This document shows positions 1 through 64,000 of a stretch of DNA of 64,000 nucleotides, piece after piece. The notes under the pieces are model-generated. The model saw only the letters and a list, made by a program, of their open reading frames with translations, searched no databases and was not told the DNA's origin. Made by a program: the position numbers and the translations under genes. This DNA is from Thiocapsa bogorovii. GTDB taxonomy: Bacteria; Pseudomonadota; Gammaproteobacteria; Chromatiales; Chromatiaceae. Within the stretch, counting starts at the first letter, position 1. Each line of letters starts with the position of its first letter. The stretch is from positions 5,329,501-5,393,500 of the forward strand of contig NZ_CP089309.1 of NCBI RefSeq assembly GCF_021228795.1, in the 5' to 3' direction.

Positions 1-1
1 C

Positions 2-109
2 GGAACCACGCTGATCCTACCCGCGGAGCTCAGCAATATCGGTGCAGCGGTCGCGGGTTTGGCCAAGACACTGCAAGCGGTCGGCTCGGCCGAGGTGACC
101 AGAACCTGA
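2..109 (+). CDS. C-terminal tail of a protein entering from the left, possibly SPFH/band-7
   Basis: The window opens inside a plus-strand reading frame that stops at TGA 107-109. The 35 visible residues include TLILPAELSNIGAAVAGL, which resembles the conserved tail of some SPFH/band-7 (stomatin-like) membrane proteins, where a 'LPADL..V...IA.L' segment closes the chain. Only the tail is present, so neither domain content nor start can be judged. It converges with the minus-strand sugar-transferase relic that follows. The family assignment is tentative. Confidence 0.35.
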   Translation, partial: GTTLILPAELSNIGAAVAGLAKTLQAVGSAEVTRT

Positions 110-198
110 AGGATCGGACACCGTAGGCCGGGGTGAGCTTGCGAACCCCGGCTTCTCGGTCGCTCCAGGCCGATTTCGCTCGATCCCCGACATCGACG

Positions 199-1427
199 TC
201 AGTACGCGTTTTCGGTGTTGAAGAGCGCAAAAGGCGTTCTGAACATGATGTAGAGGTCGAACAGGACCGACCAGTTCTCGATATAGTAGATATCGTACTC
301 GACCCGCTTGTGGATCTTCTCGGGAGTGTCGACCTCGCCGCGCCATCCGTTGATCTGTGCCCACCCGGTGATGCCCGGTTTGACCTTGTGACGGGCGAAA
401 TAGCCATCCACGACCTGCTCCCACAGACGCTCGTCGGTGTGTGCGTTCACCGCATGGGGGCGCGGACCGACGAGCGACAACTCCCCGCTCAAGACGTTGA
501 AAAGTTGCGGGAGCTCGTCGATCGATGCCTTTCGGATGAAACGCCCGACACGCGTGATTCGCGAATCACCCTTGGTGACCACGCGCTTGGCGAGCGGATC
601 GGACAAGTGCTGATACATGGATCGAAATTTGAAGACCTCGATCACCTCGTTGTTGAACCCGTAGCGCTTCTGCCGAAAGAGGATGGGGCCTGGACTATCC
701 AGCCGGATTGCGAGCGCCGTCGCAAGCATGATGGGTGACAAGATGATCAAGGCGACGCTGGCGACCAGTAGATCCAGGGTCCGCTTGACGATCGCATCCC
801 AATCCGCGACCGGCTTGTCCACGACGTCGACAAAGGGTACGCCCCCGATAAACGAGGAGGCGCGATCGCGAAAATCCAAACTGGCCGTGTGAGCCGAGAG
901 GCGGATATCAACCGGCAGCACCCAGAGCTGTTTGAGAAATTCGAGCAGCCGCCGCTCCGCATTGATCGGGATCGTCACGATCAGCATGTCGACCCGGGCG
1001 ATGCGGGCAAACTCGACCAGGTCGGCGACGCTTCCGAGCTTCGGGTATCCCGCGACGATGGCCGGTGATCGGTCGCTCCTGCGGTCGTCGAAGATTCCGC
1101 AGATGCGAATCGCGTGGCTGGGTTGCTTTTGGATGTCCCGAATCAGATCGGCCGCTGATGCACCACGACTGCGCCCGCCGTCGACAGCAGGGTCAACGCG
1201 CCGAGCGATGCAACAACGACCGCATCGGCAACACGAACGACTCCTGTCAAGACGGACGCGGAGATCGTCGATGCCCTGAGACTCTCTGCAACCGCCAAAG
1301 CTTGATCGGAGAGTTTTCGGGTTTTCAGACTGGGGTCGTCGTCCTTGGGGATCCCTTGCTGTCTAGCGTTCGGATCGACCTCAGTCACGCTCTTCAGCAA
1401 CCTCGCAGAGAGTTCTTCCGGAAACAT
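199..1427 (-). pseudogene. Undecaprenyl-phosphate sugar phosphotransferase (WcaJ type), internally deleted and frameshifted
   Basis: The C-terminal catalytic half is well preserved (ATG 985-987 to stop 199-201). It has a membrane hairpin (LDLLVASVALIILSPIMLA), the FKFRSM motif, SIDELPQLFNVL, GPRPHAV, KPGITGWAQING and a final DLYIMFRTP segment, as in enzymes that load hexose-1-P on undecaprenyl phosphate to start EPS units. Upstream codons in the same frame give the CoA-binding-like middle domain (ICGIFDDRRSD, then YPKLGSVADLVEFARI). The N-terminus (ATG 1425-1427, first membrane helix) lies in another frame that stops at 1143. About four predicted helices are missing at a junction near 1150-1180. 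Family members are about 460-480 aa, so deletion plus frameshift makes this a relic. The free C-terminal domain could still be translated, because the minimal catalytic domain is known to suffice in PglC-like enzymes (inference). Confidence 0.85.
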
Positions 1428-1761
1428 GATCGGCCTCGGATCGGGCGATGATCGACTTGATCGAACGAATGTAGGCACCGCAGCAAAGCTCGTGCCGAGG
1501 TTGTTGTGGGGGCGATGAAGGGCAGTGATTCGGTCTTCAGTCTATTCTGATGGAATTTAAGCCCATGTTTTATTTCTTGAAATGTCCTCTTGATGTTGCC
1601 GGAGCGAAGGACGTCGGGACCTCGGCCGAATGCGAAGCAGGACTTTTCAGGGCGTCATGCGGTGCCGCAGAATGTCGAAACATCTTAAAACGGAGCACTT
1701 CCGATCCTTGGCGAGCGCTCCGGATTCTTTGTAGGAAGGCGACGAACGATCGTCGTAGCGG
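1428..1761. other. Intergenic stretch, nothing recognised
   Basis: About 330 bp between the 5' end of the broken sugar transferase and the stop of the HPt gene. Short open frames here do not resemble any family I know and have no convincing start. The stretch is more AT-rich around 1540-1590. Confidence 0.5.
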
Positions 1762-2115
1762 CTAAGCCCCGGATTCCTCGGCGAGCCGGCCTGCATGGGC
1801 CTCGACAGCAGCGAGATCATTCGAGATCAGCAGAGGATCGCCCAAGCGTGCCGCGCGCTCCAAAGCCTCGATGGCGTCGTCCAGCGCAGGAACCCCGCAA
1901 TACCGTGTTGCTCCCCGCACCTGATGGGCGTGCTCGGCGAGCCCAGGCCAATCCGACTCCTCGACGCAGGCGCGCAAGGCTTCGATCTCGGCGGGCAGCC
2001 CATCGAGCAAGGCCGCAAGCAGCTCTTGCGCGAGAGCAGCATCACCGCCGGCACTCTCGAGGGCAGCGACAGTGTCTCGAGCAGGCAATACCTTCGGTCT
2101 GGATCTGTAGCCCAT
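1762..2115 (-). CDS. HPt phosphotransfer protein, like the C-terminus of GacS/BarA
   Basis: 117 residues starting at ATG 2113-2115; an in-frame ATG at 2173-2175 would add 20. It holds one four-helix HPt domain with the HxxRG phosphoacceptor motif (HAHQVRGATRYCGVPAL), followed by a helix ending RLAEESGA. The 'YCGVPAL' extension is typical of the HPt domain that ends BarA/GacS hybrid kinases, and gacS/barA is commonly divergent from cysM, as here. No receiver or kinase domain precedes it, because the DNA upstream is cysM. It is therefore either a free-standing HPt module or the surviving tail of a lost BarA. It would pass phosphate from a hybrid kinase to a response regulator such as UvrY/GacA. 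Confidence 0.7.
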   Translation of the reverse strand: MGYRSRPKVLPARDTVAALESAGGDAALAQELLAALLDGLPAEIEALRACVEESDWPGLAEHAHQVRGATRYCGVPALDDAIEALERAARLGDPLLISNDLAAVEAHAGRLAEESGA

Positions 2116-2239
2116 CGTGCGTGCATGCCCGGTTGATGTCTTCTTGAATTCCCGTACTGTATCGGGAATGGGCATGCATCGTCTAGGCTGGCGCGGGGGC
2201 TCGCTCATTCGACCGGCCGCCTGGGCCTTGCAACAAGGG

Positions 2240-2293
2240 GCTCGTGACGCTCCGCGCCACATGCCGCGATGGCCGAAAGAACGAACGAGGCCC
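2240..2293. repeat. Repeat family A, deleted copy
   Basis: The stretch CTCGTGACGCTCCGCGCCAC, then TGCCGCGATGGCCGAAA and CGAACGAGGCC, matches the flanks of the fuller copy at 11493-11572 but lacks its central palindrome. It lies in the divergent spacer between the HPt gene and cysM. Confidence 0.6.
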
Positions 2294-2394
2294 CGGTGCG
2301 GCTCCGCCGTGGCTTGGTCGGCGCCCGACGCAGTTGAAGATTCTCCCAAACAACCTTTATCCGCCCGGCGCGAAGCCGATGTGAGCAGAAGAAG

Positions 2395-3285
2395 ATGTCT
2401 TACCCAACAATCGAAGACTTCGTCGGCAACACGCCCCTTGTCAGACTCCAGCGGCTTCCCGGCAAGACGGACAACCTGATCCTGGCCAAGCTCGAGGGCA
2501 ACAATCCCGCAGGCTCCGTCAAGGATCGCCCTGCGTTGAACATGATCCGTCGAGCCGAGGAAAGGGGCACCATCAAACCCGGCGACACCTTGATCGAGGC
2601 AACGAGCGGCAACACCGGGATTGCGCTCGCGATGGCGGCGGCGATCAAGGGCTATCGGATGGTGCTCATCATGCCGGAGCATATGAGTGCGGAGCGACGC
2701 GGTGTCATGCGCAGCTTCGGCGCGGAGATCGTCCTGACACCCAAGGCGGGAAGCATGGAGGCGGCAATCGATCTGGCCAATGCGATGGAGGCGCGAGGGG
2801 AGGGGATCCGGCTCGATCAATTCTCCAACCCGGACAATCCGGCAGCGCACTACGAGTCGACCGGCCCGGAGATCTGGCGCGACACCGACGGGCGTATCAC
2901 CCACTTCGTCAGTGCGATGGGTACGACCGGGACCATCATGGGAACCGGACGCTACCTCAAAGAGCAGAACCCGAAGATTCAAATCATCGGCGTTCAGCCG
3001 GAGGCCGGTTCAAGCATCCCCGGGATCCGACGTTGGCCCGAGGCTTACCTTCCGAAGATCTTCGATCCCGCGAGTGTGGATCGGATCATCGATGTTTCTC
3101 AAGACATCGCCGAGCAGACCGCTCGCGAGCTTGCCGCGCGGGAGGGAATCTTCGGCGGGGTGTCGTCCGGGGGCTGCGTCGCAGCAGCGCTGTCGCTCTC
3201 GCGGGAGCTGAGCGACTCCGTTATCGTCGCGATCATCTGTGATCGAGGCGATCGCTATCTGTCGACCGGAGTGTTTCCGGCTTAG
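2395..3285 (+). CDS. cysM: Cysteine synthase B (O-acetylserine sulfhydrylase)
   Basis: 296 aa PLP enzyme joining O-acetylserine with sulfide or thiosulfate to give cysteine or S-sulfocysteine in the cytoplasm. The PLP lysine is K43 in NPAGSVKDRPA. The substrate loop TSGNTG is at 70-75 and the phosphate-binding GTTGT at 176-180. The C-terminus DRGDRYLSTGVF is diagnostic of CysM rather than CysK, and the length fits the family. The start codon ATG 2395 gives the normal N-terminus (MSYPTIEDFVGNTPLV). It is divergent from the HPt gene, as often seen for gacS-cysM. The usual downstream partner rlmD is about 60 kb away. Confidence 0.95.
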   Translation: MSYPTIEDFVGNTPLVRLQRLPGKTDNLILAKLEGNNPAGSVKDRPALNMIRRAEERGTIKPGDTLIEATSGNTGIALAMAAAIKGYRMVLIMPEHMSAERRGVMRSFGAEIVLTPKAGSMEAAIDLANAMEARGEGIRLDQFSNPDNPAAHYESTGPEIWRDTDGRITHFVSAMGTTGTIMGTGRYLKEQNPKIQIIGVQPEAGSSIPGIRRWPEAYLPKIFDPASVDRIIDVSQDIAEQTARELAAREGIFGGVSSGGCVAAALSLSRELSDSVIVAIICDRGDRYLSTGVFPA

Positions 3286-3310
3286 GCGAACTCTGGCAAC
3301 CCATTCGCCA

Positions 3311-3327
3311 GGCTCCGGTCCGGAGCC
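3311..3327 (+). terminator. Hairpin after cysM, possible terminator
   Basis: GGCTCCG-GTC-CGGAGCC is a perfect 7-bp stem with a 3-nt loop, 25 bp after the cysM stop. It is followed by TTCACG rather than a T-run, so intrinsic termination would be weak. Confidence 0.4.
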
Positions 3328-3348
3328 TTCACGCTAGAGGGGTGCGAA

Positions 3349-3418
3349 GGTTGTGCCGAGCCGTGCGAGGCACAACCCACCGTCGGCGGAAGTTGTGCTT
3401 CCTATCGTCAGCACAACC
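3349..3418. repeat. Two adjacent inverted repeats of GGTTGTGC
   Basis: GGTTGTGC (3349-3356), GCACAACC (3370-3377), AGTTGTGC (3391-3398) and GCACAACC (3411-3418) alternate in orientation with 12-13 bp between them. The result is two tandem dyads between two convergent genes, like a REP/BIME-type extragenic element. Confidence 0.6.
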
Positions 3419-3485
3419 TACGGATTACTTGATCTAAGCCAGCGCGGTGACCGCCATCCGAGAGGATCGCGGGAACCTTGGTGCG

Positions 3486-4157
3486 CTATGACTCCCGATG
3501 CTTTTCGGAACGAACTTTTTTGCGTCGAGACACAGCCGCGAGCCCGATCAACGCGCTTCCGAAAAGCCAACCGGCAGCGGGGATCGGCACCGCGTTCACG
3601 GACACCTTCGCCACGTCGAAACCGTCTTTCGGAGAAGACGTATTCAAGCCCAGGTCGACAAGGAGAAGATACCGGAAAACCCCGTCTGCATTCAAAGTTC
3701 CGCCGTTCGGGGGCGAAGCCGCAAAGTTCCCGAGCTCGCCGAGCTTCGTCCATTGGCTGGGCTCGGCTGTCATTGCTGGGAAGCTTGGCTTCGAGAAGTC
3801 CCAGGAATTTCCCGCGTAGACCGCGACCTTCTCCGGCCAGTGCCTGCATGTTCCGGCACCCGTGTCGTTACATGTGTTGAATGTCGTCTCCCAGACCGTC
3901 ACGGGCCCCGAAAAGGCTGTTCCAAATCCGAAGACGGCAGAGCCATTCAAACCTAAGCTTCGGAAAGTGCTAGTCGACCCGTCGAGTGCATTCGCGTTGA
4001 GGTGTCGATCATCTGCTTTCGTAATCCCCGCTTGTCCGAAGCCATACTGAAACGATGCCTGCGTCGCATCCACCCTCTCCGCCGTTGCAGGGACGCTGTG
4101 AAGGGCAAACGCGGAGATTGCCACCAAACCGACCAGATTCCGTGTCGCGATTCTCAT
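3486..4157 (-). CDS. Exported VPLPA/PEP-CTERM sorting-domain protein
   Basis: 223 aa. An N-terminal signal peptide (MRIATRNLVGLVAISAFALHS, cleavage near ATA-E) is followed by about 160 residues with no domain I recognise. That part contains two cysteines close together (NTCNDTGAGTCRHW) that could form a disulfide. The C-terminus is a textbook sorting signal: VPIPAAGWLFGSALIGLAA, then a basic tail RRKK. This is the VPLPA-CTERM variant, matching the XrtD-type exosortase at 13.8 kb, which would cut near the VPIPA motif at the membrane. A sigma-54 promoter lies about 70 bp upstream. It is probably an extracellular or surface matrix protein; the function of the body is unknown. Confidence 0.85.
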   Translation of the reverse strand: MRIATRNLVGLVAISAFALHSVPATAERVDATQASFQYGFGQAGITKADDRHLNANALDGSTSTFRSLGLNGSAVFGFGTAFSGPVTVWETTFNTCNDTGAGTCRHWPEKVAVYAGNSWDFSKPSFPAMTAEPSQWTKLGELGNFAASPPNGGTLNADGVFRYLLLVDLGLNTSSPKDGFDVAKVSVNAVPIPAAGWLFGSALIGLAAVSRRKKVRSEKHRES

Positions 4158-4240
4158 TATTGAAATTCTCTTGAGCTGTTGTCGTCCGAGTTCAAGCGTC
4201 GGGCACTGGCATCAGCCGCAACCCCCGCACCGCTTGCTCT

Positions 4241-4256
4241 AGCAGAAAGCGTGCCT
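4241..4256 (-). promoter_or_regulatory. Sigma-54 promoter of the VPLPA-CTERM gene
   Basis: On the minus strand this reads AGGCACGCTTTCTGCT. It has GG and GC exactly 10 bp apart and matches the consensus TGGCACG-N4-TTGCW in all but the first base and the first T of the -12 element. Transcription would begin near 4229 and reach the ATG at 4157. PrsR, encoded nearby, is a sigma-54 activator. Confidence 0.75.
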
Positions 4257-4283
4257 ATCTTTGAGCCACGTGACGCTAGAGGT

Positions 4284-4303
4284 CCTGTCGCTGCTCGGAC
4301 AGG
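4284..4303. promoter_or_regulatory. Dyad upstream of the sigma-54 promoter, candidate activator site
   Basis: CCTGTC-N8-GACAGG is a perfect dyad whose centre lies about 65 bp upstream of the predicted start. The position and TGTC/GACA half-sites are typical of enhancer-binding-protein sites. PrsR binding is inference, and I did not find the same dyad at the other two sigma-54 promoters. Confidence 0.35.
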
Positions 4304-4972
4304 GTTTGTGAAGCCTTTCATCGAGGACGATTGCGCCTGTTCGCCCTGCCCGGGCTGCCTGGAATTTCCGTGAGGAATTCCGAAAAAAATTTACAAAACA
4401 ACAGATCACGATACTCCCGTCAATTCACGTGCCGGCGAGGAGTCACCGCCTAGGCCCGATAGCCTTCAAGCAGCGAACGGCCTCCTCTGCATGCGAGAAA
4501 CACGTCGAGCTGCCCCGGCGGAGTTATCTCGCTGTAAAATATTTCGAAAAACGACCACATGGGACGCGGACCGGATCGGAAAAATCCAGAAAACAGTTCT
4601 CGACGAAGTCGCTGTAGAATAAAGAATTCTATTCATTCTGTCTCCGGTCCGCAGGTCGCTTCAGCACCGGTTCGCCGTCATGTCGGATTCCTTTACAACT
4701 TTCCGCCTTGGCGGTCCCGGACGCTGGACGCCCTCTCTTCGGCGCCGATTTAGGCTGCGGCGTTGACGTTCGGATCGATTTCGCTCGACTGGACCCTGAA
4801 GGGTGATCACATTGGAAAATCCGCGTGTGCTCGGTAGTCAAGGCTGTCGGTCAGTCGTTGCGACGGTCTTCGACCGTCATGCGGCGGCACAGGGCGACCA
4901 CGCCGGAGACCATTGCGCTAGAATCTCCCCACCAGTCACGCTCCGTGACGATCCGTTCACCTAAGTCTTAAG
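4304..4972. other. Long spacer before prsK with two short dyads
   Basis: No convincing gene. An A-rich patch lies at about 4380-4420. Two perfect dyads, GACGGTC-TTC-GACCGTC (4862-4878) and GTCACG-CTC-CGTGAC (4936-4950), sit just upstream of the prsK start and may be operators. I see no clear -35/-10 pair. Confidence 0.4.
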
Positions 4973-7090
4973 ATGTTGACTCCGCAAGCGACCGGGGAAC
5001 TGGGCTATGCGCTCGTTGCGGTTCTGTCCGCGGGCCTCGCATTACTGCTATTGATAAGCTGGCGTGGGCGCATGCAGGGCATGCTGTTGGTCGTGGCCGT
5101 GACGATCAACGCGGTGTGGGCAACGGCGCTTGCCGTTCAAGTGACCTGGAAGATCTTGCCGATCGAGGTCATCTGGGTGTTGGAGTCCTTGCGGGCATTC
5201 GCCTGGATTCTCTTCCTGGCGCGTCTGCTGGAGTTTCAGATCCAGGAACGACCGGGGGCTTTGCGATTGCTGAAGCGTTTGCGGGGTGTCGCCGTCGCGA
5301 TCGCCCTGCTGTTGTCTCTGCCGTTCGAGTCTTGGGTCTCGCCCTTCGTTGGCGAAGCCTATGAAATCGCGCTTCAGGCCCGGATGTTCGGGTACGTCGC
5401 ATTGTCCGTCATCGGGCTGGTGTTGGTCGAGCATGTCTACCGCAACACCCTTTGGCAGCGTCGCAACGAGATTCGCTTTTTGTGCTTCGGTCTCGGTGCG
5501 CTGTTCGGCTTTGACTTCTATTTTTATGCGGATGCGATGCTCGTGAACCGGATCGATCCGGAGATTTTGCTGGTGCGTGGACCCTGGAACGTCGTCGTCA
5601 TCCCGCTGTTGGCAATCTCCGCGGCACGAAATCCGCGTTGGACCGTCCATTTGTTTGTCTCGCGCACCTTGGTCTTTCATACCACGGCATTGGTGGCGAC
5701 TGGGATCTATCTGGTGCTGATGGCGTTTGCGGGCTACTGGATCAAGATTCACGGCGAGGAGTGGAGCGGACCGCTGCAGCTTCTGTTCCTCATCGGGGCC
5801 GGGGGTGTGCCGCTTTTGCTCTTCTTTTCAGGGCACTTGCGGGCATGGCTGAAAGTTTTTATCGCCAAAAGCTTCTTTCGCTCCCGGTTCGACTATCGGC
5901 ATGAGTGGATTCGGGTCACGCGGCGGCTGTCCGGACAAGAGCTTCACGTTGGTTTGCCGGAACGTATTGTCATCACCCTGGGAGAGCTGGTCGATCGGCC
6001 GGGCGGGGCGATCTGGGTCAGTGATGGAAAGGGGCGATTTCGCTGGGAAAGCTGTGTGGGCTGCAGCGAGGTTTGGATCGATCCGAGTTGGGATGCCGGG
6101 GAGTTCTGCCTGAGTTTGGAGCGTATCGGCTGGATTCTCGATCTGGCCGAATATGCGCGTGATCCCTCCCTGTATCCGGGGTTGGATGTACCGCCGTGGA
6201 TGGGAGATCTCAGGAATTTTTCGCTCGCCGTTCCGATCCTGCACGAGCACCGGGTCCTCGGCTTCGTGCTGCTCGTCAAGCCGCTCGTCCCGCATCCGCT
6301 CAACTGGGAGACGATCGATCTGCTCAAGACAGCGGCAATGCAGGCCGGCAGTTATCTCGCGCTGGAGCAGACCGCCAAGGCCCTTGCGGAGGCCCACCAG
6401 TTCGACGGATTCAACCGGCTCTCGGCGTTTGTGGTGCACGATCTCAAGAATCTGGTGGCGCAGTTGACTCTCGTCGTCCGTAATGCCGAACGACACAAGA
6501 ACAATCCGGCGTTCGTGGAAGACGCGTTCGCGACAGTCGGCAGTGCGGTCGAGAAAATGAATCGTCTCTTGCTGCAACTGCGCGGGGCAGGCTCGGGCGA
6601 GCGCGCCGATTCGGTCGATCTGCGCCGTCTGTTGCGGGATCTTGTTGCGGAGTCTGGACGCCGCGAACCCGTCCCGGTTCTCGATGTCAATGGGGTGGAG
6701 CATGGGGTCGTACACGCAGATCTAGACCGCTTGACCGCCGTGATCGATAATGTCATCCGCAACGCACAAGAGGCAACCGATCGCTCGGGTCAGGTTCGGG
6801 TCAGTTTGGTCGAACGCGGCGGGGAAGCGGTCATCGAGGTCGCCGATACCGGCGTAGGCATGGACGAGGATTTCATTCGAAATCGATTGTTTCGACCATT
6901 CGAATCGACCAAAGGCCTCGCAGGCATGGGCATCGGCGCATATGATTGTCGCCAATATATCCTAGGGATTGGCGGAAATGTGGAGGTCACGAGCCGACCG
7001 GGAGAGGGGGCTTGTTTCCGCATCCACATCCCTTTGGCGAGCGACATAAAGAAAGCGGAAACAGGGTCGGTCCCGGCGATGGAGACGTAA
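4973..7090 (+). CDS. prsK: PEP-CTERM system sensor histidine kinase PrsK
   Basis: 705 aa. About eight or nine predicted membrane helices fill residues 10-290. A GAF-like sensor segment follows (about 320-460), then a kinase core with the phospho-acceptor H489 in VVHDLKN, N597 in the N-box DNVIRNAQEAT, and the ATP-lid motif DTGVGMD from D625. The MASE-like multi-helix N-terminus plus GAF plus 'HDLKN' box is the PrsK architecture of exosortase systems. The next gene starts 12 bp later and encodes its partner PrsR, so the two form an operon. The signal it senses is not evident. In Zoogloea, PrsK-PrsR with RpoN is known to control PEP-CTERM protein genes. The start ATG 4973 leaves a short N-terminus before the first helix. 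Confidence 0.92.
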   Translation: MLTPQATGELGYALVAVLSAGLALLLLISWRGRMQGMLLVVAVTINAVWATALAVQVTWKILPIEVIWVLESLRAFAWILFLARLLEFQIQERPGALRLLKRLRGVAVAIALLLSLPFESWVSPFVGEAYEIALQARMFGYVALSVIGLVLVEHVYRNTLWQRRNEIRFLCFGLGALFGFDFYFYADAMLVNRIDPEILLVRGPWNVVVIPLLAISAARNPRWTVHLFVSRTLVFHTTALVATGIYLVLMAFAGYWIKIHGEEWSGPLQLLFLIGAGGVPLLLFFSGHLRAWLKVFIAKSFFRSRFDYRHEWIRVTRRLSGQELHVGLPERIVITLGELVDRPGGAIWVSDGKGRFRWESCVGCSEVWIDPSWDAGEFCLSLERIGWILDLAEYARDPSLYPGLDVPPWMGDLRNFSLAVPILHEHRVLGFVLLVKPLVPHPLNWETIDLLKTAAMQAGSYLALEQTAKALAEAHQFDGFNRLSAFVVHDLKNLVAQLTLVVRNAERHKNNPAFVEDAFATVGSAVEKMNRLLLQLRGAGSGERADSVDLRRLLRDLVAESGRREPVPVLDVNGVEHGVVHADLDRLTAVIDNVIRNAQEATDRSGQVRVSLVERGGEAVIEVADTGVGMDEDFIRNRLFRPFESTKGLAGMGIGAYDCRQYILGIGGNVEVTSRPGEGACFRIHIPLASDIKKAETGSVPAMET

Positions 7091-7102
7091 GGGGGTGAGG
7101 AC

Positions 7103-8470
7103 TTGGACGGTAACGATCGGACGCTTCTGATTGTCGAGGATGACCCCGGACTGCAGCGACAGTTGCGCTGGAGCTTCGAGGGCTTCGAGGGCTTCGAGGT
7201 TTTTGCGGTGGGGGACCGCGAGGCTGCGCTGGCCGAGGTACGCCGCCATCGACCTGCCGTGGTCACCCTGGATCTCGGGTTGCCGCCGGATCCCGGGGGA
7301 ACCAGCGAAGGATTCAGAGCGTTGCAGGAGATCCTTACGCTTTCGCCGACGACCAAGGTCGTTGTCGTCACCGGACATAACGACCGGGACAACGCGGTCC
7401 GCGCGGTCGGGCTCGGGGCCCACGATTTTTGCGAGAAACCGGTCGATCCGGAGGTGTTGACGCTCATCGTCACGCGCGCCAGTCAGATGCATTATCTCGA
7501 AGAGGAGAACCGAAGGCTGGCCTTGAAGGCGGCTTCGGATTACTCGTTCGAGGGGATGATCGCCGTGAGTCCGGAGATGCTGCAAATCCGCCGGATGATC
7601 GAGAAACTGGCCCCGATCGACGTCACCACCTTGGTCCTCGGCGAAAGCGGCACCGGTAAGGAGGTGCTGGTCAGAATCCTCCATGCGCTGAGCGCGCGAG
7701 CAAAGCAACGTTTGGTGGCGATCAACTGCGCCGCCATCCCGGAGGCGCTGCTCGAGAGCGAGCTTTTCGGCTACGAGAAGGGCGCCTTTACCGGGGCTGG
7801 AAAGGTCACGCCGGGAAAGATCGAGTCGGCGGACGGCGGTATCCTGTTTCTCGACGAGATCGGCGATTTGCCGCACCCCCTGCAGGCGAAGTTGCTGAGA
7901 TTCCTGCAGGAGCGGGTCGTCGAGCGGGTCGGGGGGCGCCAGGAGATCCCGGTGGATGTGCGCGTGGTTTGTGCGACACACCAGAATCTCATGGAGCTCA
8001 TTCGCGACGGCCGGTTCCGCGAGGACCTTTACTACCGGATCAACGGTGCAACCGTGCTGGTCCCCCCTCTGCGCGAACGCCAGGGCGATGTACTCGTGCT
8101 TGCCCGTACCTTCTTGCTCCGGTTCGCGGCCGAGTATCAACGACCGATCAAGGATCTAACGCCGGAGGCAAAGCGGGTCATCGAAATCTATCCCTGGCCC
8201 GGCAACGTTCGCGAGTTGGTGAACCGCGTCAAGCGCGCCGTGATCATGGCGGACGGTCAGTACGTCACACCGGAGGATCTGGAATTGGATGCTGTCGAGG
8301 AGGCATGCGAGCCGTTCGATCTGAGAGAGATCCGCGAGCATGCGGAGCGACGAGCCATTCAACGCGCATTGCAGCATCGCGACAACAATGTGTCACGTGC
8401 GGCGGATCTGCTGGGCATCACTCGGCCCACGCTCTACGGTCTCATCAAGAAGTACGACATCCCGACCTGA
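7103..8470 (+). CDS. prsR: PEP-CTERM-box response regulator PrsR, sigma-54 activator
   Basis: 455 aa, read from TTG 7103 because of the strong GGGGGTGAGG ribosome site just before it and the early LLIVEDD receiver strand. The receiver domain has the phospho-acceptor D57. The AAA+ domain has Walker A GESGTGKE (180-187) and the sigma-54-contact loop GAFTGA at 227-232. The C-terminus has a Fis-type helix-turn-helix ending near the last residue (NNVSRAADLLGITRPTLYGL). It should bind upstream sites and open sigma-54 promoters. Candidates in this window are at 4241, 50191 and 57715, all before sorting-signal protein genes. Residues FEGFEGFEVF are an internal duplication encoded by gagggcttc repeats. 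Cotranscribed with prsK. Confidence 0.93.
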   Translation: MDGNDRTLLIVEDDPGLQRQLRWSFEGFEGFEVFAVGDREAALAEVRRHRPAVVTLDLGLPPDPGGTSEGFRALQEILTLSPTTKVVVVTGHNDRDNAVRAVGLGAHDFCEKPVDPEVLTLIVTRASQMHYLEEENRRLALKAASDYSFEGMIAVSPEMLQIRRMIEKLAPIDVTTLVLGESGTGKEVLVRILHALSARAKQRLVAINCAAIPEALLESELFGYEKGAFTGAGKVTPGKIESADGGILFLDEIGDLPHPLQAKLLRFLQERVVERVGGRQEIPVDVRVVCATHQNLMELIRDGRFREDLYYRINGATVLVPPLRERQGDVLVLARTFLLRFAAEYQRPIKDLTPEAKRVIEIYPWPGNVRELVNRVKRAVIMADGQYVTPEDLELDAVEEACEPFDLREIREHAERRAIQRALQHRDNNVSRAADLLGITRPTLYGLIKKYDIPT

Positions 8471-8627
8471 CCGGCCTCGGTTTCAACGACACCCGGCCAC
8501 TCCAAGCGATTCATCGCGCTTCGCAAAGCCGGGCGTCGCCGAGGAGCGATTCGAAAAACCAAACCCCTCAGCCGAGGTGAGCCGAGCAAACCCGGCGCCG
8601 ACGCCCGGGGACCCCAAGTCTACAGGA

Positions 8628-8960
8628 ACTCGTCACACCCGCGCCGCGGTGTCACGCACGCCCTGCGGCGCTCCGCGCCATGTGCCACTATCGCCGGCGT
8701 CACGCCAAGGCCATCAGCGGCCTCGCTCATTCAAACCGGCAACCCAAGGCTCAAGTGTCTCGTGACACCCGCTCCGCGGTGTCACGCATAACCCCTGGCG
8801 CTCTGCGCCGCGTGCCGCTATGGCCGGATTCACGAACTCGGTCCAATCCGCCGAATCCCCGCTTCTCCCGATAGCATCTCAATGACAGCGCTCTGCGTTG
8901 TCAGACATGCCCCTGCCGCTCCGCGCCAAATGCGGCGATCGCTCGCGTTACGAACAAGGC
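8628..8960. repeat. Repeat family A, three tandem degenerate units
   Basis: Units begin near 8632, 8761 and 8882, about 120-130 bp apart. Each starts with a palindrome of the form GTGACACCCGC..GCGGTGTCAC, then 'GCGCTCCGCGCC', then 'TGCCGCTATGGCCGG.TTCACGAAC'. The third is the most decayed. They fill most of the 800-bp gap between prsR and the PKD-domain gene; the remainder (8471-8627, 8961-9148) holds nothing I recognise. There is no coding potential. Confidence 0.75.
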
Positions 8961-9148
8961 CAATCAGCCAAATCCCCGTTTACCCGGCTCCGAAACTGTG
9001 ACCCGCATCACACCCCAATAAAAAACCACCTTCCCCCTGAACGCTCCTGACCAACATGGGAGTGGCGTCACGAAACGCTCCGACCGCAATCGCTAGATTC
9101 ACAGCGTCGGCAAAAGAACGCTCGGTCGGAATACGTAATCAGACGTCA

Positions 9149-9165
9149 TTGGTATCGGAAAGGCA
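9149..9165 (+). promoter_or_regulatory. Weak sigma-54-like promoter before the Fn3/PKD gene
   Basis: TTGGTATCGGAAAGGCA keeps GG and GC 10 bp apart and the flanking T and A bases, but the CAC and TT parts of the consensus are missing. It lies about 110 bp before the start codon. Doubtful, but worth testing together with the better sites. Confidence 0.25.
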
Positions 9166-9277
9166 GCGTTGGCGGTGGCTCAGGACGGAGTTCAAAGGAA
9201 CATCCTCCTGAAAAGTCGGAGTCGATCGCCCTAGCTACCCAGTCGTGTCACCAGTGACTTCCTATAAAGGTGACACC

Positions 9278-11176
9278 ATGAACAGCCATTGCATGCGCCA
9301 GCCGCGGGTAACCCCTCCTTCTGCGCAAAGCGCCTGGTCCCTGCGCTTTGCGACATTCTTCACGGTCTTTCTTGCACTTCTTATTGCTTCAACTGGCGTT
9401 TATGCAGCGGAAGTGAAGCTGGCTTGGGATCCAGTCGATGATAATCGCATGACTGGATACGAGCTGCACTACGGCGAGGCGAGCGGTCAGTATCAATCGT
9501 CCGTCAACACGGCCGAGACCACCACGATCGTAGCAGCTCTTGAATCCGGAAAAACCTATTATTTCGCCGTCAAGGCGACTGCGGCGGATCGCTCCTTGGA
9601 CAGCAGCTTCTCCGAGGAAGTCACCGCGACGATTCCTCACGAAGCACCTCAAGCGAGCTTCAATCTAAGCGGCTCGGCCGGCGTTGCGCCCCTCGCTTTG
9701 AGCTTCGTCGATACATCGACCGGTCAAGTCGACCAGTGGCAGTGGACCTTCGGGGACGGCCAAACGAGCACGGAGCGCTCCCCCAATCATCTGTATACGG
9801 CACCGGGCGAGTATATCGTGAGCCTTTTGGTTAGCGGACCGGGCGGTCTGTCCCCGCGAGCCGCGACAGCACGCGTGACGGTTGCGGCACCGCCGCCGGT
9901 AGCGGGTTTCACATCGAGTACGACCAACGGGGTAGCCCCGACGCTTGTCGTGTTCAACGATGCCTCGAGCGGCGACGTGAGCCAGTATGAATGGAACTTC
10001 GGGGACGGTGGAACCAGCACAGGCGCAAGCGCGGCCTGGACCTATTCAGCACCGGGCACCTATTCGGTCTCCCTGAAAGTCACGGGACCCGGCGGCTCCG
10101 ACAGCATCACCAAGACCAATCTCATCAGCATCGTAGGTCCCCCGCCAGTCGCAAACTTCGACGCTTCCGAGCGCAGCGGCGACGCCCCACTGAGCGTCAC
10201 CTTCCGAGATCTGTCCGCCGGCGAGATCACCGCTGTTCATTGGGACTTCGGCGATGGTCAGATGAGCAGCGAAAAGGCACCGACCCACATCTATACCGAG
10301 CCTGGTGTCTATGATGTGTCTCTGATGGTCAAGGGTCCTTATGGGAGCGACACGAGCTTCAAGAGCGCCTTCGTCGAGGTTATCGATCCAAACCAGGGTC
10401 TTCCGATCGAAGTCGGCGAGGTGGAGGTCGATCATAACTGGACATGGGTGGAATTCGGTCGTGATTTCGAAAACCCCGTGGTTGTCGCGAATCCGCCCAG
10501 CTTCAACGACACTGCTCCGGCTGTGGTCCGTATCGATGGTGTCGAGCCGACAGGATTCTGGATTCGAATCCAGGAGTGGGATTATCTCGACGGTATCCAC
10601 GGGTTCGAAACCGTAAACTATATCGCGGTGGAGAAGGGCAGCCATCTCCTGCCGAATGGCGATCGCATCGAGGCAGGAACCTTTATCCAAGCAGGCCGCA
10701 CATTCCATCGCCTTGGCTTCGCCGAAGCCTTTGCGAAGGTTCCCGTTGTGCTCACATCCGTCACCAGTGCAGCCGACGCCAAGGCCGTCACCACGCGAGT
10801 TCGCAATGTCTCGCTAAACGGCTTCGAGCTGCGGATGGATGAGCAGGAGTCCCTGAAAAAAGGGCACGGTGCAGAGACCATCAGTTACATCGCTTGGCCG
10901 CCTTCGGAAGGGGACATCGATGGACTTCAGTATCGCGTCGGCTTGACCGGCAAGAGCGTTACCGATAAACCATTTGTCGTAAAGTTCGGCGCCGGCGTCG
11001 TTGAGCCCCCGGCATTCCTGGCCCATCCCCAGAGCACGAACGGCGGGGATCCCACGACACTTCGTTATCATGACCTGACTGCCGGTCAAGTCGCGATCAG
11101 GGCCGAGGAAGACCAGTCACGCGACGTGGAGACGAGGCACGCCGCAGAGTCGGTGGGTTGGATGATCTTCAACTGA
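9278..11176 (+). CDS. Secreted Fn3 / triple-PKD / H-type-lectin-like protein
   Basis: 632 aa from ATG 9278, chosen because AAAGG at 9266-9270 precedes it; a GTG at 9245 would add 11 residues. The signal peptide has its core at about 22-42 (FATFFTVFLALLIASTGVYA). Next come a fibronectin-III domain (about 46-120) and three PKD domains (about 124-208, 210-297, 298-385), each with the W.FGDG motif and YT.PG.Y.V.L. The C-terminal 240 residues contain three repeats ending ETVNYIAVE, ETISYIAWP and ESVGWMIFN, resembling H-type-lectin-like modules. Such proteins bind polysaccharide or act as adhesins. There is no sorting signal or lipobox, so it is probably released or held by the matrix. It lies between prsR and the tyrosine kinase gene. 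Confidence 0.8.
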   Translation: MNSHCMRQPRVTPPSAQSAWSLRFATFFTVFLALLIASTGVYAAEVKLAWDPVDDNRMTGYELHYGEASGQYQSSVNTAETTTIVAALESGKTYYFAVKATAADRSLDSSFSEEVTATIPHEAPQASFNLSGSAGVAPLALSFVDTSTGQVDQWQWTFGDGQTSTERSPNHLYTAPGEYIVSLLVSGPGGLSPRAATARVTVAAPPPVAGFTSSTTNGVAPTLVVFNDASSGDVSQYEWNFGDGGTSTGASAAWTYSAPGTYSVSLKVTGPGGSDSITKTNLISIVGPPPVANFDASERSGDAPLSVTFRDLSAGEITAVHWDFGDGQMSSEKAPTHIYTEPGVYDVSLMVKGPYGSDTSFKSAFVEVIDPNQGLPIEVGEVEVDHNWTWVEFGRDFENPVVVANPPSFNDTAPAVVRIDGVEPTGFWIRIQEWDYLDGIHGFETVNYIAVEKGSHLLPNGDRIEAGTFIQAGRTFHRLGFAEAFAKVPVVLTSVTSAADAKAVTTRVRNVSLNGFELRMDEQESLKKGHGAETISYIAWPPSEGDIDGLQYRVGLTGKSVTDKPFVVKFGAGVVEPPAFLAHPQSTNGGDPTTLRYHDLTAGQVAIRAEEDQSRDVETRHAAESVGWMIFN

Positions 11177-12289
11177 GATCAAGGAGCCAGGGCGAGCAGA
11201 CTTGCGGCGACTCGCCCCGGCATCCAGGAAACAATTTTCCGGCGAGCTTGGGCTGCCGTTCGACGTCCCACCCCAGGGACCGCAGACGGCAGCTCTTTTT
11301 GATACCGTACCCGAGTTTGGTTCGACCCCGCCGTTGAGCTCCGCGTCGACCCCACTCATTCGATCGGCAACCCAGACCTCAGGTGATTCCGGGCAAAGGA
11401 CTTACCGTCATGTAGGGGAGACTTCAGTCGCCCTCCAAAATTCCGAGCCAGGCGCAGCCAAAATGCTTGTTCCCGGAAGTCAATCTAAGGAGCTCGTGAC
11501 ACCCGCTCCGCGGTGTCACGCATGCCCATGGTGCTCCGCGCCACGGGTCACGATGGCCGGAATCACGAACGAAGCCCTCCGCGCCCTCTGTATCAGGTAA
11601 CTCGACGGAGGAAAGCGACCCCCAAGATGGGTTAAACTCCCGATCGAGAAAAGTTCGCTCGACTGACGTTCGCCAAGACGATCAGTCAGCACTCAGAAAA
11701 AGAGTCGTCTCTGTGGAATCGAGCTCTCCCGCGGACACCTGGTTGACGTCCGGTTGGTTGTCTAACCGGCGGAGTCATCAGATTGCCCGGAGGGCCATCA
11801 TCACACGACCGGCCAAGAGCGACGCCGGCGATCGTCGCGAAGCGGCAGAATCCCGGGATCGACGACTTGCAGTCGTCTTCTTCCGCCGCCCGAACGGCCA
11901 CCGGGGTCGAGTTCAACTAGACGATCCCGGGAGCCACGCCAACGCGTCTTGGCCGAGCCAACGCGCGAGGCGCCCGGGAGTTTTGACCAAGGCCAAGTCA
12001 CCGATAACCGCGGTGTCTGCTCCGAGTACATCGATCGTCGGGAACGGATCTTGCATTCTATTGATCCCAAACCGGGTGCAACAGCGAGATATTCGGTCCC
12101 GAGTGAGCTCGACGGTGAGCACGCCGCCGGCTCCTCGGCAATGATGCGATTTAAAATTTCATTTTTCTTAGAATCTTAAACCGCGTCAGCTCCATCATGT
12201 TTCGTTTCCGGCGAGGCCGATCCGATCCAAAAACGATGCATGCCGCTCCAGACGCGGTTTAATTGGACAACTCAGGTGTTGAGTAGGCT
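11177..12289. other. Long intergenic region with repeat copies, no gene seen
   Basis: 1.1 kb without a supportable gene. Besides the family A copy listed separately, a GACGACTTGCAGTCGTC dyad (about 11863-11879) belongs to a dispersed GGCGACT..AGTCGCC motif also found at 13482, 52571, 52644 and 57989. An AT-rich patch at 12145-12180 lies about 120 bp upstream of the kinase gene and may hold its promoter, but no clear -35/-10 was found. Confidence 0.5.
11493..11572. repeat. Repeat family A, best-preserved copy
   Basis: CTCGTGACACCCGCTCCGCG continues to GGTGTCACGCATG, then GCTCCGCGCCACGGGTCACG and ATGGCCGG.ATCACGAACG. The central part is a near-perfect palindrome, GTGACACC-CGCTCCGC-GGTGTCAC. 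It agrees closely with the unit at 8761. Confidence 0.75.
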
Positions 12290-13165
12290 ATGGAACGAAT
12301 AGAGGAAGCGCTAAAACGGTCGCGCCAGGAACAAAGCGATCTGCATCACAGTCGGTCGGGTCTGACCGAACCGCTCTCGTTGCCGACATCCAATCGTCCG
12401 GGGCCGATATCCGCCGCCGAGCGAAGCCCGACCTATACCCAGACGCGAACGATTGCACTAGATCCGGAGTATTTGCGGGATCACAGGGTGATCACGGATA
12501 TGACATACCCCGACGCTGCGGAGGCCTACAAAATCCTCCGTACCCAGGTTCTCCAACGGTTGCGGCTCAACGGCTGGCGTACGCTGGGAATCACGGCGAC
12601 AACACAGGGAAACGGAAAAACACTGACGTCGCTGAACCTTGCGATCAGCTTGGCAATGGAGGTGAACCAAACCGTCTTGCTGGCGGATCTGGATCTCAGA
12701 CGTCCGTCGTTGGCAACCTATTTGGCCGAAGAAAGACTCAATGGGCTGAGCGACTACCTGATCGGACGGTACGATATCTCAGAAATCCTCATCAATCCGG
12801 GAATCGACAGGCTGGTGATCCTCCCCGGCAACGAGCCCTTAATCAATTCGTCCGAGCAGCTCTCGAGTCCACGCATGGTCCAGCTGGTCGAGGAGTTGAA
12901 GACCCGCTACCCGGATCGAATCGTCTTGTTCGATCTGCCCCCGCTACTCGTCGGCGACGACGTCATGGCGTTCGCACCGAACTGCGATGCGCTCATGTTG
13001 GTCGTGGAAGAAAACAAAACCACCAGCGAGGAACTGCATCGCGCCTTCGAGCTACTCGAAGGCCAAAACATCATCGGCACGGTCTTGAACAAGTCCGTCT
13101 ACAACGTCGGCGCGCCAGGTTACGGCGGGTATGGTGGGTATGGCGGATCGAGCGGATATGCTTGA
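12290..13165 (+). CDS. EPS tyrosine autokinase (CpsD/CapB, EpsG type)
   Basis: 291 aa cytoplasmic BY-kinase. Walker A is TTQGNGKT with K110, Walker A' is LLADLDLRRP with D133/D135, and Walker B is IVLFDLPPLL. The C-terminus ends in a Gly/Tyr cluster (PGYGGYGGYGGSSGYA), the usual autophosphorylation site. It lacks membrane helices, so it must be paired with the separate Wzz-like activator at 46992-48791. The two-protein arrangement is known from Gram-positive CapAB and from exosortase-linked EPS loci. Phosphorylation cycles would control polymer length and export. It stands alone between two repeat-filled spacers. Confidence 0.9.
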   Translation: MERIEEALKRSRQEQSDLHHSRSGLTEPLSLPTSNRPGPISAAERSPTYTQTRTIALDPEYLRDHRVITDMTYPDAAEAYKILRTQVLQRLRLNGWRTLGITATTQGNGKTLTSLNLAISLAMEVNQTVLLADLDLRRPSLATYLAEERLNGLSDYLIGRYDISEILINPGIDRLVILPGNEPLINSSEQLSSPRMVQLVEELKTRYPDRIVLFDLPPLLVGDDVMAFAPNCDALMLVVEENKTTSEELHRAFELLEGQNIIGTVLNKSVYNVGAPGYGGYGGYGGSSGYA

Positions 13166-13321
13166 GCAACGGCCCGAAACACTGCGCGACCAACCAAGCT
13201 CCGTAAAGCACGCATCGAGCCGCTCCAACACACTCAAACGAAAGTTGGGTCTCGGTTATTGGACGCGTCCACACAACCCGCAAATGCGCTTTTGCTCACG
13301 ACTGGCGACTCAGCCCCGCAG

Positions 13322-13397
13322 GGCTCGTGACACCGCTCCCGCGGTGTCCCGCATCACTCGGCGCTCCGCGACAAGTGCCGCCGAATCCGGATTCACT
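13322..13397. repeat. Repeat family A copy
   Basis: GGCTCGTGACACCGCTCCCG and CGGTGTCCCGCATCACTCGG lead to GGCGCTCCGCGACAAGTGCC and GCCGAATCCGGATTCAC. This is the same order of blocks as the copies at 8761 and 11493, with small changes. It lies about 160 bp after the tyrosine kinase gene; 13398-13524 holds only a GGCGACTTGCAGTCGCC dyad. Confidence 0.7.
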
Positions 13398-13524
13398 CTC
13401 GAGGCCCCGACCTGCCTGGTTCATCAGAGCGGCCAAAAACCACGCGGACGGCCTCTGTGGAACGCCGAACACACCCTGGGGTCGGCGACTTGCAGTCGCC
13501 ATCTTCGGCTGACCTGACGGTTAG

Positions 13525-13630
13525 CAACCGTTCAATAACAAGTGATCCATCTTAGCCCCTCTCCCCTCGCGGGAGAGGGGTTGGGGAGAGGGGGAGAATG
13601 AACGGGAATGGCTAAGTTGTTTCTGAACAC
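13525..13630 (-). repeat. Repeat family B, copy 1 (inverted)
   Basis: On the minus strand this reads GGTGTTCAGAAACAACTTAG, CCATTCCCGTTCATTCTCCC, then the palindrome CCCCTCTCCCGCGAGGGGAG and TAAGATGGATCACTTGTTAT. Two other copies are at 52690-52800 and 63528-63631, both in the opposite orientation. The following 13631-13818 carries nothing I recognise. Confidence 0.85.
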
Positions 13631-13818
13631 CCGGCCTTAGCGGGTCGACTACGACTCGACGATCCCAGGCAGTTCGAACTCAATGCGGTCTAGCCGTACC
13701 TCTGACCGAGGCCGTCGGTACCGTATCGATCGATCGAGACCGACCCTACCACGCGAACTCCGCCCAAACGAACGTCGTCAAGGCAATCCGTCCGCAGACG
13801 AGCCGTCCGTTTCCGATG

Positions 13819-15426
13819 TCATTCCGGAATAAACCGCCGCAAGGGATCCGCAATCGTCTGGCTAAACGCCCTCAGCAACTCGTCGGCCTCGCCGGCATCC
13901 TGACCCGGCTCCAACGGCACTGTCAGTCGCACCAATGCCCCATCCGTTCGATTACGCACGAGCGCGTCCCAAAATAGGTACCACTTCACCAAGTACTCGT
14001 TGGTCATCAAGCGCCCGCGCTGCTGAAACCAGTAGTACACGAGAAGGCGCTCGTCCCCCATCTGAATCAGCGACCGGTTGACGCGAAGAGGACTACCAGA
14101 AGTCCCGGCGCCGGGGATCTCGACCTGCGAAAATTCCCGAATCTGCCATCCGCCCCCGGGAAGACAGGTTTTAGGCGAATGGACGGAGGCCCCCTTGCGT
14201 TGCGACTCATAATAGGCGACGTAGAGATTGACCGACTCCCCCGAGCTGGCGCGATAGTCCGACAGCAGATAGTCGTCCAACTGCAGCGCGTCCACATAGA
14301 CCCGCTCCATACGATCGGTCCGCCCCACCCAGTCCCCGAAGCTATTCGGGAAAAAGAGAAACGCCGTTCGCTCCGGAACCACTTCCACCCGATCCGGCAG
14401 TTGATGGGCCAAGATACCAACAAGGGCCAGCGCAGGAAGAACGGCATAGAAGGAGACCGGGATGCGCCGTTCCTGAAACGTCGCCGTCTTCGGCAGAGGG
14501 TCCGGCCATTGGATCGCGAATGCCTCCTGCAACGGCATCGGGTAAGGACCCACCTTCGCGAGCAGCCACATCAGCAGGACCAACAGAGCCGCACAGGCCA
14601 TAAACACGACCCAGCCCTCGAAATCGTGGATGAATCCCTCCGCCATCGCGATACCGCCGTGCTCCACCAGGATGCCGATCACCCCGATTCGAAAACTGTT
14701 CATCAGCACGGTGATGGGTAGCGTGGACAAGAGCAAGATTACCTTCTTCCAGAAGGCCCCCTTGAAGATGACAGCCGCGATGTAGCCCAATGCCGCCAAC
14801 GGAAACAGATATCGCAGACCGCTGCACGCCTCGACGACCTGAAGCTGATAACTACCCAAATCAATGACATTGCCTTCGAGGTGGACCGTGATTCCAAAGG
14901 CTCGGATAAACGCCACCCCCAGCTGCGAGGAGATAAGCTGAAGCTCCGCGGATAGATTGTTGTACAGGAAATGCGGGAGCGGCACGAGAAACCACAACAA
15001 ACCATATGCCGGGAGAATAATCTTGAACGCCTTCCAGCCCATGAGCGACAGCAATACACCGCCCAGCGTCAGCAAGAACGAATATTGTATCAAGGCATAA
15101 ATCGTTCCGAGTTCTCCGACGAGGTACAGGAACAAACCCAGTAGAGCGACACCGATGCCGGCCCAACTCGACTGAAACGGCGTTTGAGCGAGGAGCGTCG
15201 ACTTCTGCCAGGCAAAGAAGAGCGCGACGAATGGGAGCATGTAGCCATGGCTGTATTCCTCCGTACCCCATGCCCCAACCATGCGAGTCAAACCTTCGTG
15301 AAAGATCACCACGAGCAGCCCGAAGACGATGGCCATCCACACGACGTGAATGAACCGCGCCCTCCATGCGGTCCGCGGTTTTTCAATGATCGAAAGGGAA
15401 TCGGCAACTTGAGTGGAGTCAGTCAT
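13819..15426 (-). CDS. xrtD: Exosortase fused to an EpsI domain (XrtD type)
   Basis: 535 aa from ATG 15424-15426; upstream in-frame codons have no family match. Residues about 25-330 form a multi-helix exosortase with the cysteine-transpeptidase-like triad C201 (EACSGLRYL), R246 (NSFRIG) and H267 (IHDFEGW). Residues about 350-535 form an EpsI-like periplasmic domain ([28 protein letters not shown]). This fusion is characteristic of exosortase D, described as specific for VPLPA-CTERM targets. Two such substrates (3486-4157, 49294-50082) and a related one (56971-57519) lie in this window. It would cleave the sorting signal at the inner membrane and pass proteins to the surface or matrix. EpsI domains are linked to EPS assembly. 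Confidence 0.92.
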
Positions 15427-15727
15427 ATCAGGAGTCCCTTTGGGAGATGCTTCAGAGAGCAAGGTTCGTTGCCTCGGACCTGCATCACCCAACCATACAG
15501 ATGCTCGGTTCGCGACGGCCTGCGTTGATTGCGCTGAGGATACCCGGTTCCAGTCCGTGCGACGACCATTAATAAGGCGCTCCACAGTTCCCGCGGGACA
15601 CTGGCCAACCGGGCAGTGTCCACTGGGCAGCGGGCAGGGTCTCCCCCGGGATCAGGAGTTAAAGCAAAATCAATGCCGCCGGCCTCGCGGCGCTTGAGGG
15701 TCTTTTGGCTGTGATAGTCGGTGTCGT

Positions 15728-16050
15728 TCAGCAGTGCCTCCCGTCGAAGCGCGTGTGCGCGCGGGATTCAATCTCCTCTTTGGCCGCGGCGATGAGGGCG
15801 AGACGCTGTTCGCGCCGTTTCAGCTCCAACGGGTCAGGCCGCGGTGCGTTGTCGGCCTGATCTGCCAAACGCAGCAGTTCCTCGACCTGCGCCTCCAGGC
15901 GGTCGGGGTGTTCTAAGGCCAACGCCGTGTGCTTGCTCGCGTTGGCTTCGATCTTGATGCCGTCGAGACTGATGGTGCCGAGCTTCACCAGCCTCATCGT
16001 TTGCGGCCGATGGTGAGAGCGAGGAGCAGCACCTCGGTAAGCGGACTGAA
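15728..16050 (-). pseudogene. IS1182-type transposase fragment
   Basis: The minus-strand frame carries VKLGTISLDGIKIEANASKH, then EAQVEELLRLADQAD and ELKRREQRLALIAAAKEEIE. This is the central DDE-domain and coiled-coil segment of IS1182-family transposases. The N-terminal part continues only in another frame and the C-terminal catalytic half is missing. No terminal repeats were found. The preceding 15427-15727 shows nothing else. Confidence 0.65.
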
Positions 16051-16063
16051 ACCAACCAACCCT

Positions 16064-16092
16064 TTGACAGACGACAGACAGGGAACTATTCT
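16064..16092 (+). promoter_or_regulatory. Sigma-70 promoter for marR-rfaH
   Basis: TTGACA (16064-16069), a 17-bp spacer and TATTCT (16087-16092) give a perfect -35 and a 4/6 -10. The start would be near 16099, about 100 bp before the first gene. It lies at the edge of the transposase fragment. Confidence 0.55.
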
Positions 16093-16203
16093 GCGTTCTC
16101 ACAATGAACGCAGTGCGTGAAGCACCAAAACGCCCTGTTCGCCCGCGGCTGCCAGCGCAAGAACTGCGGTGGTATGGCGGTAGCGTGCCCGCGCACGACT
16201 TCG

Positions 16204-16578
16204 ATGCCGAGTGTCTTGAGCGACGTGCTCCATTATCGCATCCTTCGCCTCTTGGAAGCGCGGCCCGACATTAGTCAGCGGCAGCTTGCGAAAGAACTCG
16301 GCGTCAGTCTTGGCAAGACCAACTACTGCGTCCAGGCTCTTCTGCAAAAGGATTGGATCAAGGTCTAGGACTTCAAGAACAGTCGCAATAAGATCGGCTA
16401 TACCTACCTGTTGACGCCCGAGGGCATCGAGCTAAAGACTAAGCTCGCTGTGCGCTTCCTGAAGCTAAAGACGGCCGAGTTCGAAGCGATCAAGCGAGCG
16501 ATTGAGCAGTTGCGGCACGAGGCGGACCACTTGCGGGCTCCTGACGCACTGCCGGCTCGAAAAAGGAGAATCCATGAT
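16204..16578 (+). pseudogene. EPS-associated MarR-type regulator interrupted by an amber codon
   Basis: From ATG 16204 the frame gives a winged helix (LHYRILRLLEARPDISQRQL then AKELGVSLGKTNYCVQALL, DWIKV) and then TAG at 16366-16368. The same frame continues with DFKNSRNKIGYTYLLTPEGI and a C-terminal helix (RFLKLKTAEFEAIKRAIEQL), exactly as in the EPS-associated MarR family, where a glutamine codon usually sits at the stop (CAG to TAG). After that the frame has no stop before it enters rfaH. The gene therefore looks inactivated by one substitution, unless the amber is suppressed or is a sequencing error. The DNA-binding half alone is 54 residues. Confidence 0.75.
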
Positions 16579-17079
16579 ATGCATGCCTGGTACGTGGTAC
16601 ACACCAAGCCCCGCAAGGAAACGCTCGCAGAAGCCAATCTCCAACGCCAGGACTTCGAAACCTATCTGCCTTGGTACAAGCGTGTCGCCAAGCACCGCGG
16701 CACCTGGCGGGAGATCACGGAGCCGTTGTTTCCGCGCTACCTGTTCCTACGCATCAACCCCGATCAGCAAACGGTCGCGCCCATCCGCTCCACCCTCGGG
16801 GTCACGACCCTCGTTACCTTCGGACAGTGCCTCAGGCCCGTACCGAACGCGGTCATCGACAGCCTCCGACGCAATGGCGATGCGCAGACGGGCCTCCCTA
16901 AAGCACCCGAACAGGATTTCACAACGGGCCAGTCGGTTACCATCAATGCCGGTCCCTTCGAAGGTCTACAAGGCATCTTCGACACAACCTGCGGCGAAGA
17001 GCGCGTTGCAATCCTGCTCGACATCCTCGGAAACGCAACAAACGTAGTCTTGGCCCGCTCCAGCGTCGTGCCAGCCTGA
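16579..17079 (+). CDS. rfaH: Transcription antiterminator RfaH (NusG paralogue)
   Basis: 166 aa from ATG 16579, preceded by AAAGGAGA. The NGN domain starts HAWYVVHTKPRKE and contains LFPRYLFLRINP, and the C-terminal KOW domain carries GPFEGLQGIFD. RfaH binds RNA polymerase paused at an ops element, blocks Rho-dependent termination and recruits ribosomes. It is needed for long polysaccharide operons, so this copy probably serves the EPS genes downstream. I did not find a convincing ops element. The frame upstream is open back to the amber-interrupted MarR gene, so a MarR-RfaH fusion could arise from readthrough, but a good ribosome site makes independent initiation likely. Confidence 0.9.
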   Translation: MHAWYVVHTKPRKETLAEANLQRQDFETYLPWYKRVAKHRGTWREITEPLFPRYLFLRINPDQQTVAPIRSTLGVTTLVTFGQCLRPVPNAVIDSLRRNGDAQTGLPKAPEQDFTTGQSVTINAGPFEGLQGIFDTTCGEERVAILLDILGNATNVVLARSSVVPA

Positions 17080-17205
17080 ATGCCACCCCATCAGGCTACA
17101 CCCGTTGGAGTGCAACTCCGGCCGGAACCTCCTCGCCGCTTGACCCGCGCATGCCATCCAAGGTCGGGACGCCGATCCCACGCCAAGTAAAATGGCACTC
17201 TGACC

Positions 17206-18563
17206 CTGAGGTATCCCCAGGATAACCTAAACATTTTCAGTGCGTTGAATAGCATTTTTTGCGCAGGATTGAACATGCACGAGAGGTCGTTGTCCCTGGA
17301 AAGCGACGAAACCCGCCAGGAGACCCCTCGTGCATGCAGGAACCATCTTACACCGCTGCCTCGATCCGTTGCTGCAGTCGATTCACCGCACACGTTTGGC
17401 GACACTGTTCGCCGCGGTGGCGGCCTGCGTGAGCGGGCCGGCGTTGTCGCTGACCGATGTGGGGCGGCGCTTCGGCGGCGCCGTCGGGCTACGCCACAAG
17501 ATCAAGCGCGCCGATCGCCTGCTCGGCAATCGGCATCTGCGCCGGGAGGCCAAGTCGATCTATCAAGCCTTGTGCCGTGTGACGCTGGCGCGTGTGCGCG
17601 AACCGCTGATCCTGATCGACTGGTCGGATCTGAAGGCCGACCAGTCACTGCACCTGCTGCGCGCGTCGCTGCCGGTGGGCGGACGCAGTCTGACCCTGTA
17701 CGAGGAGGTGCACCCACAGAAGAAACTCAACAACGCGGCGGTGCACGCGCGCTTTCTGCGCCACCTGAGCGCCCTGATGCCGCCGGGGGTGGCGCCGATC
17801 ATCATCGCCGACGCGGGCTTCAAAGTTCCCTTCTATCGCGAGGTGCAAGCCCTGGGCTGGCGCTGGGTCGGACGGGTGCGCGGGCGCGACGTCGTGCGGC
17901 TGAAGTCGCGCTGGAGCAGCTGCAAGACGCTTTTCGCGCGTGCGACGGCCACCCCGACGGCGCTCGGCGAAGGCGACTGGGTGCGCAGCAATCCGCTGCG
18001 CGCCGTCTTCGCCTTGGAGCGTCGACCGCCCAAGGGACGTCGCGGCAAGACCGCTTTCGGACGGCGCGCGCGCTCCAAGGCCAGCACGCAGAACGCCCGC
18101 AGCACCAAAGAGCCCTGGCTGCTGGTCGCCTCGACCCGCTTCGCCGCGTGGCCGGCGAAGCGGCTGTTGCGCCTGTACGCCCAGCGCATGCAAATCGAGC
18201 AAAGCTTCCGGGACATGAAGAACCTGCCCTTCGGCGAAGGCTTGGAGCGCAGCCGCTCGCGCGGCACCGAACGCTTGACGGTGTTGGTGCTGATCGCCTC
18301 GCTGGCCGCCTTTCTGCTCTGGCTGATCGGTACCGCGGCCGAGCGCGCGGGCATCCACCGCCGGCTGCATCCGGGCAACGGCAAGCGTCGCGTCTACTCG
18401 CGGATCTTCCTCGCGCGTCTGCTGCTCGTCCTCGACAGTACCCGCGATGTGCTCGATGAGGTGCTCACCGCCATCGCGCCACCAGACCAATGGATCGCGA
18501 GCGATCATGACGGCCTGCGCGCCGACGGCGCCGCCGGGGGATGAGTTCGTGGGGATACCTCAG
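17206..18563. mobile_element. Complete IS4-family (IS10-like) insertion sequence with target duplication
   Basis: The left end CTGAGGTATCCCCAGG and right end (minus strand) CTGAGGTATCCCCACG form inverted repeats starting with CTGA, as in IS10. The 9 bp before it (ACTCTGACC) and after it (ACTCTGAGC) match in 8 of 9 positions, the expected 9-bp target duplication. One intact transposase gene lies inside. It inserted next to the decayed IS4 relic that follows. Confidence 0.85.
17330..18544 (+). CDS. IS4-family transposase
   Basis: 404 aa DDE transposase. The visible motifs are LILIDWSDL (first Asp), IIIADAGFK (second Asp) and the Y-(2)-R-(3)-E-(6)-K signature in YAQRMQIEQSFRDMKN, which supplies the catalytic Glu. 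The length is normal for the IS10 group. The start ATG 17330 gives MHAGTILHRCLDPLL, similar to other members. The gene fills the element from 124 bp inside the left end to 19 bp from the right end and appears intact, so the element may still be active. Confidence 0.9.
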   Translation: MHAGTILHRCLDPLLQSIHRTRLATLFAAVAACVSGPALSLTDVGRRFGGAVGLRHKIKRADRLLGNRHLRREAKSIYQALCRVTLARVREPLILIDWSDLKADQSLHLLRASLPVGGRSLTLYEEVHPQKKLNNAAVHARFLRHLSALMPPGVAPIIIADAGFKVPFYREVQALGWRWVGRVRGRDVVRLKSRWSSCKTLFARATATPTALGEGDWVRSNPLRAVFALERRPPKGRRGKTAFGRRARSKASTQNARSTKEPWLLVASTRFAAWPAKRLLRLYAQRMQIEQSFRDMKNLPFGEGLERSRSRGTERLTVLVLIASLAAFLLWLIGTAAERAGIHRRLHPGNGKRRVYSRIFLARLLLVLDSTRDVLDEVLTAIAPPDQWIASDHDGLRADGAAGG

Positions 18564-18639
18564 ACTCTGAGCCCATCATCAACGGCTCGCGCCGGACAGC
18601 GCCGACACGAATACTCTAGGGTTTCCAATTTGCCCTGTG

Positions 18640-19365
18640 TATCTCGCCGCTGCCGATGCACAGGATCTGTTGCTCTACGATCGCGGTTACCCCGCGTTCT
18701 GGCTGTTTGCGCTGCATGAAATCGAGCAGCGTGCCTTCTGCATGCGCATGCCTTTTGGGGTTCTCCAAGGAGGTCGAGGCGTTCGTCGCCTCCGGGGTGG
18801 CCAGTGCGGTGGTGACCTTCACCTCCCGCGGCGAGGCCCGCCACCAATGCGAGGCGTATGACCGAGCAAACCGCTGCAGATCCGCCTCGTGCGGCTCGTG
18901 CTGAAGAGCGGCGAGATCGAGGTGTTGGCGACGTCCCTGCTTGATGAGGCACGCTGGCCGACCCACTCCTTCAAGGCGCTCTCACACCTGCGCCGGGCAT
19001 CGAGGAGAATTACAAATGAGAAAAGTGCCGCCTGGAGATCGAGAACTTCTCCGATCTCAGCGCTCGGGTCGCGCGCCAGGATCTCTACGCCAAGCTGGTT
19101 GCGCTGAACCTCACCGCGATGCTCGCTTGGGTTGCTCAAGCGGTCGCCGACCGTCTTTCCCAGGCTCGCCGCCGCGCCTACCGCGTCAACTTCGCCAACG
19201 CCCTGTCGAAGGTGAAATACACCTTGGTGCGCCTCCTGCTTGCCGCACCGGGCACGGGATTCTTAACCGCGCTCATGGCGATGGCCACCAGCGTCGAGGC
19301 GGTCCGACCCGACCGAGCCGCTCCGCGCAACGTCAAACCGGCCAAAATCAGGGGTTGTCGAGCCG
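18640..19365 (+). pseudogene. Decayed IS4-family transposase, several frameshifts
   Basis: Successive plus-strand frames read DLLLYDRGYPAFWLFALHEI and then FCMRMPFGFSKEVEAFVASG, then LKSGEIEVLATSLLDEARWP. The region around 19020-19100 decodes the 'ENFSDLSA' and 'QDLYAKL' motifs, and the end reads RAYRVNFANALSKVKYTLVR and ..VRPDR..PRNVK. Together these follow an IS4 transposase from its second Asp to its C-terminus, but at least three frame changes and an internal stop break it. The N-terminal third is absent, cut at the IS10-like insertion. Confidence 0.75.
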
Positions 19366-19411
19366 TCGTGACTAAAAGCATGCCACGGACGGATCGGTCA
19401 CGCTCGTTCGG

Positions 19412-19579
19412 ATGGCGAGTATCCCGATTCGACGCCATGTGAAGATCCGCGGCGACGCCAACCACTGCGCCCCGCATCAGGCGGACTATTTCGTCGAGCG
19501 TCGCGGGCGTCAGCGGGGACCGCGACCTGCAGCGGATCCTGCATGGCTCGCGACGCGACGCGTCTCAGCCATAACCCGT
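19412..19579 (+). pseudogene. C-terminal fragment of a group II intron reverse transcriptase
   Basis: The frame reads ASIPIRRHVKIRGDANHCAP and then HQADYFVERRGRQRG, resembling the 'RHVKIRG.ANPYDP..YF..R' tail of some intron-encoded reverse transcriptases. It runs into the IS1595 left end. If the 1047-bp IS and one 8-bp duplication are removed, the frame closes at TGA 20635-20637, with intron domain V about 35 bp beyond. That order (ORF, then domain V) is the group II intron layout. Confidence 0.5.
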
Positions 19580-20626
19580 CCTGATTAGACAAGGACCACA
19601 CGCCGGATCCACGGCTCGGGGCGGGGACCGCAAGCTGTCGCCGCGACCAACAGGCGTATCGGCAGGGCGTGCAGATCGAAGCGGCGATTAAACCGGTAGG
19701 CGATCGCGCCCAAGTAGCGTTCGGCATATTTGCGGAAATCGAAGCTGTGGTAAGCGCCGCTGAAGCCGGTCTTGAGATTGCCGAGGACGGTGTTGATCCA
19801 GCGGAACATCGGCAGATCTTTGGGTTTGCGCGCACCGGCGACGGTCGGCTGGTGGGTGCAGCCGATGTCGGTGACGCCGGCGAAGCAGGCCAGGCCATCG
19901 GAGACGACGGTGCTGGACGGGGCGAGGTTCGCACCCGCCCAGTTGGCGATGGCGGTGCGGGTGAAGCCGGGCAGTCGGGTGAACTTGGCGCGCAGCGGAT
20001 GGCCTTGGTCGTTGAGCGAGACCGCGCCGATGAAGGGTACTTTGTTCTCCGAACTGCGGCCGACCGTTCCGGCGGCCAGTTCGGCGCCGAGATAGGCGTC
20101 GTCGACCTGCACGGTCCCGGACAGCACCGTGGCGGCCTCGCGCTCGACCATCGCCTGCATCAGCTTGTGATGGATCAGCCAAGCGGTCGGATAGCTGACC
20201 CCGAGGTCGCGCTTCAGCGCCAGGGCCGAGAGCCCGGTCTTGGCTTCGCCGATGAGATAGATCGCCAGGAACCACACGGTCAGTCCCAGTTTGGTGCCTT
20301 CGAACAGGGTGCCGACGATCAGCGAGGTCTGGTGATGGCAGGCATTGCACTGGAAGGTTTTGCGCGTGCTGCCGCGCAGCACGCAGTGCGCAGCCCCGCC
20401 GCAGATCGGACAGCGAAACCCGTTCGGCCAGCGCGAGCGCTCCAGCGCCGCCGCACATTGAGCCTCGGTGCCATAGTGCTGGAAGTGCTCGAACAACGAC
20501 ATCCCTTGCTGGAACTGGATCCGATTCATGGCCATGGCAGACTCCGTCGGGTCGTGGACTTGGGAGTAGTCTGCGCCGGCCGGTGGCTCATTCCGTGAGC
20601 CTGGCGGAAGATTCTTTCTAATCAGG
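19580..20626. mobile_element. Complete IS1595-family element with exact 8-bp target duplication
   Basis: Terminal inverted repeats begin CCTGATTAGA at both ends. The flanks TAACCCGT (19572-19579) and TAACCCGT (20627-20634) are identical, the 8-bp duplication expected of the IS1595 family. It carries one transposase gene on the minus strand and interrupts group II intron DNA. Confidence 0.92.
19585..20535 (-). CDS. IS1595-family transposase
   Basis: 316 aa. The N-terminus (MAMNRIQFQQGMSLFEHFQ) is followed by a zinc ribbon with CPICGG and CNACHHQTSL, then an ISXO2-like DDE/N domain. Its motifs are VQVDDAYLG, VVSDGLACF and WINTVLGNLKTGFSGAYHSF, with YRFNRRFDL near the C-terminus. The frame is intact and runs almost to the left terminal repeat. 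It is a relative of the frameshifted copy at 30614-31563. Confidence 0.92.
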   Translation of the reverse strand: MAMNRIQFQQGMSLFEHFQHYGTEAQCAAALERSRWPNGFRCPICGGAAHCVLRGSTRKTFQCNACHHQTSLIVGTLFEGTKLGLTVWFLAIYLIGEAKTGLSALALKRDLGVSYPTAWLIHHKLMQAMVEREAATVLSGTVQVDDAYLGAELAAGTVGRSSENKVPFIGAVSLNDQGHPLRAKFTRLPGFTRTAIANWAGANLAPSSTVVSDGLACFAGVTDIGCTHQPTVAGARKPKDLPMFRWINTVLGNLKTGFSGAYHSFDFRKYAERYLGAIAYRFNRRFDLHALPIRLLVAATACGPRPEPWIRRVVLV

Positions 20627-20671
20627 TAACCCGTTGATCGCCGGGTACTTCACGGTGCGTTCTCAAGGCTT

Positions 20672-20705
20672 GAGCCGTATGCGGTGAAAGTCGCAAGCAC
20701 GGTTC
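20672..20705 (+). ncRNA. Group II intron domain V, with a domain VI-like hairpin after it
   Basis: GAGCCGTATGCGGTGAAAGT, then CGCAAGCACGGTTC, is a 34-nt hairpin with the GAAA tetraloop and AGC/GTT-type triad of group II intron domain V. It is followed at about 20711-20738 by GGCGGGGTGGCC-GTAA-GGTCACCCTGCC, a long hairpin in the domain VI position. With the reverse-transcriptase tail upstream this is the 3' end of a decayed intron split by the IS1595 element. Confidence 0.75.
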
Positions 20706-20739
20706 TTAGGGCGGGGTGGCCGTAAGGTCACCCTGCCAT

Positions 20740-21198
20740 CCGACTCTCCGGAAGTGCGATAAGGATCTCAAAAAACGAACCTGGGAGCTGTCAAAATCAC
20801 TATCAAAGTTACTTGTCTTTCTTACGGGTAGAACGAACAGTACCCATACTGATCAGTCGTGGCGCTCATCCCTAGGGATCCAGGATTGCGAAACGTTGTT
20901 GCGATTGAGTCAAGCTTTTTTGCGCCGCAAAGAAAAGCCTCTCGCCACCTGGCAAGATTTCGAGCGGGCGTTGGCTCGGTTGTGTTGCGTGCGACAGTGC
21001 CCGAGGAGGCAATGGTGTTTAGCTTACCGACGCATCGTACGTGAAGAGGTCACGGTTATAGCCGCGCTGCGTCGTGTGCGTTTACTCCCAGAGCGCTCGG
21101 CTGACTCACGTCTGTGTGCCAGAAGCGTAGGCCATGAGCCCTCCACACATGACTCGGCGGACTGAGGCGAAGCCTCGCTAGCAATTAGAGATCAATCA
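20740..21198. other. Spacer, nothing recognised
   Basis: About 460 bp between intron debris and the beta-helix gene. A 149-codon open frame (20716-21165, plus) overlaps the intron end, has no recognisable domain and looks accidental. The start of the AT-richer EPS block lies here. Confidence 0.4.
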
Positions 21199-22971
21199 AT
21201 GAAAGTCTCGACTCTTTCCAGGTTCTCCGCTCTTCTACTTTTCATTGTCGCTACACACGCGCTCTCAAACGACTATTTTGTTTCGCACTCCGGTGGCAAT
21301 ACTAAAGCAGGCACCGAAGAGGACCCGTGGGATTATAAGTCGATTGACTGGGGACTCATGGGCGGAGGAGACACCCTGTACATTATGGGTACACTCCGTG
21401 GTCTCTCGGCACCGTTTAAGGTCGGGGCCGGAGGCTCTTCTCCAGACCAGCGATTTACCATTGCAAGCCACCCTGATGATTCAGGGAAGCTCTGGGGAGG
21501 CAAGGAGCTAAGCGGAGATGCTGATTGGTTTGCTTCGTCATGTGGCGCTTATTATATAAAATATACCACGCCAGCAGATATTTATGAGTGGACAACGGAC
21601 CCTTGGGAATCAATAAAGCTGACGAAGGCAGGCGGCCCTCCAACGGATGGATGCGATCTTTGGTCGGCCGCTGGGTTATGGCACTATGAAGCCAGTCTTG
21701 GGCGACTCTACTATAAGCCAACAAGCGGCACTCCGTCTGGAAAAACGCTAACCAGCGTTGTTGCCACGCAGTACGGATTGGAGATCGACGGCAAAAGCTA
21801 CGTTAAGATCGACGGGCTTGTCTTTTCGCAGGCTATCCTGATTGGTATGTTCCATTCAACGAACTATGTTTGGATCAATGATTGTCGCATCGAAAACTAT
21901 AAGCATTACCAGGGCGGCATCATCGTAAACCGAAGCGGCATAGCGCCGGGGCTTCAGCATGGCCGCATTTCAAACAATACAATTTCGGGCGGTCTTAATG
22001 GAATCTATTTTTTGAATCAGTTCCAACCCGATCCAAATATCGGCAACCCGGCATATTGGCTTATCGACAACAACACGATATACGATATAAACGGATCTTC
22101 GGACAGTCACGGCATCGGGATACAAGGCGGTCACGGCATCATCATCGAATACAACACGATTTATAACAGTGGCAGCGGTATAACATTTTGGGCCAGTGAC
22201 GGCCAAGAACTATATAACAACACTATTCGTTACAACTACGTTCACACTTTACGAAAGGGCCCAAGTAAGCACGGCAACGGGGTGGAATTTAGCCCAGAAA
22301 ACGATGTTCTCGTCGAAGATTTCTACAACAACGACATATATGGAAACATCGTCTCGGACTGCGACGGCGCTGGTATCCGCTGGAAATCCGGCGACTCGGA
22401 AAGCGAAATCTATAACAATACAGTCTACAACTGTTCTCCCAATTATTATCATCTTGCGCCATCTATGGGGCATAGCACCATCGCGTTCAAGTTCAAAAAT
22501 AATATCAGCGTGAGTCCGAATGGTTATTCACAGCGCTACCATATTAGAATAAACCCAGCTAGTAGCTATGGAATCGTTGAAGGCGACATCGATCATAATT
22601 TGTATTTTCCAACTGATGGCTTACTGTTCTACACTCCTGCGGGGGAATGCGATTTCGATTGTTGGTCCGCTTACGCCGGTCTGGCAACACCTGACAGAGG
22701 TACTTCAGTTCTTGCTGATCCGGACTTCGTTTCTAAATCTCCAAGCAATTGGCAAGATTTCAGACTTAGCGGCTCTTCGCCAGCGATTGACAGAGGAGCC
22801 GATCTTGGAGACGGACTTGCTCTCGGTTGGGACCCTCGCCAACTAAGTGGGCCTCGCGCCGCGGTTGATCAAGATCTGATTGGTGAGGGTTGGGAGATTG
22901 GCGTTTTCGTCTACGATAGGAATGTGGACCTCATCGAAACTCCCAAAAGTTTACGGGTAATAGCGAAATGA
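21199..22971 (+). CDS. Secreted right-handed parallel beta-helix protein
   Basis: 590 aa. The signal peptide is MKVSTLSRFSALLLFIVATH with cleavage near ALS-N. The mature start DYFVSHSGGNTKAGTEEDPW resembles DUF1565-type lead-ins of pectate-lyase folds. From about residue 190 to 460 there are many short coils of the type 'NNTIY', 'YNTIYNSGSG', 'NNTIRYNYVH', 'NNDIYGNIVSDC', 'NNTVYNC', which build a right-handed beta helix. A choice-of-anchor-like segment (SPAIDRGADLGDG) precedes the end. Such proteins are often polysaccharide lyases, epimerases or phage-like depolymerases, and here it may trim or modify the EPS. Catalytic residues cannot be assigned. Composition is clearly more AT-rich than the flanking Prs genes, suggesting transfer. 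Confidence 0.75.
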   Translation: MKVSTLSRFSALLLFIVATHALSNDYFVSHSGGNTKAGTEEDPWDYKSIDWGLMGGGDTLYIMGTLRGLSAPFKVGAGGSSPDQRFTIASHPDDSGKLWGGKELSGDADWFASSCGAYYIKYTTPADIYEWTTDPWESIKLTKAGGPPTDGCDLWSAAGLWHYEASLGRLYYKPTSGTPSGKTLTSVVATQYGLEIDGKSYVKIDGLVFSQAILIGMFHSTNYVWINDCRIENYKHYQGGIIVNRSGIAPGLQHGRISNNTISGGLNGIYFLNQFQPDPNIGNPAYWLIDNNTIYDINGSSDSHGIGIQGGHGIIIEYNTIYNSGSGITFWASDGQELYNNTIRYNYVHTLRKGPSKHGNGVEFSPENDVLVEDFYNNDIYGNIVSDCDGAGIRWKSGDSESEIYNNTVYNCSPNYYHLAPSMGHSTIAFKFKNNISVSPNGYSQRYHIRINPASSYGIVEGDIDHNLYFPTDGLLFYTPAGECDFDCWSAYAGLATPDRGTSVLADPDFVSKSPSNWQDFRLSGSSPAIDRGADLGDGLALGWDPRQLSGPRAAVDQDLIGEGWEIGVFVYDRNVDLIETPKSLRVIAK

Positions 22972-23165
22972 TTCGGCCAAGAGTTGATGCGGTCTGAGGC
23001 TGGTCTCGCGGTTGATTCGAAGAAGAATGGTTACGATTGTCGATGCTAACCATCTGCTTAAAAGGACACGACCAAGCATCTCAATCGGTTCCGGGCGCAA
23101 AGGGCAATGGGGAGTTCACGAAGCCCGGGGGTGATAGCCGCGTGCGTTCAACTGGACCGGGTATC

Positions 23166-23333
23166 TCTCCAGGGCAATCGTACCACGTTTCCCCTAATAT
23201 TCACGCCCTTGGAGACCGTCTGTTGTGGAGAGATCTTCGGCCCCTCGAAGAGCAGTGTGGCGAGGCAGTGCTCGTCCCAACCGGCCTTCAGGCGCTTGCT
23301 CTGGATGCCGAGCTTGCTGTCGTCCTGCTGCAA
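23166..23333 (-). pseudogene. ISAs1-family transposase C-terminal fragment
   Basis: The minus-strand frame QQDDSKLGIQSKRLKAGWDE, then LATLLFEGPK, closely matches the C-terminus of the ISAs1 transposase at 37611-38852 (STKLGIQNKRLKAGWDERYL). Only the last 50 or so codons remain. The preceding 22972-23165 has nothing recognisable. Confidence 0.6.
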
Positions 23334-23384
23334 GCGCGTGAAGGCGACGCGCCGAATCAGCGCCGGATTCTCCCGCGCCTCGGG

Positions 23385-23850
23385 ATCGCCAAGAGCTTGC
23401 CCGCTGGTTCATCCTGACGCTGCGGGCGATCCTGCTGCCGATCACAGCCTCGCGCACCTCCAACCTGCTGCGCGCCATGGCCACGCTACTACTGGGGTTG
23501 TGTTCGGGGAGGCGAAGGGCTATACCTTCATGGCCTCAGTGAAGCTGCCGTGGGCGCGGCTCTGGCGGGGGACCCCCGACCCCCTCACCGACGGGCGTTT
23601 GTTGCTGGTGCTGGACGACTCGATCAATCCGCAGACCGGCACCACGGTGTTCGCCTGTCAGCGCAGCTTCGGCCATGCCGCCAAGACCAATCAAAGCCGC
23701 TTTCCGTGGGCGCAGACGATCGTCACGCTCGGACTGCTGGAGGTCATTCATGGGCGCTGGTTTTTTCTGCCGCTGGCCTTCGCCTTTTACCCGAGCTGCC
23801 CGCCATGGAGAGCAAAGCGAAGGCGCGTAATCGCAGGTAGGGATGGGCGG
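23385..23850 (+). pseudogene. DDE transposase fragment of uncertain family
   Basis: One frame reads ARWFILTLRAILLPITASRT. Another reads YTFMASVKLPWARLWRGTPD then LLLVLDDSINPQTGTTVFAC, GHAAKTNQSRFPWAQTIVTL and GRWFFLPLAFAFY. The 'LDDSINPKTG...HAAK.NQS.YPWAQ' pattern is the N-terminal DDE region of a transposase group I cannot name with certainty. The frame change and missing C-terminus show that it is broken. The following 23851-24134 has no recognisable gene. Confidence 0.55.
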
Positions 23851-24134
23851 GAGTGCGGAGACCGCGCCCGCATCGGTATAGAAGCGTTGCGGCGTTTTCT
23901 CCTAAACATTGGGCCCGAGCGCATGGCTGGCGACTTGGTTCGCCGCTCCCCTCTCCAGCAACGTGCGCCTGGGCCGTACCGTAGCCGCAACCGTCACTCC
24001 GTCTTTGGACCGACTGACTACTTTCGCCGCAACTCTTTCTTTCCATTGCCATCTAGAAGGTTACAGCATATTTTTCAACGCGGCATCATGTCGCGGCCGC
24101 GCCAGTTACTGATTGTGGCGTTCAGGCCGTTCCG

Positions 24135-25457
24135 ATGACCTTAGTTCTTGTGTTCGCCCTAACTGCGGTCACCATGCTGCTGCTGCTGTTCGCGCCGATG
24201 TACGGCATACTCGCCGCAGTCGTAAGCAAACCAATCATCGACATGGGGTGGGATGCGGGAATCGCCATATTCGGCCTTCGCCCGATGGATCTAATCGGCG
24301 TCGGGCTTCCAGCCGTTCTGCTGATTTGGATGGCGTCTTCTGCCGCCGGCCGGCCACGTCCGATGCAGTTCTTAGGTATCTGGTGCGCTTACCTTCTCTG
24401 CAGCCTCTTGGGGGCATTAATGATGGCCGTCGGTGGAGACATGGTTGGATCTCTCAGCTTTATGTTTCGGATACTCAACGGTTTCGTCGGCTTTTACATG
24501 TTTCAGACTTACTTCGCGGACCGCGACCGGTTTAAGAAGCTCCTCCTCGCGATGCTCATCGGCGGGCTAGTTCCAATGCTGATGGGGTTCTACGAGAGTG
24601 TTACGGGCGATCTCTTTCGCGTTCGCCAAGGCGTCGGCGACCAGATTCGTATTGCCGGGCTTTATCATAACTCGATAGCTTACCGCTATTTTGCCTACAT
24701 CACGTTGACCGGAATTGGTCTCTACTGGGTCTACTTCACACCGAAATCACAACTGAAGAAGTGGTTGCTTGCAGCTTACGCGATCATCGCTCTCGTCGTG
24801 CTATACAGAGTCTATTCGAAGGCCGGTTTTGCATCGTTAGCCTTAGCACTGCTCCTGGGTTCGATCGCTGCTCGTCGCATCCTACCAGTCCTGGTCCTTG
24901 GAGTTGTGTTGGTGACTGTAAACTCGTTTATGGCAGGCGAAGTGTTCGACGAGGTGTCGACCACCTTCCTCAAGGAAACCAGCGTTTTATCAGGGGAAGA
25001 AGACACTGACCGTTTGTTTTCGGGGCGCGTAGGCGGTTGGAAGAGTCAGCTTGATTATTGGAGCGATGGGACGCTTGAGAATAAGCTGTTCGGTGGACGC
25101 GGCGGCGGGCGAGACGCAAAGGGCGGTGGTCACAACGACTACATCAGAGCTTTGCTGCAGACTGGGAGTATTGGTCTCGCCGCTTATATACTTTTACTTG
25201 CTGTATTGGGGTTTCGGATATTCCAACGTTTCCTTAGCGATCAGAACTGGTTGAACACCGTTGCTGCGATCCTATACTGCATGTGGATTATTGATAGTAT
25301 CGGCCTCACTCCGGCAGTATATACGCACTTCCAATGGTACGTTTGGGGTTTTGTAGGGCTTGCTATGCGCGGTGTCAAAGGGCTGGGTGACGATAAGCGG
25401 AAGAACGAGGTGGTGGTTCCGCGCCGGGTTCGGGATCTGAAAAGGTCACCCGAGTAG
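24135..25457 (+). CDS. O-antigen ligase/polymerase-like membrane protein (Wzy)
   Basis: 440 aa with 10-12 predicted membrane helices. The large periplasmic loop near residues 275-345 contains DRLFSGRVGGWKSQLDYWSD and the hallmark GGGHNDYIRALLQTGSIGLA, where the conserved histidine of the Wzy_C/WaaL family sits. It should polymerise undecaprenyl-linked repeat units on the periplasmic face, using chain-length control from the Wzz-like protein at 46992. WaaL-type ligases share the fold, so polymerase is chosen because the locus is an EPS cluster without lipid A genes. Confidence 0.85.
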   Translation: MTLVLVFALTAVTMLLLLFAPMYGILAAVVSKPIIDMGWDAGIAIFGLRPMDLIGVGLPAVLLIWMASSAAGRPRPMQFLGIWCAYLLCSLLGALMMAVGGDMVGSLSFMFRILNGFVGFYMFQTYFADRDRFKKLLLAMLIGGLVPMLMGFYESVTGDLFRVRQGVGDQIRIAGLYHNSIAYRYFAYITLTGIGLYWVYFTPKSQLKKWLLAAYAIIALVVLYRVYSKAGFASLALALLLGSIAARRILPVLVLGVVLVTVNSFMAGEVFDEVSTTFLKETSVLSGEEDTDRLFSGRVGGWKSQLDYWSDGTLENKLFGGRGGGRDAKGGGHNDYIRALLQTGSIGLAAYILLLAVLGFRIFQRFLSDQNWLNTVAAILYCMWIIDSIGLTPAVYTHFQWYVWGFVGLAMRGVKGLGDDKRKNEVVVPRRVRDLKRSPE

Positions 25458-26163
25458 CGATGCGACTCGCCTGTCCGACAGTGCCGGCGGGATTGCGTTG
25501 GTTGCTCGGGGTGCGGATTTGGAGATGCCACACGCGAGGCCGCCCCGGCAAACGTCCTATCATGAATAATCGTCGGGGAAATGTAGCTTCTAGTGGATCA
25601 AGTGAAACGGGCACTACATTACGTCGGATACTGTGGAGAATGTCGGGTTTCGTCGTGCGCACCAAGCATTGCGTGCCGTCCTGGTGGACGAGATGACGTA
25701 CCTTCGTGTCCGGCCGCATCGTCACTGCTGATTCCAATTGATCGTCCCCGGATTGTGGTTCTTTGCCGGTACTGTTATGCGCGCACCCGCCCAGACGGGT
25801 GACGCTTTCTAGAATGAATTAGTAGCGGACTGGAGTTCTTCAGCCTTTCGGCATTCGCCACTAGTTCTCTCAAATAGCGAAACCGGCAGTTCCCGGCGAA
25901 GCCGGGGGTTGAATGCGCGAGCCGCGCAGAGTGAAGGGGGACGATAACGCTGCCCTACGCGGTTCTTCGGCCAACTCAATGCGGCCTGGCAGCTCTAGAA
26001 TTGGAGTTGAACGCGGTGTTGATCGTCTTCTCTCCCGGTGCTGGATGTATGCGCGGTTCCGCGGTCACCGCCGAGGTCGTGCTCTCCACGCATATCGCCT
26101 GCACCGAAGCGCGCCTGCTCGGCGCATGCGCTTTATACCTTATCCATTGGGGAGTCAGAGTCA
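25458..26163. other. Spacer with a small hairpin, no gene recognised
   Basis: About 700 bp without a supportable gene. CCCGGC-GAA-GCCGGG (25892-25906) is a perfect short hairpin. A similar one, CCCCGGC-TTT-GCCGGGG, occurs at 45158-45174; both belong to a common 'CCCCGGCTTTGCCGGGG' extragenic motif. Confidence 0.45.
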
Positions 26164-27333
26164 GTGCGCGTACTGCTTGCACACAATGACTACGGTCAGT
26201 TCAGTGGCGAGGAAGCGGCTGTGGAGAACGTCGCAGCCGTGCTTCTATCACACCACCACCAAGTTGTCTGGCTGCGTAGTTCCTCTGCCAATGTCCGTGT
26301 CTCCGCGCTGGAAAAGGCTAAGGCTTTCTTTTCCGGTATTTATAGTGTTCAGGCCAGAAAGGAGATTTTGAGCCTATTGGAGGCGGAGCCATTCGATATC
26401 GTTCAGGTCCAGAACCTCTACCCGTTCCTATCCGCGTCGATCCTGCCTGCGTGTCGAAGGAAGGGCATCCCAGTCGTGATGCGGTGCCCAAACTATCGGC
26501 TGTTCTGTCCGAGCGGTTTGCACCTGCGGGCGGGGAAAGTATGCGAAGACTGTTTGGGTGGTTTAAGGGAATGGCACTGCGTGGCTCACAATTGTGAGGC
26601 TGACATTCTGAAGAGCCTCGGGTATGCAGCGCGTAACGCGTTCGCTCGATTAACCAGCATGATTATCGACAACGTAACGGTATTTGTTGTTTTGACGGAG
26701 TTCCAAAAAGAACGTTTCAAACAGGCCGGAATTCCGCAGGAGCGTATCGAAGTTCTTTCGAACCCAGGGCGAATACCTCGCTGCGGCCGGCAGACGGACG
26801 TCGGCCGGTATGTATCTTTCGTTGGCCGCGTGAGTAGGGAGAAAGGCGTAACGGAATTTTTGAATGCTGCGCGCCGTTTGCCTAACGTGTTATTTCGCAT
26901 TGCCGGCAGTACGAGCGCGATGCCTGAGATTGAACAGAACCCTCCGCCGAACGTCGAGTTAATGGGGTTCGTGTCGGGTGATGTACTCGAGGAAATTTAC
27001 CAGAACACGCGCATCCTGGTTTCTCCAAGCACCTGTTTCGAGGGATTTCCGAACGCGATTGCTCAGGCTATGGCCCACGGTAAGCCAGTGGTTGCCACCC
27101 GAATCGGCGCCGCACCAGAGATCGTGGACGACGGGGTGACCGGGCTTTTGGTTAATCCTTGTGATGCCAGGGACTTGGCTGATAAGATCGCGTACTTATG
27201 GCAGCGACCGGCCTTGTGTCGGGAGATGGGCCGCGCGGGCCGCGAAAAGGCGAGCGCGGTATACAGTGAAGAGCTCTTTTACCAGCGCCTCATGGAGATC
27301 TACGCTAAAGCAACGGCCCTGTGTATCCGATGA
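26164..27333 (+). CDS. GT4-type glycosyltransferase
   Basis: 389 aa from GTG 26164, the point where similarity to the family begins (VRVLLAHNDYGQFSGEEAAV) and GGGGAG lies upstream. It is a GT-B fold enzyme. The N-domain contains DIVQVQNLYPFLSASILP and a cysteine-rich segment (CPNYRLFCPSGLH, CEDCLGG, CVAHNCEAD) seen in a subset of GT4 enzymes. The C-domain has SFVGRVSREKGV, SPSTCFEGFPNAIAQAMAHG and KPVVATRIGAAPEIV, the E-x7-E-like donor site. It would add a sugar to the undecaprenyl-linked unit in the cytoplasm. The substrate is unknown. Confidence 0.88.
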   Translation: MRVLLAHNDYGQFSGEEAAVENVAAVLLSHHHQVVWLRSSSANVRVSALEKAKAFFSGIYSVQARKEILSLLEAEPFDIVQVQNLYPFLSASILPACRRKGIPVVMRCPNYRLFCPSGLHLRAGKVCEDCLGGLREWHCVAHNCEADILKSLGYAARNAFARLTSMIIDNVTVFVVLTEFQKERFKQAGIPQERIEVLSNPGRIPRCGRQTDVGRYVSFVGRVSREKGVTEFLNAARRLPNVLFRIAGSTSAMPEIEQNPPPNVELMGFVSGDVLEEIYQNTRILVSPSTCFEGFPNAIAQAMAHGKPVVATRIGAAPEIVDDGVTGLLVNPCDARDLADKIAYLWQRPALCREMGRAGREKASAVYSEELFYQRLMEIYAKATALCIR

Positions 27334-27752
27334 TCACAAATACGGTGCCGTCGCGGGCGAACTCAGCCTGCCGGTCCCTCTTGCCCACAGGCTCGATGGC
27401 GACTGGTTGTGCATAGACGCATCGGTTACGCTCTTTCGAATAGCGACAATCTCGATCCGACTCGACATCAACGTACGCGGCAACGCGAATCCCTGCGACC
27501 CGCAGGACACCGACGCTTTTTGGGGGACGTCATGCACGTAGGATGGGGTACCAGGCGCCTGGCGCTCGACCCGATTGGCTCCTCTATAACAACGTGTATC
27601 GGCTACAACCCTGTTGAACACGTCGTGCCTCACAGCCCCTCTTCAAGGCTTGGGGCGAGTTTGGTGCAAGTAGCAATGACGATTCGTATCCTCCGGGGTG
27701 ACGACAGCTTCGCGTCGTTACCCAATGGGACGGTCCGGCCTTTTCCCTGCAA
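27334..27752. other. Spacer with a possible second reverse-transcriptase relic
   Basis: At about 27446-27541 the plus strand reads ISIRLDINVRGNANPCDPQD then TDAFWG before a stop. This mirrors the intron reverse-transcriptase tail at 19412-19579 (IPIRRHVKIRGDANHCAP). No domain V follows. The rest has no recognisable content. Confidence 0.3.
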
Positions 27753-28874
27753 ATGAAGAAGGTTCTCTCTGTTTTTGGAACACGACCAGAAGCCATCAAG
27801 ATGGCACCACTGGTCAAGGAATTATCGAAAAATCGCGGTGCTTTCGAAAGTCGGGTTTGTGTGACGGCACAACACCGGGACATGCTCGACCAGGTTCTTG
27901 AACTGTTCGAGGTTCATCCGGAATACGACTTGGACATCATGAGGCCGGGGCAGAGTCTCACCGATGTTACTTGCAATGTCCTGCGGCGTTTGGCTCCCGT
28001 GCTGGAGGAGCTCCGCCCGGATGTGGTACTGGTTCACGGCGATACCACCACGACCATGGCGGCGAGCCTGGCCGCCTATTATCAGAAGATCGATGTGGGG
28101 CATGTGGAGGCCGGACTGCGCACAGGAAACAACTACTCCCCTTGGCCGGAAGAAATGAATCGACGACTGACCGGGGCGATCACGCGATACCACTTCGCGC
28201 CGACATCACGTTCGCGGCAGAACCTGCTGAATGAAGGTGTGGATGAGAAGTGGATTCTAGTCACTGGCAACACCGTAATCGACGCTTTGCTCAATGTGGT
28301 CGAAAGACTGCGCACCGATTCTACGTTACAGCGCCAGATGGCAGAGAAGTTTTCGTTCTTTGACGAAAAAAAGCGTCTGATTCTGGTCACCGGGCACCGT
28401 CGCGAGAACTTTGGTGCGGGATTCGAGAATATCTGTCGGGCGCTAAAGTCTCTTGCCGAGGTCTATGCCGATATAGAAATCTGCTACCCAGTGCATCTCA
28501 ACCCTAACGTCAAAGAACCTGTAAACCGTCTTCTTGCGAGTATTTCGAACATCCATCTCATCGAGCCCCAAGAGTACCTTTCGTTCGTTTACCTGATGGA
28601 TCGTTCGCATTTGATCATCACCGACTCCGGCGGGGTGCAAGAGGAGGCTCCAAGCCTTGGTAAACCTGTGATGGTCATGCGTGACACGACTGAAAGGCCA
28701 GAAGCAGTCGATGCTGGCACCGTCAAGCTAGTGGGTACAGATTACGATGCAATCGTCGCTAGCGTGTCATCTTTGCTCGATAATGGCGACGCATATAGGC
28801 TAATGGCGCAGGCAGTCAACCCTTACGGAGACGGCAAGGCCTGCGCAAGAATCATAGGGGCTTTAGCGAGTTGA
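27753..28874 (+). CDS. wecB: UDP-N-acetylglucosamine 2-epimerase, non-hydrolysing
   Basis: 373 aa, interconverting UDP-GlcNAc and UDP-ManNAc in the cytoplasm. The family motifs are [17 protein letters not shown] (9-25), [39 protein letters not shown] and [20 protein letters not shown]. The length is normal. The product could be oxidised by the dehydrogenase at 55320-56849 to UDP-ManNAcA and used by the WecG-like transferase at 45528. The stop overlaps the start of the flippase gene (TGATG), so the two are translationally coupled. Confidence 0.95.
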
Positions 28875-30385
28875 TGCCTTCAAGATCATTGAAGAGTATT
28901 GCATATACCTTTACACCTTCAACACTTCATCCTTTTCTCAAGAGGATCGAAGCTTCCGATGTAGGGTCTCGCTTGGCCAAGGGCGTGTTCTGGTCTTTGG
29001 CGGGATCGGCCATCTCGCGGGGCCTCATGCTGTGCGCCATGGTTCTGGTCGCCCGAATGCTGGGCACGACCGTATATGGCGAACTTGGGATGATTCACAC
29101 CACTGTCGGCATGCTAGGCGCTTTTGCAGGATTCGGTCTCGGGCTGACCGCCACCAAACATGTGGCTCAATTTCGGCGGAGCGATCCCGAGCGCACGGGA
29201 CGCATCATTGGGCTGTCGGGGCTTTTCGCCATGGGTACCGGTGGCCTGATCGCTCTGGGTCTCTTCATCTTCGCTCCCTGGCTGGCTGAGCATACCATTA
29301 ACGCTCCGCACCTGGCCGGGGTCCTGCGGATCAGTGCGCTGATTGTGTTCATCAACGCTCTCAACGGTGCCCAGACTGGGGCCTTGGCCGGGTTCGAGGC
29401 GTTCAAAACAATAGCCCGCGTGAACCTTCTTGTCGGCCTCACGTCCTTTCCGTTCCTCGTCATTGGTGCATATCTTGGTGGCCTGACCGGAGCCGTTTGG
29501 GCTCTCGCGCTCAATCTCGGGTTTAACTGGCTATTTAACCACATTGCGCTGCGTCAGGAAGCCCACCGCTCCAACGTCCCGCTGAAGTTCCAGAATTGCC
29601 GACAGGAAGTCCCGATTCTATGGGCATTCAGTCTGCCTGCAACGCTCAGTGGTATAATTGTTGGCCCGGTTCTGTGGGTCTGTTACGCGTTTCTTGCGAA
29701 TACACCGAACGGCTATGCTCAGTTGGGCTTCTTCACGGCCGCCATGGTATTCCAGAAGGCAGTTTGGTTTGTTGCGACAAATCTTAACAACCCGCTCCTT
29801 GCAATCGTATGCAATCGCACGTTTGACCCGGAAGGCAAGCTGGCTCGCTTGAATATACTGTCGACGTGGTCGTTGGGTTTGGTGTTGGCTGTACCGCTGC
29901 TTACGTTTCCAATGATCCCCGAATACGTGTTCGGTAGTGAATTCAAAGCTGAAGACTTTAGAATCACGTTTGCAATCGTTATGGCCTACACTTGTGTCCG
30001 GCTCTACAAAGATGCGTTGAGCCGAGTGTTGGTGGCGAAAAGCTTGTTATGGCTTTCGGTTCTAAGCAACACGGTATGGGGTGCTATAGCGCTATTCGTA
30101 GGATACCGAGCAGTTCAATGGGGCGCGATGGGTCTTGCCTTCAGTCTATTGATTGCGTACACAGCAAGCGCTTTGCCAATCATGATTATCTGCCATCTTA
30201 AAGGACTGATGCCACGGAACACCCTTTTTTCAAGAACCGCCTTCGCAATATGGGTGGTTATTGGATTATTGCTGCTACTCGTTTTTACAGAAATTAATTT
30301 AATAACAAGAGTTTTCGTTTTTGTTGTAGCGGTCGTAGCGATATGTCTTGCATTTTTGCGACTCAGCAAGCCCGTGTTGAGTTAG
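28874..30385 (+). CDS. Wzx-type oligosaccharide flippase
   Basis: 503 aa from ATG 28874, which overlaps the wecB stop; a TTG one codon earlier is less likely. It has about 12-14 predicted membrane helices. The N-terminal family signature is AKGVFWSLAGSAISRGLMLC with MLGTTVYGELGMIHTTVGML, typical of the MOP/MATE-like polysaccharide flippases. It should move the finished undecaprenyl-PP oligosaccharide to the periplasm for Wzy. The 3' third is AT-rich. Confidence 0.9.
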   Translation: MPSRSLKSIAYTFTPSTLHPFLKRIEASDVGSRLAKGVFWSLAGSAISRGLMLCAMVLVARMLGTTVYGELGMIHTTVGMLGAFAGFGLGLTATKHVAQFRRSDPERTGRIIGLSGLFAMGTGGLIALGLFIFAPWLAEHTINAPHLAGVLRISALIVFINALNGAQTGALAGFEAFKTIARVNLLVGLTSFPFLVIGAYLGGLTGAVWALALNLGFNWLFNHIALRQEAHRSNVPLKFQNCRQEVPILWAFSLPATLSGIIVGPVLWVCYAFLANTPNGYAQLGFFTAAMVFQKAVWFVATNLNNPLLAIVCNRTFDPEGKLARLNILSTWSLGLVLAVPLLTFPMIPEYVFGSEFKAEDFRITFAIVMAYTCVRLYKDALSRVLVAKSLLWLSVLSNTVWGAIALFVGYRAVQWGAMGLAFSLLIAYTASALPIMIICHLKGLMPRNTLFSRTAFAIWVVIGLLLLLVFTEINLITRVFVFVVAVVAICLAFLRLSKPVLS

Positions 30386-30608
30386 CGAGATTTCCGAAAC
30401 GAGCAACGCGACAGCTGATCCTAACTGATCGACAGGTCAATATTATTCGCGCTTCTAGGGCTGGAGTGGTGGAGTTTGAAAGGCTTCACGGTCGGGCGCG
30501 CTGCGACAGTCGGTAGAAGGGTTCGCTCACGATGGCCGGGTGCTGGAGGCTGATCGCGTTATTGGGTAAGCGAGGCGAGGATCCTTTAGTCCCGGTGTCA
30601 AAGCCTTA

Positions 30609-31652
30609 CCTGATTACCAATGAGCCTCAGCCAACTTGAGCAGACGGTAGGGCATGGGCGGGGTTCGCGCGGCCGCAATGCCGAGGCGCGGCAGCATGGC
30701 CGCCAGGTCGAAGCGGCGATTGAACCGGTAGCAGAACTCCGCGAGGTAGCGCGGCAGATGTTGGGAGCTGGCCTTATGATAGGTGCCCCTCATCGCGGTC
30801 TTCACGTTGCCGAGGATGGTGTTGACCCACTTGCGCTCGGGCAACTCGACGCCGCCGGCGCCGCTGCCGGTCACCATGGCCTGGTGCTCGATGCCGGCAT
30901 CCGCGATTCCGCGAAAGCAGGCGAGGCCGTCGCTGACGACGATGCTGTCGGGATGAATGAATTTGGCGGCCCAGTGCGCCAACTCGGTCTTGCGGAATCC
31001 TGCAACCACGCTCATGCGCAGCGCGATCGGGTGGCCCTTGTCGTTCTTGGCCACGGCGGCAACGAAGGGGTCTTGTTGGGCGAGCCGCGTCCGGGGGTGC
31101 CGCCATGAACCTCGCCGCCCCAGTAGACGTCGTCGATCTCGATTACCCCGCTCAGTTGGCGATCGGCGTCGCGTTCGAGCATGACCTGCAGGAGCTTGTG
31201 CTTGACCTTCCAGGCCGTGGGGTATGACACCCCGAGATGGCGCTTGAGCTCAAGCGCGGAGATAGCGTTTTTCTGTTGCGTGAGAAGATACATGGCGAGA
31301 AACCGGACGGTCAGGGGCAGCTTGGTGTAGGCGAAGATCGTCCCGGCGGTCAACGAGGTCTGGTGGTGGCAGTGCCTGCACTGCATCAGCTCGCGCGTGC
31401 GCAGCGCCGTGAAGTCCTCGGCATGTCCGCACTCCGGGCAGACGAAGCCCGCCGGCCAGCGCCAGCCGAACAGAGCGTCGGCGCACTGCTCCTCGGTGCC
31501 GTACTGCGCAAGAAAGTCAGGCAAACTGAGACCCTTCTGAAACTGGATGAGGTTCTTGGCCATGGTGCAGACTCCCGGTGGTGGTCACGGCACCAGTGTG
31601 CGACCGCCGGTGGCTCAAAACGTGAGCCTGCGGAGTCTCGTTGGTAATCAGG
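30609..31652. mobile_element. IS1595-family element with exact 8-bp duplication, transposase frameshifted
   Basis: Ends begin CCTGATTACCAA on both strands. The flanks AAGCCTTA (30601-30608) and AAGCCTTA (31653-31660) are identical. Boundaries are therefore firm. The element separates the wzx gene from the rest of the EPS block. Confidence 0.92.
30614..31563 (-). pseudogene. IS1595-family transposase, one-base frameshift
   Basis: The 5' part (start 31563) reads MAKNLIQFQKGLSLPDFLAQ with the zinc ribbon CPECGH and CRHCHHQTSL, then IEIDDVYWGGEVHGGTPG and SPNKTP. The 3' part lies in another frame: AKNDKGHPIALRMSVVAGFR, IVVSDGLACF, WVNTILGNVKTAMRGTYH and YRFNRRFDL. The break is at about 31065-31075, where AAGACCCCTTCG has four Cs; a fifth would restore 'NKTPFVAAVAKN'. 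This is a simple indel or, less likely, a programmed frameshift. Confidence 0.85.
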
Positions 31653-31833
31653 AAGCCTTATGCGGTATCGCCGCTCGGGTGCCCTCGTGGACTGAATTGT
31701 GTTGTGCCTGAGGGGCATTGGGGGAAAGTATTGAGCGTCTTGCCGGCAACAAGAGGAGGGGATGGTCGGTGGGTCCCGGAGATTGAACTCTGGGGCTGGT
31801 GGAGGAGCCTGTGGGAAGCCGAGGACATGCTCA

Positions 31834-32060
31834 TCCGGCATCCGCCTCTATGCCGATCACGATCGCGATACCAGTGCGCAGTTCCGCAGGGAGTTGACGA
31901 CGGTCCTTGATCTCGGGCGCTTGCCCTCGGGCAGGTTCGCCACCGACGCCTTGGTGCTGGCCTGTGCCCAACAGGCATACAATCTGCGTCGCTGGATCGC
32001 ACAAGAGGGCCTGTTCCGCGCCGATGCCCTGCTCCGGCGTAAGGCGAAACGCGGGTGCGT
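31834..32060 (+). pseudogene. IS1380-type transposase C-terminal fragment
   Basis: The frame reads RLYADHDRDTSAQFRRELTT then DLGRLPSGRFATDALVLACA and AYNLRRWIAQEGL. This resembles the tail of IS1380-family transposases ('F..ELKTDLDLERLPSG.F..N.LVL..A..AYN.LR.IGQ'). Nothing upstream continues it. The following 32061-32515 has no gene, but its last 55 bp match DNA at 40971-41025. Confidence 0.6.
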
Positions 32061-32607
32061 GCCTAGAGTGTTAGGGGAACCTCGGTGGGCTCGACGATCG
32101 CCACAGCGTCCTCCCGCGGGCGTCGGATCTGGCCCACCCCCCGGCGTCCTCGAACGTCTCCCCTGCGCAAAGGCATCGGAGGTCGAGACAATCCGGCGCG
32201 GTCGCTCCTTCACGCGTGGCAACAAGACGGACCAAACCAAAACCTTTCCACGCCAACTACACACGCTGCCGATAGGGGCCCAAAGTTGTGGTTCGGGAAC
32301 TCATTCAGGCGACAGTCCTAGTATGCCCCCAGCGTAGAATAATTTTCGTAGAGCGAGAACAAGGAACGCTCACCTGGTTGGCAAGAAAACTCAGCCGCCC
32401 CGGGTGCCACTTGGGCGCCAAGTTGTTGTTCCGTTGCCACGAACGCGCTTCGGGGCTTCGGGCGGATCTGTGGGCCCTATCCTGTATGCCGCAGGCTGGG
32501 CCTGCTCCTGCCAAGGGCTCTTCAGGATCTCATGGGGTTATGATATTTTTTATATCAACAACCTGACTCTTGCCTGCCGGCAGAACCCCATTCGGACGCG
32601 GCTCATC

Positions 32608-33870
32608 ATGATGTTCGACATTGACACCCTTCAGACCCTGCTGAACCTGCCTGATATCGCCATTGATCGCGTTGTGCTCGGTGAGCGCAGAACGCTCGAG
32701 ATCCACGTCCACAGCACCCTCGAGGGGACGCACTGTCACCGTTGCGGCAAGCCGATCGACCATGGCTATGGGCTTGGTCAAGAGATCAAGCTGCGTCATT
32801 TGCCCGTGTTTGATTACAACACCGTCCTGGTTTTACGACCCACACGCTATCAATACCGCTCCTGCGAAGGGCGGCCGACGACGAGCCAGACGCTGTCGTG
32901 TTATACGCCACGCGCCTCGATCACGAAGCCCTTCGAGCAGCAGATGTTGCTCGAGTTGATCAACAGTACGCTCGAGGATGTCAGTCTCAAGCATGTCATC
33001 GGTGTCGATGCGCTGCAGGGGCTTCTGGATCGCCGCATCGAGCCCGAGGTCGATTGGAACGGGATCGAGACGCTGGAGGTCATCGGCATCGACGAGATTG
33101 CGTTGAAGAAGGGCCATCGCGATTTTGTCGTCGTGATCAGTGCCTATGTGAAGGATCGGCTACATGTCATCGCGCTGCTGCCCGAGCGGAACAAGGCTGC
33201 CGTGGAGGCGTTTTTTCGTAGCACTCCCAGCAGCTTGCGGCGCACCGTCGCGGTCGTCTGCTCGGACCTTTACCAAGGCTTCATCGGTGCCGCAAAGGCC
33301 GTGTTCGGCAAATGCGTCCTCATCTGCGCGGACCGCTTTCATGTCGCTCGCTTGTATCGCGAGGGATTGGAGACCCTGCGCAAGCGCGAGTTTAAGCGGC
33401 TGCGTCGCACGCTCTCCAAAGCGTCCCTCGATGAGCTCAAGAACGCGCATTGGATCCTGCGGCATCGTCGCACCGACCTGAATGCCGACGAGCGTCGCCT
33501 GCTCAATCACCTCTTCGCCCATTCCCCGAAACTCAAAGACGCGTATGAAGCCTGCGAGGCCCTCACCGCCATCTACGACAGTCGCCTGTTGAAAAGTCAA
33601 AGCAAGCGCAAACTGCGCGGCTGGATGCGCCGCGTCACCAACCGTAAGCTCACCTTTTTCGATCGTTTCATCGGCACGCTCGAGACGCGTTTCGAGGAGA
33701 TCACCAATTATTTCGTCGGCCGCCGGACCAGTGGATTCGTGGAGGGGCTCAACAATAAGATCAAAGTCATCAAGCGCCGCTGCTATGGAATGCCGAGCCT
33801 CAAACACCTCTACCATAGAGTGTGCTTGGAGCTCGATGGATACGCCCAATTCGGGACCGCTCGCGAATGA
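32608..33870 (+). CDS. ISL3-family transposase
   Basis: 420 aa from ATG 32608; the next codon is also ATG. The N-terminal zinc finger region is CHRCGKPIDHGYG (the family has CxxC..CxxC; here the second pair is degenerate, YRSCEGRP). It is followed by a helix-turn-helix and the DDE domain. The first Asp is in VIGIDEIALKKGHRDFVVV, the second in VVCSDLYQGF with ADRFHVARL, and the Glu near the end is in SGFVEGLNNKIKVIKRRCYG. The full-length frame suggests an active element. A shortened relative occurs at 45196-45385. Confidence 0.9.
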   Translation: MMFDIDTLQTLLNLPDIAIDRVVLGERRTLEIHVHSTLEGTHCHRCGKPIDHGYGLGQEIKLRHLPVFDYNTVLVLRPTRYQYRSCEGRPTTSQTLSCYTPRASITKPFEQQMLLELINSTLEDVSLKHVIGVDALQGLLDRRIEPEVDWNGIETLEVIGIDEIALKKGHRDFVVVISAYVKDRLHVIALLPERNKAAVEAFFRSTPSSLRRTVAVVCSDLYQGFIGAAKAVFGKCVLICADRFHVARLYREGLETLRKREFKRLRRTLSKASLDELKNAHWILRHRRTDLNADERRLLNHLFAHSPKLKDAYEACEALTAIYDSRLLKSQSKRKLRGWMRRVTNRKLTFFDRFIGTLETRFEEITNYFVGRRTSGFVEGLNNKIKVIKRRCYGMPSLKHLYHRVCLELDGYAQFGTARE

Positions 33871-34299
33871 AATAAGCACTTGCCGATCGAGCGCTCAGCT
33901 CCGCGAGGCATGGAGAGCGGAGCGAGGCCGAGCGGCCCCCGGTAGGCGTTGGCGCGTGCGTGCCGCCGCAGTGGCGAAGCGGCCGTGGTCGCGAAGCGGC
34001 GAAGGCGGTATGCAAAGCGCATCCGACACGCCGTCGAGCCATTCGTCGCAGGGCCGTGCGCAGCCCGACCGCGCCCCTCGGGCGCACGTCGTGGCGCAGC
34101 GCGGCCCGGAGCGGGGCGAACCGGGGCCAAATCAGGTCGTCGCCAAGGAGCGAGTCCGTCCGGCGGCAGGAGCCCCCGGACGGATTCACGAGCGACACGC
34201 GACTCTCCGGCATTTTTTGGGGTTAGCGTGTACGGCCGAATTTGGCTTAAGTACCTGTTTTCAAATAACCCATACGTTCCCCTGAAATCCGGCAGAGCC
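33871..34299. other. Non-coding GC-rich tail inside the ISL3 element
   Basis: The stretch has many GCGAAGCGG and CGCAGTGGCG words and no supported gene. The block near 33965-34060 resembles 40790-40890, suggesting that a decayed second ISL3 copy once lay there. Confidence 0.4.
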
Positions 34300-34470
34300 C
34301 TGCCAAGAACGGAATGCAGCATAAAAACAGCGTGTTACGCAGCCCGTGAGCGAACCGCTTTTCGTTGGTAATCAGGAACTCTTAATGATGATACAGATCC
34401 AGCATGCTCACAAGTGGCGAACTCAACATTGCAAGAACCAAGAACGTTTACCACGTAAGGCAACTGCCAC

Positions 34471-35700
34471 ATGAATTCGGCAGCCCCGCAGCGGTCTCCG
34501 AAAACCGGACCCTACGTAGAACATTATACAGGGGCGACTGTTGCACTAAAGGGTGCTTACGGCCTCTGGAATCTGGGTGACGATGCGCTCATGCTCATGT
34601 GCTATCGCCTGCTGCGCAAAGTGTTTCCGCCGGAAGCAATCACTGTGCAATGCTTTGATGCGATGTATCTTGAGAAACATTTGCCGGGAATACGCACGGT
34701 TTCCGCCACTGCCCAGGTGGTAGATGCAGACCTTCTCGTATATGGAGGGGGTACACAGTTTTATTCTTTTCCCCTTACAGGTACCCGCGTGAGCGTGTAT
34801 CGAAGACAGCGCCTGCTAAGAGCTTTAGCGCGTCCACACCATGTGTTGCGTTACTTATTAGACAAACACGCACCACCTCAAACACAGATTCAAAGAGTAA
34901 CCCGGCATTCCGCGGCCGTCGCTGTGGGTATTGGTCCATTTATGCCTGACTCGATTCAAGAAGACAAGGCAAGAGCGGTTCTGAGCAACTTAGAATTCAT
35001 TTCCGTCCGAGACCCTGCATCTCTCGACGTATGCACCGATTGGGGTCGCGAAGACGTTATTCTCGGTAGCGACATATGCTTCCTACCAGGCCTTCTGAAA
35101 CTGACCACCGATGAGCGCCTTTATGCCCCGGTCAGGAACAAAGCTGGAAAAAACATTGGGATTGTTTTTCGGCGCTGGCCGCATTCTCAGGAAGGTGCTG
35201 CATACGTAAAGCCCCTTGTGCAAGCTGCCAGTCACCTGCGGACTTTGGGGTACCATGTAACCTGGATCTCCTTCTGCAAAACAGAGGACGCACAAATTAT
35301 CGGTGAGCTGGGCGAGGCCGCCAATTCCATTCTTTATTGGACCCCGGAGCAACTGGATGTCCCGCAGTTCTTAGCAATACTCGCGCGCTTCGACTGCTTC
35401 ATAACCGCACGATACCACGGCGCTGTCTTTTCGACGTTACTTCGAAAGCCGTGCGTATGCGTGGAAGTCGAACAGAAGCTCGCTCTAGCATCAGAGTGTT
35501 TCGGCATGCGTCCCTATCTTTGGGAGCAACCATTCCGCACGAATAACTGCATTGCTGCTATCGATGCGATCTTCACGAACTATTCCCACTGCGTTCAACA
35601 AATAGATGTGGCGGCAACAATCCAAACCGAGCTGGCGCAAAACATGGCCGCACTATTTGTTGCGTTTCTGCGAAGATTTTTAACGGGACATCGACAATGA
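34471..35700 (+). CDS. Polysaccharide pyruvyl transferase family protein
   Basis: 409 aa with a CsaB/WcaK-like fold. Visible motifs are ALKGAYGLWNLGDDALMLM (glycine-rich start), LLVYGGGTQFY, EFISVRDPASLDVC, VILGSDICFLPGL and FDCFITARYHGAVFSTLL with the conserved His. These enzymes transfer pyruvate from phosphoenolpyruvate as a ketal onto a sugar of the repeat unit, adding negative charge. The start ATG 34471 follows 'actgccac' without a strong ribosome site. The gene stands between two IS regions and is the only intact gene for about 5 kb. Confidence 0.85.
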   Translation: MNSAAPQRSPKTGPYVEHYTGATVALKGAYGLWNLGDDALMLMCYRLLRKVFPPEAITVQCFDAMYLEKHLPGIRTVSATAQVVDADLLVYGGGTQFYSFPLTGTRVSVYRRQRLLRALARPHHVLRYLLDKHAPPQTQIQRVTRHSAAVAVGIGPFMPDSIQEDKARAVLSNLEFISVRDPASLDVCTDWGREDVILGSDICFLPGLLKLTTDERLYAPVRNKAGKNIGIVFRRWPHSQEGAAYVKPLVQAASHLRTLGYHVTWISFCKTEDAQIIGELGEAANSILYWTPEQLDVPQFLAILARFDCFITARYHGAVFSTLLRKPCVCVEVEQKLALASECFGMRPYLWEQPFRTNNCIAAIDAIFTNYSHCVQQIDVAATIQTELAQNMAALFVAFLRRFLTGHRQ

Positions 35701-36407
35701 ACGGGGAATAATGTGTTTGGAACGTCTTGAGGCGATGGCCGAAATCAGGCGGTTGGTGATCTAGAGTCACGTCTGATCCACCTTGTCATTTTTGCATTAT
35801 TAGGCAGTGCAATGGCTCGTCGCGAATTACTGTTTCAGGCTACAGGTTCCCTATCCAGCGAAAGACCATGGTACTTAGGCCATAGTGGTCCTCATGTCAT
35901 ACTCCGCATGGGGAGGGGTGGGTACGAACTAACCGTGCACCCCTTGCTTGCGATTGCAACGGAGCGGCACAGTGCGCTTGCTCGCAGCGTTCTTGCGGTG
36001 GTTTCAATCGTCGCCGTAGTGCGGTCGAATCTCCTACCTTTCATCAAAGCACTCTTTTACCATCAGGCGGAGATACAACGAAAATGCCTATTATTTTCTC
36101 GACTGTGCTGCATATCATGAAGTGTCGGAGATTTGTTGCTATGTTGAGGTGGGCCGCTCATATGGTTTCTCCCGAAACAGTCGTTCTATTGCATTATTTA
36201 ATTCACTCTAAGACTAAAGATGGGATCAAAAGAATCCGCATAGGACGATTTACGATATCATTAAGCAAGGATAGAAGCTCCTAGGTCCCGCTTAGAGGTA
36301 TATTTGCCGTGAAGTAGATATTTCATCGATATTCCAGTAGCGCAAACTGCCGACAGTGAATCAAGTGAGCTACATTGGCTTAATGGGTCATGCCCGGTCT
36401 AGAAAAT
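35701..36407. other. Spacer, nothing recognised
   Basis: About 700 bp with two short open frames (35812-36120, 36084-36284) that show no family resemblance. It may once have held the 5' half of the methyltransferase gene whose 3' half is at 38875-39372, but I could not recognise it. Confidence 0.4.
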
Positions 36408-37481
36408 CTAAGTACTACAGGTTTTCGGTTTCTCTTTACCGATGATCTGGAAATTCTCATTCAGCAAGGTACGCAGTTGCGGAGCAAAAGCGTCAAGACC
36501 GTGAAAGAATGCGCGGCACGCGGTTCGAAATTGCTCGAACGTCTCGTAATAATGATTGTAAAGCACCTGGCGCTTGAAGAATTTCCAGAAGCGCTCTATG
36601 AGGTTGAGATTCGGACAATACGGCGGCAGGGGTTCCAATCGAATTCGCGATGTCGTCAGATAGGCGGCTACGGCTTTCGATCGATAGTACCGAGCGTTGT
36701 CGCAGATAACGATGATCCGCGGCGCAGCGGGATCGGCTTGCTCGAGCTGTTGGAACAAAGCGATGGTCGAGGCCGCGTCGATGGTGTCGTCGAAGCGCAC
36801 TTCGGCATGCAGCGTCTCGACATTGATCGCCCCGTTGATATTGAGCCGCTGCCGCCCGGTGTTGCTCGCGATGGGGTGCTCTTTGCCGCGCTTGATCCAA
36901 CCGCACCCGATCACCGGATTGTGCTGCGGATGGGTGGCGTCGATGAAGTAGATAACGTCGGCTTCTGCTTTGTTTTCCTTGAGGTTCCGGTACTTCTCGA
37001 CGAACGCCTCTTGAACGTCGGGTGCCGGGTTCCGGCCCAGCTCCAGCTTGGCTTTCTTATAACTGTACCCCAGCCGGTGCAGGAGCGCGGTCATCCCGCT
37101 CGGGGTGTAGCGCACGCCCCAACGCTGGTCGACGACTCGGGCGATGGCCTCCGCCGTGGGATAGAGCTCATCCTTCAAGTGAGCGTCGAGTTCCCTAAGC
37201 TGGTCAGCATCAAGCAACGCTTCGCTGCCCACGAAGCTCATGCGCAGCAACTCCTGAACGCCGCCTTTCTTGTAGCGCTTTTAGTAGCTCCGGACAGTAT
37301 CCGTTTCGATCAACAAGGCGTAGGCCACGTCCGCCGCCGGGCGACCCTGACCAAGCACGATGACGGCATTGATTCGGTACGCCTCGCGAACCTCGCGCGT
37401 GGCCCGATGGGCCGCACGCAGCTCGACGATCTCCGTAAGGCTCAGTCGATAGTCTTGCATGACCTGAAGTTTAGCATCCAC
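36408..37481 (-). pseudogene. IS630-family transposase with an in-frame stop
   Basis: From 37481 the frame gives a helix-turn-helix (DYRLSLTEIVELRAAHRATR, VLGQGRPAADVAYALLIETD, TVRSY), then TAA at 37281-37283, and then KRYKKGGVQELL in the same frame. The rest reads the DDE domain: VIYFIDATHPQHNPVIGCGW, IIVICDNARYYRS, LPPYCPNLNLIERFWKFFKR. The expected 'YYKRYKKGG' shows that a tyrosine codon became TAA. Possible terminal repeats containing GTTTTCGGTT lie near 36421 and 37505. Exact ends were not fixed. Confidence 0.8.
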
Positions 37482-37610
37482 GTCGAACCGTTACATGCCG
37501 AAGCTCAACCGAAAACTTGTGTGAGACTGGTATAGTATGGCGCTATATAGCCGCACGGCGACTTATAGGCCAAGAATATATATGGAGGTGGGCTCAGCAG
37601 GGCAAGCGCA

Positions 37611-38852
37611 TCAACCGCGGCTAATATTAAGAGTACCTAAATGAATATTCTGCCCCGCGGTCCGTGGCCGCTCAAAGAGGAGCTTTTCCAAGTATCGCTC
37701 GTCCCAGCCCGCCTTGAGACGTTTGTTCTGGATGCCGAGCTTGGTGCTGTCGTTCTTCAGCCGCGACAGGGCGATATGGCGCAACACCGCGAGGTTCTCG
37801 CGGGCCTGCGTCTCGCGCACGCGGCAGTCGTCCTCGCGCATGGCCACATCGAGGCTCCAATGCAGATCGTTCTCCACACCCTAGTGAGCACGGACGACGC
37901 GCGCGAAGTCCCCGACACCGGTGCCGATGGTGCCGATGAAAAAGCGCGTTTCCCGCGAGATCTTCCCGGCGCTTTCGCGCGTGGACTCGACCATACCGAT
38001 CATGTTCATGCCCTTCCACAACGCGCTGCGTGGCACGCCGGACAACTCCCCGAGGGTGCGATAGCGGCGCGTCTCCACCCGGCCATGGCCGCGCTCGACG
38101 GTTTCGAGCGCTTCACTTTCGACCCCGGCGTAGTCCTTAGCGTTGGCCTCGATGAAGGCCTCCTCGACCTCTGCGGCCAGCACGCCCTGGTTGCCTTTCA
38201 GAGCCAGCACATAGTCCCCGCCTTGGTCGACGATCTGCTCGGCGATCTTCGTCTGACATCCCATTGCATCAATGGTGACGATGGCGCCCCTGAGCATCAA
38301 CAGCGCGAGCAACGGAGGAATGGCGGTGATCTCGTTGGATTTGGCGTCGGTTGCGACCTGCCCGAGCACCACCCGGCTGGCGGTCGCCCACGCACTGACC
38401 AGATGCAATGCCGCCAGACCCTTCGCACGGTTGTGCGAACGGCGCAGCGTCTTGCCGTCCACGGCAATGATTTCCCCCGGGAGGAACGTCCGGATCGAGG
38501 CGACCCAGCCGCGGAAACACGTCTCGAACGCCTCGGGCGTCAGCAGCGCGAACACCCGCCCGAAGGTATCGTGCGCCGGAATGCCGTTGGGCAACTCCAG
38601 GAATTGCCGAAACCACGCTTCCTTCGAGTGGCCGAACTGGCCGATGGCCGCCCAACCGTCGGCGCCGCCGATTGTCGCCGCGATCGCGATGATCACCATG
38701 TCGATGAGGTTGTGCCGGCGCCGCAGCGGATCGCGCGGGTCTTCCAGCACGTTGAAGTGGCCCACAAGAGAGGAATCGGTTTCCCGTGTCGCCATCGTCG
38801 CAGCCCCATATGCGAGAAACATCTGCGCATTGAGGCGGAGACATGATTCCAT
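37611..38852 (-). pseudogene. ISAs1-family transposase with an amber codon
   Basis: The N-terminal part (38852 down to the stop at 37881-37883) reads LVGHFNVLEDPRDPLRRRHN, IIAVDGKTLRRSHNRAKGLA, LHLVSAWA, VTIDAMGCQTKIAEQIVDQG, YVLALKGNQ, RETRFFIGTIGTG, RVVRAH, then TAG. The same frame goes on with GVENDLHWSLDVAMREDDCR and KNDSTKLGIQNKRLKAGWDE. Family members have 'RAHWGIEN.LHW', so a tryptophan codon became TAG. The N-terminal three quarters keep DDE residues, but the protein is truncated. It borders and truncates the methyltransferase fragment. Confidence 0.85.
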
Positions 38853-38874
38853 GTCTAAAAGTATATCTTAATTC

Positions 38875-39372
38875 TCTGATGCGATTGCCCTGGTGGGCTC
38901 AGGCAGTTCCGCCAAGTTTGCTTGCAACGCTATAGGCGATTATAATCTGGATACGAGAATAGTCTCTATAGATCCGTTTTCTCGCGCAGAGATCGAGAGA
39001 ATTTGCGATGAAGTTATTAGAGCCCCGGTAGAGGAGGTTGACCTGCAGTTATTCGGCCGCCCCGATACGAACGACACTCTGTTTATTGACAGTGCGCACA
39101 TGATTCTTATGAACCCGGATGTAACAACGATCTTTTTGGACGTTATTCCTAAACTCAAGTCCGGTGTTTTGGTGGTGATACATGACATCTTACTTCCTTA
39201 TGACTACCATAGTGAATGGAGTGATAGAGGCTATTCTGAACAGTACTTTTTGGCGTCATACATCTTGGTCGAAGGAGGGAAGTTCGACATTATCCTTCCT
39301 AATTATTTCATTAGCCATGACAAAGACCTCAAAAATATACTGGCCCCGCTTTGGAAAAAAGGGAGGAAATGA
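38875..39372 (+). pseudogene. SAM-dependent methyltransferase, 5' truncated
   Basis: The frame begins abruptly next to the ISAs1 element with AIALVGSGSSAKFACNAI and goes on with TRIVSIDPFSRAEIERICDE, DTLFIDSAHMILMNPDVTTI, PKLKSGVLVVIHDILLPYDY and EQYFLASYIL. This is the class I methyltransferase type (Methyltransf_24-like) with 'EvGSG.STkf', 'IDP' and 'HDI..P' motifs found in EPS clusters. About 80-100 N-terminal residues normally precede the GSG motif and are missing, so the gene was probably cut by IS630/ISAs1 insertion. Confidence 0.7.
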
Positions 39373-39652
39373 GAAGTTTTGAAACCGCCGGCTGTTCATT
39401 TCGGCTTAGGATCAAGTAGACCGCGCCCGGGGCATTAACTAGTAATCTTTGGCTCGCGCAAGCTTTTCTACTGATTTCAAGCCGAACTCCGGAGGCGTAA
39501 GTTCGAACAGCGCAACCTTTGGCGCTGACATGCCGCCTTCGGGTGGCCCAGGAAGCGAGGGGCTGTGTTGGCGTACCCTTTTCCGCTCTAAGCGGATCAG
39601 GAAAGCAATTCCCCTGGGCTACCGGCGGATGTTTACATCTATCTGGGCTAGT

Positions 39653-40759
39653 ATGACTACTATGAATATGTTGATCAATATGGAAGATGCTTTGGCTTAC
39701 ACTCGGTGCCCAGATTGTGGTGGCAATCTGGAGACGCTCGAAACCAGTCGAGATACCGGATTTCTATGCCCTGCCTGTAATCTGGTCTTTGCAACTGTTT
39801 CGGGGGTACTAATACTATTGGATACAGCGTCGAGGAATAAGAATTTAGAGGGTCCGTTAATCAAAAGACTGGCCGAACAGGTATCTACAGCCCGTGAGCA
39901 TGATGCTTGCAAAGCGACCCTCGGTATGTTGGACGGCTTACACGGCTCCGCGTACGTATGGGAAGATGAGGAGCATTGGAGCAACGAATATGAGCAGCAG
40001 CACGCCAGTAGGACGGAAAAGAACTGGAATGATCGTTTCTGGCAACGGCAGCCGATGTTTCAGCTCCTTGTGGATTCACTTCAGCATGCACCGAGAGAGC
40101 GTCCGGCGGTGGTTCTGGATCTGGGCTGTGGTGAAGGTCAGGACTTCCGCAGGTTCGTTGCGCCGGTGATGAGGGAGGAGGACATTTATATCGGTCTCGA
40201 TATCTCCCTTCCGGGTCTTGTGCTTAACCGACACTGTAACACGCACAAGCATGCCATTTACATACTGGGGACGGCCGACAAACCGCCGTTGCGCCACCGA
40301 CTGGCCGACGCCGTCATCGCCTTGGGTACTCTGCATCATATGCAAGCCAAGGAAGATGGTCTGCCCATCGTGGGGGCACTGCTTAAGAGAGGGGTAGTCT
40401 TACTAAGTGATCCGATTAACGGCCATTTCTTGCCGCCATTTCTCTCTCTGAGCAGGGAATCACGCAGTGCCCATGATGACTCGGTTGACGTCCAACGGCT
40501 CCATGCACATGTTCAGGCACTTGGTTTTGAGACGCTTTATGAGCGCCAGTTTTCCGGTCTTGTCTATGTGGTTCTGTTTAAGCTTTTTCGCGCGGCGGTA
40601 TTGCGCTCGCGCGGACTTCACGGTTTCATCCATAAATTAGATGATACCTTCACCAGCACTTTCGGAAGGCTTGGGAACATCTTTAGGCCGCGTGGTTTGC
40701 TCTTAGTACTAAAAGCACCACCACAGCCGGCCATTGAGGGCGCGCGTGAAGGCCGGTAG
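39653..40759 (+). CDS. Zinc-ribbon plus class I SAM methyltransferase
   Basis: 368 aa from ATG 39653; ATG codons at 39662 and 39680 are alternatives, and no strong ribosome site decides. The N-terminal zinc ribbon is YTRCPDCGGNLE with LCPACNLVF. The Rossmann methyltransferase starts VVLDLGCGEGQDFRRFV, with YIGLDISLPGLVLN (acidic residue for SAM ribose) and DAVIALGTLHHM. The C-terminus has hydrophobic segments. It probably methylates a sugar or lipid-linked intermediate. The organisation resembles UbiE/MenG-like methyltransferases with a leading Trm112-like ribbon. Upstream 39373-39652 shows no gene. Confidence 0.8.
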   Translation: MTTMNMLINMEDALAYTRCPDCGGNLETLETSRDTGFLCPACNLVFATVSGVLILLDTASRNKNLEGPLIKRLAEQVSTAREHDACKATLGMLDGLHGSAYVWEDEEHWSNEYEQQHASRTEKNWNDRFWQRQPMFQLLVDSLQHAPRERPAVVLDLGCGEGQDFRRFVAPVMREEDIYIGLDISLPGLVLNRHCNTHKHAIYILGTADKPPLRHRLADAVIALGTLHHMQAKEDGLPIVGALLKRGVVLLSDPINGHFLPPFLSLSRESRSAHDDSVDVQRLHAHVQALGFETLYERQFSGLVYVVLFKLFRAAVLRSRGLHGFIHKLDDTFTSTFGRLGNIFRPRGLLLVLKAPPQPAIEGAREGR

Positions 40760-41427
40760 TCCCAGGCTGCCGTCGACACGAGCGTATCGGCGCAGTGGCG
40801 AAGGGGCGGTTGTCCATCTGCCACGGAGGCGATATAGAGAGCGCATTGGACGCGCGGTCAAGTTAGTCGCGTAGGGTCGGTGCACAAAGGCTCATCCGCC
40901 CGGCGCGCGGCTTGCCCGCGAAGGTGTTATTTCGCCGTCTAGAACCGCGCGACGATCGCGCATCAGGCGGATCTGTGGGCCGGATCGAGTATCGTCGCAG
41001 GCTGGCCCTGCACCTGCCAAGATCGGAAGTTGGAATAGAAACTGCGCGTTATGCGGGCCATGAGTGAGGTGAGTGTCGTTGGTTTTCGTTGGTGATAAGG
41101 TGCGTCCTTCCAGGCCACGCCTGCGATGGGCACGTGTCCGGTATTAGATCCCCGGAGACCACAGCCACAACCGCAGGCGCGTGGCCTCAATCCCCGGTAT
41201 CGGCGAGGTCACGGCTGCTTGCGGCACGCCAAACATTGCTAAAGCTTCTGCTCACCGCGGAGGACCGACGAGTGACGCTGTTTCCCACAGGCCGGGCAGA
41301 AAGAGCCGTTCGGCCAACATGCCTGTTCCCAGGTCGTCGAAGATATACCTCGCCGCGTGCTTTAGGAATATTCTAGGGGATAGATGACGGTACACGCTCA
41401 AGAGTTCCGAAGGTAAGAAATGGCTTT
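40760..41427. other. Mobile-element debris, no gene
   Basis: 40790-40890 resembles the non-coding tail of the ISL3 element (33965-34060). 40971-41100 matches the sequence that flanks that element on both sides (32461-32515 joined to 34300-34375), ending with TTTTCGTTGGTGATAAGG. The remainder (41100-41427) holds nothing I recognise. Confidence 0.5.
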
Positions 41428-42555
41428 ATGAACAAGAAAGTCGTTATTGTGCAGCGCCGCCTTACACATTACCGCGCGCCGCTGTTCGAACTGTTACGCA
41501 ACGAGCTTGGCTCGCGCAGGACTCGATTAGAGTTATTAGTCGGGCGTGGGACGCCGTTAGAAGAAGAAAGGCACGATTCCGTTAAGCTGGAATGGTCGAC
41601 TCAAATACCAACATATTATTTTGCGGGTAACAGAATATGCTGGCAACCGTTCTTTTCTCACCTAGAAGACGCAGACCTGGTAATAGTGGCGCAAGAGAAT
41701 GCGCTCTTGGCAAATCACTTAATGGTCATTAGCCCGCGAAAATTCCGGCTTGCTTTTTGGGGTCACGGTGCCAACTTGCAAAGCGCGAACCCGAGAGGAT
41801 TGAAAGAGCGGTATAAACGCTGGACCACTAATCAGGTGGACTGGTGGTTCTGCTATACCCAGCTGAGCGCTAAACTAGTGACTGCGGCGGGCTTCTTAGG
41901 CCATCGTATCACAGTTCTCAACAATGCAGTGGACACCTCGGAGTTAATCCGGCAAAGGCTGTCGATAAGCGCTGAAGAACTCCTTGCCCTGCGTCAGTCT
42001 CTGCAGTTCGGCGAGGGTCCGGTTGGGGTGTTCGTCGGCTCGTTGCACAAAAACAAGCGCTTGGAGTTTCTATTTGAAGCAGTAGACGCGCTTCATCGCG
42101 AGGTTGACGGGTTCCAACTCCTTATACTGGGGGACGGACCGGAACGGAACAGGGTGCAGGAATGGTGTCGTGCACGGCCTTGGGCTCATTGGGCGGGTGC
42201 GCGGTTTGGCAGAGAGAAAGCGGGGTATCTATCCTTGGCCGACGTTATGCTCAATCCGGGATTGGTTGGCCTCGGGATTATCGATTCCTTTGTGTGTGGC
42301 GTGCCCATGGTTACAACCGATTGGAAAGGCCATAGCCCGGAGATCGCGTATCTGGAAAATGGTCGAAATGCGATAATGGCGGGAAACGATCTTCGGCACT
42401 ACGTGGATGTCGTCAAGCGACTCCTCCGCGAGCCGCGGGGATTGAGCGTCTTGCAGGCGGGTTGTGCTGTGAGTGCAGCGGAGTACACGTTAGAGAACAT
42501 GGTGGGAAGATTTGCGGAGGGAATCGAAAACGCTTTGGGTCCTCCGTCCTCCTGA
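41428..42555 (+). CDS. GT4-type glycosyltransferase
   Basis: 375 aa GT-B enzyme. The start MNKKVVIVQRRLTHYRAPLF is the usual N-terminal strand and 'hYR.plf' acceptor loop of this EPS group. The C-domain has VGVFVGSLHKNKRLEFLFEA, LLILGDGPERNRV and ADVMLNPGLVGLGIIDSFVC with GVPMVTTDWKGHSPEIAYL, where the donor-binding acidic residues lie. It acts in the cytoplasm on lipid-linked sugars. Substrate unknown. It begins a run of three glycosyltransferase genes, the last two overlapping. Confidence 0.87.
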   Translation: MNKKVVIVQRRLTHYRAPLFELLRNELGSRRTRLELLVGRGTPLEEERHDSVKLEWSTQIPTYYFAGNRICWQPFFSHLEDADLVIVAQENALLANHLMVISPRKFRLAFWGHGANLQSANPRGLKERYKRWTTNQVDWWFCYTQLSAKLVTAAGFLGHRITVLNNAVDTSELIRQRLSISAEELLALRQSLQFGEGPVGVFVGSLHKNKRLEFLFEAVDALHREVDGFQLLILGDGPERNRVQEWCRARPWAHWAGARFGREKAGYLSLADVMLNPGLVGLGIIDSFVCGVPMVTTDWKGHSPEIAYLENGRNAIMAGNDLRHYVDVVKRLLREPRGLSVLQAGCAVSAAEYTLENMVGRFAEGIENALGPPSS

Positions 42556-42812
42556 GCCATTAGTCTCCTGACCCAAGTCGCCATGCCTCACCCTTATCGC
42601 CATGCTTCGCACGCAGCGGCCAGGGTATCTTCCAATCGTTGCTGCTCCCTTCCTAGTCCGCCCACCAATTCCGCAGTTGGCGTAGCTGAAAAGCAAGGTG
42701 CTGCTCATTATATTATCTAAATGCCGCACGCGTTTCAAAGTCGAATGAAGTGACGCGACCCCAGTTTGTTAGCACCATTGTTCATTCAATGTGTTGGCAG
42801 GAGATATTGACC

Positions 42813-43958
42813 ATGCAAGTAGCCATTACCTACTACCAGCTCCTAGACCGCGACGGCAATGAGCAGCTAATTGGAGGCATAGAATCATATTTACTCAATC
42901 TTGCCCGCTTGTGCAACGAGATCGGTTATAAGCCTGTGCTTTTTCAGTCTTCAAATGCGCCATTTCGGAGAAGGGTTGAGGGCCTAGACGTTGTCGGAGT
43001 GCCCGCTGGCAACTCTTCAATAGAGAGCCAGAAGAATAAACTGTTTAACGAAGCAACTGCGCAAATGCGCGGCAAGGAAACTATATTTATCTTCGGCGCA
43101 GACCATTGCAGTGTTCGCACTGGCGACCCCAAGGCTATCGCTATCCAGCATGGAGTGTCGTGGGATTTGCCGTCTAAGTACTTCACCGGATCAAGGCTTC
43201 TAAAGAACGGCCCAGGGGCTGTATTCAAGAAACTGCAAAAGTTGGCGCGCGCAAAAAGATACTTCGAGAACTGCCGCTCACGTGTCTGTGTTGATTACAA
43301 TTTTTTAAACTGGTATCGAACCTACAGTGCAGAGGAGTTGAGGGGTAACGTCTGGGTGATCCCGAATGCCACGCACGTCGCCAACCCCGGGCAAATAGCC
43401 GAGCGGCAGAAACCACCGAATAGTGCTCTCCGCATTCTTTTTGCACGCAGGTTCATGCCATATCGAGGGACGACGTTGATGGCGGAAGCCGCGCAGGATA
43501 TTCTCGCTCGGAATCCCAATCTCACCTTTACATTCGCGGGGGAAGGCGGAGAAGAAGAGCGTTTGCGTGCACGGTTCGCGGGAGACCGCAGAGTTTCGTT
43601 TATCAAGTATCAACCCCACGAGGCCGTTTCAGTACACTTGCAGCATGACATTGCGGTAATACCATCGGTAGCTTCGGAAGGCACGTCTTTTGCGGTGGCG
43701 GAGGCTATGGGTGCGGGCTGTGCTGTTATCGCAACGCCGGTTGGAGGAATATCGAATATGATTATTGACGGATACAATGGGGTTTTGGTTCTACCTGACA
43801 CTCGATCATTGATAGCCGGATTTGAAACATTAATAGCAGATTCCGAGTTCAGGTACCAAATCGCTAAGCGTGCCTATGAAACAGCAGTTTCGGCTTTTAA
43901 TGTACACACGTGGCAGAGAAGGTGGAAGGCTGTACTGGAGCAGGTTGCCAAAGAATGA
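42813..43958 (+). CDS. GT4-type glycosyltransferase
   Basis: 381 aa from ATG 42813, chosen for AGGAG at 42799-42803; an upstream in-frame start at 42750 lacks support. The N-domain includes LIGGIESYLLNLARLCNEIG. The C-domain has ILFARRFMPYRGTTLMAEAA, TFAGEGGEEERLRARF and the donor-site stretch SEGTSFAVAEAMGAGCAVIA followed by TPVGGISNMIIDGYNGVLVL. Its stop overlaps the next start (ATGA), so the two enzymes are probably made together. The spacer 42556-42812 shows no gene. Confidence 0.88.
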   Translation: MQVAITYYQLLDRDGNEQLIGGIESYLLNLARLCNEIGYKPVLFQSSNAPFRRRVEGLDVVGVPAGNSSIESQKNKLFNEATAQMRGKETIFIFGADHCSVRTGDPKAIAIQHGVSWDLPSKYFTGSRLLKNGPGAVFKKLQKLARAKRYFENCRSRVCVDYNFLNWYRTYSAEELRGNVWVIPNATHVANPGQIAERQKPPNSALRILFARRFMPYRGTTLMAEAAQDILARNPNLTFTFAGEGGEEERLRARFAGDRRVSFIKYQPHEAVSVHLQHDIAVIPSVASEGTSFAVAEAMGAGCAVIATPVGGISNMIIDGYNGVLVLPDTRSLIAGFETLIADSEFRYQIAKRAYETAVSAFNVHTWQRRWKAVLEQVAKE

Positions 43959-44920
43959 CGACGCTTTCCTTACAAAATTCTCGCTATAACCAAAGGAAGG
44001 TTTCGGGCCCAGATGTTTCGGTGGTGCTCCTCACATACAGGCGACCCGCCACTTTGGAAAAATGTCTGCTTCAGTTACTGAAGCAGGTCACCGTACTCAC
44101 GTTCGAGATTGTTGTGGTGGACAATGATGAGTTCGCTTCCGGAAGAGGAATTGTTGAAAAGGCAATGGAAGAATCAGCGTCCGCTGAGGTTCGTCTGGAA
44201 TATCAGATCGTTCCGGAACAGAATATCTCTCTGGCGCGCAACGCAGGCATTACAAAGAGTTCTGGGGACATCGTAGCATTCATTGATGACGACGAGTCTC
44301 CGTCAGAGATGTGGCTTCAGCTTATGTATGACGCTCTGAAAAGATTGGATGCGGACGGTGTATTCGGTCCGGTTTTGGCGAGTTTTCCAGACGGCTACCC
44401 TGACTGGTTGAAAGAGTCACGGGTTTTCAGCAGGCGCAGAATGAAAACTGGGGCATGCCTTGGCAAGACTCCCGAGGCATGCAAAACCGGCAATGCGCTC
44501 ATCTATAAACATGTGCTCAAATCACGCCCTGGCCCGTTTGATGCGGCTTACGGGAGGACGGGCGGTGAAGACTCAGAGCTTTTTCACTGGCTCACCCAGC
44601 AGGGGCGGACGTTCTATTGGTGTGATGATGCTGTGGTTTATGAGATCCAAGGAAAGGAACGCATGGAACTCTCGTGGCATATGTCCAGAGGTTACCGAGG
44701 CGGATGGGCTCACGCAAAGAAGATACGTGCGGCGCACGGCATGACGATTGGTGGGTCTTATCTCGTCCTCAGTGCTGGCTTTTCTTCGCTTAAAATTCTA
44801 CTGGAAGCATTAAATGAGTACAGAAATCCCAGGGGTGCAGTTATGTTTTTACTCCGTGGGTGGGCAAGCCAGGCTGGCAAGATAGGCTTCTTGCTAGGCT
44901 GGAAGATAGAGGGGTATTAA
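43955..44920 (+). CDS. GT2-type glycosyltransferase
   Basis: 321 aa from ATG 43955, overlapping the stop of the previous gene by 4 bp. It is a GT-A fold enzyme: DVSVVLLTYRRPATLEKCLL, IVVVDNDEFAS, ISLARNAGITKSSGDIVAFI followed by the metal-binding DDDE, and GRTGGEDSELFHWLTQQG as the catalytic-base region. The C-terminal 70 residues are hydrophobic and may bind the membrane. It adds one residue to the repeat unit. Donor unknown. It ends the glycosyltransferase run, and mobile-element debris follows (44921-45195: nothing recognised apart from a CCCCGGC-TTT-GCCGGGG hairpin at 45158-45174). Confidence 0.87.
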   Translation: MTTLSLQNSRYNQRKVSGPDVSVVLLTYRRPATLEKCLLQLLKQVTVLTFEIVVVDNDEFASGRGIVEKAMEESASAEVRLEYQIVPEQNISLARNAGITKSSGDIVAFIDDDESPSEMWLQLMYDALKRLDADGVFGPVLASFPDGYPDWLKESRVFSRRRMKTGACLGKTPEACKTGNALIYKHVLKSRPGPFDAAYGRTGGEDSELFHWLTQQGRTFYWCDDAVVYEIQGKERMELSWHMSRGYRGGWAHAKKIRAAHGMTIGGSYLVLSAGFSSLKILLEALNEYRNPRGAVMFLLRGWASQAGKIGFLLGWKIEGY

Positions 44921-45195
44921 CCTAAGGTTTCATGTCTTGTATACGCCGATTCCTAGCGTTGGATTGCGGATGCTCGCGGAAGTGGGCGTCGAGTCGATAG
45001 CGATGCTGCTCCAACTCGCTTGTCAGGGTGTAGAAGTTGAATGCCGTCAGGTTCTTGATACCACCTGTGGTGCTGATTTGCCGCCTTTTGGCGGCCCGAG
45101 AACCGTGGGGCCGCGTTAGAGACCCCTTGCCGCTTTGAGCGGCTCGTGACTGAAAGGCCCCGGCTTTGCCGGGGGATTGTCGCCGACGGAGCGCG

Positions 45196-45385
45196 ATCTC
45201 TTGACCAAGGCCCCGTAGTCATGGTCTGCTTGCTTGCCGCAACGTTGACTCTCCGTCCCATTGAGGGTGCGTGGACTTGGATCTTGAGCGTCCTGCGCTC
45301 ACCGCGCACATCGCTGGCAGTGGCGATATCAGGCAGGTCCAGCAGTGTCTGAAGGGTTTCTGCGTCAAACGTTTTGATGAGCTGC
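45196..45385 (-). pseudogene. ISL3 transposase N-terminal fragment
   Basis: The minus strand reads TFDAETLQTLLDLPDIATAS, then GERRTLKIQVHAPS, nearly the same as the start of the ISL3 transposase at 32608 (MFDIDTLQTLLNLPDIAIDR, GERRTLEIHVHS). It then shifts frame. The remainder of the element is absent. 45386-45527 has nothing recognisable. Confidence 0.75.
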
Positions 45386-45527
45386 GTCGCCTGCGCCCTC
45401 TTAGGTGTGGATACTCGTAACGCAACTGCCGAAGTTTCTTACTGAAGAGTTTCAGATCTGCGGTAAAGAGAAACGGAGAACCTGTATTGCTTAGGTATAC
45501 AGTCGACCTTGACGATCAACGGGCGAA

Positions 45528-46376
45528 TCAGTCTCTACGTTTCCCGATACGGAACCTAGATATCGCGTCGACGGCGATGTCTTTAAGGTAGATGGGACTG
45601 GAAAGCAGGTTTCTCCTCCAAAGTCGCTGCGGCTCGCGCAATAGACGGGGTAGCCACTCCAGACCGAGATTGCGTGCCCAGGTAGGGGCGCGCCTTTTCG
45701 TGCCGCTGTAGAAGTCGAAAACTGCACCCACCGCGCAGACGAGGGGGAGCCTGAGCAGGCTACGATTCGCCTCGATCCACTTTTCCTGTTTGGGCGCGGT
45801 CATCCCGACCCAGAGGACGTGCGGTGCGGCATCGTTAACCGTCTGGACCATTGCTCGGTTTTCTGAGATGGAGAAACTTCCCCTAAAAGGTGGAGATAGT
45901 GTTCCGCAAACCTGAATAGCTGGGAAATCTTTGCCCAGCTTGTTCTCGATGGCGTTAAGCACGGTTTGGGTCGAGCCCAGAAAGAAATAGCGGATTCCGC
46001 CAGCCTGTTGCGCAAGATGGGACAGGCCAAGAAAGAACTCGGTCCCCGCGACGCGTTCGCGGATGGGCAGCCCGAGGAGCTTGGCGCCCAGTATGATGCC
46101 GGCTCCATCGGGTAGCAGGATGCTAGCGCGGCGGAGCGCCGCGCGGAATTCCTGGTCCTGTTTCGCGACGACAATCGAATGGGGGTTGATGCAGTCGACG
46201 ACGTCTGTCGAAGCGCTAGAGCGGCTCATCCCAAGCGCGAGAGAGACATCTCCATGCAGTCCACGCGTGCTCACGTGGTAGCCGAGCAGGCATGCTGTGT
46301 GGTCGTGCCGTGGCAGGGCGTTCGAAGGCGGAGGGCTCGGTTGGCTCGGGTGGATTCCTTGTTCGTTATCCGTCAT
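45528..46376 (-). CDS. WecG/TagA/CpsF-family glycosyltransferase (GT26)
   Basis: 282 aa from ATG 46374-46376, with AGGAGGT just upstream; a GTG two codons earlier is possible. Family motifs: VDCINPHSIVVAKQD, ASILLPDGAGIILGAKLLG with the catalytic Asp, RERVAGTEFF, LWVGMTAPKQEKWI and CAVGAVFDFYSGTKRRAPTW followed by NLGLEWLPRLLREP. GT26 enzymes add ManNAc or ManNAcA (TagA, WecG) to undecaprenyl-PP-GlcNAc as the second step of assembly. This fits WecB, the UDP-HexNAc dehydrogenase and the WecA-like enzyme in the window. A peripheral membrane protein; TagA-type C-terminal membrane-binding residues (RLWRR, RIGKRR) are present. Confidence 0.9.
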   Translation of the reverse strand: MTDNEQGIHPSQPSPPPSNALPRHDHTACLLGYHVSTRGLHGDVSLALGMSRSSASTDVVDCINPHSIVVAKQDQEFRAALRRASILLPDGAGIILGAKLLGLPIRERVAGTEFFLGLSHLAQQAGGIRYFFLGSTQTVLNAIENKLGKDFPAIQVCGTLSPPFRGSFSISENRAMVQTVNDAAPHVLWVGMTAPKQEKWIEANRSLLRLPLVCAVGAVFDFYSGTKRRAPTWARNLGLEWLPRLLREPQRLWRRNLLSSPIYLKDIAVDAISRFRIGKRRD

Positions 46377-46446
46377 GCGCACCTCCTATGAAGCCGCTCG
46401 GCGGCGGGGTTCGATCAAGGGCTGGTCTCCCCTGCTCGATTCAGGG

Positions 46447-48791
<2,345 letters not shown>

Positions 48792-49202
48792 CGCCGGATC
48801 TATCGCCTCCGTGTGCTTGATCGCGTATCACTGTTGCGGGCGCGCCCGGTCGTTGTTTCGGGAAGCGTCGCTTTATCGAGTCAAGCCCGGTGGGCCGGGG
48901 ACTCGCAAATGCAGAAAAGCGCTTTGCTCGACGACGAACAAGGTCGCATCGGTCGGGATCGGTTCGTGCCGACGCCGACGGCAACCGCAACCGCTGGCCC
49001 GTGACCGGACGCCGAGGCGCTCATGAAGTTGCAGCGGATGATAGCACAAACCCATAACAGCGGGCGGTCCCGCGCGTCGTTCCGGGACATCCATCACGAA
49101 CGGTCCGGGGCCTGAGCCGTAAAGGTCGTCGTCTTCGTGCCTGAGATGGCGGGATGCTCAAGTGCAGACCGAGCTGGGTCGGCGGACGCGGGGCTACGGG
49201 CG
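48792..49202. other. Spacer upstream of the wzz gene, no gene seen
   Basis: About 410 bp, GC-rich, with no supported open frame and no sigma-54-like site I could find. It should carry the wzz promoter on the minus strand. Confidence 0.4.
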
Positions 49203-49233
49203 CAAAAAAGCCGCGGGTCAGATGGCCCGCGGC
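49203..49233 (-). terminator. Rho-independent terminator of the thioester-type VPLPA-CTERM gene
   Basis: On the minus strand GCCGCGGG-CCATCTGA-CCCGCGGC forms an 8-bp GC stem followed directly by TTTTTT. It lies about 60 bp after the stop of the gene at 49294-50082. Confidence 0.85.
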
Positions 49234-49293
49234 GTTCCTATCTGTGCAGCATCGGCCCGATGTTTCGGGCGGATGCGGCCGAGCACAGTCCTC

Positions 49294-50082
49294 TTATGCG
49301 AGGGTTTCGCTCTCTTCGGTCTGCTTGCGATTCCGGCGTCCAAGGGCGGCGATGCCGAGCAGTGCGGAGCCGAATAGCCAAGCGGCGGCGGGGATCGGGA
49401 CTTGGCCGATGAAGTCTTGATTTGCCGTGCTTGTCAGCGCGACCAGGCCGCCCATAGCGGTCGCAGTACTCATCGCGTTGAGGTAGGCGGTCGCTTGGTT
49501 AAGGACGCCGGTGGTGAGCCCCGAGGTGATCTTCATGCTCCCGCCGGTGATGTCGTAGACAAATTCACCACTGGCGTTCGTTTGGCCCTCATGCACCACT
49601 TCCCAGATCGCGAGCTGCAGCGCCTGCTTCTGCACGTCCGTGAGGTTGCGAGCGTCGTTCAGCACGCCACTGGTGATCGCGGCACCAAGCAACTTCGCCA
49701 GGCTAGCCGCCTTAACGTCACCCATCGGACCTGCCGTTGAATCGGGTGCATTCGCGAGGCCAACCACGTCCCAAGTCCGACTCCCTGTTTGAGCGGTGTC
49801 ATCCAGATCGATGCAGAAGGTGACAAACTGGTCGGTCCCATACGTTAAGATCGGTCCCTCGGCCGCCGAGAAGTTAAAGATGCCGGTCGTCGTATTGCCG
49901 GTTTTTGTTGTCTGTGGGGAACCAGTGGGCGGAAGAACCACGGAGTAGCCGACACCACGGGTCTGTGTCATGCCACCGTAGGTTGCAGTCACCGTATCGG
50001 CCGCTGCCTGCCCGCTGAATGCCAATGCGCCGGCAAGTGCAAGCACGGATCCAACCGCGCTCAGTCTCATCATGGATTTCAT
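49294..50082 (-). CDS. Exported VPLPA-CTERM protein with thioester-domain-like Cys/Gln motifs
   Basis: 262 aa. Signal peptide residues 1-28 (cleavage near QAAA-D). The body has C90 in FVTFCIDLDD and Q156 in ALQLAIWEVVHE. The pair '[F/Y]C.D' and 'hQ.A.W' is the signature of thioester domains (TED), in which Cys and Gln form an internal thioester that can bond covalently to surfaces. The C-terminus is a classic sorting signal, VPIPAAAWLFGSALLGIAAL then GRRNRKQ. It has its own sigma-54 promoter (50191) and terminator (49203), so it is a monocistronic PrsR-type target. It is probably a matrix or surface protein processed by the exosortase. The thioester role is inferred from motifs only. Confidence 0.85.
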   Translation of the reverse strand: MKSMMRLSAVGSVLALAGALAFSGQAAADTVTATYGGMTQTRGVGYSVVLPPTGSPQTTKTGNTTTGIFNFSAAEGPILTYGTDQFVTFCIDLDDTAQTGSRTWDVVGLANAPDSTAGPMGDVKAASLAKLLGAAITSGVLNDARNLTDVQKQALQLAIWEVVHEGQTNASGEFVYDITGGSMKITSGLTTGVLNQATAYLNAMSTATAMGGLVALTSTANQDFIGQVPIPAAAWLFGSALLGIAALGRRNRKQTEESETLA

Positions 50083-50190
50083 CGTTTGACTCCCTGGTTG
50101 TGCGTCGCTTCGTTGATCGAGGACTGGACCGGCCGCATCGCGCTGCGAAGACTCGGGACAGCCGACAGTAGATACCGTCAGCTCTCTTTA

Positions 50191-50206
50191 AGCATCTCCC
50201 GTGCCG
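50191..50206 (-). promoter_or_regulatory. Sigma-54 promoter of the thioester-type VPLPA-CTERM gene
   Basis: On the minus strand CGGCACGGGAGATGCT matches TGGCACG-N4-TTGCW with GG and GC exactly 10 bp apart. Transcription would start near 50179, about 97 bp before the ATG. An AT-rich patch lies just upstream (about 50210-50235), where IHF-assisted bending could occur. Confidence 0.78.
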
Positions 50207-50776
50207 ACCTCATCATTACTTTTTTATTCAATGATTTAGGACGCGCTGGAGTCCCGTCCGGAGATCAGTCTTGGTCTCTGAGATTCCACAGATTGACGCT
50301 CTGGACGGGTTGGTTTTGCTGCCGCAGCGAAAACTTATTTTAAGTCATATGGATAGGTATTTTCGCCACTCTGGGGAGCTGTAAAAAAACCTGACGGTGA
50401 ATCCGGCTTTCAACCCGGCGACCATGAGCGTCCGTGGGGCTTTACTCCCGCAAGTCCAATAGCTTATCCCGGATCTGCCGTGCTCGCGCGGGTGTCAAGA
50501 AACTCGACTCCGCGTCGGCAGGATCAGATGATGACCGAGTGCGAGGAGTCGGACGGGGCCTTCTTTGTGGCGGGGATGTGTCCCGAGATCGACGAGGGTC
50601 GTTGTGACAACGGGATCCGTCGGATCGCCTTCGCTTCAATGACGGGGCTTCGGGTCAATCGGCCTCGTGGGCCCATTCGGCGTCTGCCTCGCGGCCTCAA
50701 CCTCGGGCGCGGGGTCGGAGGTTGTGTCGCTCCGATGCGTCCTCTCGGCCTTACGAGGGCTTCGGTCGTCTCCGGG
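50207..50776. other. Spacer between two minus-strand genes, no gene seen
   Basis: About 570 bp. The part near 50207-50350 is AT-rich and probably holds upstream activator sites for the sigma-54 promoter (CCCGTCC and GGACGGG half-sites near 50253 and 50307, about 50 bp apart). From about 50480 on, plus-strand frames are open but are shadows of the next gene or show no similarity. Confidence 0.4.
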
Positions 50777-52408
50777 TTAGGCGACCAGGCTCTTGACGAC
50801 GAGGATAGCGAGGGTCGCCGGGACGGCGAAACGCAGTGGATCCCAAGGGCCTTCGCGCTCCTGAATCAGGATCTCGATGGCATAGAAGAGCACGATGGCG
50901 GCGAGCACCTGGAGGCCGATCTCTCCAAGACCGAGACCTCTGAGCATCGGTGCCGTCAGGGCCGCAAGCAAGATCAGGACATCGAGCGTGCTCACGCGAA
51001 ATCCGGAGCTCGACAGACGTGTCCAGAGGCCCCCGAGCAGCGCAACCCCGCCGAAGAAGACCAGCAGACAGGGTTCGCAGATATCGATCAGGTGCGGCGA
51101 ATGCGCTACCAGGTAGACGACGATAACCGCCGCGGTGAAGGCGCTGATCCGCTCGAGGAAAAAGGCACTCTTCGTGCGTATCGCCAGGACGGCCAACGAC
51201 ACGACGAAGAGCGCTCCAGCCAAGACGCCGATGTCCGGTTCGACGGATTGCACGGACAGGGCACCGATGACGAGACACAAGGGAACCGTCAGGCTCAGGA
51301 TCCGAATCGGTGAACGCGTCACGAAACGGCGACGCCGTGCCCAGGCGCTGAACCTGACGAACGGGGTCCGATGCTCGTCCCGGCGTTTCAGACGCTCGTG
51401 GTAGTTCTCGAGCGTCCGGATCGCGGCCAGGATGAGTCCGCAGGACATCGCATAGGCGAGCAGGATCGCGCTGTCTGCGCTGTGCCGCATAAGATAGGCC
51501 AGGACGACCATCATGAACTGGGCGGTGTAGACGAGAGTGACGGCCTCGGCCTGAGTCAGGCCGCTGTCGATCAGCCGGTGATGCAGATGCGTCCGGTCCG
51601 CCTTGAACGGGGAATGTCCGGAGGCGATGCGCCGGACCATGACGGTGAGCATATCCAGGATCGGCAAGCCCAGCACGAGCAGGGGCAGGGCGCGGCTCAG
51701 GGCCAGATCCTCCCGCTGCGTGACCATAATGGCCAGCACCCCGGTCGTGAACCCCAGGAATTGACTGCCGGTATCGCCCATGAAGAGGCGTGCAGGGAAG
51801 GTGTTGAAACGCAGGAAGCCCAGAAGGGATCCGCCCAGGGCGGCCAGAAGAATCAGGAGAGAGCCCTCTGCACCGCCGTCGGCCACCAGCAGGAGGAGCA
51901 AGGCGGACCCCGCCAGTAGGCTGATTCCGCCGGCAAGCCCGTCGAGGCCGTCCGAGAGGTTGACCGCGTTGGTGATGCCGACCAACACCAGCACGGTGAA
52001 GGGAATGGCCAAGGGCATCGGCAACAGGCCGCCGGGGATGAAGGGGACCTCTTTGACGAGAACGCCGCCGGCGAGGACGACGACGGACGCGGCAAGCAGT
52101 TGGCCGAGCAGCTTCAGCCGGTAGTCGAGGTTGAAGCGGTCGTCGAGCAGACCGAACAGGAACAGCAGCGCGGCGGCGCCGAGGAAGGCCGCGAAAGGGC
52201 CTTCGATCGGCGCCCAGATGGCCACCGGGACCAAACAGCCGATCACGATCGCCACGCCGCCGATCCGCGGGATCTGCCCCTTGTGGACCTTGCGCGGATC
52301 GGGGGCGTCCATGAGGCCCAAGGGGCCGGCGACCCGAACGAGGAACGGGATCAGGGCCATCGCCAGGAACAAGGCTAGGACGAAGGCGTAAGCGGCACGA
52401 AGCTCCAC
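50777..52408 (-). CDS. WecA/MraY-like polyprenyl-phosphate HexNAc-1-P transferase with extended C-terminus
   Basis: 543 aa from GTG 52406-52408, preceded by AGGGAA; an ATG 14 codons upstream is the alternative. Family motifs: KVHKGQIPRIGGVAI, FGLLDDRFNLDYRLKLLGQL (catalytic DD), TNAVNLSDGLDGLAGG, RLFMGDTGSQFLGF and DRTHLHHRLIDSGL (UDP-sugar binding). The WecA-type core ends near residue 325. About 200 further residues contain five or six extra membrane helices of unknown role. It should start the repeat unit by moving HexNAc-1-P, probably GlcNAc-1-P, to undecaprenyl phosphate. This may have replaced the broken WcaJ-type enzyme at 199-1427. Confidence 0.9.
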   Translation of the reverse strand: MELRAAYAFVLALFLAMALIPFLVRVAGPLGLMDAPDPRKVHKGQIPRIGGVAIVIGCLVPVAIWAPIEGPFAAFLGAAALLFLFGLLDDRFNLDYRLKLLGQLLAASVVVLAGGVLVKEVPFIPGGLLPMPLAIPFTVLVLVGITNAVNLSDGLDGLAGGISLLAGSALLLLLVADGGAEGSLLILLAALGGSLLGFLRFNTFPARLFMGDTGSQFLGFTTGVLAIMVTQREDLALSRALPLLVLGLPILDMLTVMVRRIASGHSPFKADRTHLHHRLIDSGLTQAEAVTLVYTAQFMMVVLAYLMRHSADSAILLAYAMSCGLILAAIRTLENYHERLKRRDEHRTPFVRFSAWARRRRFVTRSPIRILSLTVPLCLVIGALSVQSVEPDIGVLAGALFVVSLAVLAIRTKSAFFLERISAFTAAVIVVYLVAHSPHLIDICEPCLLVFFGGVALLGGLWTRLSSSGFRVSTLDVLILLAALTAPMLRGLGLGEIGLQVLAAIVLFYAIEILIQEREGPWDPLRFAVPATLAILVVKSLVA

Positions 52409-52450
52409 AATGTTATTTCCCTGACGTGGCGGGCGAGGGTTTTCCGGCAT

Positions 52451-52689
52451 CGGCGTTAGGCGCCTGAGCGGAAAGTTTCGCCGTAGGTCGGGTTAGCGCA
52501 GCGTAACCCGACATTACGCTGCGCATGGCTGAAAGCCCTGTAGGGGCTGTAGGAGCTGTAGGAGCTGTAGCGGCGACTTTAGTCGCCTCTCCATCCTGGT
52601 CGTTCCTTTACCGAAATCACCTTGGAGCATGGCCACAACTCTTGTCGGGCGACTGAAGTCGCCCCTACCTGCGATAGTTGCCTTAGTAA
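52451..52689. repeat. Cluster of short repeats between the wecA-like gene and prsT
   Basis: Three kinds of repeat lie here. There are two GGCGACT..AGTCGCC dyads (52571, 52644), a GGGTTAGCGCAGCGTAACCC dyad (about 52490-52510), and a direct repeat of GTAGGAGCTGTAGGAGCTGT near 52540-52570. No gene. Confidence 0.6.
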
Positions 52690-52800
52690 CGGTTCAGAAA
52701 CAACTTAGCCATTCCGGTTCATTCTCCCCCCTCTCCCCAACCCCTCTCCCGCGAGGGGCGAGGGGCTAAGATGGATCACTTGTTATTGAATGGTTACTTA
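52690..52800 (+). repeat. Repeat family B, copy 2, reaching the prsT stop codon
   Basis: CGGTTCAGAAACAACTTAGC, CATTCCGGTTCATTCTCCCC, then CCCCTCTCCCGCGAGGGGCG, TAAGATGGATCACTTGTTAT and TGAATGGTTACTTA. The last three bases are the complement of the prsT stop, so the element ends exactly at the gene's 3' end. Confidence 0.88.
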
Positions 52801-55182
52801 GAGTGTTCCGAGAGCTGCCTTGGCATCGTCTAGGCCGGTGTAGGGTTGCTCGGTGGCGACGGCGGAGGTGAGCAGTGCCTTGGCTTCGTCGACTCGGCCG
52901 AGCTTGAGGTAGGTCATGCCGAGGTGATATTGGCGCTCGGGTGTCGTCTCGCCGGATGCCTGCACCTTCTCCAAGATCTCTGCGGCGCGCTGGTATTCGC
53001 CGACGCGGTAGTAGACCCAGCCCAGGGTGTCGAGGAAGGCGGATTGCTCGGAGCCCGCGAAGCGCTGTGCCAGTCCGAGGGCGCGGCTGAGATCGGCCGG
53101 CTCGTCGGCACGATGGTCGGCGAGCAGGACGGCCAAGTTGTTGGCCACCGCGTCCGCGGTCGGGTTGGTGGCGAGCAGGTTTTCGTATGCCTCGATCGCT
53201 TGATCGTAGCGGCCGGCCCGCTCGAGCATCATGGGCAACGTAAAGACCAGCAAGGGGCTGGCCTTGGTCGCCTCGATACCGGCCTCGAGTGTCGCGACGG
53301 CCGCGGCCGGGTCGCCGTCCGCGAGCTGGAGATTGGCGAGTCGCTCGTAGGCTAGGGGTGCCCCCGGCCGTTGCTCGATGGCCCGGGCATACTGCTCGCG
53401 TGCCGCCGCGGGATTGCCGGCGGCGATGTAGACCTCGCCCAACAGGTTGGTCGCGACGATGCTGTCGGCGTCCGCCTCCAGTGCACGGCGGAGACGTGCC
53501 TCGGCCTCATCGTAGCGCTCCAGGGCCAGATAGCTCCGGGTCAGGGCCACCAAGGGCTCGGCGGCCTTGGGCTCCTTGTCCAGCGCCGTCTCGAAGTGGG
53601 GGACGCTGGCCTCGATCTCGCCGCGGCGCTGCGCCACCAGCCCCTTGAGGTAGTGGCCCAAGGGGTGATCCGGCCGCGTGGCCAGCACCTGATCGGCGGT
53701 CTTCTCCAGGGCGTCCGTATCCGGCTGGCTCTCTTGGATGCGGGCCAAGGCGGTCTGGGCGATGTCGCTGTTGGGGTCGCGGGCCAGCAGGGCATCCAGG
53801 ATGACGCCGGCACCTTCGAGATCGCCGCTACGTTGGCGGAGTCCTGCAAGCTGCAGGTAGCCGGCGGGATCGTCCGGCGACAGCTCGATGGACTTCTTGA
53901 GCGCGTCCTCGGCGAGGGACAGCTCGTCGCGGGCGGCATGGGCCTCGGCCAGGATGCGCAGTCCGCCGATCGACTCGGGGTTGTTCCTGAGCAGGGTCCG
54001 CAGGTCGCCGATTGCCGTGTCCGGGTCGCCGGCCTGCAGGGCGATGGCGGCGCGGACGAGTAGGGCGTCGCTGTCCTGCGCATCCTTGGCGAGCACCTCG
54101 TTCGCGAGTGCTTCGGCCTCGTCGAGGCGCTCCTGCGCGAGGAGCAGCCCGGCGAGCTTGCCCCGCGCCTGCTGAGCGGCGGGGCTCTCACCGCCACCGG
54201 CGATGACCTCTCGAAAGAGCGTCTGAGCCTGCTCGCTGTCGCCTGCCTGCATGCGCAGGGATCCGAGGGCGAAGCGCAGATCCTGATCCTCCGGTGCTGC
54301 GGCGATGAAGGTCGCCAGGGTCTCGGCGGCCACTTCGACCCCCTGCTGGGTGGCCTGCAGCTCGACCAGCAGGAGCTTGGCCTGGCGATCCTCGGGCAGG
54401 GCGACGACGGCATCGCGCAGGGTCTGCACGGCCGCGGCGGTCTCCCCGCGTGCAGCCAGGTATTGGGCCAGGCGGGTGCGGTGGTCCAGGACCTTGGGCT
54501 CGCGCTCGATCAAGCGCTCGAGGACCGCGCGTGTGCCGGCGGTATCGCCCATCTGCTCGTTGATGCCGGCCATGGCCAGCATGAAGCGGAGGTCATCCGG
54601 GTGGGCGGCCAGCGCGGTCTCGAGCGCCTGTTTGGCGCCGGGCAGGTCATTGCGCTCGAGACGGATTTGAGCCAGGAGCGCGAGCGCCTCCCGGTCTTGC
54701 GGGGCCTGCGCGAGCGCGGATTCGGCATCCACCCGGGCCGCATCCAAGTCGCCTTGGCGGACACGGACGAAGCCGCGCAGGGCCAGCGCCGAGGCATCTC
54801 CGGGCTTCGCGGTCAACACGGCATCGGCCTGCGCCAGGGCCCCTTCGATGTCTTCGCTGGCGAGCAGCAAGGTTCCCAGCTTGACGCGGGCTTCCAGGTT
54901 CTCCGGGCTCAGCTCGACGGTCTTGGAGTAGGCCGAGTAGGCGTTGCGCCACTCTTCCTGCTGCTCCGCGATTTTGGCGAGCATGAACCAGGCTTCGGCG
55001 TCTTTCGGGTCAACCTGGAGCACGTTGCGGAACTCCAGCTGCGCCTTGACCAGGTCGCCCTCGTCGTAGAGGTCCAGGCCACGCTGCAGGTAGCTTTGGG
55101 CCCGGTCTTCCTGCCCGCAGCCCGCCGTCAAGGCGACGCTGCCGAGAAGAAGGAGAAGCTTCGCATAGGATCTTGGTTTCAT
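52798..55182 (-). CDS. prsT: PEP-CTERM system TPR lipoprotein PrsT
   Basis: 794 aa. The signal peptide ends in the lipobox LTAGC with Cys near residue 22, so the protein is a lipoprotein. The rest is a continuous array of about 20 TPR-like 34-residue repeats (AEAWFMLAKIAEQQEEWRNA, AYLQLAGLRQRSGDLEGAGV-type helices) ending with YLKLGRVDEAKALLTSAVAT. The length is slightly under that of typical PrsT (about 900). It is part of the exosortase/EPS machinery and is thought to scaffold assembly in the periplasm. A second, truncated relative forms the C-terminal part of the chimeric gene at 60526-62040. A TATAAT box lies just upstream. Confidence 0.92.
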   Translation of the reverse strand: MKPRSYAKLLLLLGSVALTAGCGQEDRAQSYLQRGLDLYDEGDLVKAQLEFRNVLQVDPKDAEAWFMLAKIAEQQEEWRNAYSAYSKTVELSPENLEARVKLGTLLLASEDIEGALAQADAVLTAKPGDASALALRGFVRVRQGDLDAARVDAESALAQAPQDREALALLAQIRLERNDLPGAKQALETALAAHPDDLRFMLAMAGINEQMGDTAGTRAVLERLIEREPKVLDHRTRLAQYLAARGETAAAVQTLRDAVVALPEDRQAKLLLVELQATQQGVEVAAETLATFIAAAPEDQDLRFALGSLRMQAGDSEQAQTLFREVIAGGGESPAAQQARGKLAGLLLAQERLDEAEALANEVLAKDAQDSDALLVRAAIALQAGDPDTAIGDLRTLLRNNPESIGGLRILAEAHAARDELSLAEDALKKSIELSPDDPAGYLQLAGLRQRSGDLEGAGVILDALLARDPNSDIAQTALARIQESQPDTDALEKTADQVLATRPDHPLGHYLKGLVAQRRGEIEASVPHFETALDKEPKAAEPLVALTRSYLALERYDEAEARLRRALEADADSIVATNLLGEVYIAAGNPAAAREQYARAIEQRPGAPLAYERLANLQLADGDPAAAVATLEAGIEATKASPLLVFTLPMMLERAGRYDQAIEAYENLLATNPTADAVANNLAVLLADHRADEPADLSRALGLAQRFAGSEQSAFLDTLGWVYYRVGEYQRAAEILEKVQASGETTPERQYHLGMTYLKLGRVDEAKALLTSAVATEQPYTGLDDAKAALGTL

Positions 55183-55203
55183 TGCATCTCTACCTTCGGA
55201 ATC

Positions 55204-55209
55204 ATTATA
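55204..55209 (-). promoter_or_regulatory. Likely -10 box of prsT
   Basis: A perfect TATAAT on the minus strand, 22 bp before the prsT ATG. The -35 region is poor. If used, the leader would be only about 15 nt, with GAAGGTAGAG as ribosome site. A sigma-54 site is not apparent here. Confidence 0.4.
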
Positions 55210-55319
55210 CCTTGCGTTCGCGGTGCACTGGCCGCGCGACCTGAATCATCGTGTACACAGCGTTGCTGGATCGTTGCGATCGAGATCATCCCGGACCGTC
55301 GTACGCTGAGATTGAACAC

Positions 55320-56849
<1,530 letters not shown>

Positions 56850-56970
56850 TGAGGCATACTCCAACGAGATCGGCGGATACAATCATACCGTGTGCCCGGC
56901 GAGACTATCTCACAAGAGGCCGTCGGAGGCGATGCCATGAACGGCTCGTCGCTTGGAGAGGTCTGCGTGC

Positions 56971-57519
56971 TCAAGACCGCTTTTGCGGCGCTCGGAGGCG
57001 GAATCCAATGAGCCCGAGCAGCGCGAATCCGAATAAGACCGCCGCTGACGGGATTGGAATCTGCGGTACACCGGCGCCGGGCGGCGTGACGGGCTCGGTT
57101 GCCCAAGTCCTGGGTATCTCAGGCCCCCCGATAACGGTCGGGAAGGGCAATGCAGCTGGGGGCTCGGTGCGTGTCTCGAGCGATTGCTGCTCTGCAGCCG
57201 TCCCACCTCCGCCCCCGCCGCCTCCGCCGGAAGCAGCGCCGCCGCCCGAGCCGCTGGCTCCCGAGCTCTGGGGTGGACTCGTCGACCCGAAGCTCGCAGC
57301 GAAGAAGGCCCTGGTGAGCGAGTGGACGTTGAGGTAGTGACCTTGCGGATCGATCTCGAAAGGACCGTCCGCGAGAAGAACTAGGTCCGGCGTATGTGTC
57401 GACAGCTCCGGTGAGACGAGGTCCGCTGCTGCGTCCATCGGGGCAGCAAGCGCAATACAGGTACCGAAGATGAATGGCCAGATCGGCCCGTTGCTGATGT
57501 TGGCTTTCACGAGAAGCAT
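56971..57519 (-). CDS. Small exported protein with a PEP-CTERM-like tail and a Gly-rich linker
   Basis: 182 aa from ATG 57517-57519, chosen because the signal peptide (NGPIWPFIFGTCIALAA) starts there; upstream codons lack similarity. After the signal come about 65 residues (DLVLLADGPFEIDPQGHYLN), a glycine/serine/proline-rich low-complexity linker (SSGASGSGGGAASGGGG), about 45 more residues, and the C-terminal tail VPQIPIPSAAVLFGFALLGL with RLRAPQKR. The tail fits an exosortase sorting signal (motif, helix, basic end) but deviates from the VPLPA form. It is probably a third substrate. It starts about 120 bp upstream of the dehydrogenase gene, on the same strand. Confidence 0.72.
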   Translation of the reverse strand: MLLVKANISNGPIWPFIFGTCIALAAPMDAAADLVSPELSTHTPDLVLLADGPFEIDPQGHYLNVHSLTRAFFAASFGSTSPPQSSGASGSGGGAASGGGGGGGGGTAAEQQSLETRTEPPAALPFPTVIGGPEIPRTWATEPVTPPGAGVPQIPIPSAAVLFGFALLGLIGFRLRAPQKRS

Positions 57520-57714
57520 CCTTGCGCGCCGCCGAGATAAGTCCACGACTGCGCGCGCTCGTTCGGCCGCCTCTTTTCGACAGCCCGGATGACGGAACCG
57601 AATGCCGAAGCATCTTCGGTGCGCCCTATATGGACCCGGTCGAGCCTCTCGCGTGTGCGGTCGAGGTTTCGATCGCACACGTTATCGGTGTGTGCTGGTC
57701 CGCTACAGGCTCTC

Positions 57715-57730
57715 ATCAAAGAGTGTGCCA
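57715..57730 (-). promoter_or_regulatory. Sigma-54-like site upstream of the Gly-rich sorting-signal gene
   Basis: On the minus strand TGGCACACTCTTTGAT has a perfect TGGCACA half and TTG of the -12 half, but GA replaces GC at -12. It lies about 195 bp before the chosen start. A leader this long and the changed base make it uncertain. Confidence 0.35.
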
Positions 57731-58327
57731 TGTCGCGTATCGGGCTTGATGCGGGACTTTCTAAAAGATAAGATTTATAGTAAACAGATTATTAAAAGAA
57801 TTAATGAAACTAATTTATGCGATCTGATCGGCACGATCGGCGTCGCGGCACGGTCCACAAGCCGGTCATTTGCCGTCGCAATATGACGAAAAGAAGCCGA
57901 TGGCGAGCGCAAAAGACGCCAGGTGGCCGCACGAATAGCAGGGTTAAAAGGGGGTTTGTTTCCCGACAGACAGAGGCGGGGGATGCGGGGTAGGGGCGAC
58001 TTTAGTCGCTTCGCGGTATCTCGCAGCTTTGGGTCGGGCGACCAAAGCCGCCCCCTCTCGCCTCTCGAAGCACAGACGTCACTGATCGTTGATGCGGTCA
58101 CGGCAGTGGCGTTCGAATGACCATCCTCAACAGAGGCCAGCCCCGGTGATCAGTCTGGCCGCGAGAGATGCACGCCTCGGCCTCCGAGTCGCAGCAATGT
58201 CTGGTTATTGGCACGCTCGATGCAGTCTTTCGCCTGCGGGGATCTCTCCTCACAAGCCAAGACCCGACTCCGTGACGCGACCCTGTGACTGGCACTCATC
58301 CGGCAGCGTTGCAGAGGGACTGAACCC
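57731..58327. other. Spacer with an AT-rich patch and dyad repeats
   Basis: 57768-57815 is strikingly AT-rich (possible upstream control region of the sorting-signal gene). GGCGACTTTAGTCGCT (about 57989) and GGCGACCAAAGCCGCC (58036) belong to the GGCGACT..AGTCGCC dyad family. No gene is supported. Confidence 0.5.
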
Positions 58328-58838
58328 TCATGCCCGCGGCGATGCATCTCCCGCGGCATCCATGCGATCGTCCGAGTGCTCCATCTGTGCCTGCACCGCC
58401 GTCAACCAGACCTCGCCGTCGGTATCATCAAGCAGGGCTTCGCCGAGCTGCTCGAGGGTCTCCGGCGCCCGAATCAGCGCCAACAGAACAGCGGCGCGCT
58501 CGGCGACCGCATCTCCGAAGCGCCGCCGAGCCTGGCGCTGCAGCAAGGCACGTTCGGATTCCAGACCCCGCTCTAGCCCTTGCTTCAACCCGCGCTCCAA
58601 CCCCCGCTCCATCCCCTTGCGCATGCCGATTCGCTCGGCCGTGGTGACGTATCGCATCTGCTCAGCCTCTTCGATGGCTTGAATGGCCCGATGGTCGTCG
58701 TCCTCCAACGGCTCGGGCAACGTCATCACCCGGTCGATGAAGGCATAGAGACTCAACACCTCGTCGCGGCGCGTGACCTTCTGCAGCTCCTTGTCGAGAA
58801 ACTCGAAGCCGCGCGACCAGTCGATGATGCCTGATTCA
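58328..58838 (-). pseudogene. Rpn-type PD-(D/E)XK nuclease/DUF4351 protein, C-terminal fragment
   Basis: The minus-strand frame starts abruptly with ESGIIDWSRGFEFLDKELQK and continues VLSLYAFIDRVMTLPEPLED, AEQMRYVTTAERIGMRKGME, a long run of (R/E)RGL(E/K)xG repeats, and the DUF4351-like end RRRFGDAVAERAAVLLALIR. The N-terminal nuclease half (PIDPKVDCVFKALLG...) is missing. A fragment of just that half is found at 63231-63330. The break coincides with a truncated toxin gene on the other strand, so a rearrangement joined them. Confidence 0.7.
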
Positions 58839-58848
58839 TGGCATTTGC

Positions 58849-59100
58849 TTGTTTCTCCTTCTCTACATCGCAAGCGACAACCCGGACACGGCGCGCGCTC
58901 TGCTGAAACGACTTCGCAGTCGCATCACGGACCTCGAGGACGCTCCGCACATCGGCAGGCCCGGCCGCGTCCCCGGCACGCGCGAGCTGGCTATCCCCGG
59001 AACCGCCCACATCGTTCCCTACCAGGTCAGCGGCGATCAGATGCAAATCCTGCGTGTCTATCACGGTGCCCGGCAGTGGCCGGATCACGTCGAAGAGTGA
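58849..59100 (+). pseudogene. ParE/RelE-type toxin, N-terminus lost
   Basis: The frame reads LYIASDNPDTARALLKRLRS, RITDLEDAPHIGRPGRVPGT, RELAIPGTAHIVPYQVSGDQ and MQILRVYHGARQWP. This is a ParE fold with the conserved C-terminal 'RV.H.aRqWp'. About 15 N-terminal residues (first strand and helix) are absent, because the sequence upstream belongs to the Rpn fragment. The only start, TTG 58849, is unconvincing. No antitoxin precedes it. Downstream 59101-59324 shows no gene. Confidence 0.7.
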
Positions 59101-59324
59101 CCCCGGAAGCACCGTCGCGTCGCCGGCATTGCCGGCGGCGAGTCTGCCGCTTACCCGACGCGACTGGCGGCGGGGTGGCTGTGGCCTCGATCTGTCCCGC
59201 CAGCGCCCCGTCGAGACCCGGCGGATGCCGAAAGGATCGGAGCCCCCCGGTGTCAGGATAGATGGACCTCACCGTCGGAGAAGTGATGTGAGTGACCATG
59301 CTGCAGGATCTCGCGGATCACTCG

Positions 59325-59741
59325 TCACTCGTCCTTCGGAATCGCGTTTCGCACGAAGGCCCGATACGCCGCCGCCCGCGCCTCGGGGGTCGATCCCAAG
59401 GCGGCGTAGCAGGGGTCCATGTCGAGCCAACCGGCCTCGGCTTCGCCGGCGTGCCATCGGTCGCTCGACCAGGGATAGGCTGCCGGCGTCTCGGTCATCC
59501 CCGCACGCACCGGGTTGAGCTCGACATAGCGGCAGCAGGCGAGCAGGTAGGCGTCGGTCTCCATCGGACGGGATTTGTAGCGCCCTTCCCACAGCGTGCC
59601 GGTTCGCACGGCCTGACGGTTGACGAAGCGCGTCTGCCGCCCGGCCAGGTGTTTCATGAGCCGCCCCAGATCCGCGATCGCCTCGCCGAGCTGCACGATC
59701 AAATGGCCATGATTCGACATCAGGCAGAAGGCATACACCTT
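59325..59741 (-). pseudogene. REP-associated tyrosine transposase (RAYT), 5' truncated
   Basis: The frame reads VYAFCLMSNHGHLIVQLGEA with the HUH motif HGH, then LGRLMKHLAGRQTRFVNRQA, GTLWEGRYKSRPMETDAYLL, CCRYVELNPVRAGMTETPAA and YPWSSDRWHAGE. All these belong to the Y1/REP transposase family. About 50 N-terminal residues (MPR...YHVT.RGN) are missing, and TAA at 59763-59765 closes the frame upstream. Possible cognate motifs AAAAGGGGACGG lie at 62076-63050. Confidence 0.8.
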
Positions 59742-59799
59742 GATGTCCCTCGGACTGTAGAATTAGCGGCGTCTGGTTATTTCGTCCGGAGAATTCCCG

Positions 59800-60024
59800 A
59801 TGACTGCGGCGGCACGGAAAGTTCTACATGAGGCCATTGGCCTGTCCGCGATGGAGCGCGCCGAGCTGATCGACGCACTCCTGCGAAGCTTCGATCCGAA
59901 GGCCGACGAGGGGATCGCGGACGCTTGGAGGGTTGAGGCCGAGTCCCGGATCGATGCCTTCGACGCCGGGGAGCTGACGGACGACTCCGCCGAGGCCGTG
60001 TTCGCACGGATCAATCGCCCGTGA
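59800..60024 (+). CDS. Addiction-module antitoxin (TIGR02574-like)
   Basis: 74 aa. HEAIGLSAMERAELIDALLR, SFDPKADEGIADAWRVEAES and RIDAFDAGELTDDSAEAVFA match the 'putative addiction module component' family that is paired with RelE toxins. The stop overlaps the toxin start by 4 bp (GTGA). The toxin reading frame is broken, so the antitoxin is now orphaned. It could still counter related toxins elsewhere in the genome. Confidence 0.85.
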   Translation: MTAAARKVLHEAIGLSAMERAELIDALLRSFDPKADEGIADAWRVEAESRIDAFDAGELTDDSAEAVFARINRP

Positions 60025-60316
60025 AGGTCCGCGTCCTCTCCTGCGCCGAGCGGGATTCGTGGACGCGGTCGATCGATACAACGCCGAGCGGCCGGGACTC
60101 GGCTACGAGTTTGCCGAGGAGGTTCGGTCCGCGTTCGAGCGTATCGGCGCATTCCCGGATGCCTGGCCCTTGTTCTCCGCCCGCTCGCGTCGCTGCATCG
60201 TGAGCCGGTTTCCTTACGGAATCCTCTACCAGAACCGGGCCGAGCGCATCCTTGTCGTCGCCGTCATGCACCTGAAGCGCGATCCCGAGATATGGCGGCA
60301 GCGGGCGAATGGATGA
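60021..60316 (+). pseudogene. RelE-type toxin, frameshifted near the N-terminus
   Basis: GTG 60021 gives VKVRVLSCAERDS, and then the frame is wrong. The following frame (from 60059) reads VDAVDRYNAERPGLGYEFAE, EVRSAFERIGAFPDAWPLFS and RCIVSRFPYGILYQNRAERI with LVVAVMHLKRDPEIWRQR. GATTCGTGGACG at 60054 lacks one T; GATTTCGTGGACG would restore 'ERDFVDAVDRYN'. The toxin is therefore inactive, while its antitoxin upstream is intact. Confidence 0.85.
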
Positions 60317-60525
60317 GTAGAAAAAGGCGCGCTGCTCGAACTCAGAAGGCGGGATTCTCCTGCGGCGAGATGAGTAAACTGCCGCCGAAACCGCACAGGA
60401 ACCGCTGGGATCAATCACCCGCGGCCACCCAGCTGCCTTTTTGCTATTTTTGCTTTTCCGCCGAGTTGCAACTCCAGCGGCGCTGCATCAAGCTTGCCCC
60501 GTACCCGGGGAACAAGGCATGAAGA

Positions 60526-62040
60526 ATGAGCGCACAAAGGATCACGATGCAGGCACTCAGAGCCCAACGCGGAGACATTCTTCGCGTCGCTCGCCGTTGG
60601 GTTGCGCATAACGTCCGCGTCTTTGGCTCGGTCGCCCGTGGCGAAGCCCAGCAGGCGAGTGACGTGGACTTTCTCGTCGAGTTCGCACCCGACCGCAGCC
60701 TTCTCGATCACGGTGGGCTCCTAAACGATTTGGATGCAGCGGTACTCGCCGAGGATGCCGAGAACGCCGATGCCCTGCTGGTGCGTGCCGGTATCGCGCT
60801 GCTACGAAAGGATTCGGATCAGGCGATCGCCGACCTGCGCGTGCTGCTCCGCAACGAGCCTGAATCGGTCGCCGCCTTGCGTTTGATGGCCCAGGCTAAC
60901 CTGCTGCGGGATGATCTCGCGTTGGCGCAGGACGCGCTGGAGAAGGCGATCAGGGTTGCTCCAACGGCACCGGCGGCCTATCTGCAGCTCGCCGGCGTGC
61001 GTGCGAACGCGGGTGACGTCGACGGCGCGGCGCAGGTCTTGGAGCGCTTGCTCACAGCCGTACCGAGCGATCCGGACGCGCAGACCGCGCTGGCCCGACT
61101 GCAGCTCGGCCAGCAGGACTTGGGCGCGCTGACGAAGACCGCGGAGCAGGCCCTGACCACGCGGCCCGATCATCCGCTTGGCTATTACCTGAAAGGCGTC
61201 GTGTTGGAGCGACAGGGCGATCTGGAAGCCGCCATCGAGCAGTTCGAGCTGGCGCTGGCCAAAAACCCTAACGCCGCGGAACCCTTGGTCGCGCTCGCGC
61301 GGACCTATGTCGCGTTGGAGCAGCCTCAACAGGCTCAGGAGCGCCTCGCGCAGTTGCTTGAGACCGCGCCGAACAACATCGTCGCCATGGATCTGCTCGC
61401 CGAGGTGTACGCGGCGACCGATCAAGGGGATCAGGCCCGCCGTCAATACGCCTCAACAATCGAGCGTGCGCCTGCTTCGCCCACGGCCTATCAGCGGCTC
61501 GCGCAATTGCAGATTGCCGACGGTGAGCGTGAGGCTGCACGCGCCACGCTGGAGTCCGGTCTCGAGCCGACCGGCCGCAATCCGAACTTGCTGTTGATGC
61601 TGGCGATGATGACGCACGAGGCCGGGGACGCGGCCGGGGCGATCGGGTTTTACGAGGAGGTGTTGGATCGATTCCCGTCGGCCGACATCGCGGCCAATAA
61701 CCTGACGATGCTGCTTGTCGAGCGCGGCGCCGACAATCCGGAGGACTTGGAGCGCGCGCGGGCGCTGACGGAGCGCCTTGCGTCGTCGGATCAGGCCGCG
61801 TTTCTCGATACCGCCGGTTGGGTTCAGTATCTGAGCGGAAACTACGACGGCGCGGTCAGCCTGATGGAAAAGGCGCGCGACATCGCCGAGCCCACCCCAG
61901 GACGCCAGTACCATCTCGGCATGGCATACCTCAAGGTGGGTCGCACGGAAGAGGGCAAGCGCCTTTTGACGAGTGCTGTCGAGGCGGGATCTCCCTTTCA
62001 GGGCATCGACGAGGCGCGTGCAATGCTTGATTCGGAGTGA
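60526..62040 (+). CDS. Chimera: MNT-type nucleotidyltransferase N-terminus joined to PrsT-like TPR array
   Basis: 504 aa from ATG 60526. Residues 1-68 are the start of a minimal nucleotidyltransferase: VRVFGSVARGEAQQASDVDF with the catalytic GSxARG-(n)-SDxD motif, then LVEFAPDRSLLDHGGLLNDL. At about residue 70 the sequence changes into PrsT-like TPR repeats (AEDAENADALLVRAGIALLR) and runs to the PrsT-like end YLKVGRTEEGKRLLTSAVEA. Compare the prsT C-terminus YLKLGRVDEAKALLTSAVAT. The TPR part aligns with the C-terminal 430 residues of PrsT but is diverged, so it is a paralogue, not a recent copy. There is no signal peptide, so the product would stay cytoplasmic. The frame is intact for over 500 codons. 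Confidence 0.8.
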   Translation: MSAQRITMQALRAQRGDILRVARRWVAHNVRVFGSVARGEAQQASDVDFLVEFAPDRSLLDHGGLLNDLDAAVLAEDAENADALLVRAGIALLRKDSDQAIADLRVLLRNEPESVAALRLMAQANLLRDDLALAQDALEKAIRVAPTAPAAYLQLAGVRANAGDVDGAAQVLERLLTAVPSDPDAQTALARLQLGQQDLGALTKTAEQALTTRPDHPLGYYLKGVVLERQGDLEAAIEQFELALAKNPNAAEPLVALARTYVALEQPQQAQERLAQLLETAPNNIVAMDLLAEVYAATDQGDQARRQYASTIERAPASPTAYQRLAQLQIADGEREAARATLESGLEPTGRNPNLLLMLAMMTHEAGDAAGAIGFYEEVLDRFPSADIAANNLTMLLVERGADNPEDLERARALTERLASSDQAAFLDTAGWVQYLSGNYDGAVSLMEKARDIAEPTPGRQYHLGMAYLKVGRTEEGKRLLTSAVEAGSPFQGIDEARAMLDSE

Positions 62041-62123
62041 GCGTGCGCAGCGGGTCAAGTTCGACAGGGACTGGCAAAAGGGGGACGGCCCCTGGCTAGA
62101 ATTCCTGAAAGATGGGGGAGACG

Positions 62124-62186
62124 CTGGATCCGACCCGGCTGTCCGCCTGGATGCAGCCCCCCATCATGAGGTCCGCCACGAGTACC
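62124..62186. repeat. Repeat family C, copy 1
   Basis: CTGGATCCGACCCGGCTGTC, CGCCTGGATGCAGCCCCCCA, then TCATGAGGTCCGCCACGAGT. Copy 2 at 63335-63397 is nearly the same. Flanked by AAAAGGGGACGG motifs (62076, 62197). The surrounding 62041-62332 carries no gene. Confidence 0.8.
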
Positions 62187-62332
62187 TTGAAACGGGAAAA
62201 GGGGACGGATTTATTTCTGCCCCCGCGTCTGCCTGCATCTCCTTGCACGCGGTCGACTGCGTGGAAAGATGGGTCTGGATCCCTCAGTAACAGACCACGA
62301 TGTTCGCCTAACAGGAGCAGGGTTCGGAAGGC

Positions 62333-62674
62333 TCAAAAATCGTCGTCATCCCCACTGGCCTCTTGCAAGTTCGTAGGGATGTCTCGACGGCCGTGCAGGA
62401 TGCGCAGCACATCGATCCGATCCGGGAACTCGATATAGAAGACCAGGTATGGGAATCGCTTTGCCTGGAAGCAACGCAGATCGCTGCGTTGCAGTGCGTG
62501 GGCGTAGCGAAGCGAACCGATTGCGGGCCTGTCGGCGATGAGATTCAGTGTGTGCTCGATGGCGTCGATGAACCGCAACTCCAAGGCCTCGCCGCCCTCG
62601 GCGAAATAGTCGTCGGCGGCTTCCTCCAGATCCCTTCGGGCTCGCTTGCGGCGGATGAGTGGTTTTCCCGTCAC
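62333..62674 (-). CDS. parE: ParE/RelE-type toxin
   Basis: 113 aa, ribosome-independent ParE-fold toxin, probably a gyrase inhibitor or mRNA interferase-like RelE. Motifs: RRDLEEAADDYFAEGGEALE, RFIDAIEHTLNLIADRPAIG, FPYLVFYIEFPDRIDVLRIL and HGRRDIP. The start overlaps the antitoxin stop (ATGA at 62671-62674), so the two are coupled. The frame is complete, with a Asp-rich tail. It is the only intact pair in this scrapyard. Confidence 0.9.
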   Translation of the reverse strand: MTGKPLIRRKRARRDLEEAADDYFAEGGEALELRFIDAIEHTLNLIADRPAIGSLRYAHALQRSDLRCFQAKRFPYLVFYIEFPDRIDVLRILHGRRDIPTNLQEASGDDDDF

Positions 62675-62913
62675 TCTTGGTTCGTCCGGCCTTTTGCGCG
62701 GACACGTAGGTCGTCAAAGTAGCCCTTGTCGAAGATGCCTTCGATCGGCGAACCGGCGCCCTCGTCGATGAGCTTGCGAAACATCACCACCTCGCGGTGC
62801 TCGCGGATCAGCTGGCGAAGGTATTCACTGGTGCTGGTGTAACTGGACTCGGCGACCTGTTCATTCACGAAGTCGCGCAGTTCGTCCGGCAGGGAGATGT
62901 TCATCGTGGCCAT
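62671..62913 (-). CDS. parD: ParD-type antitoxin
   Basis: 80 aa. The N-terminal ribbon-helix-helix is MATMNISLPDELRDFVNEQV, with SYTSTSEYLRQLIREH. The C-terminal toxin-binding tail ends GYFDDLRVRAKGRTNQE. It binds DNA as a dimer to repress its own operon and neutralises the toxin encoded next. AGCGAAC lies just upstream of the ATG. An AT-rich stretch at 62930-62955 may be the operator/promoter. Confidence 0.92.
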   Translation of the reverse strand: MATMNISLPDELRDFVNEQVAESSYTSTSEYLRQLIREHREVVMFRKLIDEGAGSPIEGIFDKGYFDDLRVRAKGRTNQE

Positions 62914-62989
62914 TGTGTTCGCTCCAGATTAGCAAAATTTGCCAAAGTATAGCGCTACTGTCGCTCACGGTGCTGCAACCCAACGAAAC

Positions 62990-63062
62990 CAAAAAGGGAC
63001 GGATTTGTTTCTGCCGCGACTGATCTCTGAGTGGGAAAAGGGGACGGTTTTTTTTAGGCACC
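62990..63062. repeat. AAAAGGGGACGG motifs (RAYT-linked type)
   Basis: AAAAAGGGACGGATTTGTTT (62991) and AAAAGGGGACGGTTTTTTTT (63038). Others are at 62076 and 62197. This type of 'GGGGACAGATTTATTT' word commonly surrounds RAYT transposase genes or their remains in proteobacteria. 62914-63230 carries no gene. Confidence 0.6.
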
Positions 63063-63230
63063 CGGCCGTGCCGAGGATCGTCCATCCGCGGCACACCTTG
63101 CGTTGATCCACTGGCCACGCTTCGGCTGCCCTGGCGTGCAGCCGGGTCGGCACGGGGATGCCGACCGACGCTTGCGACGGAGTTCGGTGCCCGCCTTCTC
63201 AATGCCCCGGTCGACCAATACACTCTTCGT

Positions 63231-63330
63231 ATGCACCGCCCCATCGATCCGAAGGTCGACTGCGTCTTCAAGACCCTGTTCGGGTCCGACGACCATCGCG
63301 ACCTGCTGATCCGCTTCCTCAAGGTCGGAG
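63231..63330 (+). pseudogene. Rpn-type nuclease, N-terminal fragment
   Basis: The frame reads MHRPIDPKVDCVFKTLFGSD then DHRDLLIRFLK, the invariant start of the Rpn / PD-(D/E)XK 'transposase' family. At about 63330 it runs into repeat family C and the similarity stops. The missing C-terminal half resembles the isolated fragment at 58328-58838 on the other strand. Confidence 0.7.
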
Positions 63331-63334
63331 CGAG

Positions 63335-63397
63335 CCTGGATCCGACTCGGCTGCCCGCCTGGATGCAGCCCCCCATCGCGAGGTCCGCCATGAGCAC
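63335..63397. repeat. Repeat family C, copy 2
   Basis: CTGGATCCGACTCGGCTGCC, CGCCTGGATGCAGCCCCCCA, then TCGCGAGGTCCGCCATGAGC. It differs from copy 1 at only a few positions and interrupts the Rpn N-terminal fragment. Confidence 0.8.
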
Positions 63398-63527
63398 CAT
63401 CCGCTTTCGCTTGCTGGGTGTTCGGCCTACCCGAGATCCAGGGTATCCTTGCCGGGGGATGTCGGCGACGCGCGCGATCGGCTGAACGTGAGGGGGTCTC
63501 GGATCCGATCGGCCGACCTCGTCACGG

Positions 63528-63631
63528 TTCAGAAACCACTTAGCTATCCCGGTTCGTTCTCCCCCTCTCCCCAACCCCTCTCCCGCGATGGGAGAGGGGC
63601 TAAGATGGATCACTTGTTATCCAGCGGTTGC
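63528..63631 (+). repeat. Repeat family B, copy 3, just upstream of rlmD
   Basis: GGTTCAGAAACCACTTAGCT, ATCCCGGTTCGTTCTCCCCC, CCCCTCTCCCGCGATGGGAG and TAAGATGGATCACTTGTTAT. It ends 21 bp before the rlmD start codon, so it lies in the rlmD leader. Confidence 0.85.
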
Positions 63632-63652
63632 CTACGCAATCGAATCTGTCGG

Positions 63653-64000
63653 ATGGAGACGCAGTCCGTGTCGAGAAAACGCAAACCACTTCCGCAGGAG
63701 GCTGTCGAGGCCGAGATCGAGGGTCTCACGCACGAGGGGCGCGGATTGGCGCGCTTCGACGGCAAGGCGGTCTTTATCGACGGTGCGCTGGCGGGAGAGC
63801 GTGTGCGTTTCCGCTATACGCGGATCCAGCGGCGCTTCGACGAAGGTGTCGTTGTCGAGGTGCTAAGGGCGTCGCCGGAGCGCGTGCTGCCCAAGTGTGC
63901 CCATTTCGGCGTCTGCGGGGGGTGCAGCCTGCAGCACATGGAGGCGAGCGCCCAGATTCGCGCCAAGCAGGACAGTCTTGCGGACGTGCTCGCGCGCATC
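63653..64000 (+). CDS. rlmD: 23S rRNA (uracil-1939-C5)-methyltransferase, start of gene
   Basis: The first 116 codons, running off the window. ATG 63653 gives METQSVSRKRKPL; a GTG at 63668 is the alternative. The TRAM RNA-binding domain is IEGLTHEGRGLARFDGKAVF with DGALAGERVRF. The iron-sulfur cysteines begin in CAHFGVCGGCSLQHM (CxxxxxCGGC). The SAM domain lies outside. In gammaproteobacteria rlmD usually follows cysM closely, and its position here marks the right edge of the inserted region. Confidence 0.92.
   Translation, partial: METQSVSRKRKPLPQEAVEAEIEGLTHEGRGLARFDGKAVFIDGALAGERVRFRYTRIQRRFDEGVVVEVLRASPERVLPKCAHFGVCGGCSLQHMEASAQIRAKQDSLADVLARI

Follow-up and report, generated by a model that had tools for sequence, protein, structure and literature searches.

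The window, a 64,000-nt stretch of DNA lying in a 5.65-Mb single-contig genome, encodes a real and conserved exosortase substrate of 262 amino acids that resembles the thioester domains (TEDs) of Gram-positive bacteria. We regard it as fairly probable that this protein is a minimal, stalkless Gram-negative TED variant, tethered through exosortase, in which a thioester between C90 and Q222 would covalently cross-link nucleophiles of the matrix or cell surface. The original prediction had placed the thioester between C90 and Q156. The core of that prediction, a thioester, is probably right, and its choice of residues is probably an error.

The exosortase substrate and its genomic setting

The open reading frame begins with ATG and is preceded by a ribosome-binding-like AGGGAG at 50090-50095. 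Its product consists of an apparent signal peptide, a single ectodomain of ~200 residues (~30-227) and a VPLPA/PEP-CTERM tail. The two residues singled out by the original prediction, C90 in FCIDL and Q156 in LQLAIW, are present at those positions in a real open reading frame, and C90 is the sole cysteine of the protein. The gene and its features are as follows:

49294-50082, minus strand: TED-like exosortase-sorted surface protein, 262 aa (open reading frame; sub-threshold PF08341 match; TIGR03370 tail)
49999-50082, minus strand: predicted signal peptide, ~residues 1-28 (MKSMMRLSAVGSVLALAGALAFSGQAAA), read by eye from the sequence
49813-49815, minus strand: codon of C90 in FCID, the [YFL]C-Phi-zeta motif; predicted thioester cysteine, invariant in 15 relatives
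49615-49617, minus strand: codon of Q156 in ALQLAIWEVV, equivalent of the TQxxPhiW helix glutamine; invariant and, from known TED behaviour, predicted to be non-bonding
49417-49419, minus strand: codon of Q222 in NQDFI; glutamine predicted to form the thioester, invariant in 15, at the motif position of SaTIE-TED Q467
49327-49401, minus strand: VPLPA/PEP-CTERM sorting signal VPIPAAAWLFGSALLGIAALGRRNR, residues 228-252 (TIGR03370)
49210-49233, minus strand: weak terminator-like hairpin and T run 3' of the gene, in a setting where hairpins are no more numerous than in shuffled sequences

The protein has the signal peptide, VPxP motif, hydrophobic segment and basic end of an exosortase substrate. 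The VPLPA-CTERM model TIGR03370 (cut-off 25.35) scored the tail at 26.4 bits in a six-frame search, above the cut-off, and at 21.9 bits by hmmscan, below it. This tail and an exosortase gene on the same chromosome (PF09721, within the window) support the proposal that the protein is sorted by exosortase. The host had also been described as an exopolysaccharide producer, which is supported by an XrtA exopolysaccharide cluster in the window:

3486-4157, minus strand: second VPLPA-CTERM protein, without TED motifs (TIGR03370 above cut-off; sequence)
4973-7090, plus strand: PrsK, XrtA/PEP-CTERM system histidine kinase (TIGR02916, 691.5 bits)
7103-8470, plus strand: sigma54-type regulator directly after PrsK (from its translation)
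12290-13165, plus strand: XrtA-associated tyrosine autokinase (TIGR03018, 178.2 bits, under the cut-off of 230.65)
14560-15318, minus strand: exosortase (EpsH/Xrt) domain in the open reading frame 13819-15585 (PF09721, 238.6 bits)
46992-48791, minus strand: XrtA-system polysaccharide chain-length determinant (TIGR03007, 270.4 bits against a cut-off of 278.85)
50777-52450, minus strand: WecA-like glycosyl-phosphotransferase (TIGR02380, 171.7 bits, under the cut-off of 326)
52798-55182, minus strand: PrsT-like XrtA-system TPR protein (TIGR02917, 308.7 bits against a cut-off of 312.2)

The minus-strand order is thus PrsT, the WecA-like transferase, the TED-like gene and the chain-length determinant. 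TED-like genes adjoin PrsT in three genera, represented by the window and two other genomes; in one of these (G041) the PrsT gene is flanked on both sides by TED-like genes, and in the other (G546) one TED-like gene lies between PrsT genes. No sigma54 site of the kind associated with pepA was found within one mismatch near the TED-like gene.

Other genes of the window have features of note. The second VPLPA-CTERM protein (3486-4157) has a different ectodomain and two cysteines. Within the exopolysaccharide cluster, the plus-strand gene at 9245-11176 encodes a secreted protein whose N-terminus is fibronectin-like and which contains several PKD-like repeats; homologues of this protein adjoin the TED-like genes of G041. 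At 55320-56882 on the minus strand, a UDP-sugar dehydrogenase-like open reading frame contains an in-frame repeat run resembling an inserted repeat element.

Resemblance to thioester domains

Of the 24,736 Pfam families searched at E<=10, the TED family PF08341 was the only one reported for the window protein (residues 88-167, E 0.013, 16.4 bits). Scores of 16.4-18.2 bits across searches do not reach the curated Pfam cut-off of 22 bits, and the protein is not formally a member of the family. PF08341 was matched by 10 of the 12 relatives scanned, and a homologue from the same bacterial family (L050) exceeded the cut-off at 25.1 bits (E 2.5e-5). This is comparable to the 24.5 bits obtained with the pLS20 TED, in which mutation showed the cysteine to be needed for function. 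A sequence search of the PDB gave no match to the window protein, and an hhalign comparison with a profile of class II TEDs from pLS20-type plasmids aligned the cysteine region alone (probability 2.6%, E 0.018). The same profile reaches the solved SaTIE-TED only at E 0.009, which indicates that low scores are usual when TEDs are compared with one another.

All three TED motifs can be recognized in the window protein. FCID at C90 conforms to [YFL]C-Phi-zeta, and LQLAIW corresponds to TQxxPhiW with the threonine replaced and with the glutamine and tryptophan invariant in 15 sequences; among known TEDs, not one residue of TQxxPhiW is fully conserved (PMC4450167). NQDFI at Q222, 132 residues past the cysteine, corresponds to the C-terminal glutamine motif PhiQzetaPhiPhi without its leading Phi, and the residue preceding Q222 is mostly non-hydrophobic among the relatives, such that the motif holds only as QzetaPhiPhi. 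Among 200,000 shuffled versions of the window protein, examined with search patterns composed after the sequence had been seen, 46 contained the C/QxxPhiW pair and none contained this pair together with the C-terminal Q-motif.

The sub-threshold Pfam score and the weak hhalign result are what would be expected if this were an unrelated PEP-CTERM family with a chance similarity to TEDs. We consider this improbable, as independent relatives repeatedly match the TED family in the same registers, one of them above the cut-off, and the full motif set is absent from 47 of 48 other PEP-CTERM proteins, the single exception aligning to the window protein. The TED resemblance predicted for the protein is supported by both the PF08341 matches and the motifs.

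C90, Q156, W160 and Q222 are all invariant in 15 sequences, many of which share no more than 18-30% identity with the window protein; E161 and A154 are also invariant in a 12-member alignment. The relatives came from searches of the bacterial family, class and phylum to which the genome belongs, and of viral contigs, and were selected with a C...QxxPhiW filter, so for the weak matches the invariance of C90, Q156 and W160 follows in part from the way they were chosen. All matches with E<=1e-3 in the family and phylum searches satisfied this filter, and two members from phage contigs were chosen by a QxAPhiWE motif alone. The C-terminal glutamine (QD[LFYV]) played no part in choosing 14 of the 15, and for this reason no other single line of evidence is as strong as the invariance of the Q222 motif. 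Searches with an ectodomain profile showed relatives to be scarce: of 210 genomes from the same family, 5 had strong matches, and about 1-2% of a phylum-wide sample had any match.

The exception to this selection, L013 (G037; neighbourhood L122, about 9618-10151), was picked by the full triad. It is a divergent PEP-CTERM protein with FCLE, FQNAIWYF and AQDVL and no Pfam match, and perhaps represents a further subfamily of TED-like proteins sorted by exosortase.

In most relatives, the mature part has one cysteine only, as does the window protein, which argues against a structural disulfide. A single cysteine per mature chain in most members would also suit a free thiol at C90 that binds a ligand or forms disulfides between molecules, as dimers or as matrix cross-links, with the TED likeness incidental. 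There is a small chance that this is so, given that it leaves the invariance of Q156, W160 and Q222 and the repeated TED matches unexplained.

Two AlphaFold models, from alignments of 2 and 4 sequences, had pLDDT values of 38.8 and 41.5 with no residue above 70, too low to yield distances between residues. The low-confidence 4-sequence model has three main helices and an end hairpin in the order strand (C90), helix, helix (Q156), helix, strand, strand (Q222), an order consistent with that described for TEDs, whose fold combines a beta-barrel and a three-helix bundle and sets the cysteine strand beside the glutamine strand. Foldseek comparison of both models with the PDB returned noise and no convincing fold match. 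One entry, 5dcq (FNE), which we take to be a TED-bearing adhesin, ranked 41 at E 5.7 and is not counted as evidence.

Candidate glutamines for the thioester

In TEDs, the thioester joins the cysteine of [YFL]C-Phi-zeta to the glutamine of a weak C-terminal PhiQzetaPhiPhi motif (PMC4450167, PMC6194298); this glutamine sits on a C-terminal beta-strand 129-204 residues past the cysteine in characterised or modelled TEDs, for example 129 in CpTIE and 152 in SfbI. The glutamine of TQxxPhiW, sometimes together with the tryptophan, instead hydrogen-bonds the cysteine backbone in TED structures, and neither residue is essential for thioester formation in Cpa (PMC4450167, PMC6194298). The published thioester pair of SaTIE-TED is C296 and Q467 (PMC6194298). 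Counting along the 6FX6 chain, with the construct beginning at Gln254 and a four-residue tag assumed, places C296 in FCIE and Q467 in NAQKV. The motifs FCIE, ATQMLIWELL and NAQKV of SaTIE-TED have FCID, ALQLAIWEVV and ANQDFI as counterparts in the window protein.

From these comparisons, the reactive pair is probably C90 and Q222, not Q156. The order of the motifs matches that of SaTIE-TED, in which the bonded glutamine comes last, and the C90-Q222 spacing of 132 residues falls within the 129-204 range whereas the C90-Q156 spacing of 66 falls outside it. The original prediction had overlooked the third motif, NQDFI, and probably assigned its chemistry to the wrong glutamine. Although C90 and Q156 are both invariant, a thioester between them appears very improbable: the equivalent glutamine is non-bonding in known TEDs and dispensable in Cpa (PMC4450167, PMC6194298), cysteine-to-QxxPhiW-glutamine spacings of 48-81 residues are far below 129-204, and a second invariant glutamine holds the bonding position. 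As the TQxxPhiW glutamine is unbonded in known TEDs, C90 and Q156 may lie close together without being bonded, and the distance to examine in a structure is C90-Q222 rather than C90-Q156.

In sequence, a bond that has formed and a set of conserved core residues look alike, and the TQxxPhiW glutamine is itself conserved yet unbonded in known TEDs (PMC4450167, PMC6194298). The protein could accordingly have a TED-derived fold in which the C/Q/W/Q core is kept for packing and hydrogen bonds, with no reactive thioester, and act as an ordinary non-covalent PEP-CTERM matrix protein. We judge this unlikely, though the most credible of the alternatives: an unpaired exported cysteine and a glutamine at thioester spacing, both invariant in 15 divergent sequences, are what a thioester bond needs.

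The window protein shares with Class I TEDs (PF08341: SfbI, FbaB, Cpa, CpTIE and PnTIE) the three motifs [YFL]C-Phi-zeta, QxxPhiW and Q-zeta-Phi-Phi in the same order and spacing, and like them it is secreted and surface-sorted. It differs in being Gram-negative, in carrying an exosortase PEP-CTERM signal in place of the sortase LPXTG, and in consisting of a ~200-aa ectodomain that abuts the anchor without an isopeptide/ester stalk. Class II TEDs (SaTIE, BaTIE and pLS20 TIE; TED_2, PF20610) have a similar cysteine motif (FCIE/YCID), the ATQMLIWELL of SaTIE, and a bonded glutamine in a short motif (NAQKV, YQRL, KQDL) that resembles NQDFI, but they carry an inserted beta-sandwich of ~75 residues for which the window ectodomain is too short. 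The Gram-positive TIE layout of an N-terminal TED, an isopeptide/ester stalk and LPXTG is replaced here by a single short ectodomain and VPLPA-CTERM.

Other PEP-CTERM proteins, such as PepA, keep exopolysaccharide on cells in flocs (PMC9850573). PepA (NF033554) has in common with the window protein a PEP-CTERM tail and a gene near prsT, and the likeness is essentially that of the tail (27.9 bits against a cut-off of 80). PepA was considered as a TED and rejected, the motif set being absent from the PepA homologues examined.

Proposed mechanism and phage-borne copies

In the proposed C90-Q222 mechanism, the protein would be exported by Sec and then processed at VPIP of its VPLPA/PEP-CTERM tail by the co-encoded exosortase. 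The predicted fold of the ectodomain (~30-227) comprises a beta-barrel, three core helices and a closing beta-hairpin. An internal thioester between C90 and Q222 would form spontaneously, while two residues of the central helix, Q156 and W160, would hold the cysteine strand and shield the bond. Attack by an amine (Lys) or a hydroxyl (sugar) would leave the target permanently linked through Q222. With the exosortase-processed end attached or embedded, exopolysaccharide, a matrix protein or a neighbouring surface would be covalently tied to the cell. Q222 lies six residues ahead of the sorting motif, which would place the reactive domain on the anchor without a stalk; this placement suits matrix cross-linking rather than reaching distant hosts. 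A putative role as a covalent matrix cross-linker or adhesin is plausible.

Two phage contigs also encode TED-like PEP-CTERM proteins (L082 and L083), and both keep all of the motif residues:

2550-3266, L082: TED-like gene on IMGVR_UViG_3300027887_000580, a 5,760-bp T4-like viral contig (L072 is the same contig reversed)
2977-4506, L083: TED-like/PEP-CTERM locus on IMGVR_UViG_3300003322_000571, a 350,089-bp viral contig of jumbo-phage size

The L082 genes lie on one strand and comprise a gp46-like gene, the TED-like gene with its VPIPAAAWLFATG PEP-CTERM tail, a gp59-like gene and a gp32-like gene; the TED-like ectodomain is 42% identical to that of the window protein. The L083 contig has exactly two PEP-CTERM genes, which are adjacent, the first being TED-like; NAMPT-like and NAD-kinase-like genes are neighbours, and an endonuclease VII homologue is also present. 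Searches of plasmid records and of phage records, INPHARED among them, gave no match.

A 2015 survey reported TEDs from Gram-positives only (PMC4450167), and the relatives described here extend to other proteobacteria. The window protein would be new in being Gram-negative and exosortase-sorted yet working like a TED. Tentatively, exosortase-coupled thioester adhesion may extend beyond Gram-positives as a self-curing cross-linker of the exopolysaccharide matrix, and may have been captured by phages, one T4-like and one of 350 kb, that use the host exosortase to alter the surface or matrix of the infected cell.

The functions of exosortase substrates within the matrix are poorly understood. With its TED joined directly to a PEP-CTERM tail, the window protein would give one of them a specific chemistry, the covalent capture of matrix nucleophiles, and the correction from Q156 to Q222 determines which mutant is relevant. 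The phage-borne copies, if true, would add covalent surface modification to the possible effects of phages on their hosts.

Follow-up and report, generated by a model that had tools for sequence, protein, structure and literature searches.

Gene-fusion chimeras made by deletion have a sharp joint between two genes of the same direction, with the reading frame kept. Among small nucleotidyltransferases, the minimal nucleotidyltransferase 1WOT is complete at 98 residues, and the antitoxin MntA of the HepT/MntA (type VII) systems carries the motif GSX10DXD, with Mg bound by D39, D41, and D71 in the Shewanella protein (PMC7641770). PrsT (TIGR02917) is a TPR lipoprotein of the XrtA/PEP-CTERM systems; a lipoprotein signal sequence is described for a protein of this type in PMC1569441, and prsT is reported in PMC9850573 as required for floc formation in Aquincola.

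The locus considered here joins a part of an MntA-like gene to a part of a prsT gene. It lies in a stretch of 64,000 nucleotides of Thiocapsa bogorovii (contig NZ_CP089309.1, positions 5,329,501 to 5,393,500), which is called the window below and to which all coordinates refer unless another contig is named. An ORF on the forward strand (60526-62040) runs through 504 codons with no internal stop. Its first part is the beginning of an antitoxin-type gene and its second the C-terminal half of a TPR gene of PrsT type; the two are joined in-frame at one sharp point (Table 1). With a probability of roughly three in four, it is a young chimera that arose by a chance in-frame deletion, and the head of which is most likely inactive. 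Nothing was found that distinguishes it from deletion-made chimeras in general.

The chimeric ORF and its joint

The intact MNT protein of genome G135 has 100 residues, of which the chimera matches the first 70 at 80% identity (tblastn, 60526-60735); as a query, it matches the window solely over these residues. At the DNA level (blastn), the similarity to the G135 MNT locus is 79% over 60463-60734, including 63 nt upstream of the start codon, and that to the intact MNT locus of G166 is 76% over 212 nt (60523 to 60734). The head has a Pfam NTP_transf_2 domain (PF01909, residues 21-56, 34.4 bits with a cut-off of 21) and the motif GS-VARGEAQQAS-DVD, i.e. GSX10DXD (GSVARGEAQQASDVD in the translation). 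The remainder of the ORF has matches to Pfam TPR models, and the best NCBIfam match of the whole ORF is PrsT (TIGR02917), with 180.3 bits, under the 312-bit cut-off. Codons 72-504 align with five prsT genes over 433 columns without an internal gap.

When the junction sequences are compared side by side, the DNA homology to the MNT parent stops at 60734 and that to prsT (G084) begins at 60741, with six bases between the two homology blocks. The original prediction, made from the letters alone, had described an MNT-type start with an intact motif that passes near 60735, in an open 504-codon frame and without a stop between the two parts, into PrsT-like TPR repeats that keep the PrsT C-terminus. 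All of these points agree with the present results. No sigma-70-like promoter was found in 60300-62400, nor a sigma-54-like site with one narrow pattern.

Table 1. Features of the chimeric locus and its surroundings (window coordinates)
Feature	Position	Strand	Basis
EPS/PEP-CTERM-type island, both prsT genes inside	3287..63657	.	Flank comparison, same-genus genomes
Intact own prsT, 794 aa, lipoprotein-like start (LLLLLGSVALTAGC, by eye)	52798..55182	-	
ParE-like	58849-59100		Pfam/NCBIfam
REP-associated tyrosine transposase match, upstream of chimera	59325-59738	-	NF047646 60.5 bits (cut-off 80); Y1_Tnp 27.7 (cut-off 23)
Unstab_antitox + ParE-like	59800-60316		Pfam/NCBIfam
MNT module leader (63 nt before start codon, common to G135 MNT locus)	60463..60525	+	blastn
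MNT nucleotidyltransferase head, residues 1-70	60526..60735	+	G135 MNT 80%, PF01909, alignment, third-Asp column
Junction, six bases	60735..60740	+	Outside DNA homology to both parents
PrsT-type TPR C-terminal half, codons 73-504 + stop	60742..62040	+	Homology, tree, AlphaFold2
ParD-like (below cut-off) + ParE-like	62333-62913		Pfam/NCBIfam

The truncated MNT head

The chimera shares with the HepT/MntA antitoxins the first 70 MNT residues, the GSX10DXD motif, and the module leader, and its relative in G135 precedes a HepT-like gene (PF01934, E 5.5e-22). In contrast to them, it has TPRs attached, has no HepT-like neighbour, and is missing both residues ~71-100 and the third Asp. The head is truncated before the strand that carries the third Asp, and the last helix and the C-terminal third (~residues 71-100) are gone as well. 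In the 28 distinct sequences kept from 34 head sequences, the third-Asp column is D in 26 of the 27 other MNTs and E in the remaining one. We take this residue, on the basis of the fold and not of a computed alignment, to be the counterpart of D71 of Shewanella MntA. Among the MNT matches listed at E ≤ 1e-6 (80 of 210 genomes), the one in the window is alone in stopping short of residue 80, and the second shortest extends to 84. The sole PDB match of the intact G135 MNT at E ≤ 0.01 is 1WOT (E 1.4e-25, residues 8-100); the chimera, unlike this complete protein, breaks off before the third strand.

A tblastn search of the window and its right flank with the G135 HepT-like protein (E ≤ 0.01) finds no HepT homologue. 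Elsewhere in the genome, far from the chimera, there are two HepT-like matches (38%), and two further MNT matches (29% and 37%) are likewise distant from it. The part of the head that is left does not deviate at any of the ten sites that are conserved in at least 90% of the other MNT rows. With the NCBIfam MntA model (NF047752, 60-bit cut-off), the head alone scores 24.7 bits, and three intact relatives score 34.9, 28.1, and 47.9 bits. The cut-off was therefore rejected as evidence, and the parent is best termed MntA-like and not a certified MntA, because its intact relatives (28-48 bits) miss the cut-off too.

For the AlphaFold2 model of the chimera, 24 sequences were aligned. Its TPR half is mostly above pLDDT 90, while residues 1-60 have block means of 29-55 and residues 61-70 a mean of 62, with helices and no strands. 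As a control, the intact G135 MNT was modelled from four sequences (itself, two further intact MNTs that had also entered the alignment of the chimera, and the head of the chimera), which gave a mean pLDDT of 88.3 and three strands in the best model, the third at 76-81; its five models span 57.8-88.3. Since the intact MNT models well on four sequences, the poor model of the head cannot be put down to a shallow alignment alone, although a low pLDDT is no proof that the head is misfolded. The third Asp is located in strand 76-81 of the intact model, i.e. in the lost segment. The joint falls inside helix 59-73 of the intact model, and in the chimera model a helix at 63-74 crosses it. A Foldseek search against the PDB gives TPR superhelices, e.g. 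O-GlcNAc transferase, and no nucleotidyltransferase among the best 50 matches listed.

It had been proposed that the ORF is either a decaying fusion or a new pairing of domains with a nucleotide-transfer head. The chimera itself is real; a working head is not supported, because the cut has taken away the last helix and the strand that bears the third Asp, along with the neighbouring HepT-like gene.

The TPR half and the two prsT lineages

The genome has an intact prsT gene ~5 kb from the chimera, the product of which scores 308.7 bits with TIGR02917, slightly under the cut-off of 312.2. It is 54% identical to the TPR part of the chimera over residues 69-501. In a tree of 29 C-terminal halves (the first 34 blastp rows minus six duplicates or fragments, plus the chimera), the TPR part of the chimera groups with two prsT genes of genus g51, from G084 and G078 (support 98/93). 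The intact prsT groups with a Thiohalocapsa prsT and with that of G176 (support 100/100). Therefore, the two prsT genes of this genome represent different lineages. The same grouping (98/93) led to the rejection of a recent copy of the intact prsT as the source of the TPR part.

Compared with PrsT, the C-terminal 433 codons of the chimera are collinear, and it shares its island with PrsK and PrsR. It differs in lacking the first ~364 codons (counted against G084), including the lipoprotein signal, in a presumably cytoplasmic location, and in having an intact prsT alongside. The missing PrsT signal peptide had been predicted correctly, as judged by eye from the sequence, in which the N-terminus is the MNT start. 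In the window and its right flank, N-terminal PrsT queries (tblastn, E ≤ 0.01) match only the intact prsT and the TPR repeats inside the chimera; by the same test, neither an N-terminal prsT remnant nor a HepT remnant is found near the joint. The intact prsT is presumably able to fill a role like that in floc formation.

More than one prsT-like gene is also seen elsewhere. In G173 (L151, contig G173:C49, 2217-14965), three prsT-like TPR genes (791, 794, and 823 aa) lie within 13 kb, with other ORFs between them.

Search for the fusion in other genomes

With residues 1-120 as the query, 105 of the 210 family genomes (this one included) have matches, and only the row of this genome covers 1-120 in full; the fusion is absent from the 209 others. 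In a class sample of 369 genomes (this one included), 21 have a match at E ≤ 1e-8, and no other row spans the joint. The full-length query gives, in 38 genomes (this one included), MNT-type or TPR-type proteins only among the matches listed. An order-level search, with 210 genomes as in the family, adds nothing further. On plasmids, one part or the other is found, never both, in five of five records and in the best 10 of 31.

Individual loci give the same picture. Among 188 of them, a frame with both parts occurs only in L001, L029, L098, and L155, all four of which represent the locus of the window itself. In a search of 67 genome-contig loci, no fusion was found; one of these, L085, matches residues 33-502 at 24%, and, as one of the 188, has no frame that carries both parts. 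In the family search, some prsT frames begin their alignment before residue 69 (the lowest being G221, 33-120, in an 802-aa frame), and some MNT rows with 31-37% identity extend to 81-102, their frames being 97-174 aa long except in G060 and G112; these rows cross the position of the joint, but none of them are fusions. At eight loci with long frames around the MNT match, no TPR match is found at E ≤ 0.01. A literature search for an MNT-TPR fusion or a toxin-antitoxin chimera found no paper that combines all the terms. The absence of the fusion from other genomes, which had been named as a point against it, thus holds within these searches (209 other family genomes and 369 class-sample genomes, this one included). 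Some of the genome collections may lack close same-species records, and same-species strains therefore remain unseen.

Origin and age of the chimera

The chimera probably arose as follows. The EPS island would have carried a second prsT gene, with an MNT-HepT-type module upstream of it or inside it. A single rearrangement, in the simplest case a deletion, would then have taken out the final third of the MNT gene together with the HepT-like gene and ~364 codons from the start of prsT, with the joint placed inside MNT helix 59-73 and the frame preserved. Any product would start from the leader of the antitoxin module and be cytoplasmic; its TPR solenoid would be well formed, and the nucleotidyltransferase head in front of it incomplete and most likely inactive. 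Measured against the divergence of the TPR half, the event would be young, so that stops would not yet have accumulated. The arrangement presumed for the parents was not found in any genome.

The age may be approached through selection. In a codon model of six genes and 433 columns, in which long branches make the ω values coarse, ω is 0.083 on the TPR branch of the chimera versus 0.060 on the other branches, which is no difference (2ΔlnL 0.37). On the TPR branch, ω = 1 is rejected (2ΔlnL 16.3), with a rough 95% range of 0.025-0.22 from the profile; a Ka/Ks near 1 in the TPR part, which had been named as a point against the fusion, is not what is observed (ω ~0.08). The length of the TPR branch is 0.38 versus 0.39 and 0.43 for the sister paths, and the chimera has private changes at 6 of 70 otherwise invariant sites, compared with 0-7 in the other 15 rows (16 of the 29 tree sequences were compared). 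There is no clear speed-up of the TPR half. The dN/dS of the head against two intact MNTs is 0.10-0.17, and that between these two is 0.14-0.18 (three methods).

When the actual ORF is left to mutate in a simulation free of selection (400 runs per setting), substitutions alone leave the frame open in 44% of the runs for 0.02 substitutions per site, and in 2% of the runs for 0.1; with an assumed 0.1 indels per substitution, these shares are 6% and 0%, respectively. Therefore, the chimera would be young if unselected; the strong constraint on the TPR branch likewise indicates that any neutral phase was short. The original prediction held that the diverged TPR sequence argues against a very recent accident. 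The TPR half, however, belongs to another PrsT subclade, and the 54% identity dates the split of the lineages and not the fusion; that argument therefore falls. For the same reason, the dating of the fusion by TPR divergence was rejected, and the chimera illustrates that a fusion cannot be dated by how far one of its parts has diverged.

Low ω, a joint that lies within a single contig and is crossed by none of the listed repeats, and the presence of the fusion in only one of the genomes searched fit a young or a kept chimera, and not an old decaying gene. That the TPR half shows no decay and the head no raised dN/dS speaks against a relic, and both also fit a chimera that has been kept. In such a maintained chimera, the MNT start and leader would serve only as a new cap for expression and folding, and the TPR solenoid would act in the cytoplasm as scaffold or decoy, e.g. 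for polysaccharide enzymes. This is rather unlikely. The constraint on the TPR branch (ω 0.083, 0.025-0.22) agrees with it, but cannot be placed after the joint. The frame has neither a stop nor an internal gap, the TPR half is modelled with confidence, and helix 59-73 of the intact MNT corresponds to chimera helix 63-74 across the joint; yet a normally exported lipoprotein domain would have to function in another compartment with an intact prsT 5 kb away, and the searches found no second genome with the fusion. The more specific proposal that an EPS TPR scaffold was moved to the cytoplasm by a captured antitoxin start, and kept for a new role, e.g. in holding EPS assembly enzymes or competing with the exported PrsT, is a little less likely still. 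If the gene is kept, it would represent a change of compartment for a PrsT-type scaffold.

The data on selection do not separate a recent relic from a gene that has been retained. The relic is favoured because the head is broken, the partner and the signal are lost, a second and intact prsT is present, and the fusion was found in no further genome. As an accident, the locus would be a clean example of how the partial loss of a toxin-antitoxin module beside a repeat-protein gene may leave a long open chimeric frame that resembles a new protein.

An assembly artefact that joins two unrelated loci would be in line with a joint seen in no second genome, but is improbable, considering that the genome is a single 5.65 Mb contig with a completeness of 99.99, that the frame is preserved over the joint, and that no repeat spans the joint among those listed (20 of 23 direct families and 25 of 27 inverted pairs). 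The possibility that the joint lies at a repeat or an assembly break, raised in the original prediction, is not borne out by these data. Least probable of all is a new functional nucleotidyltransferase-TPR enzyme, with a head that modifies TPR-bound partners as MntA does HepT: the head has an intact GSX10DXD motif and a low dN/dS, but its third Asp, last strand, and last helix are missing, the AlphaFold2 model shows no nucleotidyltransferase fold in it, and there is no HepT-like partner nearby.

The EPS island and the neighbourhood of the chimera

The chimera is situated near the right end of the island. The sequences that border the island on the left (to ~3286) and on the right (from ~63650) adjoin in nine of ten same-genus genomes, six of the nine being confirmed in longer stretches; in the tenth (G005), the left neighbour is not in the 1.5 kb compared. 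Therefore, ~60 kb are present here that are absent there. The genes at the borders are taken to be cysM-like and rlmD-like, names that are our own reading and not the result of a family search. No tRNA gene was found in the window.

Within the island, more than 50 kb from the chimera, there are matches to PrsK (691.5 bits, cut-off 300) and PrsR (673.7 bits, cut-off 502.6), and the island also has below-cut-off matches to XrtA-associated chain-length and tyrosine-kinase models. Two frames that look PEP-CTERM-like by eye (49294-50082 and 56971-57678) have no NCBIfam match at 1e-6 and no Pfam match above the cut-off.

Genes of toxin-antitoxin type flank the chimera on both sides (Table 1). The ParD/ParE-like pair to its right is bracketed by 78-nt direct repeats (62109-62186 and 63321-63398) that are 85% identical. 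A TviB-like nucleotide-sugar dehydrogenase gene (55320-56882, reverse strand; 591.7 bits with a cut-off of 592) has an in-frame insert of ~70 residues that consists of a tandem repeat, which looks like an intergenic palindromic repeat read through in-frame.
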